Shown: positions 1 through 41,772 of the stretch, piece after piece | Layout: the number at the start of each line of letters is the position of its first letter | Position numbering within the stretch: the stretch's first letter is position 1 | Source of the DNA: Paracoccaceae bacterium | Lineage (GTDB): Bacteria > Pseudomonadota > Alphaproteobacteria > Rhodobacterales > Rhodobacteraceae | Length of the DNA: 41,772 bases | Reading direction: 5' to 3' | NCBI GenBank assembly: GCA_030065075.1 | Contig: JASJDQ010000010.1 | Coordinates: forward strand, 1 to 41,772 | Position numbers and translations under genes: made by a program | The notes under the pieces: generated by a model | What the model was told of the DNA's origin: nothing | Database searches by the model: none | Seen by the model: only the letters and a program-made list of their open reading frames with translations

Positions 1-117
1 AAGGAGGAGGATGACACCCGTCAGAACCCAGGGCAGAACCTTTTGCCACCGGAGGGTCGCACCGGTTCGAGGAGGTATCTCCTCCGCCACATCCGACAGG
101 CTCTCCGCGACTGTCAT
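1..117 (-). CDS. ABC transporter permease, N-terminal fragment (cut by window start)
   Basis: Reading the minus strand from the ATG at 117 gives an open frame of 39 codons that runs off the window. It begins MTVAESLSDVAEEIPPR and ends in a hydrophobic stretch (VLPWVLTGVILLL) that looks like the first membrane segment of an inner-membrane permease. The ATG overlaps the TGA of the upstream ATPase gene in an ATGA arrangement, typical of translational coupling in ABC transporter operons. By position it should be the PotB-like membrane subunit of the spermidine/putrescine-type importer. The family call rests on context, because no permease signature lies within the visible part. Confidence 0.7.
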   Translation of the reverse strand, partial: MTVAESLSDVAEEIPPRTGATLRWQKVLPWVLTGVILLL

Positions 118-1178
118 TCGGCAGCCATCGCAGGCGGTTCGGCAGGAAACACGTGCAGCGCATCCGGCGGCAGGCGCACCTCACAGGGATCGCCGGTCTT
201 GAGGCCCAGATCCCCCTCGCCAAGCGCGTACTCCACGATCACCGGCCCAAATCCTGTCTTCAGGTGATATTCCCGCACCGGCCCCAGATCGCGCACGAAG
301 GTCACCTCCGCCGCGATCCGGTTCGGGCCCGGTTCATTGTCGAGACATGCCCGCTCCGGCCGGATCGCCACGCGCACCGGCGAGCCTTTCAGAAACTCCG
401 CGGACGCCGTCAGCAGCGCTCCGCCGACATCGATCCCCTCGCTTCGCACGATCCCGTCAAAGAAATTCGCCTTGCCGATGAAATCCGCAACAAACGCGTT
501 CTCGGGCCGGTGATAAATGTCCTGCGGGGCGCCCATCTGCTCGACCCGCCCGTTCGACATGACCACGATGCTGTCGGCCATGGTCATCGCCTCCCGCTGG
601 TCATGGGTCACGACGATGGTGGTGATGCCGAGGCGCTGCTGGAGCAGGCGCAACTCCACCTGCATCTCTTCCCGAAGCTTCGCGTCCAGGGCCGACATCG
701 GCTCGTCCAGCAGGAAAACATCCGGCTCCTGCGCCAGCGCGCGTGCAATCGCCACCCGCTGCCGCTGCCCGCCTGACAGCTCTCCGATCCGGCGGTCGCC
801 GAAACCGCCAAGCTGGACAAGGTCCAGAAGCTCGTTCGCCCGTCCCGCGGCCTCACCGCGCGCCACCCCGGAAATGGTCAGCGAATACGCCACATTGTCC
901 CGCACGGTCAAATGAGGAAAAAGCGCGAAGCTCTGGAAAACCATGCCGAATTTGCGCCTGTGCGCCGGCAGTTCCGTGATGCTCCGTCCCGAGAGCAGGA
1001 TTGCTCCCGTTGACGGCACTTCCAGCCCTGCGATCATGCGCAGAAGCGTCGTCTTCCCGCAGCCCGAAGGCCCGAGAAGCGCGGTCAGTTCCCCCTGCCT
1101 GAAAGTCAGGTCCGTCGGTTCGACGGCGCGAACGCCGCCGAAACTCTTGGAGATGCCCTTCAGCTGAAGGCCGGACAT
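114..1178 (-). CDS. ABC transporter ATP-binding protein, spermidine/putrescine (PotA) type
   Basis: A 354-residue cytoplasmic ATPase that would power an importer. Visible motifs in order are Walker A GPSGCGKTT (about residues 36-44), the Q-loop in GMVFQSFALFPHLTV, the signature LSGGQRQRVAIARAL, Walker B VFLLDEPMSALD and the switch histidine in VVTHDQREAM. About 100 residues follow, with the TOBE-like pattern (VRVAIRPERA, CEVRLPPDALHVF) usual in PotA, FbpC and MalK-type subunits. Its length is normal for this class. It lies 8 bp after the binding-protein gene and overlaps the permease start by 4 bases, so the three form one minus-strand operon. The substrate may be a polyamine, but related opine or amino-acid-derivative systems share this architecture. 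Confidence 0.9.
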   Translation of the reverse strand: MSGLQLKGISKSFGGVRAVEPTDLTFRQGELTALLGPSGCGKTTLLRMIAGLEVPSTGAILLSGRSITELPAHRRKFGMVFQSFALFPHLTVRDNVAYSLTISGVARGEAAGRANELLDLVQLGGFGDRRIGELSGGQRQRVAIARALAQEPDVFLLDEPMSALDAKLREEMQVELRLLQQRLGITTIVVTHDQREAMTMADSIVVMSNGRVEQMGAPQDIYHRPENAFVADFIGKANFFDGIVRSEGIDVGGALLTASAEFLKGSPVRVAIRPERACLDNEPGPNRIAAEVTFVRDLGPVREYHLKTGFGPVIVEYALGEGDLGLKTGDPCEVRLPPDALHVFPAEPPAMAAE

Positions 1179-1186
1179 GGGCGCGC

Positions 1187-2257
1187 TCAGGCTCCCGCCA
1201 GCATCTTGTCCCAGCTCTCCTTGATGAAGGTCTCCTTGTCGAGATAGGCCTCGTAGGCGGGCTTGATCGACGGCGTGCCGGAGACGAAGGCAAATTCGTC
1301 ATCCGTCAGGTCCGTCTTCGACTTGTCGACCAGCGGCGCGGTCCCGATCTTGCGGCTCATCAGGGCCTGCGTCGCCGGGTCGGAGGAGAAGTTGATGAAC
1401 TCCGCCGCCTCATCCGCCTTGTCGGACAGGATCGACAGGCACCACGAGCCGTAGTCTTGCGGGTTCCCCTCTTTCGGGAAGACCGGTTTGATCGGGAACC
1501 CGTCGGCGGCCATCAGGTTCGCCACGTCGAGGTAATACTGTCCGCCGATCACGTCGCCGTTCTTCATCGACTGTTCCATCTGGCTTTCCGCCGACCACCA
1601 GAGCGCGACATTCGGCTTGATCTCGGCGGCTTTCTCGATGAGCGCGATAATACCCTCCTCGGTCGCGAAGGTCGCTTCGCCGTCGAAGAAGGTCGCGGCA
1701 ACGATGTCGAGGAACTGCGAGTTGTAGTTCCGGCTGAGGCCGAGCGACGACTCGTAAGTGTTGCTGTCCCAGAACTCGGCCCAACTTGCGGGTGCTTCCA
1801 CTTCGCCCGGGTTGATCACCATCGCCGTGAACCAGCTCATCGCGCCCACACCCAGCGGCCCATCGGAGGCTTCGAACACGAAATACCCGTCGAGGTTCTG
1901 TGTCGCCGGCATCTTCGTGAGGTCGAGCGGCGCCAGAAGCTCGCCGATCCGGCTCGCCTTGATCAGCGTGTCGCGCGCATAGAGCGAAAGGTCGGCGGGC
2001 ACGTTTCCTGCCGCCGTCGCCTGCTGCATCGTCACCAGCCAGTCGGTCGAGTTCGGCTGCGTCACGCTTTCCACCGCGATCCCCGTCGCTTCGGTGAAAA
2101 GCGGATAGACATGCTCCTTGAAGCTGTTCTCGAAATACCCGCCGTAGGAGCCGATTTTCAGGCTCCGGCTCTGCGCGATGAGCGGCGCACCCAGGCTCGT
2201 GGCCGCAACGGCGGCTGCACCCGTCTTGAGAAGGGATCGTCTGTTCATTCCAGTCAT
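1187..2257 (-). CDS. Extracellular solute-binding protein, PotD-like, Tat-type signal
   Basis: Periplasmic ligand-binding component of the adjacent ABC importer, 356 residues. The start chosen is ATG at 2257, because AGAGGA lies just upstream and the protein then opens MTGMNRRSLLKTGAAAVAAT, a twin-arginine signal followed by an alanine-rich hydrophobic core. A longer frame to 2311 adds 18 residues with no export logic. The mature part starts SLKIGSYGGYFENSF and contains PADLSLYARD and AEFINFSSDPATQALMSRKIG, patterns seen in spermidine/putrescine-type binding proteins. Being first in the operon, it is probably the most highly expressed member. The ligand cannot be read from the sequence. Confidence 0.87.
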   Translation of the reverse strand: MTGMNRRSLLKTGAAAVAATSLGAPLIAQSRSLKIGSYGGYFENSFKEHVYPLFTEATGIAVESVTQPNSTDWLVTMQQATAAGNVPADLSLYARDTLIKASRIGELLAPLDLTKMPATQNLDGYFVFEASDGPLGVGAMSWFTAMVINPGEVEAPASWAEFWDSNTYESSLGLSRNYNSQFLDIVAATFFDGEATFATEEGIIALIEKAAEIKPNVALWWSAESQMEQSMKNGDVIGGQYYLDVANLMAADGFPIKPVFPKEGNPQDYGSWCLSILSDKADEAAEFINFSSDPATQALMSRKIGTAPLVDKSKTDLTDDEFAFVSGTPSIKPAYEAYLDKETFIKESWDKMLAGA

Positions 2258-2501
2258 AGTGATATCCTCTGACCCAGTCGCGGTTGTCGCCAAAGCCCCA
2301 CCGCACCCCATGTGATGTCCAATGAGCGAGCATCCCCGCGCAACCGGTCAACAAACACCGACCCTTAACCGGGCTTGGCCGGAGGCAGACGACTAAATTT
2401 TCAGCAAGCGCACGTGTCGAAGGGAGTTTCCTGTGCGCGGGTGATTCCAATCGACTGACCCTGCGTCATGCTGCGCAGACGGGTGAACAGCGGAGGCTCA
2501 T

Positions 2502-3575
2502 ATGGCGCGCGCAACGATTTCCGAAGACCAGAAAGCACTGACGCTGGACGACGCGACCCTGCCGGTCATCGACCTCTCCGGCCTCTTCTCGTGCGAAGCG
2601 GACGACAAGGCCAGGGTCGCCGCCGCACTGGGGGACGCAGCCCGCACCTCCGGCTTCTTCTACATCACCGGCCACGGCGTCCCCGAGACGCTGATTGAGG
2701 AGATGTTCGCCGCCTCGAAGGCCTTCCACTCCAAGCCCCGCAGCTTCAAGATGAAGTACTGGTCGGGTTTCACCACCAATCACCGCGGCTATGTCCCGTT
2801 CGAGGAGAACGGCTCCGACTTCCCGAAATCGATCAACTTCAACGAAGCTTGGGACATGTCCTACGAGGCGCCGGAGGACCATCCCGACTACCTCGCGGGG
2901 TGGCGCATGACCGGCCCCAACATATGGCCTGACATTCCCGGCTGGAAGGACACGGTCTCCACCTATTACGACACGATCTTCGACCTCGGCCTTCGCCTCC
3001 TCGATGCGCTGGCGCTGGAACTCGGCGTCGAGCCCGAAGAACTCACCCGCCACATCACCTATCCGACCTCGCAGCTTCGCCTGCTCCGCTACGTCCCGAA
3101 CGACATGCCCGGGACGAAGGACCTCGTCGGCATCGCAGCCCATTCCGATTTCGAATGCTTCACTATCCTCCTTCAGGGCGGACCGGGCCTTCAGGTCATG
3201 AATGCGGAAGACGTCTGGATCGAAGCCCCACCCATCCCCGGCTGCTTCATCGTCAATATCGGCGACATCTTCGAGACCTGGTCCGGCGGTCAGTTCAAGT
3301 CCACCCAACACCGCGTCATCAACTCCGGCAACGAACGCTATTCCTTCCCGCTCTTCTTCGGCCTCGATTATCACGCGGTCGTCGAGCCGCTCGAAAAGTT
3401 CCGCACGTCCGAGACGCTCGAAAAATACCCGCCGATGAAGGCCGGCGAACACCTGATGCGCATGTCGATCAACGCCTTCCGCTACATGGCCGAGGCCAAG
3501 GCGGCGGGAGACTTGGTCCCCGACTACGACGTCCCCGACGAAAACCCCTTCAAGCGGGACGCCAAGGCGCCCTGA
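2502..3575 (+). CDS. Isopenicillin N synthase-like 2-oxoglutarate/Fe(II) oxygenase
   Basis: A cytoplasmic non-haem iron oxygenase of 357 residues. The N-terminal DIOX_N-like part has LPVIDLSGLF and TSGFFYITGHGVPETLI. The jelly-roll core shows the iron-binding HxD in AAHSDFECFTILLQGG, the distal histidine in STQHRVIN, and the RxS pair thought to bind the co-substrate carboxylate in NERYSFPLFFG. GGAGG at 2493-2497 precedes the ATG. The gene is divergent from the ABC transporter operon across about 244 bp, and the two may share a metabolic role such as oxidising an imported amine or amino acid. A true penicillin pathway is unlikely, since no other such genes are present. The exact substrate is unknown. 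Confidence 0.85.
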   Translation: MARATISEDQKALTLDDATLPVIDLSGLFSCEADDKARVAAALGDAARTSGFFYITGHGVPETLIEEMFAASKAFHSKPRSFKMKYWSGFTTNHRGYVPFEENGSDFPKSINFNEAWDMSYEAPEDHPDYLAGWRMTGPNIWPDIPGWKDTVSTYYDTIFDLGLRLLDALALELGVEPEELTRHITYPTSQLRLLRYVPNDMPGTKDLVGIAAHSDFECFTILLQGGPGLQVMNAEDVWIEAPPIPGCFIVNIGDIFETWSGGQFKSTQHRVINSGNERYSFPLFFGLDYHAVVEPLEKFRTSETLEKYPPMKAGEHLMRMSINAFRYMAEAKAAGDLVPDYDVPDENPFKRDAKAP

Positions 3576-3576
3576 G

Positions 3577-4008
3577 GTGGACCCGCATCCCGACTTTGCC
3601 GAGGTCGATCTGCCCCGCAGCTTCGACCTGACCAGCTTCCGCATGACACCGCTCACCGCCGAACAGGTGGACGAGGATTACGAGGCCGTCATGAGCTCCG
3701 CCCATGTGCTGAAAGGCATCTTCGGCGACTGGCCCGAAGGCCTGACCCGCGCCGACGATCTCACCGACCTGCATTGGCACGACCGGGAATTCACCTGCCG
3801 CCGGTCCTTCTCCTGGATCGCGCGCGACGGGAACAGCACCTATCTCGGCTGCGCCTACCTGTTTCCCGAACTCGGCAACCGCGGCAAAGCCCGCCTCGTC
3901 ACCTGGATACGAGATATGCCTGAAAGGGCAGAGCTTGGCACCGCCCTCAAGGCCGAGATGCGCGCATGGCTCGAAAGACACTTGCAGCGCAGTATCCGCA
4001 TTCGATGA
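3577..4008 (+). CDS. Small GNAT-like protein of unknown substrate
   Basis: A 143-residue protein starting at GTG 3577, one base after the oxygenase stop, so it is almost certainly cotranscribed and coupled with it. The segment SSAHVLKGIFGDWP, then FSWIARDGNSTYLGCAYLFPE and a following strand-helix pattern, resembles the N-terminal half of a GNAT acetyltransferase fold. The usual acetyl-CoA pyrophosphate loop (Q/RxxGxG/A) is not obvious, so catalytic activity is doubtful. It is the last host-type gene before the island boundary and shares the high GC of the flank. The GNAT call is tentative and DUF-type alternatives are possible. Confidence 0.6.
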   Translation: MDPHPDFAEVDLPRSFDLTSFRMTPLTAEQVDEDYEAVMSSAHVLKGIFGDWPEGLTRADDLTDLHWHDREFTCRRSFSWIARDGNSTYLGCAYLFPELGNRGKARLVTWIRDMPERAELGTALKAEMRAWLERHLQRSIRIR

Positions 4009-4183
4009 CCCCGAAGATCTGCGCGAGCCGCACCGCCCCAAGATCACACCAGCCCGTCCTTCTTTCTGGCCCAAATATGCCGGGGTGTCTCGCGCAGCGA
4101 GACGGGGCAGAGCCCCATGGAAAAATGGCGTGCGCTGCAAGCGCGCAATTTGAACCCCGTACGTTAAGGACCAAAGGAAAGGC

Positions 4184-4214
4184 TGGGAACGGAGGAGGGA
4201 CTTGACCTCCCGAC
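4184..4214 (+). repeat. tRNA-Met 3'-end fragment, candidate attL
   Basis: These 31 bases match the tRNA-Met 3' end at 38279-38309 at 27 positions, including 16 consecutive identical bases covering the acceptor and T-arm sequence. The orientation is the same as in the tRNA copy, as expected for the duplicated half left by tyrosine-recombinase integration into a tRNA. The mismatches include the CCA-proximal bases, so this may be a decayed rather than a functional site. Confidence 0.6.
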
Positions 4215-4249
4215 CCAGTGCATCGCGCCAGCGATGTGCGTCGGTCGGG
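4209..4249. repeat. Nested inverted repeat beside the tRNA fragment
   Basis: An outer stem CCCGACC (4209-4215) pairs with GGTCGGG (4243-4249). Inside it, CATCGC (4221-4226) pairs with GCGATG (4231-4236) around a GCCA loop. The structure could act as a terminator for host transcripts reading rightwards, although no T-run follows, or as a recombination-associated hairpin. Confidence 0.4.
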
Positions 4250-4294
4250 CCCCGGGCCGCTCACGCTGCAGAAACAGGGTATGCGAGGGAAGGC

Positions 4295-4308
4295 TGGTAG
4301 CGGAGGAG
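4295..4308 (+). repeat. Second tRNA 3'-end copy, alternative attL core
   Basis: Fourteen bases, TGGTAGCGGAGGAG, are identical to 38279-38292, the complement of the acceptor end including CCA. Identity stops there. The bases before it (GGGAAGGC) resemble those before the first fragment (GGAAAGGC at 4176-4183), so the two sites look like a diverged tandem pair. It lies 157 bp before the integrase start, a usual distance for an attachment core. Confidence 0.5.
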
Positions 4309-4345
4309 AGCGTGGACCTCGTGTGCCCTTTGGCTTCTCAACGCG

Positions 4346-4414
4346 TCCTGATGTGTCACAAAATTATCTAGTATCAGACACTAAGCGTTTTCCATTGCTT
4401 CCTGATGCGTCTCA
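4346..4414 (+). repeat. Direct repeat pair, possible integrase/excisionase arm sites
   Basis: TCCTGATGTGTCACA at 4346-4360 recurs as TCCTGATGCGTCTCA at 4400-4414 (13 of 15 identical), 54 bp apart. Between them, near 4371-4381, lies GTATCAGACAC, which resembles the same element inverted. The position between the att core and the integrase gene suits arm-type binding sites or operators of the integrase promoter. Confidence 0.35.
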
Positions 4415-4465
4415 TTGTAGCTCTCTGATCCATCCGAAAAAGGTGGATAGAACGGAGGATATTGC

Positions 4466-5704
4466 GTGCCGCTCAATAAGCTATCAGCCGCAAGAGTGAA
4501 GGCCCTCGGGCCAGGGAAGTACAATGACGGCGGTGGATTATGGCTCTGGAAGCGGGAAGACGGCGGTCTTCAGTGGGTACTCCGGGTCACAATTCACGGT
4601 CGGCGCAGGGAAATGGGCCTCGGAGGCTCGGACATGCTTCTGTCCGAGGCGCGAACAGAGGCTGACAAGTGGCGCAAGCTCGCGCGACGGGGGGTTGACC
4701 CCATTAAAGAGCGCGCCCGTCTCAGAAGGGAAGCCGAGCGGGCCGCACACACACTTGCCGACATGATCGCAGAAACCCATGAGAAAAAGCGGGGTGAGCT
4801 AAAGACCGAGGCTTCCTGGGTGCGATGGGACGCGCCACTCAGGACCCATTTGATCCAAAAGCTCGGGAAGGTCCCTATCGCAGAGCTCGACGCGTCGGAC
4901 ATTCGCGACGCGCTCAAACCTATCTGGAACGACAAGGCCGAAACTGCGCGCAAGACAATCAACCGGCTTGGTCAGGTCATGACCTACGCTGCCGCGCTTG
5001 GGCTCGACGTAGACCTTCAGGCGATCGACAAGGCAAAGGCACTCCTAGGAAAGCAGAAGGCCAAAGCACGGCATATCCCGGCGATGGATTGGCGCGAGGT
5101 CCCGGCTTTTTACCAGAGCCTCGGCAGGAACCCGGCCGAACTCGCACTGAAGTTCGCGATCCTGACTGCCTCTAGATCAGGGCCTGTTCGACTCATGCAC
5201 CAGGACGAGCTCTTCCGATATCACGACGAGGCCGAGCCCGGCTCCCCGCTTGTTTGGATCATTCCCGCCGAAAAGATGAAAGCGATCCCGATTGAGGTCG
5301 ACGGCGGGTGGCGGGTCCCAGTCTCCGATGAGGCCCAGCGCGTCCTCGACCTGACCGAGCCGCTCAGACGCCAGGGTCACGTCTTTGTTGGCGCGACTGG
5401 GAAGCCTTTGTCCGATGCTGCGATGGCGCGGGTCCTCGATCGCCGGGAGATTGTTGCCAGGCCGCATGGGTTCCGGTCCTCCTTCCGCGACTGGGCCGAA
5501 GCTCAGGGCATACGGTACGACCTCGCTGAGTTGTGCCTCGGACACGCAGTCGGAAACCGGGTCGAACGCGCGTACCGCAGAGACGATTTCCTCGCCCAGC
5601 GCGCAGAGGTCCTTAGTCGCTGGGCTGAATTCCTGACCGGCCTGCTTAGCACAGCGTCCGGCGCCGACACACCAAAATGGCCGAACAAAGGTCGCGCGGC
5701 ATAA
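4466..5704 (+). CDS. int: Tyrosine recombinase/integrase with DUF4102-type N-terminus
   Basis: A 412-residue site-specific recombinase that should integrate and excise the island at tRNA-Met. The start is GTG at 4466, preceded by GGAGGAT with correct spacing. The N-terminal part (KLSAARVKALGPGKYNDGGG, then LWLWKREDGG and RREMGLGG) is the arm-binding DUF4102-like domain of P4-type integrases. A SAM-like core-binding domain follows (about residues 90-180). The catalytic domain shows the first arginine in TASRSGPVR (about 236), the HxxR box in HGFRSSFRDWAEA (about 333-336), the second histidine in LCLGHAVGN and the nucleophilic tyrosine in VERAYRRDD (about 369). It appears intact. The next gene overlaps its stop codon by one base, suggesting one early operon. 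Confidence 0.92.
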   Translation: MPLNKLSAARVKALGPGKYNDGGGLWLWKREDGGLQWVLRVTIHGRRREMGLGGSDMLLSEARTEADKWRKLARRGVDPIKERARLRREAERAAHTLADMIAETHEKKRGELKTEASWVRWDAPLRTHLIQKLGKVPIAELDASDIRDALKPIWNDKAETARKTINRLGQVMTYAAALGLDVDLQAIDKAKALLGKQKAKARHIPAMDWREVPAFYQSLGRNPAELALKFAILTASRSGPVRLMHQDELFRYHDEAEPGSPLVWIIPAEKMKAIPIEVDGGWRVPVSDEAQRVLDLTEPLRRQGHVFVGATGKPLSDAAMARVLDRREIVARPHGFRSSFRDWAEAQGIRYDLAELCLGHAVGNRVERAYRRDDFLAQRAEVLSRWAEFLTGLLSTASGADTPKWPNKGRAA

Positions 5705-6156
5705 TGGCTGACCGAAGAGAACCAATTGAGGTCTTCGAGGCGGCCCTTGGAAATCCGAGCCCCCTCGCCAGTCTTCTTCGTTCAGAGAAGTCGTTGGGAG
5801 ATCGTACACGACTAGCTCTAGCGATGTTTTTGGAAGGGAAGCTAGTACGTCTGAAAAATGGACGTGGCCGGCAACGCAAATTCCGATACTGGGAAGAGTT
5901 TATGCGAAGTGCTCACGTTAGGGCCGCTATACTTGTTGAGTTCGAGGGACACACACACAAGAATGCGGCCAAAGAGGCGCTTTCGGACAAATATCCGCCA
6001 AGTTCAGTGAATGCGACAGAGGAACAGCTTCTGGACTATCTCAGAAAGAGCGAGGGGCAGCGCCCAACACCCCCAGAGCCTCTACAGCTCCGCAACGTTG
6101 AGGACTGGATCCAGTATCAATTCGAGGAGCACCAACGAAAAACCCGGCCGAAATAG
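5704..6156 (+). CDS. Hypothetical protein coupled to the integrase
   Basis: The ATG at 5704 overlaps the integrase TAA by one base, giving a 150-residue product. A longer frame from 5677 would add nine residues. I recognise no family. The protein is charged and mostly helical, with an RLALAMFLEGKLVRLKNGRGRQRKF stretch split by a basic cluster, and a C-terminal segment ending NVEDWIQYQFEEHQRKTRPK. It contains no signal peptide or membrane segment. Between an integrase and a small HTH gene, it may be an accessory or regulatory protein of the element. Small unknown proteins in this slot are common in phage satellites and P4-like islands. Confidence 0.6.
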   Translation: MADRREPIEVFEAALGNPSPLASLLRSEKSLGDRTRLALAMFLEGKLVRLKNGRGRQRKFRYWEEFMRSAHVRAAILVEFEGHTHKNAAKEALSDKYPPSSVNATEEQLLDYLRKSEGQRPTPPEPLQLRNVEDWIQYQFEEHQRKTRPK

Positions 6157-6229
6157 CCGATTTTTCGTCGACGACATAGCATAGCCGCGTCGAGTAGCGC
6201 TGGTTGCACCAAGCAACACGGAGGCCGCT

Positions 6230-6418
6230 ATGGCGAACAACGGCAAACAGTATTTGACCGTCAAAGAGGCAATCAAACACACCGGACTCTCGCGGGCCAC
6301 GCTACACCGTGCCTTCCAACGTGGAGACCTCGCACGGATCAAGATAGGCGTTGCAACCCGCTACGACGTCGATGACCTAGACGCCTACATGGTAGGCCTT
6401 AAGGAAACGGTCGCGTGA
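6230..6418 (+). CDS. Excisionase/AlpA-family helix-turn-helix protein
   Basis: A 62-residue DNA-binding protein. The core YLTVKEAIKHTGLSRATLHR followed by FQRGDLARIKIGVATRYDVDDLDAYM is the MerR-like winged HTH pattern of excisionases and AlpA regulators: a recognition helix, then a wing leading to an arginine-tyrosine-aspartate turn. It would bind arm sites to direct excision, or activate the integrase or replication promoter. GGAGG lies a few bases before the ATG. The next gene's GTG overlaps its TGA, so they are coupled. The 73-bp gap upstream may contain its own promoter, but none is clear. Confidence 0.82.
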   Translation: MANNGKQYLTVKEAIKHTGLSRATLHRAFQRGDLARIKIGVATRYDVDDLDAYMVGLKETVA

Positions 6419-6741
6419 GAGCTTTGACACATCTTGCGCGCCAATGTGCATGGCGGTTCGATTGGCTCCTCGACGAGCCCGAGGTGGCCGTTGTGGACGA
6501 GAGCGTAGAGCGCTGCTCGATCGCCCTTTGGTGGGTCAAGCTCCCCATGCAGAATGTGGCCCGGTGCTACAACCTCGGCCCCCGCGGGCACTTTGTGAGC
6601 CTCGCGGTTCCCGCGCACTTCGAGAGCCGCCCGGACCCGGTTGAGCGAGCCATGTGGAAGTTCAGCAACGAGCGCCGGAAAATGGCGTGTGCTCAGGACG
6701 TGGGCCTCATGCTCGAACCGACGGCGGGAGGGGTGCAGTGA
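6415..6741 (+). CDS. Hypothetical protein between excisionase and primase
   Basis: The GTG at 6415 overlaps the previous stop (GTGA), and its own TGA overlaps the GTG of the primase gene, so this 108-residue product sits inside a tightly coupled operon. I do not recognise the family. It has a mixed alpha/beta look, with WRFDWLLDEPEVAVVDES, a run of small strands (CSIALWWVKLP, HFVSLAVPAHF), no membrane segment and no nuclease motif. Context suggests a replication accessory or a regulator of the neighbouring primase. Its reality is supported by start/stop overlaps on both sides rather than by homology. Confidence 0.6.
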   Translation: MRALTHLARQCAWRFDWLLDEPEVAVVDESVERCSIALWWVKLPMQNVARCYNLGPRGHFVSLAVPAHFESRPDPVERAMWKFSNERRKMACAQDVGLMLEPTAGGVQ

Positions 6742-9116
6742 ACATGATCAGCACACCGAGCCTCCTTGAGCAGTTTGGGGCCGCTGCCGACGAGAAGAAC
6801 TATTTCCTCTACATGATCCTAGATCAGGGCATGGGCAAAAAGCCCGGAAAAGTCCCTGCAAGATCGGATCAACCGTGGAAGAATAGCCGGACGGACTGGG
6901 CGGCGAAGGACACGTTGCACCAGTCAGTTCTTCGGCGCGACAAGCACAGCCGTCCGAAGCAGGTTGCTCAGTTCAACGAGTGGCGCAAAGCATGGTGCGA
7001 AAAGGAAGGACGGGTCTTCTACCCGATACTCCGGTTCGAGGTTGGGTTCGTGCCCCGGGCGGGGTCGGCGCTTGTTGTGTTCGATCTAGACGACTGTCGC
7101 GATCCTTTGACCGGTGATATCACCGACGGCGAAATCGCGGCAATCCTCGGCGGGTTCACCGGCTACGTGGAACGCTCAACCAGCGGCACGGGTCTGCGGG
7201 TTCTTATGCCCCGTGAGAAGGGCGACGAGAGGCACTCGGACAGGGGCGAGTGGGGCGGTGTTGGCTTCATGGCCAAGGCCGAACAGCACAAGGGCATGGC
7301 GTTGACGCTGTGCCCGCTCTCGCCGCTGTTCGAGTGGGAGCGTGGGTTCGTGTTCGACCCGTTGATCGCCCGCCGGGACGGGGCGCGGCGGGAGGTGAAA
7401 AGCAAGACCCACCACGGCGATACTAGCGGCCTCGACGAGGTGGCGCTTGAGTTCGCGCATATCTCGATCGACGACCTCGAACAGATGTTCGCGCGCATCA
7501 CCAACGACGACCGGTTCGACCGCGACAAGTGGATCGGGATCGGAAAAGCCGTGCGGGAAGCGTTCGAGCCCCGTGGGCTCGGTGAGGAGGCTTGGGAGGT
7601 GTTTGATACGTGGACCGCCTCACGTAAAGGCGGCGACTATGACCCGGTGCACAACCGCGACCGGTGGGACGAGCCACTCGACGGCAAGGCCAAGAAACGC
7701 ACTACGCTGGCGACTGTGATAAAACTCGCTCAAGAGGGCGGATGGGAACGCAGGGACGTGATCGAGCTCTCTCCTGAGCAAGAGGACGAGTGGGGCTTCC
7801 TAAAAAACCTTGACACCGAGAAGATCGGCGCGGGCAAGACCAAAAAAACGCGGGCAATCGCAAACTACATGAACGCGGTCAAGGTGGTGCGCCACATGCC
7901 AAAGCTCGCCGGTCTGATCGGTCGAAACGTGCTCACTGGTGGGCTTGTACGGCTCAGAGAGTGGGACTTTGTCCCGCTCGACTACCCGGTCGAATGGACT
8001 GATATCGACATGCACCGCGCCATACAGACGATACAAGGATGCAGAAAAGAGGGCACGCCGATCTTTTCCCATTGGCGCCTTGAGCAGATCAAGCAGGGCA
8101 TCGAAGGTGGGGCGAAGCCGGTGCAGCCGGTGCGGGAAATGATTAGGGCGCTTTCGGCGTGGGATGGGCGGCCTCGGCTCGATACCTGGCTTCGGGACTA
8201 CTTCGGCGTCGAGGACACGCCGCTTCACCGCGCTTACGCACGCAAGTTCATGATCAGCTTGATCGCTCGTGGGCACGCCATGCCGGGCAATCCAGTGAAA
8301 TGCGACACAGTGCTGGTCATCACCGGCGCTCAGGGCCTCCACAAGAGCGAGTTCTTTGCATGCCTCGCTGGGTATGAGGAGTTGTTCACCGATCACGTCG
8401 GCGACATTGGTGGCAAAGAGGCCCAAGAGAACATTGGCGGCCGCTGGATTTGCGAGTTCGCCGAGGGCGACGTCGTGACCAAGACTGATCGGAAGCTCCT
8501 CAAGGGGTTCATGAGTCGCCGAGTGGACAAGTACCGCCCTCCTTATGGACGCAACGTGCAGTCCTTCCCGAGGGCGTGCGTGTTCGTCATGCCTACTAAT
8601 GAGGAGGAGGTCCTCAACGATCCTACCGGCTCGCGGCGCTACTGGCCGGTCAAGGCCGAAAGGCGTGCACCACTCGAACGCCTTAAGGTAGAGCGCGGTC
8701 AACTCCTTGCAGAGGCCCGCGCGGCCTATGAGGAGGGTGAGCCGTGGTGGCTCACCGAGGATGAGGAGGAATTGCGCGTAGCTGCTGCGAGCGAATTCGA
8801 AATAGAGAACGGCTACCTTGGACAGGTCGAGCGCGTACTCGCCGATGTACACTTTGGTCGGTGGATATCGACCCAACAAGTGATCGACGCGGTGTTCGAG
8901 GGACGTGTGATCAGCGCCAAATCCGCAATCGGTAAAGAGATCAACGAGGCGATTGGACTACTCAAATGGCGCAAGGCCAAGAACAAAGGACGAATGCGCT
9001 GGACGCGCGAGAAGGAGTCGCTCCCCGAGGAGAGCCTCGCCGCCATCGCCGCGAGAGAGAGCGGAGGCAACGTCGTGCTCAGTTCTGGCTTCAATACTGT
9101 GGAATGTGGGGAGTGA
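6738..9116 (+). CDS. Phage/satellite primase-helicase with VirE-type ATPase domain
   Basis: A large replication protein of about 792 residues from GTG 6738 (ATG 6744 is also possible; GGGAGGGG lies just upstream). Residues about 110-165 carry SALVVFDLDDCRDP and YVERSTSGTGLRVLMP, the pattern of the primase-polymerase-like part of phage and plasmid primases. About 240-320 (DDLEQMFARITNDDRFDRDK, then GGDYDPVHNRDRWDE) match a PriCT-2-like domain. The C-terminal half is a virulence-associated-E ATPase: TGAQGLHKSEFFACLAG (about 529-545), GRWICEFAEGD, LLKGFMSRRVDKYRPPYGR and the arginine-rich DPTGSRRYWPV. The P-loop reads GAQGLHKS, with His where Gly is usual. It would open and prime an origin on the excised element. 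The GGGGAGTG array lies at its 3' end. Confidence 0.87.
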   Translation: MNMISTPSLLEQFGAAADEKNYFLYMILDQGMGKKPGKVPARSDQPWKNSRTDWAAKDTLHQSVLRRDKHSRPKQVAQFNEWRKAWCEKEGRVFYPILRFEVGFVPRAGSALVVFDLDDCRDPLTGDITDGEIAAILGGFTGYVERSTSGTGLRVLMPREKGDERHSDRGEWGGVGFMAKAEQHKGMALTLCPLSPLFEWERGFVFDPLIARRDGARREVKSKTHHGDTSGLDEVALEFAHISIDDLEQMFARITNDDRFDRDKWIGIGKAVREAFEPRGLGEEAWEVFDTWTASRKGGDYDPVHNRDRWDEPLDGKAKKRTTLATVIKLAQEGGWERRDVIELSPEQEDEWGFLKNLDTEKIGAGKTKKTRAIANYMNAVKVVRHMPKLAGLIGRNVLTGGLVRLREWDFVPLDYPVEWTDIDMHRAIQTIQGCRKEGTPIFSHWRLEQIKQGIEGGAKPVQPVREMIRALSAWDGRPRLDTWLRDYFGVEDTPLHRAYARKFMISLIARGHAMPGNPVKCDTVLVITGAQGLHKSEFFACLAGYEELFTDHVGDIGGKEAQENIGGRWICEFAEGDVVTKTDRKLLKGFMSRRVDKYRPPYGRNVQSFPRACVFVMPTNEEEVLNDPTGSRRYWPVKAERRAPLERLKVERGQLLAEARAAYEEGEPWWLTEDEEELRVAAASEFEIENGYLGQVERVLADVHFGRWISTQQVIDAVFEGRVISAKSAIGKEINEAIGLLKWRKAKNKGRMRWTREKESLPEESLAAIAARESGGNVVLSSGFNTVECGE

Positions 9117-9286
9117 CTAGGGAGTGCCAACTTGGTGCACTCCCCCCAGCTTGGTCCGTGTTTTTCCTCTCTTTGAGCTACCTAGGGGAGTGAGGGGAGT
9201 GAAAATCACGCAATAGCGTGAGCAGTGGTAGCAGCAGCTTACATACGTCGATGCGGCCTTTATGGAACCTCATTCCCTCACTCCCC
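9108..9286. repeat. GGGGAGTG iteron-like array, candidate replication origin
   Basis: Five exact copies of GGGGAGTG occur in 180 bp: direct at 9108-9115, 9185-9192 and 9194-9201, inverted at 9138-9145 and 9279-9286. A one-base-short copy lies at 9120-9126. The pair at 9120-9127 and 9137-9144 also forms an inverted repeat, GGGAGTGC...GCACTCCC. The array starts inside the last codons of the primase gene and is followed by TTAAAAAACTG at 9289-9299. Primases of phage satellites often bind iterons next to their own genes, so an origin is the favoured reading. A regulatory or termination role is the alternative. Confidence 0.5.
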
Positions 9287-9527
9287 ACTTAAAAAACTGC
9301 CGGGGGTACCGTGGGGTAACCATCCGACACAAAAGTGACCCGTTCAGGGTATCTCGGGATTACGGAGAACCCTTTCATCTCGCCGGGTAACGGTGGCAGC
9401 GCTGCTGGTCGAAAATTGCTGATTTAGGTCTCTTTCACTGGACTGCAGGTGTAAGCTCAGGTCATATTTTCAACAATAAAAAGATTTACCCTCAAAGGGT
9501 TGACGCAAGGCAGTTAGCAGACCGGGA
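9117..9527. other. Non-coding region after the primase
   Basis: Apart from the GGGGAGTG array, this 411-bp stretch holds no convincing gene. The second half is more AT-rich, with CAACAATAAAAAGATTTACCC just before the helicase gene, and probably contains that gene's promoter. TTGACG at about 9500 is too close to the ATG at 9528 to act as a -35 box for it. Confidence 0.5.
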
Positions 9528-12500
9528 ATGAACACCGCCGCGGACATACGGCAATCGGATATTCTTGATCGATGTGTCTCAATCGATCTCGAAGTCGATC
9601 CTGAGAAAGCGAAGATATTCGCTTTCGCGGCCGTCGTGCGCGACCCAGATAGCCCTAGCCTCGTTGTGAAGGGTCACGTCGAAGCGGGACTGCCGCGGCT
9701 CGATGATTTCTGTCGAGGCTTCGATCACGTCATCGGGCACAACATTCTTCGCCATGACTTGCCACATCTCGCAGCCGCCTCACCCAGGTTTATGAAGTTG
9801 GCTGAAGCTCCAATCGACACGTTGTGGCTCAACCCATTGGCCTTTCCACGCAATCCTTATCACCACCTGGTCAAACATTACCAAGATGGTCGCCTGCAGA
9901 CGGGTCACATCAATGATCCTGAGTTCGATGCACGTCTGGTGTTCGAAGTCTTGGAAAACCAAATCAGCGAGTTTCGCCGGCTTGACGAGCGGGCGCCAGA
10001 TGCCCTGATTGCCTATCACTATTTGTGCTGTCACACACCAAATAGCGGCGGCTTTGGTCAGTTGTTCTCAGAAATCCGCGGGGCCGCGGTCCCGAAGCAA
10101 AGCGAAGCTGAGAATGCAATTCGTCGATTACTTGAGGGGGCCGCTTGCTCCGCAATGGTCGAGGAGGCCCTATCTGGACTCGAAGATACCAGTTTGTGCT
10201 GGCCCATGGCCTACGCACTTTCTTGGATTTCAGTGGCTGGCGGAGATTCTGTTATGCCGCCGTGGGTTCGCATGCAGTTCCGCGAAGCATCGCATATTGT
10301 GAAGGCCCTTAGGGATACGAACTGTGGTAGTCCAACTTGCGAGTATTGCCGCGCTCATAACGACCCAAAACAGGCTCTAAAGCGGTGGTTTGGGTTTGAC
10401 GACTTTCGTCCCGAGCCAATAGATGAGTTCGGACGTCCCCTACAAGAACGTATCGTTGAGAGTGCGATGCAGGGCGAAAGCGTTTTGGGCATTCTCCCTA
10501 CGGGTACCGGCAAATCGATCTGCTACCAAATCCCAGCGCTCTCGCGTTTTGACAAGACCGGTGCGCTGACTGTTGTGATATCTCCGCTCGTCGCGCTCAT
10601 GGCGGACCAGGTTCAAGGGTTAGCGCGGGCGGGTATCTCGTCAGCGGTGACAATAAACGGATTGCTTTCGCTTCCTGAGCGGCAGGACGCACTGGACAAG
10701 GTGCGCATGGGAGACGCAGCCATTCTTCTGATTTCGCCGGAACAGTTGCGTAGCGTGTCGGTACGCTCTGTGCTCGCGCAACGCGAAGTCGGGTTATGGG
10801 TTCTCGACGAAGCGCACTGCGTCTCGAAATGGGGGCACGATTTTAGGCCGGACTATCGATATGTTGGGCGCTTCATCAAGGAGCGGTCAGATCAAGAGAT
10901 CGCCCCGATTCTTTGTCTCACGGCTACGGCGAAACCGGATGTCGTTCAGGACATCCGAGGACACTTCAGCGAGCACCTTGGACTTGAACTCACCTTACTC
11001 GACGGCGGTGCTTCTCGCTCCAATCTAAGCTTCGAGGTTCTCCCGACCCAACGATCTACCAAATTGGCCGACATCCTCGATCGAATAGAGGAATACCTAC
11101 CTGCTACCGGCGCATCTGGCGCTGTTGTTTATTGCGCGACACGGAGCGCCACGGAACGTGTCGCCGAGTTCCTGAAGCAACAGGGTTTGGCTGCCGAGCG
11201 CTATCACGCAGGTCTTTCCGCAGACGAGAAGCGAGAAATCCAGGAAGCGTTTCGCGTCGGCGAGCTTCGCATCATCGCGGCAACCAATGCGTTCGGGATG
11301 GGCATCGACAAACCTGATATTCGTCTTGTTGTGCACGGAGACGTACCCGGTTCATTGGAGAATTACCTACAAGAAGCGGGTCGAGCGGGTCGGGACCGTG
11401 CGCCTGCTCGTTGCACGCTCCTTTTCAGTACTGAGGATGTTGATCGCCAGTTTAGCCTGAGTGCCCGCTCGCGGTTGGCGCGGCATGAGATAAGCGCAAT
11501 TCTTAAAGCCGTCCGAAGGCTTGACGGGAAGACACGCAAGAACGGGGAGGTCGTCGCGACTTCGGGTGAAATCGTCAAAGAAGAAAAAGACCAGGATTTC
11601 CAGCGCGACAGCGCCACTGACGATACGCGTGTCAAAACAGCCGTGGCTTGGCTCGAAGAGTCAAAACTCCTTCGGCGCGAGGAGAACCGCGTTCAGGTGT
11701 TCCCAGCCTCATTGCTCGTAAGGGACATTAATCAGGCCAAGTCGATCCTCGATCGCGCAGACATCACCGACACGCGACGGCGACAGCTTCTCAAGATTGT
11801 CCAGCACATCATCAACGCATCCCCCGCGGAGGGGATTTCGACAGACGACCTGAGTGGCGCCAGTGGGCTTACGGGTCCAGCCCTGCGCAGAGCGCTCACC
11901 GATCTGGAAGCGCTGGGCATCGCCAATGACGACACCAACATTACGATTTTTGTTCATGTCGGTGTAGAGAACGCTTCGCAGGCTCGGTTTGAAGCGGCTG
12001 CAAAACTTGAAGCAGGATTAGTCTCTATACTGCGGGAAGAGGCACCCGATGCTGATGATGGAGAGCCAACACCGTTCAATCTCGCAGCAACCAGCCAGGT
12101 CCTCAGAGAAGTCGGCCACGACACAGTGCGCCCAGACATTGTGGAGGGTCTTCTGCGAGGAATGGCGCAAGACGGCCGGGACATGGAAGGCGGCCGAGGA
12201 AATCTGCACGTTAGAAAGGCCTCGCGCGGAAGCCTGTTTGTTCGGCTGCAGCGCTCCTGGTCCATTGTCGACAAGACCGCCGAAATCCGGCGCCTAGGCG
12301 CCGAGCGACTTCTCTCTCATTTAATCGGGAAAGTCCCGAAGGGCGTTAGGGGTAAGGACATCGCGGTCGAAACGACCTTGGGAGGCTTGTTGGCTGCAAT
12401 AAACGGCGACGCCATGCTTCGAGGAGCCGTTAGTGACCCAAACAAACTAATGGATCGCGCGCTTCTCTGGCTCCATGAACAGGAAGTCGTAACGCTCGGC

Positions 12501-14642
12501 AAAGGACTTTCGGTTTTCCGACCGGCGATAACTCTTCACCTTGACCCTAAGGGAGGGAACTTCACGGTTCAGAACTTCGCGCCGCTTGAAGAACACTATA
12601 CTGAGCAGACCATCCAAACTCACGTCATGGCGGCCTATGCTGAGAAGGGCCTCGAAAGCATCGACGACGCCGAAAGGTTGGCGGAGGATTACTTCGTTTT
12701 GGAGCGCGATGCATTTATGCGGCGCTGGATGCCTGGACGCGGCACGGAGTTTCGCAGGCAAGCAACGGGTGCGTCTTGGACCAATATCGTCGACTCGTTG
12801 GGCAACAGCACCCAAGAGCACATCGTCCGTGACGATCGCGAGCAGACCAATGTTCTTGTGCTAGCCGGCCCGGGCTCGGGGAAAACTCGCGTTCTGGTGC
12901 ATCGCATTGCCTACCTGGTAAAGATCAAGCGGGAAGACCCGAGAGGCATTCTTGTTCTTGCCTACAATCGACATGCCGCTGCTGAAATCCGCGAGCGATT
13001 GCGCATCCTGATTGGTGATGAAGCCCGCTTTGTAACTGTTTCGACCATTCACTCCCTAGCGATGCGGCTCGTGGGAGCGAGCTTTGCAGGAACGGCCGCT
13101 GCCGAGAATCCAGATTTTGACACACTACTGATGGATGCCGTTCGACTTCTGCGCGGCGACGGCATGGACAAAATCGCCGCCGAGTCATTGCGAGATACTC
13201 TAATACAGGGATATCGCTGGCTTCTTGTCGACGAGTACCAAGATGTCGGCCCGGAAGAATATGCTCTCATTTCCACAGTTGCCGGCCGGAGTCTTGATGA
13301 TCCGGACTTGCGTATCAGCCTCTTTGCGGTGGGCGACGACGATCAGAACATCTACTCATTCGCAGGCGCTTCAATTCGCCATATCCGGCAGTTCGAAGAA
13401 GACTATTCTGCTAGGCCTGTCTTTCTGACCGATAACTACCGATCAACAAACAACATCATTACTGCGGCGAATGCGGTAATCGAACGCGCTGCAGACAGGA
13501 TGAAGACAGGCCACGACATCACGGTCGACCCAGCGAGGCGAAGCGATCCGCCAGGCGGCGAAATGGCCGGGCTTGATCCGGTTGCCCAAGGAAGAGTCCA
13601 GATTCTGGAATGTCCTGAAGGCAACGATGCACAAGCGATGGCAGCGATCGACGAGCTTGTTCGCTTATCTCGGTTGATTCCCGACTGGTCTTGGTCAAAG
13701 GCCGCCATCATCTCGCGAGATTGGAAGAAACTCGCGCCCGTCCGGGATTTCGCGGAAGCGCTAAACATTCCAGTCGAGGTCGCAAATGAACAGCTGCCCG
13801 GTCTCTGGCGAATGCGCGAAACGCAGGCGTTTGTCGAAGCGCTTCGCAAGGACCACAGCCGAGTGGTCTCGGTATCCGATTTGACCAACATTCTGAACTC
13901 GATCCCTTGCTCGCGTTGGACCAATCGCATTGGAGAGGGATTGGGCTTGCTTGCACGCGAGATCGATGATCGCAGCATGCCGGCTGCAGATGCAATTGAA
14001 TGGCTGGCCGAATGGTCTCGGGAATCCTGGGGTGAGCAACGCGGACTGAAGCTCCTAACAGCACACCGAGCAAAGGGGCTCGAGTTCGATAGTGTTGTCA
14101 TCCTCGATGGAGGTTGGGAACGCCCATCCCGGAACGAAGACCAGGACGCGCCACGACGGTTGTTTTATGTCGCGATGACCCGCGCGCGCCGAAACCTGAT
14201 AGTTATGAGCAACGACAATCACGAGTATCTTCCGACGCGAACACCCGCAATTATCAGCCGAACCGTAACGCCCGACCTTTCAACCTTCCCAGGTCCCAGG
14301 CGGTATTTCCAATCCGCTGAAACGAGCAGTGTCGATTTGTCGTTCGCAGGTCGCCTCGGCCACCAAAATGAAGCGCTGAATGCGATTGCTGATGCGAAAG
14401 TCGCCGACCCAATTGATTTGAATCTTCAGGAACATCCGTACTCAATTAGAGACGCACAGGGTAGGACCATCGGCCGTATGGCAAAGAGCTTCTCCGCTCC
14501 GCCCAACACCAAGTTTTTGCGCGGGGAAGTGGCAGCAATCGTTAGTAGGCGGAAAGAGGACAGCGACGAAGCCTACCACCATACACTTAGGCGAGATGCA
14601 TGGGAGGTTGTCGTACCTGAGTTAATTTTTGAGGTCTCGTAG
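9528..14642 (+). CDS. Exonuclease-like/RecQ-like/UvrD-like multidomain helicase
   Basis: A 1704-residue protein with three enzyme modules. (1) Residues about 15-145 look like a DEDD 3'-5' exonuclease: CVSIDLEVDPEKAKI (D20, E22), HVIGHNILRHDLPHL (D77) and PEFDARLVFEVL (D134). (2) A Cys-rich knuckle follows, CGSPTCEYCRAH (about 266-277). (3) A RecQ-type SF2 helicase spans about 290-640: LPTGTGKSICYQIPAL, DEAH in LWVLDEAHCVSKWGHDFRPDY, LTATAKPDV, AFGMGIDKPD and YLQEAGRAGRDR. (4) A long middle part with winged-helix-like segments. (5) A UvrD/PcrA-type SF1A helicase spans about 1105-1570: LAGPGSGKTRVLVHRIAYL, LVDEYQDVGPEE, GDDDQNIYSFAGAS, TAHRAKGLEFDSVV and FYVAMTRARRN. All motifs look intact. It is monocistronic and lower in GC than the host flanks. 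A role in DNA repair or in defence is inferred from architecture and its place as island cargo. Confidence 0.88.
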   Translation: MNTAADIRQSDILDRCVSIDLEVDPEKAKIFAFAAVVRDPDSPSLVVKGHVEAGLPRLDDFCRGFDHVIGHNILRHDLPHLAAASPRFMKLAEAPIDTLWLNPLAFPRNPYHHLVKHYQDGRLQTGHINDPEFDARLVFEVLENQISEFRRLDERAPDALIAYHYLCCHTPNSGGFGQLFSEIRGAAVPKQSEAENAIRRLLEGAACSAMVEEALSGLEDTSLCWPMAYALSWISVAGGDSVMPPWVRMQFREASHIVKALRDTNCGSPTCEYCRAHNDPKQALKRWFGFDDFRPEPIDEFGRPLQERIVESAMQGESVLGILPTGTGKSICYQIPALSRFDKTGALTVVISPLVALMADQVQGLARAGISSAVTINGLLSLPERQDALDKVRMGDAAILLISPEQLRSVSVRSVLAQREVGLWVLDEAHCVSKWGHDFRPDYRYVGRFIKERSDQEIAPILCLTATAKPDVVQDIRGHFSEHLGLELTLLDGGASRSNLSFEVLPTQRSTKLADILDRIEEYLPATGASGAVVYCATRSATERVAEFLKQQGLAAERYHAGLSADEKREIQEAFRVGELRIIAATNAFGMGIDKPDIRLVVHGDVPGSLENYLQEAGRAGRDRAPARCTLLFSTEDVDRQFSLSARSRLARHEISAILKAVRRLDGKTRKNGEVVATSGEIVKEEKDQDFQRDSATDDTRVKTAVAWLEESKLLRREENRVQVFPASLLVRDINQAKSILDRADITDTRRRQLLKIVQHIINASPAEGISTDDLSGASGLTGPALRRALTDLEALGIANDDTNITIFVHVGVENASQARFEAAAKLEAGLVSILREEAPDADDGEPTPFNLAATSQVLREVGHDTVRPDIVEGLLRGMAQDGRDMEGGRGNLHVRKASRGSLFVRLQRSWSIVDKTAEIRRLGAERLLSHLIGKVPKGVRGKDIAVETTLGGLLAAINGDAMLRGAVSDPNKLMDRALLWLHEQEVVTLGKGLSVFRPAITLHLDPKGGNFTVQNFAPLEEHYTEQTIQTHVMAAYAEKGLESIDDAERLAEDYFVLERDAFMRRWMPGRGTEFRRQATGASWTNIVDSLGNSTQEHIVRDDREQTNVLVLAGPGSGKTRVLVHRIAYLVKIKREDPRGILVLAYNRHAAAEIRERLRILIGDEARFVTVSTIHSLAMRLVGASFAGTAAAENPDFDTLLMDAVRLLRGDGMDKIAAESLRDTLIQGYRWLLVDEYQDVGPEEYALISTVAGRSLDDPDLRISLFAVGDDDQNIYSFAGASIRHIRQFEEDYSARPVFLTDNYRSTNNIITAANAVIERAADRMKTGHDITVDPARRSDPPGGEMAGLDPVAQGRVQILECPEGNDAQAMAAIDELVRLSRLIPDWSWSKAAIISRDWKKLAPVRDFAEALNIPVEVANEQLPGLWRMRETQAFVEALRKDHSRVVSVSDLTNILNSIPCSRWTNRIGEGLGLLAREIDDRSMPAADAIEWLAEWSRESWGEQRGLKLLTAHRAKGLEFDSVVILDGGWERPSRNEDQDAPRRLFYVAMTRARRNLIVMSNDNHEYLPTRTPAIISRTVTPDLSTFPGPRRYFQSAETSSVDLSFAGRLGHQNEALNAIADAKVADPIDLNLQEHPYSIRDAQGRTIGRMAKSFSAPPNTKFLRGEVAAIVSRRKEDSDEAYHHTLRRDAWEVVVPELIFEVS

Positions 14643-15118
14643 CTCGCCTTGGCGCGAGTTCGCAAGTCGCCTCTGCGTCCCTCGCGCCAATCCTCAATCC
14701 AACTTCATTCGTGCACGATTAACCGTCCACTCCTACACTCGGACCCGAACATGGATGTCTAAAAGTCTGAAAAAATCGCATCCTGGAACAAAGACCTTAT
14801 GTAATCCACCTAAATATCCACCTTTGATCGCTTAGTGGACCAGGTCGACGCCGTGCTTCCGCCTGCATGTGGACGAAGCAGACCTTTGCTACTGCTGCAT
14901 GACGGATCGTACAGATCAAAATACGGCAACTAACTCATCGCAGCTTGATGTCTCAAGTGCGGAGAAGGCCGTCTTCCAGCCGTCTACAGCAAATGGGAAT
15001 GCTCGACATAAAGCAGCCGTTCAGCCGGCTCGCAGCCAACTTCCGCTTTGAGCCCAAAATTACCAGATGCTGCACATGGGTCCAACGTCCACAGAGCGCT
15101 CACAGCCGACTTTGGCAA
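14643..15118. other. Intergenic region without a supported gene
   Basis: The 476 bp contain a hairpin directly after the helicase stop (listed separately), then AT-rich sequence and fragments such as GAGCCCAAAATTACCAGATG. The latter resembles a stretch near 24365-24385. Short open frames on the plus strand have no ribosome site and no recognisable content. Confidence 0.5.
14649..14690 (+). terminator. Possible terminator hairpin after the helicase gene
   Basis: A perfect 10-bp inverted repeat, TTGGCGCGAG (14649-14658) and CTCGCGCCAA (14681-14690), is separated by 22 bases and starts 7 bases after the stop codon. No T-run follows, so it may be a Rho-assisted terminator or an RNA-stabilising hairpin rather than a classical intrinsic terminator. 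Confidence 0.45.
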
Positions 15119-16063
15119 CTACTCCGAAGGATGTGTCGACACCGTCCGAAAGCCGATGTGATTTGTCCCAAGACCCGTGTCCTGAGCGTGTCTGGCTGCC
15201 GGTCTGTAGCGACCGCAGAAATCTGGCGAGCAGAGGAATGACCCTCCCTTGATCACGGCAACCGGAATATCAGGCTGCACGGGGTCGAAGCCGGTGGAAT
15301 CTACTCCTTCTGGCGGTTCGAAGCGCTTGTCAGGGTAGTAGGGGTCTTCGGTCCATTCCCAAACGTTTCCGATCATATCGTAGAGCCCATATCCGTTGGC
15401 TGGAAAGCATCCGACTTGAGCGCGTCCCATGTGACCGTCTTCAGCTGCGTCGTTCTCCGGGAACATGCCTTGCCAGGTATTCGCCATATAGACCCCTCCT
15501 GGGGTGAAGACATCTCCCCACGCAAACGGCTTGCCGTCCAAGCCTCCTCGTGCCGCATATTCCCATTCCGCTTCGGTCGGCAATGCACGGCCCCTCCAAT
15601 CCGCATAGGCTTGAGCATCTTCCAGAGAGACTTGAACGACAGGATCGTTGTCACGGCCTTCAATCGAACTGTGTGGGCCCTCGGGGTGACGCCAGTTTGC
15701 ACCTTCCACAAACTGCCATTGCATGGCGTCGAAGACGGCGGACCCGTTGGCAGGCCAGCCCGTCTCGACCATACGTTCTGCGCTGGTCACGTATCCCGTC
15801 GCCGCTACGAATTTAGCAAACTGACGGTTCGTTATTTCGTGCGCGTCAATCCGGAATGGTTCGACACTCAGTCGAACGATCGGACCTTCTTCGGCGTAGA
15901 ATCCGGTGTCTCCCATGTCGAAGGTGCCACCTTCAATGGCAACGTCGCCTAGGGGCTGAACACATATCGGGCCAGCTGCGGTCAGATGCCCACGCTCGAC
16001 AGTCGCGCCAAGTACGCCAATGGTCGTCAGAGCCGCGAAACTGGCAAGCAAAGCTGTCTTCAT
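15119..16063 (-). CDS. Formylglycine-generating enzyme family protein with signal peptide
   Basis: A 314-residue SUMF1/FGE-family protein. These enzymes oxidise the active-site Cys of sulfatases to formylglycine. The motif GGSFLCSPDFCGRYRPAAR contains both expected catalytic cysteines (C278 and C283). Other family hallmarks are VAIEGGTFDMGD, DAHEITNRQFAKFV, RALPTEAEWEYAARGG, GLYDMIGNVWEWTED and GTNHIGFRTV. The N-terminus MKTALLASFAALTTIGVLGA reads as a cleavable signal peptide, implying a periplasmic enzyme. The ATG overlaps the TGA of the preceding barrel gene (ATGA), and the gene ends an operon that begins with a Cys-type sulfatase, its obvious substrate. It appears complete. Confidence 0.9.
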   Translation of the reverse strand: MKTALLASFAALTTIGVLGATVERGHLTAAGPICVQPLGDVAIEGGTFDMGDTGFYAEEGPIVRLSVEPFRIDAHEITNRQFAKFVAATGYVTSAERMVETGWPANGSAVFDAMQWQFVEGANWRHPEGPHSSIEGRDNDPVVQVSLEDAQAYADWRGRALPTEAEWEYAARGGLDGKPFAWGDVFTPGGVYMANTWQGMFPENDAAEDGHMGRAQVGCFPANGYGLYDMIGNVWEWTEDPYYPDKRFEPPEGVDSTGFDPVQPDIPVAVIKGGSFLCSPDFCGRYRPAARHAQDTGLGTNHIGFRTVSTHPSE

Positions 16064-17043
16064 CGGTTCCTCAGAAATGCTGCGGGCACCGCCGGAGAGA
16101 TCGAGAACTTGATCGAGCTCTCCGGATTGATGCCGCTCGAAGTGGTGATGTAGTCTTGGTACTCAAGGCTGAAGCGGACCGGCAGTTTGCCGACAAAGGT
16201 TGTCTTGTTCAAACCAATGCCGACGGGAACATCGACCTCTGTTCCGCCAACGCCGTTCCAGTTGATCGAGATCGTGGGAGATGCCCCGATGGACCATTGG
16301 TTCGGCAACTTGCGATAGACGAAGTACTGGATGTTTGTCCGGTTCACGTCCGCCCGATTGTCGTCACCCGCAAACGACCACCAGTGCTGCGGAAAGAGGC
16401 CTAGCGTCCAATCCTCTCCCAGATAGGCAAGCGCGCCCGCAATCCCTGCCTGGAATTTGCCCTGACCGAGGAAATCCTCGCTTGCTGTCGGAAAGATGAA
16501 GGTCGGCCCAATGGCCCAGATCAACTTTCCGTTGCCGATTGGCGTCGTTTCATTCGGTGTGAAGAGACCGACATAGGTGATGTCGCCGAAGCCGCGCGTT
16601 GACCCTGCTAAGTCAGCGGGCGTGGGAGCGGGTCCGGTGATACCGAAGTTCAGCCCGTTAGCGTCAAAACTCACGTTCGATAGCGCATCGCTATTGATCG
16701 GAACCTTGGGAAAGCTCAACACGACGCGGTTCACAAGACTCCAGCGATCGTTCAACCGGATTGGGAACGTCGGGATCAATTTGACATTCTTGATTACCTG
16801 CTCGGTGCCGAAGAATGGTTCGGTCACGGTCTTCCTCTCATAGACGAACGGCACAGACACCATTTCGCCCACAGGGTTGTCCATCGCCCGGCTGATCTGA
16901 TCTGATGTCAGCTCACACCCGGCCTGCAAAAGGGCATCAAGCGTGGACCCGGGCTCGGCGATCAGTTCGTCGGTGCAGTTGCCCTGGGCAGACACCTGAC
17001 CGGCGAAAAGGACGCACACGAGGGAGAGAGCGAGGCGTTTCAT
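16060..17043 (-). CDS. Exported beta-barrel-like protein, second of a pair
   Basis: A 327-residue exported protein with signal peptide MKRLALSLVCVLFAGQVSAQ. After about 60 residues containing two cysteines, it shows alternating amphipathic strands and aromatic girdle-like positions (LNDRWSLVNRVVLSFPKVP, GNGKLIWAIGPTFIFPTASE, LGLFPQHWWSFAG), as in outer-membrane transporter/neuromedin-U-like proteins. It lies 3 bp after the other barrel gene and overlaps the FGE gene by 4 bases, so translation is coupled. A role in passing sulfated substrates or products across the outer membrane is inferred from context only. The terminal residue is not the usual phenylalanine, so the barrel call is moderate. 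Confidence 0.65.
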   Translation of the reverse strand: MKRLALSLVCVLFAGQVSAQGNCTDELIAEPGSTLDALLQAGCELTSDQISRAMDNPVGEMVSVPFVYERKTVTEPFFGTEQVIKNVKLIPTFPIRLNDRWSLVNRVVLSFPKVPINSDALSNVSFDANGLNFGITGPAPTPADLAGSTRGFGDITYVGLFTPNETTPIGNGKLIWAIGPTFIFPTASEDFLGQGKFQAGIAGALAYLGEDWTLGLFPQHWWSFAGDDNRADVNRTNIQYFVYRKLPNQWSIGASPTISINWNGVGGTEVDVPVGIGLNKTTFVGKLPVRFSLEYQDYITTSSGINPESSIKFSISPAVPAAFLRNR

Positions 17044-17046
17044 GCG

Positions 17047-18015
17047 TCAGAAATCGCTGCGTCGTTCCAGCACGTCATGCCAGGACCAGACAAATTGCAG
17101 CTTGGTGACCGCTGCATCCGCATCGAACCCGCCGATGTCGCCACTGACGGCCTGCATATGGCTCAATTGGAAGCTGGCATTGTCATTGACCTGATAGCCA
17201 AAGGTGAAGCCCAGGAAGTGCGCGTCGATCTCGTCGCTTGTGCCGGTCGTCAATCCGGTGGAGTTGCTGACGAATGTCTGGGCGCCGCCGTTCAGGTAAG
17301 TCCAGTCTAGCGAGGCAAAGGCATTCTTGGTGATGTCCCGCGTCAGGTGCGCTTCGACCGAGTAGAGCGGGTCTTGCTCGATGGTGTCGCCGAAGCTGTT
17401 GTCGTTATCGCCGAACCAACGGACAGCGGGCATGACTTCGAATGTCGTGCGGCGTCCGGGCACCCAATCGCCGATGTTCCACAGGATCGGCGCCGAGAGA
17501 CGGGCACTCCAGCGGTTGGAGCCCAAGTTGAGCGCTTCGTTTGCGTCGTAGGTTCCGGTTGGAGCGCTGAAATGTAGGCCGATATTGACCGAAAGCGTTT
17601 CTTCCCAGCGCAGGAAGTCCCGGACAGCAAGCTCGGGCACCCCGGCCACGTTTACCGCCGCACCGAATGTCAGATCGCCGATGCCATCCGCGAAGGTGTT
17701 GGTCGCACCCAATGGCAGGGAACTGTCGGTGTCGAGGCTACCGAACGGAAGGCTGGCCTGCCAGAGGATTGTGCGTCCGAACAACGGCTGGCTGCGAACA
17801 TAGGTTCCGACCCAGAAATCCGGCGCGACATCTAGCGTGCCGCGGTAGTTGTCGAAGACGGGGAACTTCAGGTTCGCGCGCCCATCGAAGCGCGAGAAAC
17901 TGATGATGTTCGTGTTCTTCGGGATCGGCCAGTACACCCGTGGCCCGTCGAATTCTGCGACGGCGGGTGTGCCGCCGGAGAGGCAAAGTGCCGCGATACA
18001 TAGTGCCTTTTTCAT
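17047..18015 (-). CDS. Exported beta-barrel-like protein, phenol MetA-pathway type
   Basis: A 322-residue exported protein, signal MKKALCIAALCLSGGTPAVA. The mature part has the look of the MetA-pathway-of-phenol-degradation family of outer-membrane barrels: regular amphipathic strands (TLDVAPDFWVGTYVRSQP, SFQLSHMQAVSGD), IGDLTFGAAVNV, GLHFSAPTGTYD and RTTFEVMPAVRWFGDN. It ends with a terminal phenylalanine (LERRSDF), the typical C-terminal signature for barrel insertion. The gene starts 12 bp after the sulfatase stop and is followed after 3 bp by a second barrel-like gene, so the two may form paired channels for sulfatase substrates. The substrate is unknown. Confidence 0.72.
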   Translation of the reverse strand: MKKALCIAALCLSGGTPAVAEFDGPRVYWPIPKNTNIISFSRFDGRANLKFPVFDNYRGTLDVAPDFWVGTYVRSQPLFGRTILWQASLPFGSLDTDSSLPLGATNTFADGIGDLTFGAAVNVAGVPELAVRDFLRWEETLSVNIGLHFSAPTGTYDANEALNLGSNRWSARLSAPILWNIGDWVPGRRTTFEVMPAVRWFGDNDNSFGDTIEQDPLYSVEAHLTRDITKNAFASLDWTYLNGGAQTFVSNSTGLTTGTSDEIDAHFLGFTFGYQVNDNASFQLSHMQAVSGDIGGFDADAAVTKLQFVWSWHDVLERRSDF

Positions 18016-18027
18016 CAGAGCCCCCGC

Positions 18028-19782
18028 TTACTCGGTGATTGCGTAGTTTGGTTCCTGTCCGCGCGGATACCTGTCGTCATCGACCGGCGGACGCGGCGGC
18101 AAGATTTGTTCCAAGCCGTCGTAGAATGAACGGTTCGGGCGCACGATGTTGTTGGCCCGCGCGTATTTCTTGTAGGCGTTGATCAGTGCGGCCCGTCGCC
18201 CGGGCTGGCTGGCCGACAGGTCGCGTGTCTCGCCGGGATCGCGGGAGACGTCGAACAATTCCCAGCGGTCGTAGCCAAATGGCTTCGGCATCCACACGAC
18301 CTTATAGCGGCCGCTTCGCGCGTATTGCGCGCCGAAGAACTGCCCTGCGATAATGCCGCCATCCGAGCGTGGGTTGGAGGATTTGCCCTGTAGGAGGGGC
18401 ACCCAGGAGCGGCCTTGCATGCCCTTGCTGTTCGCACCCGCCAACCGCGTCAGTGTCGGCGCGATGTCCTTGACGTGCATCAGCGCGCTGCGGTTGACCT
18501 TGCCTTTATCGCCTATTCCCTTGTGCCAGACGATCAGCGGCGACCGGATGCCACCCTCATAGCCCGAACCCTTGTAGGCCTTGAACGGCGTGGCCGAGAC
18601 CTGTGCCCACGGGGCGCCATAGGCCATGTAGCTGTAGCTCCGGCCATAGGACGAGAAATCGACACGGTAGTTGTTCGGATACCACGCCGAGCTGGATAGG
18701 GCCGGTCGGTTCTTTGCGTTCTGGATCGGATCGTTGCCCTCGGGCCCGTTATCCGAAAAAAACAGCACAATGGTGTTGTCGGCTTGTCCGGACTTTTCCA
18801 GATACTTCATCAACTCGCCGACCTGGAAGTCGAGATATTCGACCATCGCGGCATAAACTTCCATCCGGCGAGCTTGCTGGACCTGCGCCGCTCCAAGCAG
18901 GTCGTCGAACTCGGGGATGTACCACAGACGGGGCGGCAGTTTCGCAGTCCTTGGCACGACGCCCAACCGTTTTTGCCGGGCCAAGCGCTGCTGTCGCAGC
19001 TTGTCCCAGCCCATGTCGTACTTGCCCTTGTACCTCCAGAGCCATTTCTTCGGCACCTGCAGCGGATCATGAGGCGCCTGGAAGGACAGGTACGCAAAGA
19101 AGGGTTTCCCGTTCTTCCGTCCCTCTTCGATGTAGCCCTCGAGCTTGTCGGTGAAGGTCAACGAGGAGTAATAGCCGCGCGGCAGGCGGCGAAGATATTT
19201 GGTATTTTCCACGAACTCGCTTTTGGGGCTGACTTCGTTTGCTCCGGTCAGGTCAAAATGGCTGCCTGCGGCGTTCAGGAGCGAGAAGCTGCGGTCAAAC
19301 CCACGCGCCGCAGGAATGTGGCGAGGTGAATGGCCCAGGTGCCACTTACCAGCCATGTAGGTCCGGTAGCCCGCCGCCTTCAGACGCTCAGGCAGCGTGG
19401 GCACGCGGGTCGAAAGCACCCCTTCATAGCCTTCGAGATCGAGCTGGTTCGGGGCGGTCTGCTCATACATGTTGCCAAGACCGACCCGGTGATTGTCGAT
19501 CCCGGTGAGCAGCATGGCTCTTGTCGGAGAACAGGTCGCGCCGACATAGAATTCGGTATAGCGATGCCCCTCTTTCGCCAGACGATTCAGGTTCGGCGTC
19601 CGGATTTCGCCGCCGAACGCACCGATGTCGGAGAAGCCCAGATCGTCGGCTACGATCACCACAAAGTTCGGGCGTTTGTCCTGCGCGATTGCGAACTGCG
19701 CCAGTCCGATCACGCAGATGAAGACGGCCAGTAATAGCCTCTTGATGAATGCTTCTTTGCTTACCAAAAGTTCAAAGTTCAT
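18028..19782 (-). CDS. Cys-type arylsulfatase family protein, exported
   Basis: A 584-residue hydrolase of sulfate esters. The N-terminus (MNFELLVSKEAFIKRLLLAV followed by a hydrophobic run ending QFAIAQ) is a signal peptide with a slightly long n-region. The core begins RPNFVVIVADDLGFSDIG, with the metal-binding Asp pair. The sulfatase signature is GATCSPTRAMLLTG, with the formylglycine precursor at C84 in CSPTR. The second signature-like box is GKWHLGHSPRHIPAARGFD. The remaining metal ligands lie in FFSDNGPEGND. Its length is usual for arylsulfatases. It is the first gene of the minus-strand operon with two barrels and an FGE, which could mature it. Direct repeats upstream (19857-19884) suggest LytTR control. 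The natural substrate is not evident. Confidence 0.93.
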   Translation of the reverse strand: MNFELLVSKEAFIKRLLLAVFICVIGLAQFAIAQDKRPNFVVIVADDLGFSDIGAFGGEIRTPNLNRLAKEGHRYTEFYVGATCSPTRAMLLTGIDNHRVGLGNMYEQTAPNQLDLEGYEGVLSTRVPTLPERLKAAGYRTYMAGKWHLGHSPRHIPAARGFDRSFSLLNAAGSHFDLTGANEVSPKSEFVENTKYLRRLPRGYYSSLTFTDKLEGYIEEGRKNGKPFFAYLSFQAPHDPLQVPKKWLWRYKGKYDMGWDKLRQQRLARQKRLGVVPRTAKLPPRLWYIPEFDDLLGAAQVQQARRMEVYAAMVEYLDFQVGELMKYLEKSGQADNTIVLFFSDNGPEGNDPIQNAKNRPALSSSAWYPNNYRVDFSSYGRSYSYMAYGAPWAQVSATPFKAYKGSGYEGGIRSPLIVWHKGIGDKGKVNRSALMHVKDIAPTLTRLAGANSKGMQGRSWVPLLQGKSSNPRSDGGIIAGQFFGAQYARSGRYKVVWMPKPFGYDRWELFDVSRDPGETRDLSASQPGRRAALINAYKKYARANNIVRPNRSFYDGLEQILPPRPPVDDDRYPRGQEPNYAITE

Positions 19783-19856
19783 TGCACGACTAGCCCCTCG
19801 TCTGAAATGACCTTAGGGAAAGTCTGCGCAGGAAACTTGGCACTGACGACACCCGG

Positions 19857-19884
19857 TGCACGAATGAACGAACGGATGCACGAA
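19857..19884 (-). promoter_or_regulatory. LytTR-type direct repeats upstream of the sulfatase operon
   Basis: TGCACGAA occurs at 19857-19864 and again at 19877-19884, exactly 20 bp apart, i.e. about two helical turns on one DNA face. An inverted copy follows at 19891-19898 (TTCGTGCG). LytTR proteins are known to bind paired direct repeats at this kind of spacing. The site lies 75-100 bp upstream of the sulfatase ATG and next to the end of a LytTR gene. Confidence 0.55.
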
Positions 19885-19898
19885 CGGCGGTTCGTGCG

Positions 19899-20741
19899 TC
19901 ACGAAGCGTCACTGAAGCCTATGTCGTCGGCAAATCTCGCCATCTCGGCTTGATGGCTGCGCGAGACCGGCAGGCGCGTCCCATTCTTCAGTTCAACGCA
20001 CATCTTGCCGTTCGTCCGAACGAGTTTTTCAATGCCGGCGCGATGCACCCAATGAGAGCGGTGGACTTGCAGTCCGGTCATTGCGTGACACTGCTCCACG
20101 GCGTCAGAGAGCCGCATGAGAAGCAACTCCTCGCCCGCCTCCGTCGCCACCCGCACATAGTGCCGCTCCGCCGACAGGGCCCACAACTGACCGACCGTCT
20201 TGGGAGAGAGCCGCTTGAAGAAATCGGGCGGCGCTTCGAGATCGTCGGCGGAGGTCGCGGTGTCGGTTTCGGTTGAGGCCTCCGGTTGACGTTCTTCGGG
20301 AAGGCGCGATTTCCACCAACGAAAGCTCAGGACCATCCAGAGCATTGACCCCAAGGTGGCGTGAAGCACCAGACCTGCCGGATAGGTTGCCTTCAGCCAG
20401 ACCCAGAACGCGTCGCGCGTCGCATCCGACCCGACGACCAAGCCGGAAATCCACAAGGCATTCATCGAAAGCGCCGTCGATGGAATGGCTGCCAACACAC
20501 ATCCGATCAGCGACGCGGCGCGGGTCGAGCACAAGGTGCAATATCGCGCCATCAACACCGCGAAGGCGGTTTGCAGTGGCAGGGCGATCGTGACCAAGAC
20601 GATGGATTGAAGGAGAACATTGGTGATCGCCGCTGCGTCGCCGAATTCGCCGATCAAGCGCGACAGGCCAACGATCAGGAACGCCGCGAATAGAACCCCG
20701 ATATGGTGCCGCCAAAAGCTATGATCTTGAAGAATTGCCAA
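19899..20741 (-). CDS. Membrane-bound LytTR-domain transcriptional regulator
   Basis: A 280-residue one-component regulator. Residues about 13-145 hold four hydrophobic segments (HIGVLFAAFLIVGLSRLIG, TNVLLQSIVLVTIALPLQTA, AASLIGCVLAAIPSTALSM, GLVLHATLGSMLWMVLSF). After a linker rich in E, T and S comes a LytTR DNA-binding domain: LWALSAERHYVRVATEAGEE, LLMRLSDAVEQCHAMTGLQV and VHRSHWVHRAGIEKLVR, ending TRLPVSRSHQAEM. No receiver domain or histidine kinase is present, so the membrane part is probably the sensor. The start at 20741 is a TTG and is uncertain. It is a paralogue of the next gene upstream. The direct repeats on both sides of this gene suggest autoregulation and control of the sulfatase operon. 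Confidence 0.85.
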   Translation of the reverse strand: MAILQDHSFWRHHIGVLFAAFLIVGLSRLIGEFGDAAAITNVLLQSIVLVTIALPLQTAFAVLMARYCTLCSTRAASLIGCVLAAIPSTALSMNALWISGLVVGSDATRDAFWVWLKATYPAGLVLHATLGSMLWMVLSFRWWKSRLPEERQPEASTETDTATSADDLEAPPDFFKRLSPKTVGQLWALSAERHYVRVATEAGEELLLMRLSDAVEQCHAMTGLQVHRSHWVHRAGIEKLVRTNGKMCVELKNGTRLPVSRSHQAEMARFADDIGFSDAS

Positions 20742-20810
20742 GACACCAATCGCCCCCGCTATCGATTAACCGACAGCGTGCGCGTAGAGTCTCATCAATT
20801 CCACTTTGGT

Positions 20811-20849
20811 TGCACGAATGGTGTCCCATCATGCACGAGACGCCATTCG
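20811..20849 (-). promoter_or_regulatory. LytTR-type repeats upstream of the first LytTR gene
   Basis: TGCACGAA (20811-20818) and TGCACGAG (20832-20839) lie 21 bp apart, the same element and nearly the same spacing as at 19857-19884. In addition ACGAATGG (20814-20821) is inverted as CCATTCGT (20842-20849). The site lies 70-110 bp before the LytTR start at 20741, consistent with autoregulation. Confidence 0.5.
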
Positions 20850-20857
20850 TTCAGCTC

Positions 20858-21805
20858 TTACGCGGGTAGAAATTCGGCCAGTTCCTCTCTGACCGCGCCG
20901 CTGAAACTTCTGGACACAGGCAACTCGATATCGTTCTCAAGTTGGACGGAGAGGTTGTTTCCGGCGGCTTGCAAGGCTTGTACTGCGTCATAGCTGATCC
21001 AATGCGACCGGTGAATGCGCATGCCTTGTTCGCTCGGAACCTTTCCAATGGCCTCGCTGAAAGGCATAAGCACAAGGTCGTCACCGACATTGGTGTGAAT
21101 GCGGACATAGTGCTGCTCCGCGGATATCGCGAGAAGTCGGCCCCGTTTCTCGGGCGGCAGCTTTCGCTGCAAACTCCTGGTCTCGTCCGTGACAATGGCG
21201 TTGGGCACACTATCGGCTTTCTCGGACGGCGGCTGGTCTTCCAGATGCGCCACCCACCAGCGAAAGTTGAGCAGCATCCAGAGCAGCGGGCCAAGCGTGG
21301 CAAAGCCGAAGAAAATGAAGTGCAGGCGGGAGGCGACGTTCTCGAAGAACTGTTGCCTTGTTTCGACAATGGCCGAACCGGTCGGCATGACACCTGCGAG
21401 CCAACTGAGCGACGGACTGAGAATCGCCGCCGGGAAGGCAGCAAGAAAGCATCCAGCGATCGCGCATACCGAAAGCGGAATGCGGCCACTAAAGGCAGAC
21501 ATGGCAGACGACGCAAAAAGCGTCTGAAACGGATACGACACGGCGACCAGGATCACCGAGTGTATGAAGACACCGGTCAGGTCAGTGCCGTTACCTGCGG
21601 CTCCGACAGTCCGCGAGGCCGTAAGAATCAGAACAGCCGCTGCGCAAACGATCAGGCTGTGAAGCCAAAGGTTCCTCCGCAAGTCAAAAAAGGACCCCAC
21701 CCCTCTTCTCCGCGGTTCATAGACAGTGACAATGGCTGCAGCATACTCCATCGTATCGCTTTGGAAAAGCAAAACGAGAGGACGGACGTTGCCAGCGGTG
21801 GCCAT
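20858..21805 (-). CDS. Second membrane-bound LytTR-domain regulator
   Basis: A protein of up to 315 residues and a paralogue of the adjacent LytTR gene. Membrane segments (NLWLHSLIVCAAAVLILTAS, FIHSVILVAVSYPFQTLFAS, SVCAIAGCFLAAFPAAIL, RLHFIFFGFATLGPLLWML) precede a linker and the LytTR domain RLLAISAEQHYVRIHTNVGD, LMPFSEAIGKVPSEQGMRI and HRSHWISYDAVQAL, ending IELPVSRSFSGAV. No strong ribosome site supports the ATG at 21805. An internal ATG at 21751 (MEYAAAIV) is a reasonable alternative. Conservation of the four-segment membrane module in both copies suggests they sense a related signal, or form a heterodimer on the paired repeats nearby. Confidence 0.83.
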   Translation of the reverse strand: MATAGNVRPLVLLFQSDTMEYAAAIVTVYEPRRRGVGSFFDLRRNLWLHSLIVCAAAVLILTASRTVGAAGNGTDLTGVFIHSVILVAVSYPFQTLFASSAMSAFSGRIPLSVCAIAGCFLAAFPAAILSPSLSWLAGVMPTGSAIVETRQQFFENVASRLHFIFFGFATLGPLLWMLLNFRWWVAHLEDQPPSEKADSVPNAIVTDETRSLQRKLPPEKRGRLLAISAEQHYVRIHTNVGDDLVLMPFSEAIGKVPSEQGMRIHRSHWISYDAVQALQAAGNNLSVQLENDIELPVSRSFSGAVREELAEFLPA

Positions 21806-21829
21806 AAGGGCTTTGCTTGCTGATTGCTC

Positions 21830-22411
21830 TTACGAAATCAACAGTCCTAACAGGTGATCCGCCAACCCCTCCGTCATGGGCTCTTTTATGATCAGGGTGC
21901 GTTGAAAGACCGTTCCCACTATGACGTCCAGGATAAACTGCGTGTTATCGGACGCCATGTCGCCGCGCTCGATCCCGCGCTCGATCGCCTGCGCGGCAGT
22001 CAAGCGCCACGGATAAACATACTTCTCTCGGAACACTGCTGCCATCTCGGGATCGGCCTCGACGGTCGTGATCGCCGCGAAAATCACGATGGATGCCAGC
22101 GGGCGGGAAAAGGTCTCGATGAGTTGCTCGATGGCGCTTCTAAGGTCGTCCTCCGTCGTCCCTCTGTCGGGAACCGAGCCAATGGCGATCTCGTCCGCCG
22201 CGGCATCCAGCACAAGGACACCCTTTGTGGGCCACCATCTATAAACGGTCGACTTGCTTGCTCCAGCACGACTTGCGACTCCCTCCATCGTGAGCCGTTG
22301 GTAGCCAGACTCAAGAAGAAGCTCCCGCGCGGCGGCCAAAACGGCCTCACGTGTCTTCGTACTTCGAGGCCGCCCACGACGCGGCGGGACGTCGGCTGAT
22401 TCATCCGTCAA
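21830..22411 (-). CDS. TetR/AcrR-family transcriptional repressor
   Basis: A 193-residue regulator, starting at TTG 22411 preceded by AGGAG at 6 bases. Residues about 18-65 form the TetR HTH: TREAVLAAARELLLESGYQR, LTMEGVASRAGASKSTVYRWWPTK. The C-terminal part has the TetR_C-like helical region with VEADPEMAAVFREKYV and RGIERGDMA. It is divergent from an exported amidohydrolase gene, with an 18-bp near-palindrome (22456-22473) between the two starts, so it probably represses that gene and itself. The inducer is likely a substrate or product of the amidohydrolase. Confidence 0.9.
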   Translation of the reverse strand: MTDESADVPPRRGRPRSTKTREAVLAAARELLLESGYQRLTMEGVASRAGASKSTVYRWWPTKGVLVLDAAADEIAIGSVPDRGTTEDDLRSAIEQLIETFSRPLASIVIFAAITTVEADPEMAAVFREKYVYPWRLTAAQAIERGIERGDMASDNTQFILDVIVGTVFQRTLIIKEPMTEGLADHLLGLLIS

Positions 22412-22455
22412 TTCAAGCTCCTGCTCTTGTGGCGTGATCTTCCGTCATCTTTACG

Positions 22456-22473
22456 AAACGGTACGTATTGTTT
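22456..22473. promoter_or_regulatory. Palindromic operator in the tetR-amidohydrolase gap
   Basis: AAACGGTACGTATTGTTT equals its own reverse complement at 14 of 18 positions, with a perfect TACGTA centre and AAAC/GTTT arms. This is the size and form of a TetR-family operator. It lies 45 bp before the TetR start and about 59 bp before the amidohydrolase ATG, and overlaps an AT-rich stretch (TTTTATATAA) that could be a -10 region. Confidence 0.55.
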
Positions 22474-22531
22474 TATATAAGTCAATATGCGATCCTGTCC
22501 GCCGACTCGCATACAATCGGGGGGATTTGTT

Positions 22532-24130
22532 ATGCGGACTGTTTGGCTTTTCGCTGCCATGCTTATGGCGTTTGCAAGCACCACATTCGCGCAATCGACC
22601 GCCGTCACAGACGTCAACGTTATTCCGATGGACAGTGAACGGGTGCTGACCGACCAGGTTGTCGTGGTCGAAGACGGCAAGATCACCGGTATCGGCCCCG
22701 AAACCGCTATTGAGGTCCCAGACGGGTCAACCATCATTCAAGGTCAGGGCGGTTACTTGATGCCTGGCCTCGCCGACATGCACATGCATCTGGTGGGCGA
22801 TTTCACATATCGTGATCCAGAGCAGTTGCTCTTCTTTCTGTCGCAAGGAACAACGACCATTCGGGTGCTCGGTGCACCTCCAATCGCGCTCAAGTGGCGC
22901 GAAGACGTGCTTTCCGGTGATGTTGTTGGACCGAGGATATACGCCATGGGTCCAACGCTAATAGGAAACTATGACGACGAGATGGGATTCGGCTCAATTC
23001 TCTTGGGTTTCAACGTTGCGAGATTCGTAGTGCCGGTGCTCTTGGCGTTGGTGTTCGTGGTTGTCGTCAGACGATACCGCTCACGACGTGGCTTCTTGAT
23101 TGCAGGCTTGGCAGGGGCCACGTCAGGCGCTTTCCTCGTCGCCACCGAACAACCGCCCCTAAACATACTGAATCCGGTCTTTGACGCGCCTCAGGCGCAC
23201 GCGTTCGAGGACCGTGTATCTCCTCTTCGGTCTGTGATTAGGAGTTATCGAGCGCGCGGTTTCGACGGCGTGAAACTTTATGATGGATTGAGCGAAGCTC
23301 AACTTCTATCCGCAGCTGACGAAGCCACAAGGCAAGGTCTCTACTCGACCGGCCATCTTTTGAACCATGTGCCTCTGGAAACTCAGTTGTCATCAGGGAT
23401 GCGCGAAGTGGCGCATGTCGACGAGTTTCTGTCGCACCATTGGATCGGCTACAATCTGGGACAAGACCCCGATCCCCGGTTCAGCGAAATCCAGGATTAC
23501 CCGGTCGATCCGGCAAGCATTCCGGCAACCGTCGAACTGGTCACTAAGAATGGCGTATCCGTCGTTTCAAACTTATCGACCGACGAAGCGCTGTATCGTT
23601 TGTTGCTGGATTTGGAAGGAACGTTGGCTGAACCTCGGTTCGGCGAGTTTCGGCAGGACTATGTTCAGGGCTGGAAGACAAGGGGGCGACATCTCGGACC
23701 GTTCGCAGGTCAGGGAGAACATCGTCGCGATGTATTTCAGCCGTTCCTGTCAGCTCTTGTCAAGGCGCTACACGACGCTGGAGTTTTGGTCACGATCGGA
23801 ACCGACGCGGGAGGGTTCACACCGGAGGGCTCCATACCAAGTGACATCCACCGCGAACTTGAGCTCCTCGTCGAAGCGGGGTTCACGAACTTCGAGGCGC
23901 TCGCAGCGGGAACAAGGTCAGCAGGCCGAATAATTGGCGAAATGGGAGGCGGCAGGCAAGGCACGCTCACGGTCGGAAGTGCGGCGGACCTGATCCTTCT
24001 GACATCCAATCCACTGGTTGACGTCAGCGCGACGCGTGAGCGCGCTGGTGTGATGGTCAGTGGACGTTGGTTTGCACAAGAAGACCTGAATAGACTGGTC
24101 GCCGACTATCAGAGCTCCCGAGATTGGTAG
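22532..24130 (+). CDS. Exported amidohydrolase with internal membrane segments
   Basis: A 532-residue metal-dependent hydrolase of the amidohydrolase superfamily. The start chosen is ATG 22532, preceded by GGGGGGA and opening with the signal peptide MRTVWLFAAMLMAFASTTFA. The N-terminal composite domain has VVVVEDGKITGIGPETAIEV. The metal site HxH is in GLADMHMHLVGD (H84, H86). Further likely ligands are K248 in GVKLY, H275 in STGHLL, H295 in AHVDEF, and the Asp of TIGTDAGGF. The end AGRIIGEMGGGRQGTLTVGS, then ADLILLTSNP, is typical. Unusually, residues about 160-205 form two hydrophobic segments (ARFVVPVLLALVFVVVV and GFLIAGLAGATSGAFLV) inserted in the catalytic domain, which should tether it to the membrane. 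The substrate is unknown. Confidence 0.85.
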   Translation: MRTVWLFAAMLMAFASTTFAQSTAVTDVNVIPMDSERVLTDQVVVVEDGKITGIGPETAIEVPDGSTIIQGQGGYLMPGLADMHMHLVGDFTYRDPEQLLFFLSQGTTTIRVLGAPPIALKWREDVLSGDVVGPRIYAMGPTLIGNYDDEMGFGSILLGFNVARFVVPVLLALVFVVVVRRYRSRRGFLIAGLAGATSGAFLVATEQPPLNILNPVFDAPQAHAFEDRVSPLRSVIRSYRARGFDGVKLYDGLSEAQLLSAADEATRQGLYSTGHLLNHVPLETQLSSGMREVAHVDEFLSHHWIGYNLGQDPDPRFSEIQDYPVDPASIPATVELVTKNGVSVVSNLSTDEALYRLLLDLEGTLAEPRFGEFRQDYVQGWKTRGRHLGPFAGQGEHRRDVFQPFLSALVKALHDAGVLVTIGTDAGGFTPEGSIPSDIHRELELLVEAGFTNFEALAAGTRSAGRIIGEMGGGRQGTLTVGSAADLILLTSNPLVDVSATRERAGVMVSGRWFAQEDLNRLVADYQSSRDW

Positions 24131-24146
24131 CGCACGCCACGTGCGC
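24130..24146 (+). terminator. Hairpin at the end of the amidohydrolase gene
   Basis: GCGCACG (24130-24136) pairs with CGTGCGC (24140-24146) around a CCA loop. It begins at the last base of the stop codon and is followed by a modestly T-rich stretch (CTTGTTGTC). It is likely a terminator or a 3'-end stabilising hairpin. Confidence 0.5.
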
Positions 24147-24484
24147 CATGCTTGTTGTCACACGGTTGCACTCGGCAAATCGTACGACGCAGATCAAGCA
24201 TTCAATCGTGGTGACTGGGCCGCAATCGCGAATAGCCGCCATTTGAGAAGCAATCGCAAAGTTCCGCTTCGTCCCGCGCTGCTGACGTTCGTGCGCACTG
24301 CAGCGAATGGCAGGTCCGTCCGCTTAACTGCCCTACAGACAGTCTGTAACGAGCGGCTGCTCAGAGCCCAAAGTGACAGATGCTGCAGAATGAATTAACG
24401 GCCGATTTCGACGCTATTCGGTCCTTGTGCGATGCTACAATTCTACCAGTCGGGTACCAACGACATATGCGAATGAAGGTTCAA
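24147..24484. other. Intergenic region without a supported gene
   Basis: No open frame here has a ribosome site or recognisable product. The segment CAGAGCCCAAAGTGACAGAT near 24364 resembles a stretch at about 15050-15075, so decayed copies of a dispersed sequence may be present. The genes on either side converge on it. Confidence 0.45.
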
Positions 24485-24898
24485 TCAATGGTAATAGCCG
24501 GAGAAGCTGTGAATTGTTCCCGTTCTTAGCTTGGAAAGTGCCTCACTTGCGTTTCCACAATGGTGCCGGGCAACAACTGATTGCCCGGCCGCAAATTCGA
24601 CGAAGTTCTCCGACAGTGATCTCCCGAGACCGCCTTGTGAAACAAGCATGACGTTCCTCATCGGCAAATTACGCCGGTATATCCCGCAGATAAGCGACAT
24701 AAGGCACGTAACTTGGTTTGATGGAATTGAGACCTTTGACACGTTCGAAAGATCAACGAACTCCGCAAAACCTGGATGCCGCTGAAGACACCGTTCGTAG
24801 CGATCAAGGAACTTCAGAACATCTCGGGTTGTGAGATTTTCAGAATACGTGACGTGGATCAAACGCACTTCGATATGGACATCATGACGAATTGGCAC
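24485..24898 (-). CDS. Hypothetical protein, possibly SpoIIAA/STAS-like
   Basis: A 137-residue protein starting at GTG 24898, with GGGAGA six to seven bases upstream. The pattern EVRLIHVTYSENLTTRDVLK, then FAEFVDLSNVSKVSIP and MRNVMLVSQGGLGRSLSENF, is reminiscent of SpoIIAA-like/STAS proteins: beta-strand, helix, then an FVDLS strand with an Asp. Three cysteines occur in the middle and late parts. It has no signal peptide or membrane helix. It lies 44 bp after the MscS gene on the same strand, so it is the last gene of the stress operon that starts at 28365. The family call is weak, while the start site and context support a real gene. Confidence 0.6.
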   Translation of the reverse strand: MPIRHDVHIEVRLIHVTYSENLTTRDVLKFLDRYERCLQRHPGFAEFVDLSNVSKVSIPSNQVTCLMSLICGIYRRNLPMRNVMLVSQGGLGRSLSENFVEFAAGQSVVARHHCGNASEALSKLRTGTIHSFSGYYH

Positions 24899-24942
24899 TG
24901 GAAATCTCCCATATGTATCTGGAGGCGCACGATCAGACCGCT

Positions 24943-26517
24943 TCAGTCGCCTGACGCGTCTGGCAAGATATGCAGGCGCGATGGTGGGAAGGCCAAAACC
25001 GAGCCTTTCGTGGTGACCGTGTCGAACAGGAACAATAGCAACTTTTCGCGGACGTTGAGAAAGGACACATAGTCCGGCGCGATGACGTAACTGAATACCT
25101 CGATATCGAGGGACGCACGGGTCAATTCGATCAGATTCACGCGGGGGCCGGGCGCGATGTGTTCCGAGGTTTCAAGCTTTTGGCGCACGGCTTCGATGAT
25201 CCCGGTGACCTGATCGGCTGACGTGTCGCATCTGAGGGACAGCACCGTAGTGAACAGAAACTGATCCCGGACCGAGAAATTCTCGATCTGCATTGATGCA
25301 AATGTACCGTTCGGCACCGTCACGATTGTACGGGCAGGTGTTCTGATCTTAGTCGAACGGATGCCGATATCTTCGACCGTGCCGGATATGTCGCCGAATT
25401 TGCAGAAATCGCCGACCTCAACGGGGCGGTCCGCCACAACGTTTACGGAACCTACCAGATTCTCGACGGTTTTCTGAGCGCCGAGAGCAAGGGCCAAGCC
25501 GCCAATGCCAAGCGCTGCGATGGCGGTCGTCACGTCAAATCCCAGAATTTCAAGGACCTGTATTGTGATCACTGCAAGAATGATGGCCTTTACGACCTTG
25601 CGCAGCAGGATCAATGCGGCGAGCGAGGCGCGGTGGTCGTCGGGTTGCACGGCATTTCTCAGAACGTCGGCGATCAGATCAACCAGCTTCAGACAGAGGA
25701 ACGCAATCGCCAACCAAAGCACCGTTACCGCGATCCAATCGGTTGCACCGCGGGCCACCACCTGAACGCCAATCAGAATGACCGTTTCACGATAGAGCGC
25801 CACTGCGATGACGGTTCCCAAGGGAACTACGATGGATCGCACATTCAGCGGAGATCCGGTTCTTGCCATGAATAGCCAGTCCAGCGCCTTCAAGATCAAC
25901 CGTGCCAGCGCGTATCCCAGTGCTGCGGCGAAGGCGGCGACCACTGCCATGCCCAACCAGTGTCCGATCGGGACAGTCAGAACCTTGTAGGTTTTAAACC
26001 GTTCGGGAAGGACCCTGTCGAGAAGGCTTTCGCTTGCCCTCCGATGAAGCTCGGGGATTTCTTCGATCGTCGTGCGGGCAAATAGCCAGACATAGGCGCC
26101 GCCACCATCCGCAACACGTTGGAGGATAAGCGGGACCTCCCGGTGTCCGTCTCTCAGCGCACCGACCTCTTCAAGGTCCGCACTCATCTCATCGCTGAGG
26201 TTGCCCTCCGGGTTGGCTGAGATTTCGTCGGTCAGCAGGAAGTAACCGCCATCGTCAAGCAGTCGTTTGAGTTGCATGGCGCGGCGCGAGCCTTCGGCCT
26301 CTGTCAGACCTCGCGTATCCAGAAACAGCGCTGCCTTGGCCAGATCGGCCTCGCGCATGGCCTTGAGGTATCCGTCAACGGTGCCGCGCGGGGTTGCGCG
26401 ACCGTACGGGTCAGAAACGGACGCCGCACTTTGATCCGCTGATTGCGCACGCCCCTGCACCGGTACCGTCGTCAAGACAGCTACGAATACCGTGATCGCA
26501 ATCGTCTTCCAGTTCAT
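24943..26517 (-). CDS. MscS-family mechanosensitive ion channel with periplasmic N-terminus
   Basis: A 524-residue membrane protein. A signal peptide (MNWKTIAITVFVAVLTTVPV) is followed by about 160 residues of periplasmic domain (GTVDGYLKAMREADLAKAAL and LDTRGLTEAEGSRRAMQLKR). Several membrane segments follow from about residue 190. The MscS core is clear: TTAIAALGIGGLALALGAQK (pore-lining helix), TVENLVGSVNVVADRPVEVG, then the beta domain GTVEDIGIRSTKIRTPARTI and TVPNGTFASMQIENFSVRDQ. It opens under membrane tension to release solutes during hypo-osmotic shock. It sits 8 bp after a small YqjE-like membrane protein gene in the operon. Its length exceeds minimal MscS and fits the larger YbdG/YnaI-type proteins. 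Confidence 0.9.
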   Translation of the reverse strand: MNWKTIAITVFVAVLTTVPVQGRAQSADQSAASVSDPYGRATPRGTVDGYLKAMREADLAKAALFLDTRGLTEAEGSRRAMQLKRLLDDGGYFLLTDEISANPEGNLSDEMSADLEEVGALRDGHREVPLILQRVADGGGAYVWLFARTTIEEIPELHRRASESLLDRVLPERFKTYKVLTVPIGHWLGMAVVAAFAAALGYALARLILKALDWLFMARTGSPLNVRSIVVPLGTVIAVALYRETVILIGVQVVARGATDWIAVTVLWLAIAFLCLKLVDLIADVLRNAVQPDDHRASLAALILLRKVVKAIILAVITIQVLEILGFDVTTAIAALGIGGLALALGAQKTVENLVGSVNVVADRPVEVGDFCKFGDISGTVEDIGIRSTKIRTPARTIVTVPNGTFASMQIENFSVRDQFLFTTVLSLRCDTSADQVTGIIEAVRQKLETSEHIAPGPRVNLIELTRASLDIEVFSYVIAPDYVSFLNVREKLLLFLFDTVTTKGSVLAFPPSRLHILPDASGD

Positions 26518-26525
26518 CGAATGCC

Positions 26526-26966
26526 CTATTTGATGGCGCCTGCGAAATTGGCGACGGCTGTCAGGTAGTCGCCCTTGAAGAGCGCCGAAGTGCCGCTTTC
26601 CAGGCGCTTGAAACCGTTCTCAAGCCCGGCCAGCTCGGCCGAGATTTCGCCAACCAGCGTTTGCTCGACGCTATCCAGCATCTTGGCCTCGGCTGGCGAC
26701 TTGAGGTTTGAGGCGGCGGCGAGCGCGATACCGGCAAAGACAAGCAACAGCACGCCAGCCGTCAAAGCTCCGACGATGACGCCGAATTCTGCGGCAAGCG
26801 CCGTGAAGAGGCAGAACATCAGAAAGCCGATGCCGCCCAAAGCCAAAAGCAGCGCAAACGCGACGATAGCCGCCTGTTTCGCCCCATGTTGCGCGGCGAT
26901 CTTGAGACGCATCGATTTGATGCGCCCCAGAAGGGCCAGGCGACGGAAGGTGGTGGAGTTAACCAT
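26526..26966 (-). CDS. YqjE-like/phage-holin-superfamily membrane protein
   Basis: A 146-residue inner-membrane protein. A basic amphipathic N-terminus (RLALLGRIKSMRLKIAAQHG) is followed by two adjacent hydrophobic segments, QAAIVAFALLLALGGIGFLM and FGVIVGALTAGVLLLVFAGI. The C-terminal part is helical and acidic (VEQTLVGEISAELAGLENGF). This is the layout of the putative holin superfamily III/YqjE group, which typically sits next to ElaB/YqjD-like genes, as here. It lies between the YqjD-like gene (14 bp upstream) and the MscS gene (8 bp downstream). The holin label reflects the family name and does not imply lysis. Confidence 0.75.
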   Translation of the reverse strand: MVNSTTFRRLALLGRIKSMRLKIAAQHGAKQAAIVAFALLLALGGIGFLMFCLFTALAAEFGVIVGALTAGVLLLVFAGIALAAASNLKSPAEAKMLDSVEQTLVGEISAELAGLENGFKRLESGTSALFKGDYLTAVANFAGAIK

Positions 26967-26980
26967 TAGCCCGTCGCCCC

Positions 26981-27271
26981 TTAGCGCCGCACGAAGAGCG
27001 AGGCGATGAAGCCAAGCGCAAAGGCAGTAGCGATCGACTGGATCGGATGGTGCGCGATTTCAGACTTCAGCTCATCCTTGCCCATCTTCATGGTGTTTTG
27101 GACGCTCTTTTTCATCGCGTGCATCTCTTCCTTCATCGCGTCGTTTTCCTTGGCGAGGCGGGCGAGCAGGTCGGTGACCTCGTCAGACAGGGTCTTGCCG
27201 TCATTGGCGGGGAGGCTTGCAGCTTCCTGCGCGAGGTCTTCGACTTTTGCAGCAGTGGAATGTTTGGACAT
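26981..27271 (-). CDS. ElaB/YqjD-like (DUF883) membrane-anchored protein
   Basis: A 96-residue protein starting at ATG 27271, preceded by AAGGAG. A longer frame upstream overlaps the neighbouring gene and has no support. The middle is a long charged helix (DLLARLAKENDAMKEEMHAM), and the C-terminus is one membrane segment, HHPIQSIATAFALGFIASLF, ending VRR. This tail-anchored layout is characteristic of ElaB/YqjD, which in enterobacteria associate with ribosomes in stationary phase. The HHPIQS box before the membrane segment resembles the conserved HPW-type box of the family. It is cotranscribed with the AI-2E-family gene upstream and the YqjE-like gene downstream. Confidence 0.82.
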   Translation of the reverse strand: MSKHSTAAKVEDLAQEAASLPANDGKTLSDEVTDLLARLAKENDAMKEEMHAMKKSVQNTMKMGKDELKSEIAHHPIQSIATAFALGFIASLFVRR

Positions 27272-27294
27272 GTCAGTCTCCTTGGGTTGAGAGA

Positions 27295-28365
27295 TCAGTC
27301 GATTTCGCCGTTTTCGGATAGGGCGATGGCGATAGGTCGCGTGGATCGGAATTCCGAGAAGATGATCATTCCGATCACGGTGATAGGGACACACAGGAAC
27401 ATGCCTGCAACGCCCCAGATGAAGCCCCAGATGGACAGCGCAAGGATGACCACGAGGGGGCTGAGGTTGACCGAGCTTCCGACGAAGCGCGGCTCGACGA
27501 TGTTGCCGATGATCAGGTGGGCAAGCCCCACACCGGCAACGACTATGATGAAAGGCGTCAGCGTCGGAAACTGCACCAAGGCGAGGGCGGCGGGGAAGAC
27601 ACCACTGATGATGCCACCCACAACGGGGATGAAGTTCAGGACGAAGACAAGGAACGCCCAGAATCCGGCGAAGTCGACGCCCGCGATCTCCAGCGCGACC
27701 CAGACCATCGCGGCCATCGCCGCACTCGTCAGGCTCTTGGTGAACAGGTAGGTGCGCACGCGCTGGCCGACCTCGGCCAGAACCGCACTGATTTTGGCAT
27801 GACGCGCATCATCGGCGGCCATCGCTTTGAGCTTCTTGCCCATGAAATGCTGTTCGGCCAGTAGGAACGCGATGTAGAGAACAACGGTCCCAATACTGCC
27901 CGCGACTCCAGCCGCCCCATTGGCAAGGGCCAGCAGAATGCCGTCAAAGTCAAATGCGTCGATCGCTGCTGTTAGTTCACCGAAGGCTTTCAGACCAATC
28001 AGACCCGACAATTTCCCGGTCAGCACGTCGATATTGGCAAGGTAGCTTGGTGCCCGCTCAACCATCGCGGCCACATTGGTGGCCACGACTTCGGCCACGC
28101 CGATGCAAACTGCAATTACGATCAGAACCGAAGCCGCGATGGCGCCCAGGCCGGGCGCGCCTGTATTTCCGGCAAGTTTGGCTAAACGGCGGGCCAGCGC
28201 ATTGATGATGAACCACAAGAGGATCGCCATCGCGAAGGGCACCAGCACCGATTTTCCGGCCATCAGTGCGAAAACCGTCATCAAGACAAGCCCCATGGTC
28301 AGCGTTGCCGTCAGAAGTGTGTTGATCTGGGTCCGGTCGGCGCCGGAGAGGGCGAGCGTGTTCAT
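27295..28365 (-). CDS. AI-2E/PerM-family transporter
   Basis: A 356-residue polytopic inner-membrane protein. The start is ATG 28365 (MNTLALSGADRTQ), with AGGAAAG just upstream. Hydrophobic segments cluster in the first 90 residues and in the last 150, flanking a soluble middle part with AMVERAPSYLANIDVLTGKL. The late region FWAFLVFVLNFIPVVGGIIS, GVFPAALALVQFPTLTPFII and IIGNIVEPRFVGSSVNLSPL is the family hallmark. Proteins of this family export AI-2-like signals or exchange sodium for protons; which applies here is unknown. It is the first gene of a five-gene operon running to 24485. The shared 18-bp motif lies about 135-150 bp upstream. Confidence 0.88.
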   Translation of the reverse strand: MNTLALSGADRTQINTLLTATLTMGLVLMTVFALMAGKSVLVPFAMAILLWFIINALARRLAKLAGNTGAPGLGAIAASVLIVIAVCIGVAEVVATNVAAMVERAPSYLANIDVLTGKLSGLIGLKAFGELTAAIDAFDFDGILLALANGAAGVAGSIGTVVLYIAFLLAEQHFMGKKLKAMAADDARHAKISAVLAEVGQRVRTYLFTKSLTSAAMAAMVWVALEIAGVDFAGFWAFLVFVLNFIPVVGGIISGVFPAALALVQFPTLTPFIIVVAGVGLAHLIIGNIVEPRFVGSSVNLSPLVVILALSIWGFIWGVAGMFLCVPITVIGMIIFSEFRSTRPIAIALSENGEID

Positions 28366-28497
28366 TGTCTTTCCTCTGGTTTGGGTGGCCCCCCCACCTG
28401 CGCGGGACAGGGAGGAGTTGGCGGCGGGAGGACCCAGGGAAGTGGAAACGGGAGTGTGCTTCCGAGACTGACCATGCGTCACGCGGGCCAGTCTCAG

Positions 28498-28514
28498 GAG
28501 TGACTCACCGTTAA
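28498..28514 (-). promoter_or_regulatory. Shared stress-block motif, copy 1
   Basis: GAGTGACTCACCGTTAA, with the 9-bp palindrome GTGACTCAC. It overlaps the stop codon of the TerC-family gene and lies about 135-150 bp before the AI-2E-family ATG. Three other copies occur at 29919, 31723 and 35709. Confidence 0.55.
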
Positions 28515-29221
28515 GCCTGCGTGCTCACCTTGTTGCGTCTCGCGAACAGGGCGACGGCAATGGCGATCACCATGATGATATTGAAGGCACTTTCTGGCAG
28601 ATCGTCATGCAATGCCTGCAGGATCAGTTGCAGTCCGATCAGCATCAGGAAGGTATAGATCACGATCTTGGTTTCGGGGTGATCTGACAGGAACCCGGCG
28701 ATCTGGCGAACAAACATGAACCGGATCACAGCCGAGACACCCAGAATGACAGCGGCCCCGAAAAGCAGTTTCGTCATGCCAGCAACCGCGATCACCGTGT
28801 CGATGGACAAGACAGTGTTCACCACCGTCATCTGCAAGAGCACCGTGCCAAAAGCGTTGGCCACGGCTTTCCCGGTGTCCTCGTCTTCTTCTTCGCCCGC
28901 GTAAAACGCGAAGAGGTCCTTGGAGCTGGAATAGAACAGGAACAGCCCGGCCCCCAGAAGCGCCATGGTTTGCGGCGTGACCTCAAACCTGCCGATGGTG
29001 AACAGCACCTCTTTCCCGGTCGCCAGATAAAACGCCACCAGCACCAGCGCGAACCGGGCAATGTATTCCGCGACAAGGCCCCAGAAAATCAGACGTTTCT
29101 GTTCTTTTTCATCTCGCCCCTGAATGGACGAGGTCATGTAAAGCGCGTTGTCGACATCAAGCGTGGTGGCAACCAGCCCGAGCCAGAGAAATTGCGGGAG
29201 TTGTTCAAGCATCTGGGACAT
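28511..29221 (-). CDS. TerC-family integral membrane protein
   Basis: A 236-residue inner-membrane protein of the TerC superfamily. It has about seven hydrophobic segments. The family-type acidic membrane positions occur in FLWLGLVATTLDVDNALYMT and MTVVNTVLSIDTVIAVAGMT, two repeated D-containing boxes. An acidic cytoplasmic insertion (FYAGEEEDEDTGKAVANAFG) lies between the two halves. TerC-like proteins have been linked to tellurite resistance and to metal (manganese) efflux. The gene lies 56 bp after another membrane protein gene on the same strand and is probably cotranscribed with it. Confidence 0.85.
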   Translation of the reverse strand: MSQMLEQLPQFLWLGLVATTLDVDNALYMTSSIQGRDEKEQKRLIFWGLVAEYIARFALVLVAFYLATGKEVLFTIGRFEVTPQTMALLGAGLFLFYSSSKDLFAFYAGEEEDEDTGKAVANAFGTVLLQMTVVNTVLSIDTVIAVAGMTKLLFGAAVILGVSAVIRFMFVRQIAGFLSDHPETKIVIYTFLMLIGLQLILQALHDDLPESAFNIIMVIAIAVALFARRNKVSTQA

Positions 29222-29277
29222 CCTTCCAATAAGTTGATGTCCCAGCCTGGCGGGCGCGGCGCCGCCGCATCAGTGAT

Positions 29278-29859
29278 TTACCGTGAAGCCCCTGCGCTTT
29301 TGTTGCAGTTGTCAGGCAAGAAGTTCCCTGACACCTCGAAGTCGTGGCAGGTGATGAACCTGTAGTGATGCGTACCGATAACGTAGCCTGCCACAACCGT
29401 CGCCAAACAGATGCCAAGAATCACCGCCTTCAGCTTGGGTTGTTTCAACTGCTCGACATCCGGGATCGCAACGATGATGAGCACGAGCAGAAGATAGGGT
29501 AGCGACAAGCCGACAACGATTAAGGCAAGCGCCCATTCGAACCAGCCGGTGGTGGCGATGTCGAGCGATGGGTTGTCACTGAAGAATAGCCAAGCCATTA
29601 GCAGGGATGGCAATAGCAGCACGAACCGCCCGCGCCACGACACCAGCGCGGGCAGGCCATCGACAGGCGGCACGAAAAGGCTGGCAACCATCGCCACTGT
29701 GGAGGCCACCCAGACATAGAACAGGTTTTCAAAGAAGATTGTTCCGAAGACGCCATAGAAAAAAGCGATGCTGAAAACGGTGGTTGCGATCGCGATGGAG
29801 GACAGCATGAAGGCGCGAGTTTCGGCCTCTTTCTCTTCGGTCATGGTGCTGTCGGACAT
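29278..29859 (-). CDS. Hypothetical multi-pass membrane protein
   Basis: A 193-residue protein with a short acidic N-terminus (MSDSTMTEEKEAETRAFML) and about five hydrophobic segments, including IAIATTVFSIAFFYGVFGTI, VLLLPSLLMAWLFF, ALALIVVGLSLPYLLLVLII and VILGICLATVVAGYVIG. The C-terminal tail contains two cysteines, in HYRFITCHDFEVSGNFLPDN and the following C. I do not recognise a family. Position upstream of the TerC-like gene and behind a copy of the shared motif (29919-29936, about 60 bp before the ATG) suggests it belongs to the same stress response. AGGAGC precedes the start. Confidence 0.72.
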   Translation of the reverse strand: MSDSTMTEEKEAETRAFMLSSIAIATTVFSIAFFYGVFGTIFFENLFYVWVASTVAMVASLFVPPVDGLPALVSWRGRFVLLLPSLLMAWLFFSDNPSLDIATTGWFEWALALIVVGLSLPYLLLVLIIVAIPDVEQLKQPKLKAVILGICLATVVAGYVIGTHHYRFITCHDFEVSGNFLPDNCNKSAGASR

Positions 29860-29918
29860 GCGTCGGCTCCTTTTTGGTGCAAGGTGCCGACATCATGTTC
29901 GGATGTGCCAGGTGACAT

Positions 29919-29936
29919 CAGTGAGTCACGGTGTCC
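29919..29936 (-). promoter_or_regulatory. Shared stress-block motif, copy 2
   Basis: CAGTGAGTCACGGTGTCC, with the palindrome GTGAGTCAC. It lies about 60-77 bp upstream of the ATG at 29859, directly after the stop of the regulator gene at 29943. Confidence 0.55.
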
Positions 29937-29942
29937 GCTTGA

Positions 29943-31544
29943 TCAGGTCGGTGCTTTCAACCCTGCTTTTTGCCAACCGTCGAATAAATGGTCCATCTCC
30001 GAGGGCTTGAAATTCCAAATCCTCAGATAGTTTCGGGACAGACCTGCAGGGCTGGGCAAACGCTCCAGGCCGCTCTTTATGTGCAGGTTTGCTTCCTGCA
30101 TCTCTCCAAGCTGGGCGTATACCATGGCACGAACGAAATCGCCCAGATAAGACGATCCGAGGCCAAAACCTTCGATGATGTCTCGGGCAGCTTCGTAGTC
30201 CTTCATCAAGTAGTGTATCACTGCCATCGTAGCCCGGTACCAACCTGGCGGGTCAGGGCTAAGGTCCATGGCTTTGCGCAGGTATCTCAGCCCGAGTTCG
30301 CGCTGACCAGAATACCCGACGCACATACCATAATCTGCCAGCATGTCAGGATAGTTCGGGTTAAGGGCAAGCGCGCGATCCGCGGCTGACTTGCAGGCCG
30401 ACAGTTCGTTGCGATGGAAATGGGTCATGAACAGCGCGTGGTAACCGGAGGCGTCCTTGGGATCAGTGTCAACGGCCCGCTTCGCAGCCAGCAAAGCGCG
30501 GTCCAGTGGCGGTTCGCTGATTTCGCGCGCAAAGCCAAAGCGCACTTCGTCGCCATAAAGGATCGACAACATCGCCCAGGCCCCGGAGTAGTTGGGATCA
30601 AGCCCGACGGCGCGTTCCAGATGCTTCACCGTTTGCGCGTGCGTCTCATCGCTTGGGTGACGCCAGTATTCGCTGGCCAGCAATCGCGCTTGATATGCGT
30701 CCAGATTGTTGGTCGCGGCCCGCCGGTGCGCTGCACCGGTCTTGTGGATCACACCGTGCGGCTCGGCGATTTCGGCGGCGATTTGCGAGGCAATGGTTTC
30801 CTGAATGTCGAACAGACTTTCGACACTCATGTCGTCATCATAGCTCTCACTCAGCATGTGTGCGCCGTCTTGCGTATCGATCAACTGCGACGTTACCCGG
30901 ATTTTGTCCTTCCAGCGCCGAACGCTGCCCTCAAGAATATAGCGCACACCCAGTTCGGCCCCTATCTCGCGCGCGTCGCCCTTGGCATTCTTGTAGCGAA
31001 AGGTCGAATGCCGCGCCGCCACACGAAACTCCCGGAACCGGGCGAGCGCGTTCAGGATTTCTTCGGTAAACCCGTCGGCCAAAAACTCCTGATCCGGGCT
31101 GCCGCTGAGGTTGTCGAAGGGCATGACTGCGATGCTGTAACGGCTTTGGGCCACGTCGCTCGGTGCTGTGCTTTCGTTCGCCACCCCGGGTTCGAAAGCA
31201 ACCTGAAAGACCGGTACGTATGATCCCTTTGGGACAAGAATGCGCAACGGGTCATCGGCGCCCTCGGTTGCATAATAGAGTTCCAGGCGGCTTCTAAGCT
31301 TGCTGGCTTGCACCCGGACAATGGTATCTATCGCCGGATCGAAATCATCGGGTTTGTCGAAAACATCCAAACCAATTGAATAGCCTTTGAGCGCGTCATC
31401 ATTTCCGGCCAATGTTTGTTCGACCAGATATCTCAGAAACCGGGCCAGTCGCGTTGTGTCAACAAACTGGCGACTGGACAGGACGCGGTCCAATTGTTGT
31501 TGGACAACCCCAGGCTCCATCGGGGCCGATGCGACAGCGGTCAT
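29943..31544 (-). CDS. Winged-helix-like/TolB-like/TPR regulator
   Basis: A 533-residue cytoplasmic protein without signal or membrane helix. Residues about 10-110 (LDRVLSSRQFVDTTRLARFL, LKGYSIGLDVFDKPDDFDPA, IDTIVRVQASKLRSRLELYY, RILVPKGSYVPVF) form the N-terminal winged-helix-like module seen in many alphaproteobacterial proteins mislabelled as adenylate cyclases. About 130-265 is a FlgO/TolB-like domain (IAVMPFDNLSGSPDQEFLAD, RYILEGSVRRWKDKIRVTSQ). From about 285 on come TPR-like helices (SGAWAMLSILYGDE, YHALFMTHFHRNELSACKSA, YPDMLADYGMCVGYSGQREL). No catalytic cyclase residues are seen. It is the only DNA-binding candidate in the stress block, making it a plausible reader of the shared motif. 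It is divergent from the 31810 operon. Confidence 0.78.
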   Translation of the reverse strand: MTAVASAPMEPGVVQQQLDRVLSSRQFVDTTRLARFLRYLVEQTLAGNDDALKGYSIGLDVFDKPDDFDPAIDTIVRVQASKLRSRLELYYATEGADDPLRILVPKGSYVPVFQVAFEPGVANESTAPSDVAQSRYSIAVMPFDNLSGSPDQEFLADGFTEEILNALARFREFRVAARHSTFRYKNAKGDAREIGAELGVRYILEGSVRRWKDKIRVTSQLIDTQDGAHMLSESYDDDMSVESLFDIQETIASQIAAEIAEPHGVIHKTGAAHRRAATNNLDAYQARLLASEYWRHPSDETHAQTVKHLERAVGLDPNYSGAWAMLSILYGDEVRFGFAREISEPPLDRALLAAKRAVDTDPKDASGYHALFMTHFHRNELSACKSAADRALALNPNYPDMLADYGMCVGYSGQRELGLRYLRKAMDLSPDPPGWYRATMAVIHYLMKDYEAARDIIEGFGLGSSYLGDFVRAMVYAQLGEMQEANLHIKSGLERLPSPAGLSRNYLRIWNFKPSEMDHLFDGWQKAGLKAPT

Positions 31545-31707
31545 AATTTTACCCCCCAGCTAAAAAAGGCGTTTGGCGTCAATGGCCTTACTGGCAACGG
31601 TCTTTTGTTTGTTGTGCTCCCGGACATCAGCAAAACGGTTTGGGCACGCATGAAAATGCTCAGATCTTACCCTACGTCAAATTCACCTCGGAAACCACCC
31701 GCCCACC

Positions 31708-31740
31708 CGTGAACACCCAAGGGTTCACGGTGACTCACTC
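31708..31740 (+). promoter_or_regulatory. Shared stress-block motif, copy 3, with extra palindrome
   Basis: GTTCACGGTGACTCACTC at 31723-31740 is the inverse orientation of the shared motif and contains GTGACTCAC. In addition CCGTGAAC (31708-31715) and GTTCACGG (31723-31730) form a perfect 8-bp inverted repeat around seven bases. It lies 70-100 bp before the ATG at 31810 and about 165-195 bp before the divergent regulator start at 31544. Confidence 0.6.
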
Positions 31741-31809
31741 ACGTTCAAGGCCGGGTTTCGGCAGGTTGGCGCCATCGAAATCGATTAACTCAACCTGAGG
31801 CGAACACCA

Positions 31810-32133
31810 ATGGAAACAACAACAGAAACCTCGAAATTCGTCGAAAAAGCAAAGGCCTGCATCGACGATATCGGGGCCGAGCTCAGTGAACTGGAGCAGA
31901 AAGCCAAAGCAGCCGGAGACCGCGCGGACGATTGGTCCGCGGCACAAGTTGAAAAGCTGAAGGAAGACTGGAGCCAGGCCAAAGAAGACATGGAAGACAT
32001 TGCCGACCGCGCCAAAGCCGAGGGCGAAGAGGCCGTTCGTGACGCCAAAGAAAAGGCCGAACGCCACTACGAAGCCCTGCAAGCGGCCGTCAAAGCCTAT
32101 CGCGATCACCTGGAGCAGGTGGCCGATACCTAA
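31810..32133 (+). CDS. Small acidic/basic coiled-coil protein
   Basis: A 107-residue protein that is almost entirely charged helix with heptad-like repeats: FVEKAKACIDDIGAELSELE, VEKLKEDWSQAKEDMEDIAD and AKAEGEEAVRDAKEKAERHY. There is no signal peptide, no membrane segment and one cysteine. The alanine/lysine/glutamate composition resembles apolipoprotein-like or LEA-like stress proteins, but no family is assigned. GAGGCG lies upstream of the ATG. It is the first gene of the plus-strand operon leading to two PRC-barrel genes and an HdeD-like gene. The shared motif about 70-90 bp upstream suggests stress induction. Confidence 0.72.
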   Translation: METTTETSKFVEKAKACIDDIGAELSELEQKAKAAGDRADDWSAAQVEKLKEDWSQAKEDMEDIADRAKAEGEEAVRDAKEKAERHYEALQAAVKAYRDHLEQVADT

Positions 32134-32179
32134 GCCGCCATCCCGGCGGAAACCCCAACCCTATTGAAAGGAACTACTC

Positions 32180-32575
32180 ATGAACTCCACCATCAAAATG
32201 ATCGCAACCGGCGCTCTGATCCTGGCCGGTGCAACTGTCGCCACAGCGCAGACCGTCGGCGAGACTGTTCTCGGCGTTGAAGTCAACGTCGCCAAGGTCG
32301 TCACCAAAGGCTACAGCGCCAACAAGCTGATCGGGGCCAATGTCCACAACGATCAGGACAAAAGCGTCGGCTATGTCCACGACCTGATCCTCGGCACCGA
32401 AGGCGACCTGAGTCTGGCCATCGTCGAAGTCGGCGGTTTCCTTGGTCTCGGGTCGAAGTGGGTCGCCGTGCCTGCCGAGCTTTTCCAGCCCGGCCACAAG
32501 GACAACATCGTGATCCTGCCGAAAGCCACTGCTGAAGAGCTGAAGAAAATTCCAGCTTTCAAGTACAAAGGCTGA
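32180..32575 (+). CDS. Exported PRC-barrel domain protein
   Basis: A 131-residue protein with signal peptide MNSTIKMIATGALILAGATV followed by ATAQ. The mature part is a single PRC-barrel-like domain: YSANKLIGANVHNDQDKSVG, YVHDLILGTEGDLSLAIVEV, GGFLGLGSKWVAVPAELFQP. PRC-barrel domains are small beta-barrels used in photosynthetic reaction-centre subunit H and in RNA-processing and stress proteins. The periplasmic location is inferred from the signal. AAAGGA precedes the ATG. The next gene is a close paralogue without the signal, so the two arose by tandem duplication. Confidence 0.85.
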   Translation: MNSTIKMIATGALILAGATVATAQTVGETVLGVEVNVAKVVTKGYSANKLIGANVHNDQDKSVGYVHDLILGTEGDLSLAIVEVGGFLGLGSKWVAVPAELFQPGHKDNIVILPKATAEELKKIPAFKYKG

Positions 32576-32609
32576 TTTCTCAGCACATACGTCAACAAGG
32601 AGATTTCAA

Positions 32610-32951
32610 ATGACCACTTCAAGCCCACCGATGGCGGGTGAGACCATCCTCGGCGTCGAAGTCAACGTCGCCAAAATTCGCGCAGCCGGTTACAGCGCCA
32701 ACACGCTGATCGGTTCGGACGTTCAAAACGACAAAGGTGCCCGCGTTGGCGCTGTCCACGATCTGATCATCGCGCCCAAAGGCGACGTCAGCCTTGCGAT
32801 TGTGGAAGTTGGCGGCTTCATCGGCATCGACAGCAAATGGGTTGCTGTTCCGGCGGATATGTTCGAACCCGGCAAAGGCGGACATTTCGTTCTGCCGAAA
32901 GCAACCGAGGAAGAACTATCCAAGATGCCATCCTTCCGCTACGCGCAATAA
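32610..32951 (+). CDS. PRC-barrel domain protein, paralogue without signal peptide
   Basis: A 113-residue protein starting at ATG 32610, with AAGGAG upstream. After the short leader MTTSSPPMAG it matches the previous gene nearly along its whole length: ETILGVEVNVAKIRAAGYSA, NTLIGSDVQNDKGARVGAVH, DLIIAPKGDVSLAIVEVGGF. The hydrophobic export signal of its neighbour is absent, so this copy should be cytoplasmic. Both copies end in a similar motif (EELSKMPSFRYAQ here, EELKKIPAFKYKG there). The intact frame and strong ribosome site argue against a pseudogene. The pair may place the same binding domain on the two sides of the inner membrane. Confidence 0.85.
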   Translation: MTTSSPPMAGETILGVEVNVAKIRAAGYSANTLIGSDVQNDKGARVGAVHDLIIAPKGDVSLAIVEVGGFIGIDSKWVAVPADMFEPGKGGHFVLPKATEEELSKMPSFRYAQ

Positions 32952-32969
32952 TCGGGTTGGGGAAATCAC

Positions 32970-33539
32970 ATGACACCTTCTTCCAATCTCGACGCGCATC
33001 GTGGCAATGGCTGGTTCGTGGCCCTTGGCGTGATCATGATCTTGACGGGCATGGGCGCATTTGCCTTCCCGTTGATCGCATCGCTCTCGGTCGAGCTGCT
33101 CGTGGGCGTCACGTTTCTGGTAAGTGGTATCGCAACACTCTTTCATGCTTTCCAAGAGAAAGAGTGGGGCAGCGTCTTCTGGCAACTTGCCGTTGGCATT
33201 GTCTACATGGCCGGCGGTTTAGTCTTCCTTGTCAACCCGTTCGGCGGCGTGATCGCGCTGACCGTATTCCTGGGCGCCGTCTTCCTTGTCGAAGGCATCG
33301 CGCGCATGGTGATGGGGTTCCAGATGCGCTCCGAGCGCAATTGGGGCTGGATGGTCGCCTCCGGTGCGATGTCCGTTATCCTGGCCATGCTCGTCTTTGG
33401 CGGCTTTGCCACTGGCGCGTCGCTGGGCTTTATCGGTCTTCTTCTGGGGATAAACTTCATCTTTGCAGGCGCCTCGTTCGTCGCATTGGGAAGTGCCAAG
33501 CCAGAAGAGGCAGAAGAGCCCGAGGAACAAACAGCCTGA
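32970..33539 (+). CDS. HdeD-family membrane protein
   Basis: A 189-residue protein with about six hydrophobic segments in three pairs, as in HdeD-like acid-resistance proteins: WFVALGVIMILTGMGAFAFP, LLVGVTFLVSGIATLFHAF, FWQLAVGIVYMAGGLVFLVN, IALTVFLGAVFLVEGIARMV and LLLGINFIFAGASFVALGS. The repeating G-x-F/L-x-G-I-A pattern and short loops are typical. It ends in an acidic tail (EEAEEPEEQTA). GGGGA precedes the ATG, and a strong intrinsic terminator follows. A role in envelope or acid stress is inferred from the family and the operon. Confidence 0.87.
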   Translation: MTPSSNLDAHRGNGWFVALGVIMILTGMGAFAFPLIASLSVELLVGVTFLVSGIATLFHAFQEKEWGSVFWQLAVGIVYMAGGLVFLVNPFGGVIALTVFLGAVFLVEGIARMVMGFQMRSERNWGWMVASGAMSVILAMLVFGGFATGASLGFIGLLLGINFIFAGASFVALGSAKPEEAEEPEEQTA

Positions 33540-33547
33540 AACACTAT

Positions 33548-33579
33548 CCGGGGCCGCCACCAGGCCCCGGTTTCCTTTT
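33548..33579 (+). terminator. Intrinsic terminator after the hdeD-like gene
   Basis: CCGGGGCC (33548-33555) pairs with GGCCCCGG (33563-33570) around seven bases and is followed by TTTCCTTTT. It lies 9 bases after the HdeD-like stop codon and should end the operon that starts at 31810. Confidence 0.75.
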
Positions 33580-33581
33580 GA

Positions 33582-34787
33582 ATGGACCGTCCACCAATGT
33601 TCTCCCCCACGATCCGAACCAAGTGTTTTGCGCTGCTGACAGTGCTTGGCTTCTACATCATTCCCGTCGCGGGGACGGCGCAAACGACGCTGACGCTCAA
33701 CGAAAAGGGGCTTGCCGGTGTGACCGCTGCGACGCCTTTCGACATCCCAGTCTTGCGCAACATCATCCCAAGCGTCGACTGGAAACGCATAGAACAGCAA
33801 ACCGAAGATGGCTCGAGAACCGTCATTCTGGCGACGCGACAGGGAAAGACCGGTTTCACTCTATACAGCGATGGACGTGGACGCGTGGTGGCGATCGAAA
33901 TTGTCAGCCGTCTGGTTGGCAATGACCTGGGACCGCGCGTCGGCGATGCCTACCAAACAACCAGACGAAACGGTCTGATCGGTTCGTGCTGGCCCGGAAT
34001 GGAGGCGCAGTCGGGCACCGTCATTTGCGAGGCCGTGCAAACCAGACGCATCATCTATGTGTTCTCTGGGCGCTGGTACGGGCCCGACGGTCAGGTGCCG
34101 CCGAGATCCATCCTTGAACACTGGACTATCTCCCAAGTAGTCTGGCGTCCGGATCGTTTCACCGGCGTTGTCAAACCGCCCACCGCTCATTCACTCGGCC
34201 CTGCGTTCGATTGTTCGAAAGCCAGCGGGTCGATTGCGGACCTGATTTGCGAAAGTGCAGAACTGGCGCGACTGGATCAGCAGTTGAACGGGGCCTACGC
34301 CGACCGGATCGCAACAGCGACGCCCGCAGACCGACGCCTGTTGCGCGCCGAACAGCGCGGTTGGATCAAGGGTCGCAACGATTGCTGGAAATCTTTCGAC
34401 CCGCACCAATGCGTGGTCGATACCTACAATGATCGGATTACGGAATTGAGCGCACAAACAACATCACTGCCCGGCACCTCATGGGTGGGAGTTCGCATTG
34501 CAGGCGACACCATCCCCGGCGACATCGACATCAACCTGACCTTTGGCCATGACGGAAGGCTCACCGGGTCCTCAGGCTGCAACCGGTTCTTCGCCATCTA
34601 CGATCTGGACCGACGCAACCTCAAGATTGACGGGATCGGCGGGACACGCCGTATGTGCCCCGAGATCGAGATGACAGCCGAACACCGCTTTCTGGACGCC
34701 TTGGGCAAGGTGGATGGATGGGCAATGAGAAGCGAAGACTTGATCCTCTTCGGCACTGGCGCGGAACTGACTTTCCGCCAAAGGTAG
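33582..34787 (+). CDS. Exported three-domain protein ending in a META domain
   Basis: A protein of up to 401 residues with an N-terminal signal (KCFALLTVLGFYIIPVAGTA). ATG 33597 is an alternative start that gives a shorter n-region, and neither start has a strong ribosome site. Residues about 35-130 (LTLNEKGLAGVTAATPFDIP, VLRNIIPSVDWKRIEQQ, GFTLYSDGRGRVVAIEIVS) resemble the DUF1131-type lipoprotein domain. About 205-290 has the LprI/DUF1311 pattern with paired cysteines: FDCSKASGSIADLICES, LLRAEQRGWIKGRNDCWKSF, HQCVVDTYNDRI. About 300-400 is a META/HslJ domain: LPGTSWVGVRIAGDTIPGD, GRLTGSSGCNRFFAIYD, RRMCPEIEMTAEHRFL. Such domains occur in envelope-stress, motility and lysozyme-inhibitor proteins. 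The combination is unusual. Confidence 0.77.
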   Translation: MDRPPMFSPTIRTKCFALLTVLGFYIIPVAGTAQTTLTLNEKGLAGVTAATPFDIPVLRNIIPSVDWKRIEQQTEDGSRTVILATRQGKTGFTLYSDGRGRVVAIEIVSRLVGNDLGPRVGDAYQTTRRNGLIGSCWPGMEAQSGTVICEAVQTRRIIYVFSGRWYGPDGQVPPRSILEHWTISQVVWRPDRFTGVVKPPTAHSLGPAFDCSKASGSIADLICESAELARLDQQLNGAYADRIATATPADRRLLRAEQRGWIKGRNDCWKSFDPHQCVVDTYNDRITELSAQTTSLPGTSWVGVRIAGDTIPGDIDINLTFGHDGRLTGSSGCNRFFAIYDLDRRNLKIDGIGGTRRMCPEIEMTAEHRFLDALGKVDGWAMRSEDLILFGTGAELTFRQR

Positions 34788-34796
34788 CCTTCGATC

Positions 34797-35108
34797 ATGC
34801 ACCGACAGCTGCTTCTGTCCCTTGTCTACCTCGCTCTGGCAGTTCTTTGGCAAGTCGTGCTCTGGGGTGCTATGCCAAATGTCGGGATGGGAGGTATGGC
34901 TATCATATACCTCATCTGGCCACTCCTTGCCCTGTCTGCCCTGTGTCTTTGGTTCCTTCTAAAGGGTTTGACCAAGGGACGAACCGCCATCTTCTTCGCC
35001 GCATTGACATTGATGCTTGCCGCAACCGTTGCCTTGCACCCGCAGGACAGCCAACTCAGCTTCACCCAAAAGCTCGGCGCTGTATCGAGGTACCCATTGG
35101 CACCGTGA
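34797..35108 (+). CDS. Hypothetical small membrane protein
   Basis: A 103-residue protein with three hydrophobic segments: LLLSLVYLALAVLWQVVLWG, MAIIYLIWPLLALSALCLWF and TAIFFAALTLMLAATVAL. The remaining C-terminal tail is short (PQDSQLSFTQKLGAVSRYPL). I recognise no family. It starts 9 bp after the META-domain gene, with AAAGG upstream, so it is probably the last gene of that unit. It converges with the META lipoprotein gene on the other strand. Confidence is moderate because short hydrophobic frames can occur by chance, but the spacing and ribosome site support it. Confidence 0.55.
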   Translation: MHRQLLLSLVYLALAVLWQVVLWGAMPNVGMGGMAIIYLIWPLLALSALCLWFLLKGLTKGRTAIFFAALTLMLAATVALHPQDSQLSFTQKLGAVSRYPLAP

Positions 35109-35113
35109 TCCGC

Positions 35114-35145
35114 ATAAAAAAAGGGGCGGCACCTTTGCCGCCCTT
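35114..35145 (-). terminator. Intrinsic terminator of the META lipoprotein gene
   Basis: On the minus strand GGGCGGCA and TGCCGCCC (plus-strand positions 35124-35131 and 35136-35143) form an 8-bp stem with a 4-base loop, followed by a run of T (the A-run at 35115-35122 on the plus strand). It lies about 20 bp after the stop at 35167. Confidence 0.8.
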
Positions 35146-35166
35146 CGTCGCATCAAGCCCGAAACT

Positions 35167-35616
35167 TCAAGTTACCGGATCGAGTGTGACCACCACATCC
35201 CGCCCAAAGATCAGAAGCTGGCCTTCCCTATTGTGGCGGAAATTGTTCACGCGCGATAGCGAATCCACAAACAGGTTCTCGGTGCTCATCTGAGGTTCTG
35301 GGCACAGCTTGCGCGTCGTGGCGATCTGCGTGAAGGCGACGCCCCCTTCGGTGCGAACGTTCTTGATCATGTAGTTGTTGCAGCCGGCCAGCCCGCTGAC
35401 ACTCTGGTCGGTGCCAAAGTTCATAGTCACGTCGACGCCTTCGGGAATTGAGACGCCGTCGATGCTGACCGCACGCCAGGACGTGCCGTCGAGTTCCTTC
35501 GAGATGATGAATTCCTCCACCGTCGTACAGGCCGTGACGACCGCCAGAATGCCACCAACGGCGGCCATTTTGGCCAGCCTGCCAAGGCCGGTCGATGTCT
35601 TCATTGCAGTGTTCAT
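35167..35616 (-). CDS. META-domain lipoprotein (HslJ-like)
   Basis: A 149-residue envelope protein starting at ATG 35616, preceded by GGAGAG. A longer frame to 35676 adds 20 residues without export features. After a basic start (MNTAMKTSTGLGRLAK), the hydrophobic stretch MAAVGGILAVVTAC ends in a lipobox (VTAC), so Cys is probably lipid-modified. The rest is a META domain: LDGTSWRAVSIDGVSIPEGV, VSGLAGCNNYMIKN, RKLCPEPQMSTENLFVDSLS. The paired cysteines of the domain are present. It is a distant relative of the C-terminal domain of the protein at 33582. The shared motif lies about 93-110 bp upstream of its start. Confidence 0.85.
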   Translation of the reverse strand: MNTAMKTSTGLGRLAKMAAVGGILAVVTACTTVEEFIISKELDGTSWRAVSIDGVSIPEGVDVTMNFGTDQSVSGLAGCNNYMIKNVRTEGGVAFTQIATTRKLCPEPQMSTENLFVDSLSRVNNFRHNREGQLLIFGRDVVVTLDPVT

Positions 35617-35708
35617 TTCGCTCTCCATTGCTTGCAAAAGTGTGTGACAGGAGGCGCAGTCGGCCACCCAATCCACTTTTCAAGTTGGACCAATGGCTTG
35701 GGCTTGGA

Positions 35709-35726
35709 GAGTGATTCACGGTGAAC
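35709..35726 (-). promoter_or_regulatory. Shared stress-block motif, copy 4
   Basis: GAGTGATTCACGGTGAAC, matching the consensus with a GTGATTCAC core. It lies about 93-110 bp upstream of the META lipoprotein ATG at 35616. Confidence 0.55.
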
Positions 35727-36116
35727 GCTATGGAGACGCGGACAGCTCGCGGCATAGCTTGGTTATCCCCACAAGAATTTCCGAAACAAAGCCGTGAAGC
35801 GTTCAAAGCAGCCATTCAAGTCCGTACCGCGAACTTCTGGTTTGTCCCGCAACGCGGACACTGGTGCACCTAAGCAATCAGGCCCGCTTCCGGCCCATAC
35901 CGGACTCCAAGAACCTTGCTCGTGCGCTGCGATCGCAGTCCGCTTAGCCGCCATTCGTGGCAGTCGCAAAATCGAGATCAGATCGACCTCACAAGCGGAG
36001 GACGTTGCCGACAAGCTTCAAAATGGTAGGCTGGATTGAGGAACTTTAGGGGAAGCCCTTGCTTGGTGCACACACGTTCATCCGCGGCGTCTTTTGGAAC
36101 CACGAAGGAGCACATC
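35727..36116. other. Intergenic region between stress block and unknown gene
   Basis: No supported gene is present. Sequence such as TTTGTCCCGCAACGCGGACA suggests decayed repeat material. The strand preference changes here: the stress block reads leftwards, and the 558-residue gene reads rightwards. The promoter of that gene should lie near 36000-36100, but no clear -35/-10 pair is evident. Confidence 0.4.
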
Positions 36117-37793
36117 TTGTCGAAGAACGCTGAGACCAAATTGAGATCTATAGATGCGTTCAGAGTTGCGCCGCCATTCGACAGAAGCCTAGCGTCTTTG
36201 TACGTGCGACACACGTCCAATGAGATGCCGGAGAACGGCTATGATGTTACGCTGTCGGCTTCCCTCACGCCACAAACGATTTTGCTGCAAGCAGGTGCCG
36301 AGGAGATCGAAGTACTTTGCGAGATAGTTGAAGCTGAAGTCCGTTTAACATCAGCAAACAGTGATCTTCTTCCAGGATCGGACTATCTCGAAATCAGCCA
36401 ATCAAAGAAATCTCAGTGGACGAAACCAGCTACCGTAGAAACTTCTGACACGCATTCAACTTCGAGGAATATTGGCCTCGATACGGCAGGCCCTTCAGGC
36501 CGTATTTCCGCAGGCAGTGTTAGTAACGTGAAGCATGCTGCGACGGCGGCACAAGAGCTTGGATTCTATCACTCAACATTGGAAACTTTGCGCTTGAAGT
36601 TTGCCGATGGCCGAGTTTTGGATGGTCCGATTGTCGATGGGTACGCGGGTTGGGTTGTTCAACCTGTTGACAAGGCGAAACCTTCGGGCGTGCGGCTGGA
36701 CCTAGTCGTACGCGAGCCGTGGTTGAGGTTTTCTAAGGTTGAAACTCATTCCAATGGCACCTTAGGCGCATCTGTGAGGCGGCTCTTGTACAGCAATGAG
36801 TTCAAGGGCACTGAGAAAAGAGCTCTCTTCGAAGACTTGCTTAAACGCCTCGCAATCCACGGTCTCAGCACAAAGAATGAACGTGAAGCGACACTTGATC
36901 AAGTAGCTCGAATCTTGCTTCCGGGCGATGGAAGCCCATCGGAGCATCAACTTGATATTGGTGGGCCCGGCAGTATTCCCATCAATTCGGAACTTCTAGG
37001 CAAGTTCTTGGATGCAGAGGAGGCAGACGCCAGAGCGGTGTTCCTTGCTATTTCGAAGGCTCTTGAGACGCCAAAGAAAACGGGGGCCTCTAGCAGTCGC
37101 AAATCGAGCCGCAGCTTTGCGCCGCAGGGCACAGTATTCTCTGCATTAGAGGCATTGGAGAAGCTCAACTCAGCACATCAGTCCGAAGAGTATGAGATTG
37201 AAGCACTTAAGTCGGAAATTGGCGAAAACACATACAATGATCTATCCGTGATGGGTTTTTTCGAAGGAAACCGAAAGCTCGGCAAGATCAGGTTCAGAAA
37301 GTTTGGCGGGACCGCCGATGTTGCGGTATTTAGAGCTTTGCTGGCTGGGAACTGGTTCGAATATGCAGAGTCTGTAGTTCAAGGCAATGTAAGGATTGGA
37401 ACCACAGAACTGGGAGCCGCTGTTAGCGATCACTTTGGTCTGAATTGGTCTCTAGGCTCTAAGAAGAGAAACGGTCAAAATATAAGAAAATGGGTCATCA
37501 ATTTATCTCCATCTTTGCTCCCGCCTGACGAAGATCATCCTGACTATTTTTACATCAATTCCTTCAAGAGACGGGCCCCTGCGAAGGGTGCCACTCCGAT
37601 CATAACCTTAGACATGGCAAAAGTATTTGAAGAGGAAAAACTGGTAAAGGGCGTGCCTTACAAAGACACCGCGAAACGATTTGGAGTATCGGCTGGTTCA
37701 TATCTGAATTTTCGAAAACGGGAACCAGAGATCGCGGCAGAAGCAGAGCAACTTGCGAGAAGCGAAAACCCGGATCTGTTTGGAGAGGACTAG
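36117..37793 (+). CDS. Unrecognised 558-residue protein near the island right end
   Basis: The start chosen is TTG 36117, because AAGGAG lies 6 bases upstream; a longer frame from TTG 36036 has no ribosome site. I cannot assign a family. It is soluble, with no signal or membrane segment. A possible N-terminal beta-rich part (YDVTLSASLTPQTILLQAGA, EEIEVLCEIVEAEVRLTS) is followed by a low-complexity linker rich in S and T (residues about 100-150), a helical middle part and a basic serine-rich linker (KKTGASSSRKSSRSFAPQG). The C-terminus has a likely helix-turn-helix (VPYKDTAKRFGVSAGSYLNF, then RKREPEIAAEAEQL). GC is visibly lower than in neighbours, which points to separate acquisition. It may be DNA-associated; a defence or island-maintenance role is possible but unproven. 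Confidence 0.72.
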   Translation: MSKNAETKLRSIDAFRVAPPFDRSLASLYVRHTSNEMPENGYDVTLSASLTPQTILLQAGAEEIEVLCEIVEAEVRLTSANSDLLPGSDYLEISQSKKSQWTKPATVETSDTHSTSRNIGLDTAGPSGRISAGSVSNVKHAATAAQELGFYHSTLETLRLKFADGRVLDGPIVDGYAGWVVQPVDKAKPSGVRLDLVVREPWLRFSKVETHSNGTLGASVRRLLYSNEFKGTEKRALFEDLLKRLAIHGLSTKNEREATLDQVARILLPGDGSPSEHQLDIGGPGSIPINSELLGKFLDAEEADARAVFLAISKALETPKKTGASSSRKSSRSFAPQGTVFSALEALEKLNSAHQSEEYEIEALKSEIGENTYNDLSVMGFFEGNRKLGKIRFRKFGGTADVAVFRALLAGNWFEYAESVVQGNVRIGTTELGAAVSDHFGLNWSLGSKKRNGQNIRKWVINLSPSLLPPDEDHPDYFYINSFKRRAPAKGATPIITLDMAKVFEEEKLVKGVPYKDTAKRFGVSAGSYLNFRKREPEIAAEAEQLARSENPDLFGED

Positions 37794-38249
37794 GCTGTCC
37801 AAGCCGGAAGTGCGATGTTGTCAGCGCTTTCCGACAGCATTCGGCGGCAAAATCCTATATCATCCGACCACCGCTTCGAGAGAGTTCGACCGCCCCAGAC
37901 TAAGATTCTCTTGGTATATGTTTAGCGGAGGTCTTGCCACTCTTGTGAAGAACCGTTTTGAAACAGGACTGCTCATTTTTCGTGGTGCCGAAGGTCCGCT
38001 TTGGCGGTCGCTGAAAGTCTTTGCTGCAAAGCGGCGAATTCACACTTTCCGCCCATTGGGTCAAGTACTATCGCTAATTTTATGAAGCTGCTTTGGGGTC
38101 GGGAACGGAGGCTACCAACAGATTAAAGCACAGCCCGCCACAGAACGGCGGACGATCCTCATAACCGTTTGTCAACATCACGTTCTCGATGTCGCTTCGA
38201 AAAGGTGGATTACGGGGTGGACTACATCCTGCTTAATAATCGCAAATCA
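37794..38249. other. Region without a supported gene before the tRNA terminator
   Basis: An open frame crossing 37753-38085 overlaps the end of the unknown gene and lacks a ribosome site, so it is not accepted. The rest is AT-richer, non-coding sequence with phrases such as AAGGTCCGCTTTGGCGGTCG that look like decayed dispersed repeats. It is the terminal segment of the island. Confidence 0.45.
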
Positions 38250-38279
38250 ATGATAAAAAACAAAAAATCTAAAAGATTT
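38250..38279 (-). terminator. Probable terminator of tRNA-Met
   Basis: On the minus strand AAATCT and AGATTT form a 6-bp stem with a 3-base loop directly after the tRNA CCA end, followed by TTTTGTTTTTT. On the plus strand the stem is AAATCT (38265-38270) and AGATTT (38274-38279), preceded by the A-rich run. If the island ends at the tRNA, this terminator is supplied by the island. Confidence 0.6.
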
Positions 38280-38355
38280 GGTAGCGGAGGAGGGACTTGA
38301 ACCCCCGACACATGGATTATGATTCCACTGCTCTAACCAACTGAGCTACTCCGCC
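38279..38355 (-). tRNA. tRNA-Met (anticodon CAU)
   Basis: The minus strand folds as a complete tRNA with an encoded CCA: acceptor GGCGGAG, D-arm with GCTCAGTTGGTTAGAGC, anticodon stem GTGGA/TCCAT around loop ATCATAA (anticodon CAT, plus-strand 38319-38321), short variable loop, and T-arm GGGGGTTCAAGTCCC. The sequence looks like the elongator tRNA-Met rather than a lysidine-type tRNA-Ile, but that distinction cannot be settled by eye. Its 3' half is the probable attachment site of the island, and it appears intact. Confidence 0.92.
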
Positions 38356-38474
38356 AGAAGCCCGGTTCTCCTAGTGAAGCGCGGCACGGGCGTCAAGCCC
38401 TCGCGGACGGGTTTTGCGCCTCGCTCCGAGCTTTGCCATTTCCAACCCATCAAGACTGTGAAACGGTGCGCGCC

Positions 38475-39200
38475 ATGACCACGCCAGAGATACTGCCGCT
38501 AGGCCCGGACGGCATCCTCGTCCGGTTTGCGGATGCGTTGAGCGAACCAGCCAACCGCGCGGCACTCGCCTTTCGCGCGTTGGTCGACGACGCGGCACCC
38601 GATGGCGTGACCGAGACCGCAACCTCGCTGACCTCGGCCCTGATCCGCTTCCTTCCCAACCACGTGCGCCGCGCCGATCTCGAACAGGTGCTGGGCGACA
38701 TCGCCGAGGCGCGCGACTGGTCCGACGCACCGCTTCCCGATGGCCGCACGCTCTGGCATATCCCCGCGCTCTTCGAAGGGCCGGACGCCCCCGATCTCGA
38801 AGCCGTCGCCCGCGAAATCGGCCGCGATCCGGACACGGCCATCGCCGAACTGACGGCAGAGCCCCTGCGGGTCCTGGCCCTCGGCTTCGCGCCCGGGCAG
38901 CCTTATCTCGGCTTTCTCCCCGACCACTGGAACATCCCGCGCCGGACGGAGGTGACCCCGGAAGTGCCGCGCGGCGCCGTGGTCGTCGCCGTCCGGCAGG
39001 TGATCCCCTTCGCCAATGCCGCGCCGACCGGCTGGTGGCAGGTGGGGCGCACCGCGTTTCGCTGTCACGATCCCGCAGCAGACCCTCCCATCGCGCTTAA
39101 GCCCGGCGACGAGTTGCGGTTTCGCGGGGTCACTGCCGATGACTTCGCCCGCCTGTCGGACGCCCCGCGCGGCGGTGCGGAAGAAGAGGCGATCGGGTGA
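38475..39200 (+). CDS. pxpB: 5-oxoprolinase subunit PxpB (KipI-like)
   Basis: A 241-residue cytoplasmic protein of the KipI/allophanate-hydrolase subunit 1 family. The start is ATG 38475 (MTTPEILPLGPDGILVRFAD). Characteristic stretches are LWHIPALFEGPDAPDLEAVA, LAEL-type turns, then LALGFAPGQPYLGFLPDHWN, IPRRTEVTPEVPRGAVVVAV and NAAPTGWWQVGRT. With PxpA and PxpC this protein forms the ATP-dependent 5-oxoprolinase that opens pyroglutamate to glutamate. PxpA is not in the window and may lie elsewhere. It overlaps pxpC by 4 bases (GTGA). High GC and position show it belongs to the host flank. Confidence 0.9.
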   Translation: MTTPEILPLGPDGILVRFADALSEPANRAALAFRALVDDAAPDGVTETATSLTSALIRFLPNHVRRADLEQVLGDIAEARDWSDAPLPDGRTLWHIPALFEGPDAPDLEAVAREIGRDPDTAIAELTAEPLRVLALGFAPGQPYLGFLPDHWNIPRRTEVTPEVPRGAVVVAVRQVIPFANAAPTGWWQVGRTAFRCHDPAADPPIALKPGDELRFRGVTADDFARLSDAPRGGAEEEAIG

Positions 39201-40192
39201 GCCTGTCGATCCAGCGCATCGGCCCGGCGGTCAGCATCCAGGATGCCGGACGGGCAGGCGGCATGGGGCTCGGCCTCTCGCGCGGCGGCGCGGCGGACCG
39301 GCTGGCCTACCTCGCCGCTTGCGCTCTGGCAGGCGTGCCCATCGGCAGCGCCGCGATCGAGATGGCGGGCTTCGGCGGGCGGTTTCGGCTTGAAGCCACC
39401 ACCCGCATCGCTCTTGCGGGCACACCGATGCGGGCCACCGTCGATGGCGCTCCCGTCGCCTGGAACGCCGCCCATATCGTGGAGGCGGGCAGCATTCTCG
39501 ACATCGGCGCGGCGGAAAAAGGTGTCTACGGCTATCTTTTACCGGGCGGCGGCCTCGACACGCCCGAGGAACTTGGCGGGCGCGGCTTCCACCGGATCGC
39601 CGGGCTGGGCCGTGCGCTGGAGGAGGGGGATCGCCTGCCCATCCTGCCGGACCCCGCGCCCGACGCGCCGCCGATGAGGCTCCCTGCGCCGTCTCCCGAG
39701 ACCGGCCCGATCCGCGTCATGCCTGGGCCCCAGACGACCCTGTTCAACGACGACACGCGCGCGCGCTTCGAGGCGACGACGTTCACCCGCAGCGCCAAGG
39801 CCAACCGCCAGGGCGTCCGCCTCGAACAGGAGGGTGATCCCTTTTCCGCCGGGTCGCAGCTGCAGCGGGTTTCCGACTTCATCTCCGAGGGCGACATCCA
39901 GATGACCGGAGACGGGACGCCCTATGTCCTCCTCGCCGATTGCCAGACCATGGGCGGCTATCCCCGCATCGGCACGGTGCTCCCCGGCGACCTGCCCCGT
40001 ATCGCGCAAGCCATGCCCGGCCAGACGCTCCGCTTCCGTTTCGTAACCGTGGAGGAGGCGGAGGCGCTATGGATTTCGGACGCGGACACATTGAAAAGAC
40101 TGAAGAAAAGTCTCATGCCGCTTGTCCGCGACCCCCGCGCGATGACCGATCTGCTGACCTACGAATTGATCGGGAAACCGCTGTCCGACTGA
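39197..40192 (+). CDS. pxpC: 5-oxoprolinase subunit PxpC (biotin-dependent carboxyltransferase family)
   Basis: A 331-residue protein starting at GTG 39197, overlapping the pxpB stop. It belongs to the KipA/allophanate-hydrolase subunit 2 family: SIQRIGPAVSIQDAGRAGGM, GLGLSRGGAADRLAYLAACA, GVYGYLLPGGGLDTPEELGG, IRVMPGPQTTLFNDDTRARF, then SAKANRQGVRLEQEGDPFSA and DCQTMGGYPRIGTVLPGDLP. It works as a complex with PxpB. Its length is normal for the family. The C-terminal end (LMPLVRDPRAMTDLLTYELI) looks complete. The pair lies immediately after tRNA-Met. Confidence 0.9.
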   Translation: MSLSIQRIGPAVSIQDAGRAGGMGLGLSRGGAADRLAYLAACALAGVPIGSAAIEMAGFGGRFRLEATTRIALAGTPMRATVDGAPVAWNAAHIVEAGSILDIGAAEKGVYGYLLPGGGLDTPEELGGRGFHRIAGLGRALEEGDRLPILPDPAPDAPPMRLPAPSPETGPIRVMPGPQTTLFNDDTRARFEATTFTRSAKANRQGVRLEQEGDPFSAGSQLQRVSDFISEGDIQMTGDGTPYVLLADCQTMGGYPRIGTVLPGDLPRIAQAMPGQTLRFRFVTVEEAEALWISDADTLKRLKKSLMPLVRDPRAMTDLLTYELIGKPLSD

Positions 40193-40212
40193 GGCGCGTC
40201 GGCAACCCGCCG

Positions 40213-40599
40213 CTAGGTCAGCGCATACGCCACGTTCGCAAGCGCCAGCAGACCGAGGACGAACAGCGTCAGCGCGGCGCCCGGCACCCGTAAGGGAGAA
40301 TAGTCGGTGAAGCTGAGCGCATAGCCATGCAACAGCCGCGCCACCAGCAACGCAGCCCCCAAGGCGTGAACCATCCACAGGGCTGCCCCCTGCATCTCCA
40401 GCAAGGCGAGCAGTACAAGCGCCAGCGGAACGTACTCCGCGAAATTACCGTGCCCCCGCACACGCCGTTCCAGCGTCCGGTCCGTCCCGTGCCCAATCGA
40501 GATCGACGCTGCACGCCGCTGCAGGATGACCCGGGCCGACAAGACGAGAAACCAGAGCCCAAGAAGACCGGCGTAAAGGGCCGTGACGGCAATCGACAT
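40213..40599 (-). CDS. MAPEG-family membrane protein
   Basis: A 128-residue integral membrane protein with four hydrophobic segments. Family features are ALYAGLLGLWFLVLSARVIL at the start and the conserved RVRGHGNFAEYVPLALVLLA box (RGHGNFAEY), then GAALLVARLLHGYAL. MAPEG proteins include glutathione-transferase-like membrane enzymes. Bacterial members of this small type are often of unknown role. GGAGAGCGA precedes the ATG at 40599. The gene follows the ABC ATPase gene on the same strand by 10 bp, so it may be the last gene of that operon, and it converges with pxpC. Confidence 0.88.
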   Translation of the reverse strand: MSIAVTALYAGLLGLWFLVLSARVILQRRAASISIGHGTDRTLERRVRGHGNFAEYVPLALVLLALLEMQGAALWMVHALGAALLVARLLHGYALSFTDYSPLRVPGAALTLFVLGLLALANVAYALT

Positions 40600-40609
40600 T
40601 CGCGCTCTC

Positions 40610-41341
40610 CTAATTCACCACCCGGCGCAGGAACGCGCGGGTCCGGTCTTCGACCGGATTGTCGAATATTTGTTCGGGCGGTCCGGCCTCGCGGATCACG
40701 CCGGCGTCCAGAAAACAGACCTTGTCGGCCAGTTCCCGCGCGAACCCCATCTCGTGCGTGGCGAGCACCATCGTCATCCCCGCCTCCCTGAGTTCGCGGA
40801 GCGCATCCAGAACCTCGCCCACCAGTTCCGGGTCCAGCGCGCTGGTGATCTCGTCGAAGAGCATGATCTCGGGTTTCATCGCCAGCGCCCGTACGATGGC
40901 GACCCGCTGTTGCTGCCCGCCCGAAAGCTGATCGGGGTAATGCCCCATCCGGTCGGCCAGCCCGAACCGCTCGAACAGCGCCGTGACCTCCGGCAACAAT
41001 ACCTCGCGCGACTTCCCGTGCACCCGACGCGGCGCCAGCATCACGTTTTCCGCCGCCGTCATGTGCGGAAACAGGTTGAAGCTCTGAAACACCATCCCGA
41101 TCCGCTGCCGCACTGGCTGCGGGTCGAGGCCGGGGACGGAGATGTCGACCCCATCCAGGAGGATTTGCCCGTCATCAATGGGCTCCAGCAGGTTGAGGCA
41201 TTTGAGCAGTGTCGACTTGCCGGACCCGGAGGCCCCGATCAGGCAGACCATCTCGTCGGTCCCGACGTCGAGGTCGATGCCCTTGCAGACCTCCGTCCCG
41301 CCGAAGGCCTTGCGAAGCCCGCGCACCTCCAGCTTCGCCAT
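40610..41341 (-). CDS. Polar amino-acid-type ABC transporter ATP-binding protein
   Basis: A 243-residue ATPase starting at ATG 41341 ([20 protein letters not shown]). A longer frame running further to the right is only an accidental extension across the permease gene. Motifs are Walker [20 protein letters not shown], the Q-loop [20 protein letters not shown], the signature [19 protein letters not shown], Walker [21 protein letters not shown] and the switch region [14 protein letters not shown]. The [12 protein letters not shown] and [15 protein letters not shown] patterns are typical of GlnQ/HisP-type polar amino-acid importers. Its ATG overlaps the permease TGA (ATGA). A link to glutamate or pyroglutamate metabolism is possible, given neighbouring pxpBC. 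Confidence 0.92.
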
Positions 41342-41772
41342 CAGCTTCGCGCCTTCCGCTGCCGTGCCAGCAGGTAATCCGCATAGCGCGTCGCCGGTAT
41401 CGTGATCGCGAGAAAGATAATTGCCGCGCCCACATAGGGCGTGAAATTCGCCATCAGCGACTTGTAGACCCCCGCCTGCCGGAAGATTTCCACCGGGCCG
41501 ATGAAGGACAGAAGGGCGACGTCCTTCTGCAGCGCGATGAAGAGGTTCATGTTCGCCGGCACCACCTTCCGGATTGCCTGCGGCAGGATCACATAGCGCA
41601 TCGTGTCCGCCTCCGAAAGGCCGAGCGACGCTGCCGCCGACCGCTGGCTCGCATGGATGCTCTCGATGCCCGTCCGGAACACCTCCGCGACATAGGCCGC
41701 ATAGGTCAGGACCAGCGCCACCGTGCCCCAGATGTAGGGCGAGTTCCACGGGCGCGGCAGCCCGAGCCCCGG
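41341..41772 (-). CDS. Amino-acid ABC transporter permease, C-terminal part (cut by window end)
   Basis: The minus-strand frame runs from the window edge ([20 protein letters not shown]) to TGA at 41341. It contains [20 protein letters not shown], then [20 protein letters not shown] and [20 protein letters not shown], which is the EAA-type cytoplasmic loop of His/Glu/Gln-type permeases. [20 protein letters not shown] follows, with a last membrane segment ([20 protein letters not shown]). The 5' end lies outside the window. It overlaps the ATPase gene by 3 bases of an ATGA junction and belongs to the same importer. Confidence 0.9.

Follow-up and report, generated by a model that had tools for sequence, protein, structure and literature searches.

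The window, the whole stretch of 41,772 nucleotides analysed here, contains a four-gene operon at positions 15119-19782, with all genes on the minus strand, the sulfatase gene first, the gene for a formylglycine-generating enzyme (FGE) last, and gaps of -4, 3, and 12 bp. The first gene (18028..19782, minus strand) encodes a Cys-type S1 sulfatase of 584 aa, the presumed FGE substrate. A Cys-type sulfatase in the operon had been proposed by an earlier, sequence-only reading, and this holds: the protein matches PF00884 with 221 bits and its motif CSPTRAMLLTG places it in the CxPxR class. The predicted signal peptide (residues 1-33, ending in AIA before Q; 19684..19782, minus strand) belongs to the Sec/TM class with a KD10 score of 3.59 and has no twin arginine. 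The sulfatase has two cysteines only, C23 in the signal and the catalytic C84 of CSPTR (codon 19531..19533, minus strand), the residue expected to become formylglycine. The second gene (17047..18015, minus strand) encodes a predicted outer-membrane barrel-type protein of 322 aa (PF13557 Phenol_MetA_deg, 77.6 bits). The third (16060..17043, minus strand) encodes a putative exported protein of 327 aa whose N-terminus is signal-like by eye; it has no Pfam or NCBIfam match and is 25% identical to an ORF in locus L131. The FGE gene (15119..16063, minus strand; 314 aa) starts with an ATG overlapping the stop codon of the preceding gene (ATGA) and is absent from the same-genus genomes G001-G004.

Identity and export signal of the window FGE

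The window FGE matches PF03781 with 253.9 bits (cut-off 23.3) over domain positions 6-254 of 255, and its closest PDB sequences are the T. curvata, S. coelicolor, and human FGEs (214-239 bits). An AF2 model (pLDDT 87.4, pTM 0.84) is of low confidence for most of the first 30 residues, and its best Foldseek matches are T. curvata FGE (5nxl) and human FGE with TMq of 0.77 and TMt of 0.85-0.89. The protein has cysteines at positions 34, 219, 278, and 283. C278 and C283 (15215..15232, minus strand; motif GGSFLCSPDFCGRYR) align with the copper-binding cysteine pair of these solved FGEs, so the earlier statement that both catalytic cysteines are present is correct. By sequence, the protein is a canonical copper-motif FGE with predicted formylglycine activity on CxPxR.

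PvdO and GldK/PorK are extracytoplasmic, and weak GldK, PvdO, and PorK matches to the window FGE raise the question of whether the protein is exported for a role other than making formylglycine on sulfatases, either on another target or as a structural protein like OCTIN, PvdO, and GldK. Exported proteins with the FGE fold and no FGE activity do exist, for example the periplasmic bacterial OCTIN described in PMC5915273. However, the window FGE scores 62.4, 114.4, and 105.8 bits against the PvdO, GldK, and EgtB models, far below their NCBIfam equivalog cut-offs of 500, 350, and 360. It also differs from OCTIN, which according to PMC5915273 has no FGE catalytic cysteines, in keeping both copper cysteines in a protein of 314 aa. 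Together with the sulfatase neighbourhood of exported FGEs described below, these data make a role away from sulfatases improbable.

The N-terminus of the FGE, MKTALLASFAALTTIGVLGATVERG, has a Lys followed by an uncharged run with small residues at its end, and contains neither RR nor a lipobox. Signal calls were made by a hydrophobic-window rule of this analysis (KD10, threshold 2.0) and by reading by eye. Both support the signal peptide claimed from the sequence: a Sec-type signal is predicted at residues 1-20 with cleavage near residue 19 or 20 (16004..16063, minus strand; KD10 2.09). The next in-frame Met is M50, which lies inside the domain; thus an ATG-started form without the signal would miss the start of the domain. 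As a chance control, the same rule put 3 of 117 FGEs labelled cytosolic over the threshold (L031, L084, and L303), which we judged to be artefacts of upstream reading frame. The predicted signal peptide sets the protein apart from the cytosolic prokaryotic FGE class.

An exported branch of FGEs and its cysteines

We collected 179 distinct copper-motif FGEs, leaving out L034 and L035, which have no copper pair, and domains shorter than 200 or longer than 420 aa. An FGE was labelled exported if it has Cys219 or was judged exported by eye (12 rows in one tree). L115, a lipoprotein by eye, was labelled cytosolic in one tree and exported in the adjacency test, the ML tree, and the cysteine counts. 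Cys219 (VGCF; codon 15407..15409, minus strand, in the window FGE) is the hallmark of the exported clade and occurs in 50 of the 179 proteins, with an N-terminal export signal in all 49 that could be assessed. Scores of the 50 were at least 2.0 in 44 and 1.97-1.99 in four; L019 was called by eye and L253 is masked with N.

These numbers bear on whether the N-terminus of the window FGE is a working signal at all, or whether the enzyme is cytosolic like the characterised prokaryotic FGEs, whose site is given as the cytosol in PMC4505483. The window FGE score of 2.09 is indeed below those of many clade members. Nevertheless, the signal recurs in every assessable Cys219 protein, in many of them as an obvious lipobox or a strong TM segment, and the depletion of cysteines fits an oxidising compartment, so that a cytosolic location is very improbable.

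A second extra cysteine between the signal and the domain, corresponding to Cys34 of the window FGE (codon 15962..15964, minus strand), was found in 49 of 49 assessable Cys219 FGEs (L018 by eye). It was absent from all 12 exported FGEs that lack Cys219 and, by eye, from L115. The two cysteines are gained or lost together, which is the behaviour expected of a disulfide and makes Cys34 a candidate partner of Cys219. A pair test on the FGE tree gave at least three separate changes of this trait; the agreement of all three starred independent pairs follows by construction, since the two cysteines were entered as identical. All 50 Cys219 FGEs have exactly three domain cysteines. Of the 13 exported FGEs that lack Cys219, 7 have no domain cysteines beyond the copper pair, and numbers in the 116 cytosolic FGEs range from 3 to 9, with 5-6 in most. 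The scarcity of cysteines in exported FGEs and their partner sulfatases fits an oxidising compartment.

The ML tree contains an exported clade of 56 rows (SH-aLRT 96) and a second exported clade of seven (SH-aLRT 97), and two changes explain the exported or cytosolic state on the FGE tree. Judged by their sequences, FGEs carry export signals in at least two lineages of the family. One exported FGE is of a Kordiimonas type. No published exported bacterial FGE was found in the literature searched; in that scope, the exported bacterial FGE is a hitherto unreported variant of a known enzyme family.

Export routes of FGEs and adjacent sulfatases

Adjacency was defined as a same-strand Cys-type sulfatase within 4 kb of the FGE; the exported list takes in L355 and L358 despite their broken or masked N-termini. 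Cys-type sulfatases beside exported FGEs carry Sec, TM, or lipoprotein signals in 30 of 32 cases and were called Tat in two, while those beside cytosolic FGEs are Tat or signal-less in 53 of 60 cases (35 Tat, 18 without signal, and 7 Sec, TM, or lipoprotein). The export routes of FGE and adjacent sulfatase thus match (Fisher P = 2.7e-15), a value which overstates independence because two changes suffice for the exported or cytosolic state on the FGE tree. On the sulfatase tree, of eight independent pairs 4.9 went the same way, 0.2 went against, and 2.9 showed no difference (median sign P = 0.0625). For CxAxR sulfatases only, 6 of 6 beside exported FGEs are Sec; beside cytosolic FGEs there are 3 Sec, 22 Tat, and 12 without signal. 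Single-cysteine sulfatases make up 24 of the 32 partners of exported FGEs, 9 of the 35 Tat partners, and none of the 18 signal-less partners.

At 29 of 61 exported FGEs, some of them at contig ends, no same-strand Cys-type sulfatase lies within 4 kb. Within 5 kb, the sense neighbour met most often is a sulfatase cluster (44 of 60 loci), with 8 of its 52 ORFs on the opposite strand. A recurrent copper chaperone or Dsb neighbour was considered in the same clustering (5 kb, 60 exported loci), and the main recurrent cluster was the sulfatase. The two middle genes of the operon were not recurrent at these 60 loci (0 and 1 linked loci). Other clusters were antisense shadows of FGE and sulfatase genes, and smaller ones were SDR- and TetR-like by eye.

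Besides FGE, anSME makes formylglycine on sulfatases; it is a radical SAM enzyme, unlike FGE. No anSME match over cut-off was found in 15 genomes tested, including the genome of the window. A second, cytoplasmic FGE would have pointed to another activator; the genome of the window, in an assembly 83% complete, yielded no second copper-motif FGE. Close relatives of the window sulfatase with Sec signals might be expected only alongside an exported FGE; 20 of 147 relatives gave a match, including all eight that have an exported FGE. The expectation was rejected: neither a PF03781 match at E 1e-10 nor an anSME over cut-off accompanies the Sec Cys-type sulfatases of G009, G035, and G038, and those of G039 and G017 occur without a strong FGE. 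The exported FGE is thus not the sole route. Nor are all Cys-type sulfatases exported in genomes whose only copper-motif FGE is exported. Signal-less members of the family account for 7 of 9 in G024, 6 of 14 in G042, 3 of 7 in G098, and 4 of 5 in the genome of the window, all four being genomes without a cytosolic copper-motif FGE.

The genomes with Sec Cys-type sulfatases and neither FGE nor anSME over cut-off lend some weight to the view that some other system, like that of E. coli, matures sulfatases while they are still in the cytoplasm, leaving the exported FGE as a reserve or as a rescue enzyme for molecules that escaped. In E. coli, formylglycine is made by an unknown endogenous enzyme according to PMC5870055, and a suspected third system is named in PMC8379841. 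On the other hand, a mere back-up would not predict that exported FGEs have a sulfatase as their most frequent sense neighbour and that the export route changes with the type of FGE. We consider cytoplasmic maturation unlikely.

Proposed maturation in the periplasm and comparison with known systems

The suggestion that enzyme and sulfatase may meet outside the cytoplasm gains comparative support from the exported clade, the cysteine pair, the cysteine economy, and the Sec partners. We infer a periplasmic location, a disulfide bond, copper loading in that compartment, and catalysis on the window sulfatase. The copper- and oxygen-dependent FGE would reach the periplasm through Sec, and there a Cys34-Cys219 disulfide would tie its N-terminus to the domain. 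The partner sulfatase would pass through Sec in the unfolded state, its active-site cysteine not yet modified, and the FGE would convert Cys84 to formylglycine before or during sulfatase folding. Because the catalytic cysteine is alone in the mature sulfatase, it would find no wrong intrachain partner in the oxidising periplasm. It is thus quite likely, as far as sequence comparison goes, that a Sec-exported, disulfide-tied periplasmic FGE matures its Sec-exported, unfolded sulfatase. With somewhat less assurance, we favour two compartment-matched aerobic pathways, one with cytosolic FGE for Tat and cytosolic sulfatases, and one with periplasmic, disulfide-stabilised FGE for Sec sulfatases stripped to the catalytic cysteine, the latter mirroring in bacteria the secretory-pathway arrangement of eukaryotes, with export in at least two FGE lineages. 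If this is true, the time and place of sulfatase activation become directly testable in bacteria, sulfatase maturation is linked to the chemistry of copper and thiols in the periplasm, and the ability of some exported Cys-type sulfatases to use Sec is explained. An FGE with few cysteines and a stabilising disulfide may also be useful for aldehyde-tagging proteins produced in the periplasm.

The conserved exported branch contrasts with the cytosolic prokaryotic FGE of PMC4505483. The S. coelicolor and T. curvata FGEs share fold, copper pair, and domain length with the window FGE, and cytosolic FGEs related to them also adjoin sulfatases. However, their residue 219 is A or S and their residue 307 is a Cys (GFRC), and cytosolic FGEs including this type mostly have 5-6 domain cysteines and fall in another clade than the exported ones. 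PvdO, GldK/PorK, and EgtB have the FGE-sulfatase fold in common with the window FGE. OCTIN resembles it in combining an FGE-type domain with export, although OCTIN has lost the catalytic cysteines; it has an N-terminal extension and disulfides, intermolecular ones among them (PMC5915273). Human FGE (SUMF1) enters the oxidising secretory compartment, and its structural disulfides, C218-C365 and C235-C346, lie at sites other than Cys34 and Cys219 (PMC4505483). In the alignment it has Ala at position 219. It lies far away on the tree and forms no group with the exported bacterial clade. The parallel with eukaryotic secretion drawn by the sequence-only reading therefore stands in its logic and fails in its details, namely position 219, the disulfide sites, and the position on the tree.

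An FGE with an export signal in a sulfatase operon

The formylglycine-generating enzyme (FGE) of the window is encoded by the last gene of a four-gene run on the minus strand. The run consists of a Cys-type sulfatase gene (18028-19782; PF00884, 221 bits; motif CSPTR), a second and a third gene (17047-18015 and 16060-17043) and the FGE gene (15119-16063; PF03781, 253.9 bits). The intergenic gaps are 12, 3 and -4 bp in gene order, and the FGE start overlaps the stop codon of the 16060-17043 gene. The same strand also encodes, upstream of the operon, a pair of neighbouring LytTR-domain proteins that are probably anchored in the membrane (19899-20741 and 20858-21805) and a TetR regulator (21830-22411). 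A 1704-aa ORF on the plus strand (9528-14642) appears by eye to be a fusion of RecQ-like and UvrD-like helicases whose N-terminus may be exonuclease-like. The AF2 model of the FGE (pLDDT 87.4, pTM 0.84) matches the fold of solved FGEs, bacterial and human FGEs being its closest solved relatives; the copper pair of the enzyme consists of C278 and C283.

Signals were called by one fixed rule and then read by eye. Both the window FGE and the window sulfatase carry Sec-type signals at their N-termini, and the catalytic cysteine is the sole cysteine of the sulfatase after its signal. The comparison drew on 80 named loci, relatives from the window's family and class, and two broader samples, one of 385 and one of 398 genomes. 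Among 179 distinct copper-motif FGEs, 50 carry a cysteine that aligns with Cys219 of the window FGE. Forty-four of these reached the export threshold, four scored 1.97-1.99, and one (L019) was exported by eye. The export signal claimed by the sequence-only reading is shared by all 49 assessable Cys219 relatives, the remaining one (L253) being masked. Since lipoboxes are common among them, some Cys219 FGEs are lipoproteins. Fifteen of the 129 FGEs without Cys219 were over the threshold (12 exported by eye, 3 artefact-like); L115, also without Cys219, is a lipoprotein by eye and lies below the threshold.

Cysteine pattern and history of the exported FGEs

A second extra cysteine, between signal and domain, was found in 49/49 assessable Cys219 FGEs (that of L018, which looks like a lipobox to the script, was counted by eye). 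It was found in 0/12 exported FGEs without Cys219, the sole listed N-terminal cysteine of L311 lying within a membrane segment and so not counted, and not in L115. The domain of Cys219 FGEs contains exactly three cysteines in 50/50 cases, the copper pair and Cys219; 116 cytosolic FGEs have 3-9, mostly 5 or 6, and the copper pair stands alone in 7/13 exported FGEs without Cys219. The GFRC cysteine is retained in 99/129 FGEs without Cys219 versus 0/50 with it. Such a pattern would be expected if the protein has a single structural disulfide, a bond we infer, and zero spare thiols.

In an ML tree of 95 rows, the Cys219 clade including its losses formed one group of 56 (SH-aLRT 96); a second exported group of 7 had SH-aLRT 97 and the main cytosolic group of this tree 95. 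Export versus cytosol required two changes in a FastTree tree of 182 rows, which is unrooted and implies no order of states. Across the exported FGEs, the ML tree shows 5 changes of the Cys219 label, 3 of them on starred branches. FGE and sulfatase were both missing from the four same-genus genomes searched (G001-G004); their joint absence suggests that the whole operon was gained or lost between genome G000 and these four.

Several other FGEs were observed. A Hellea MAG (G157, locus L054) has three exported lipoprotein-type FGEs (L136, L152, L238), and L136 has lost both extra cysteines. An exported FGE-fold protein of G098 (L193/L160) lacks copper cysteines and has a CxxC near its N-terminus. 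In G237, a strong exported-FGE match (L242/L355) is broken by a TAA stop. In relatives of the window genome, L022-L033 form a separate FGE group with an N-terminal CC pair (such as NCCAP), cytosolic by eye. A gammaproteobacterial MAG (G148, locus L043) gave 21 PF03781 matches, with several ORFs of ~870-1250 aa, some carrying two or more FGE domains.

Partner sulfatases and other activators

For each of 152 distinct FGEs, the partner was the closest Cys-type sulfatase encoded on its strand and no more than 4 kb away. Exported FGEs (n=61) had no partner in 29 cases, a Sec/TM partner in 29, a lipoprotein in 1 and a Tat partner in 2 (L332 and L320, where the Tat call looks doubtful by eye). Cytosolic FGEs (n=91) had none in 31, Tat in 35, signal-less in 18 and Sec in 7. 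Partner export route was associated with FGE type (Fisher p 2.7e-15, inflated by relatedness). The sulfatase tree shows 15 changes of FGE label, and its 8 independent starred pairs gave 4.9 in the expected direction, 0.2 in the opposite and 2.9 with no difference (median sign p 0.0625). CxAxR sulfatases alone showed the same pattern, with Sec signals in 6/6 beside exported FGEs versus 3/37 beside cytosolic ones. The catalytic cysteine is alone in 24/32 partners of exported FGEs, 9/35 Tat partners and 0/18 signal-less partners.

CxAxR accounts for 43/92 adjacent Cys-type sulfatases. As CTAGR, it often replaces CxPxR beside cytosolic FGEs (L045, L047, L050, L052, L056 and others), where these sulfatases are mostly Tat-type or signal-less.

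Tat moves folded proteins and Sec moves unfolded chains. A Sec sulfatase would cross unfolded and be modified afterwards by the FGE waiting there; given an FGE on the far side, this order would be natural because the chain arrives unfolded. A one-cysteine chain could form no wrong internal disulfide before modification. A Tat sulfatase could be modified in the cytosol and then exported folded, since Tat cargo crosses folded; folded proteins are given as Tat cargo in the accessible text of PMC3305326. According to the available part of PMC4505483, FGE uses copper and oxygen without an active-site disulfide and is active in reducing and oxidising compartments, so its chemistry would permit maturation after crossing.

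The sequence-only reading, which proposed that enzyme and sulfatase may meet in the periplasm, named a second cytoplasmic FGE acting as the real activator among the findings that would speak against it; none appeared in the window's own genome (83% complete), nor did any second copper-motif FGE or match to anSME, the radical SAM enzyme making formylglycine on sulfatases. In the two broader genome samples, a checked Cys219 FGE was present in 37 genomes, including the window's own and G326 (its FGE truncated). With matches checked at E 1e-60, three of the 37 (G130, G365, G709) have a cytosolic-type FGE besides, G738 has a second FGE match with type not assigned, and the others yielded no cytosolic-type FGE among the matches read. 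Signal-less Cys-type superfamily proteins remain in genomes whose exported FGE is the only copper-motif FGE, and Sec Cys-type sulfatases are present in some genomes where neither FGE nor anSME exceeds the cut-off. Both findings count against the exported FGE as exclusive sulfatase activator. E. coli has a formylglycine-making activity of unidentified source, according to the accessible portions of PMC5870055 and PMC8379841.

Comparison with known enzymes

We found no report of a bacterial exported FGE in open papers, subscription papers being outside the search; the most direct search led, judging by titles, only to work on multiple sulfatase deficiency, and the available text of PMC4505483 states a cytosolic location outright for prokaryotic FGE. 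Such signals may already be annotated in protein databases. We call the exported copper-motif FGE a variant of the known FGE family, apparently new in the open literature. Among published proteins, bacterial OCTIN comes nearest. It is periplasmic, as proposed for the exported FGEs; however, OCTIN lacks the catalytic cysteines (both points from the accessible part of PMC5915273), whereas the window FGE keeps its copper pair.

Follow-up and report, generated by a model that had tools for sequence, protein, structure and literature searches.

Known LytTR regulators

Membrane LytTR transcription factors are common across the alphaproteobacteria, and in the LytTR regulatory systems (LRS: HdrRM, BrsRM) a LytTR factor is accompanied by a membrane partner with three to four transmembrane (TM) segments. 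Caulobacter HigX, the first 4-TM LytTR factor characterized in alphaproteobacteria, is located in the membrane, needs its TM part for action, and is reported to bind an inverted rather than a direct repeat (PMC13384398). CoxC of Afipia carboxidovorans is a membrane CO sensor that combines a seven-TM MHYT domain with LytTR; it regulates its cox target as a repressor, and its operator consists of direct repeats of TTNNNGCN, two turns apart, three of which are required (PMC11347149). RcoM, a heme-containing LytTR CO sensor, is cited in the same paper with an operator of three TTCNNGCA repeats (PMC11347149).

Here we analyze a stretch of 41,772 nucleotides (the window) in which two LytTR genes stand in tandem upstream of a sulfatase gene, accompanied by paired direct repeats. 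Judged from its sequence and conservation, this locus is very probably a real local control circuit, previously undescribed but of a known general type.

Gene content of the LytTR–sulfatase locus

The locus contains six genes, all reading leftward on the minus strand and transcribed in the order LytTR1, LytTR2, sulfatase, PF13557 protein, 327-aa protein, FGE:

20858..21805, minus strand: LytTR1, putative one-component regulator, 4-TM with C-terminal LytTR, 315 aa
19899..20741, minus strand: LytTR2, putative 4-TM and LytTR regulator, paralogue of LytTR1, 280 aa, TTG start
18028..19782, minus strand: arylsulfatase (Pfam Sulfatase, 2.8e-65), probable target gene
17047..18015, minus strand: PF13557 protein (Pfam, 2e-21), in the sulfatase gene run
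16060..17043, minus strand: 327-aa protein, flanked in the sulfatase gene run by the PF13557 protein and FGE
15119..16063, minus strand: FGE-type sulfatase-modifying factor (Pfam FGE-sulfatase, 2.5e-75), end of the gene run

LytTR1 and LytTR2 are 35% identical. In both, a Pfam scan returned LytTR as the sole domain (E = 4e-13 and 9e-13, respectively; PF04397 scores of 48.7 and 49.8 bits in the two paralogues, above the curated cut-off of 22.6), with no kinase or receiver domain; MHYT is likewise absent. Four hydrophobic segments of membrane-spanning length are present in each, as well as in both orthologues from G387, a genome of another genus in the same family. An earlier sequence-only reading had described the pair as paralogous 4-TM/LytTR proteins free of histidine kinase and receiver domains, and these results agree with it. 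Structure prediction with both window paralogues gave a model of low confidence (pLDDT 46) in which the helices are present. For LytTR1, an alternative GTG start at 21698–21700 yields a 280-aa protein that better fits the beginning of the G387 orthologue, and on this comparison the annotated start may lie too far upstream.

The arylsulfatase has the active-site motif CSPTR (C-x-P-x-R), and its nearest solved structure is the arylsulfatase 1HDH (3.6e-134). The FGE-type factor would be predicted to convert the sulfatase cysteine to formylglycine, and its location in one gene run with a sulfatase of the Cys type counts in favour of the circuit. Between these genes, the PF13557 protein is probably an outer-membrane barrel, and the 327-aa protein has no family match in Pfam or NCBIfam.

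Flanking the locus, a TetR regulator divergent from an amidohydrolase (within 21830–24130) lies 24 bases upstream of the annotated LytTR1 start; no TetR regulator was seen beside the module in G387. Elsewhere in the window, positions 9528–14642 encode an unusual 1704-aa double helicase, comprising a DEAD-box half (DpdF-like, PADLOC) and a UvrD-like half (GajB-like), with an integrase (4466–5704) and a VapE-type primase (6654–9116) as neighbours. This helicase–integrase–primase region looks like a mobile island, and the double helicase is possibly a defence gene. A PADLOC match to mads_3 (6.6e-35) lies at the window edge (114–1178).

Paired direct repeats upstream of LytTR2 and the sulfatase

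Two pairs of direct repeats, designated O1 and O2, and a possible additional half-site were identified:

20811..20839, minus strand: candidate operator O2, CTCGTGCA-N13-TTCGTGCA, period 21 bp; the start codon of LytTR2 follows after 70 bp
19857..19884, minus strand: candidate operator O1, TTCGTGCA-N12-TTCGTGCA, period 20 bp; the annotated sulfatase start follows after about 75 bp
19898..19905, minus strand: TTCGTGAC, possibly a third but imperfect half-site, located 21 bp upstream of O1 and overlapping the stop codon of LytTR2

Read on the plus strand, the repeats are copies of TGCACGA at 19857, 19877, 20811 and 20832, exactly where the sequence-only reading had placed them (19857/19877 at 20 bp and 20811/20832 at 21 bp). 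That reading assigned one pair to the region upstream of the sulfatase, which is correct, and the other to the region upstream of the first regulator, which is not: O2 lies between the LytTR1 and LytTR2 genes, 5' of LytTR2, the second gene in transcription order. No spaced pair precedes LytTR1, either in the window genome or in G387. Sequence inspection revealed no clear third half-site at O2 and none in phase in G387.

Single copies of TGCACGA also occur at 19783 and 14709/14712. The former (19783–19789) immediately precedes the start codon of the sulfatase at a distance of 74 bp from O1, and no equivalent was seen at the corresponding place in G387. A solitary TTCATTCGTGCAC (14706–14718), with 13 bases matching the downstream half of O1, is situated in the gap that separates the end of the FGE gene from the helicase gene converging on it, without a partner half-site.

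It is the pairing of the motif that is rare. Seven single copies were observed in the window vs 7.8 expected from shuffling. When the two 116-bp intergenic regions were resampled under a Markov model (20,000 rounds), any same-7-mer pair at 20/21 bp arose in about 2% of resamplings in each region singly, and an identical 7-mer paired at this distance in both regions arose in 0 of 20,000. Across the 3.92-Mb genome, four perfect TGCACGA pairs (spacer 12–15 bp) were found vs none for the reversed control pattern, and three of these adjoin three of the genome's four LytTR genes; frequent random occurrence of spaced pairs, which would have told against the sequence-only reading, was thus not observed. 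The third pair, a perfect TCGTGCA repeat at 21 bp (L009 5967–5994; G000:C229:36967–36994), lies 13–20 bases past the stop of the genome's CoxC-like gene, which, unlike LytTR1 and LytTR2, encodes an MHYT domain; the open frame downstream of this pair is one that we take, from its sequence, to resemble a CO-dehydrogenase medium subunit. The fourth pair (G000:C118:21281–21307) falls within a 471-codon open frame and is probably due to chance.

Conservation in a second genus

Relatives of LytTR2 were sought in an evenly drawn set of 397 family genomes, in 385 genomes of the class and in nine of the genus of G387, and the only close relatives were in G387. A scan of a contig collection gave weak partial matches only, and plasmid records contained no full-length LytTR2 relative. 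G387 has the same gene order as the window, LytTR1–LytTR2–sulfatase. The orthologues are 60% (LytTR1) and 55% (LytTR2) identical, vs 33–37% for the cross-matches; each regulator therefore best matches its own counterpart, which places the duplication before the split of the two genera. The sulfatase orthologue lies after LytTR2 and is 80% identical; among the 397 family genomes it was found in G387 alone (E ≤ 1e-180), and a search of 344 genomes of the order (E ≤ 1e-150) added none.

The G387 sulfatase ends some 60 residues sooner, at a TAG codon, and the genes that follow the sulfatase in the window were not seen in G387. The core unit accordingly consists of LytTR1, LytTR2, the sulfatase, O1 and O2. 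The sequence-only reading had called the circuit self-contained, and the set co-conserved in G387 is exactly the two LytTR genes and the sulfatase. The module has different neighbours in the two genomes, with a serine recombinase on one side in G387 (L068 12162–13817) and an Orn/Lys/Arg decarboxylase on the other; the nearby recombinase suggests that the module may be mobile.

Both candidate operators have counterparts in G387. The O1 counterpart, TTCGTGCATTCATCGGTTCATTCGTGCA, precedes the sulfatase with a 20-bp period and is the sole perfect pair in the 4.4 Mb of G387; alignment of the O1 footprints of the two genomes scores 70, against a shuffled maximum of 32. The O2 counterpart (L068 10261), CTCGTGTA-N13-TTCGTGCA, has a 21-bp period and one mismatch (TACACGA), and lies 69 bp from the likely LytTR2 start vs 70 bp in the window. 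The wider O2 regions align no better than shuffles, so conservation of O2 rests on half-sites, spacing and position. As the module occurs in two genomes only, the argument from conservation amounts to a single comparison.

The same half-site at CoxC-like loci

We surveyed 30 loci of the family that encode CoxC-like MHYT–LytTR proteins, including that of the window genome. A TCGTGCA pair at 20–21 bp, with at most one mismatch per half, lies just 3' of coxC at 25 of the 30 loci (shuffles, 0.3%); relaxed matching raises this to 29 of 30 (shuffles, 6.9%). The half-site at these loci reads GGCGCAnTTCGTGCAAAA. Through these CoxC loci, membrane LytTR regulators from across a bacterial family are associated with the half-site TTCGTGCA at 20–21 bp. 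This half-site fits the CoxC and RcoM consensus forms alike: O1 fully matches the TTCNNGCA / TTNNNGCN half-sites as a direct repeat at 18–21 bp, and O2 has a C in place of the first T in one half.

The motif does not accompany 4-TM LytTR genes in general. No TCGTGCA pair adjoins any of the other 4-TM LytTR genes scanned in the family, and repeats at 20–22 bp are not in excess at 38 such loci, which rules out a general rule that every 4-TM LytTR gene has such repeats. The absence of the motif and of a repeat excess at these genes also means that the link between LytTR genes and the repeat is not an artefact of genome composition.

Proposed circuit and alternative readings

The spaced pairs are rare and conserved, and direct repeats are known LytTR operators in CoxC and RcoM; the pairs in the window are therefore most likely operators. 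We consider it likely, on the strength of these sequence comparisons, that LytTR1 and LytTR2 are membrane one-component regulators and that O1 and O2 are their operators, controlling LytTR2 and the sulfatase. Each protein, composed of a four-helix membrane domain, a short linker and a LytTR DNA-binding domain, would be an anchored transcription factor, and the TTCGTGCA half-sites, two helical turns apart (20–21 bp), would present themselves on the same face of the DNA in the promoter regions of LytTR2 and the sulfatase. We propose that LytTR1 and LytTR2 bind these repeats and that a signal from the membrane or envelope, sensed by the membrane domains, alters this binding, so that the LytTR pair would govern sulfatase expression through membrane sensing, as the sequence-only reading had also envisaged. 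The sulfatase, the PF13557 protein and FGE would be produced together. As LytTR1 lacks a site of its own in both genomes, a plausible order is that LytTR1 acts on both the sulfatase and LytTR2, while LytTR2 would in turn be autoregulated through O2 and share the sulfatase operator. Counted against this proposal is that CoxC and RcoM have three half-sites, whereas the window has two firm ones. The mismatch and the unaligned surroundings of O2 in G387, the lack of the motif and of a repeat excess at the other 4-TM LytTR genes of the family, and the inverted repeat reported for HigX count against it as well.

As to the sign of regulation, we lean slightly towards activation because a sigma-70 promoter scan, which covers the promoters of this group poorly, found no match after either O1 or O2, and because of the RcoM precedent; that CoxC is a repressor counts the other way.

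A special form of this explanation holds that LytTR1 and LytTR2 bind as a hetero-pair, one protein per half-site, both being required. The paralogues have been kept together in two genera with similar divergence (60% and 55%), the LytTR motifs HRSHW and PVSRS are retained in both, and the halves of O2 differ in the same way in the window and in G387 (CTCGTG / TTCGTG). Against this, the halves of O1 are identical and CoxC presumably acts on its own, and we regard the hetero-pair as possible rather than probable. Equally tentative is the two-protein membrane switch that it would imply, in which the hetero-pair could integrate two envelope signals at two promoters, that of the sulfatase and that of one of the switch's own genes.

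An unlikely alternative is that the repeats serve the CoxC-like MHYT–LytTR protein or another regulator, with LytTR1 and LytTR2 working at other sites or through protein contact. The TCGTGCA core and its spacing are indeed identical at the genome's cox locus and at 25 of the 30 CoxC loci; given the identical operator core, the genome's CoxC could bind O1 and O2 as well. However, the flanks differ, the cox half-sites reading GGCGCAnTTCGTGCAAAA and those of the window not, and G387 retains the window-type operator alongside its LytTR pair even though, the sulfatase pair being the sole perfect one, it has no perfect cox-type site.

Less probable still is that the repeats function in RNA, forming a hairpin that serves as terminator or attenuator, and are not bound by protein. 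Potential stems do exist: GCACGAACcgccGTTCGTGC beside the LytTR2 stop could form one, the upstream half-site of O1 shares bases with an 8-bp inverted repeat, and GCACGAgtagTCGTGC spans the LytTR2 stop in G387. However, these inverted repeats shift position between the two genomes whereas the direct repeats stay in place, there is no such stem at O2, and the minus strand lacks a T-tract. The terminator reading itself was rejected, as a minus-strand scan gave no terminator match. Finally, that chance repeats lie beside ordinary regulators is scarcely credible: single TGCACGA copies do occur at chance level in the window, but the rarity of the pairs, the position of three of four beside LytTR genes and their conservation in G387 led us to reject this origin.

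Comparison with known systems

The preferred reading, a LytTR pair acting through O1 and O2, shares features with each of the systems introduced above. Like an LRS, the locus combines a LytTR factor with a membrane part in the absence of a kinase; in an LRS, however, DNA binding and the membrane part fall to two distinct proteins, of which the one in the membrane is inhibitory. Both window proteins hold TM and LytTR parts in one chain, and the locus is therefore not an LRS. RcoM, so far as it is described in the citing paper, shares with the window the half-site TTCNNGCA and spacers of 12–13 bp, identical to O1, and differs in its heme sensor domain, its three repeats and the lack of such a membrane domain. 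CoxC is likewise a membrane LytTR one-component regulator with direct repeats two turns apart, its core TTNNNGCN matching TTCGTGCA, and its relatives in the family have the TCGTGCA pair as the window does; in contrast to its seven-TM MHYT domain, cox target and three repeats, the window proteins are 4-TM and, lacking MHYT, neither is a CoxC.

In architecture the two proteins resemble HigX, with four TM helices, a linker and a C-terminal LytTR domain, without a kinase, receiver or large periplasmic domain, and as putative single-protein regulators. HigX, however, is one gene with many envelope targets and an inverted-repeat motif (PMC13384398), whereas the window has two tandem paralogues, gene-adjacent direct-repeat sites and a sulfatase neighbour. 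Among the papers searched, none connected LytTR with a sulfatase circuit. Thus, 4-TM LytTR factors and direct-repeat operators are each already known, and the new and rare element is a tandem LytTR pair with shared candidate operators at a sulfatase operon, which offers a compact model of two proteins, two candidate operators and one likely target operon kept in two genera.
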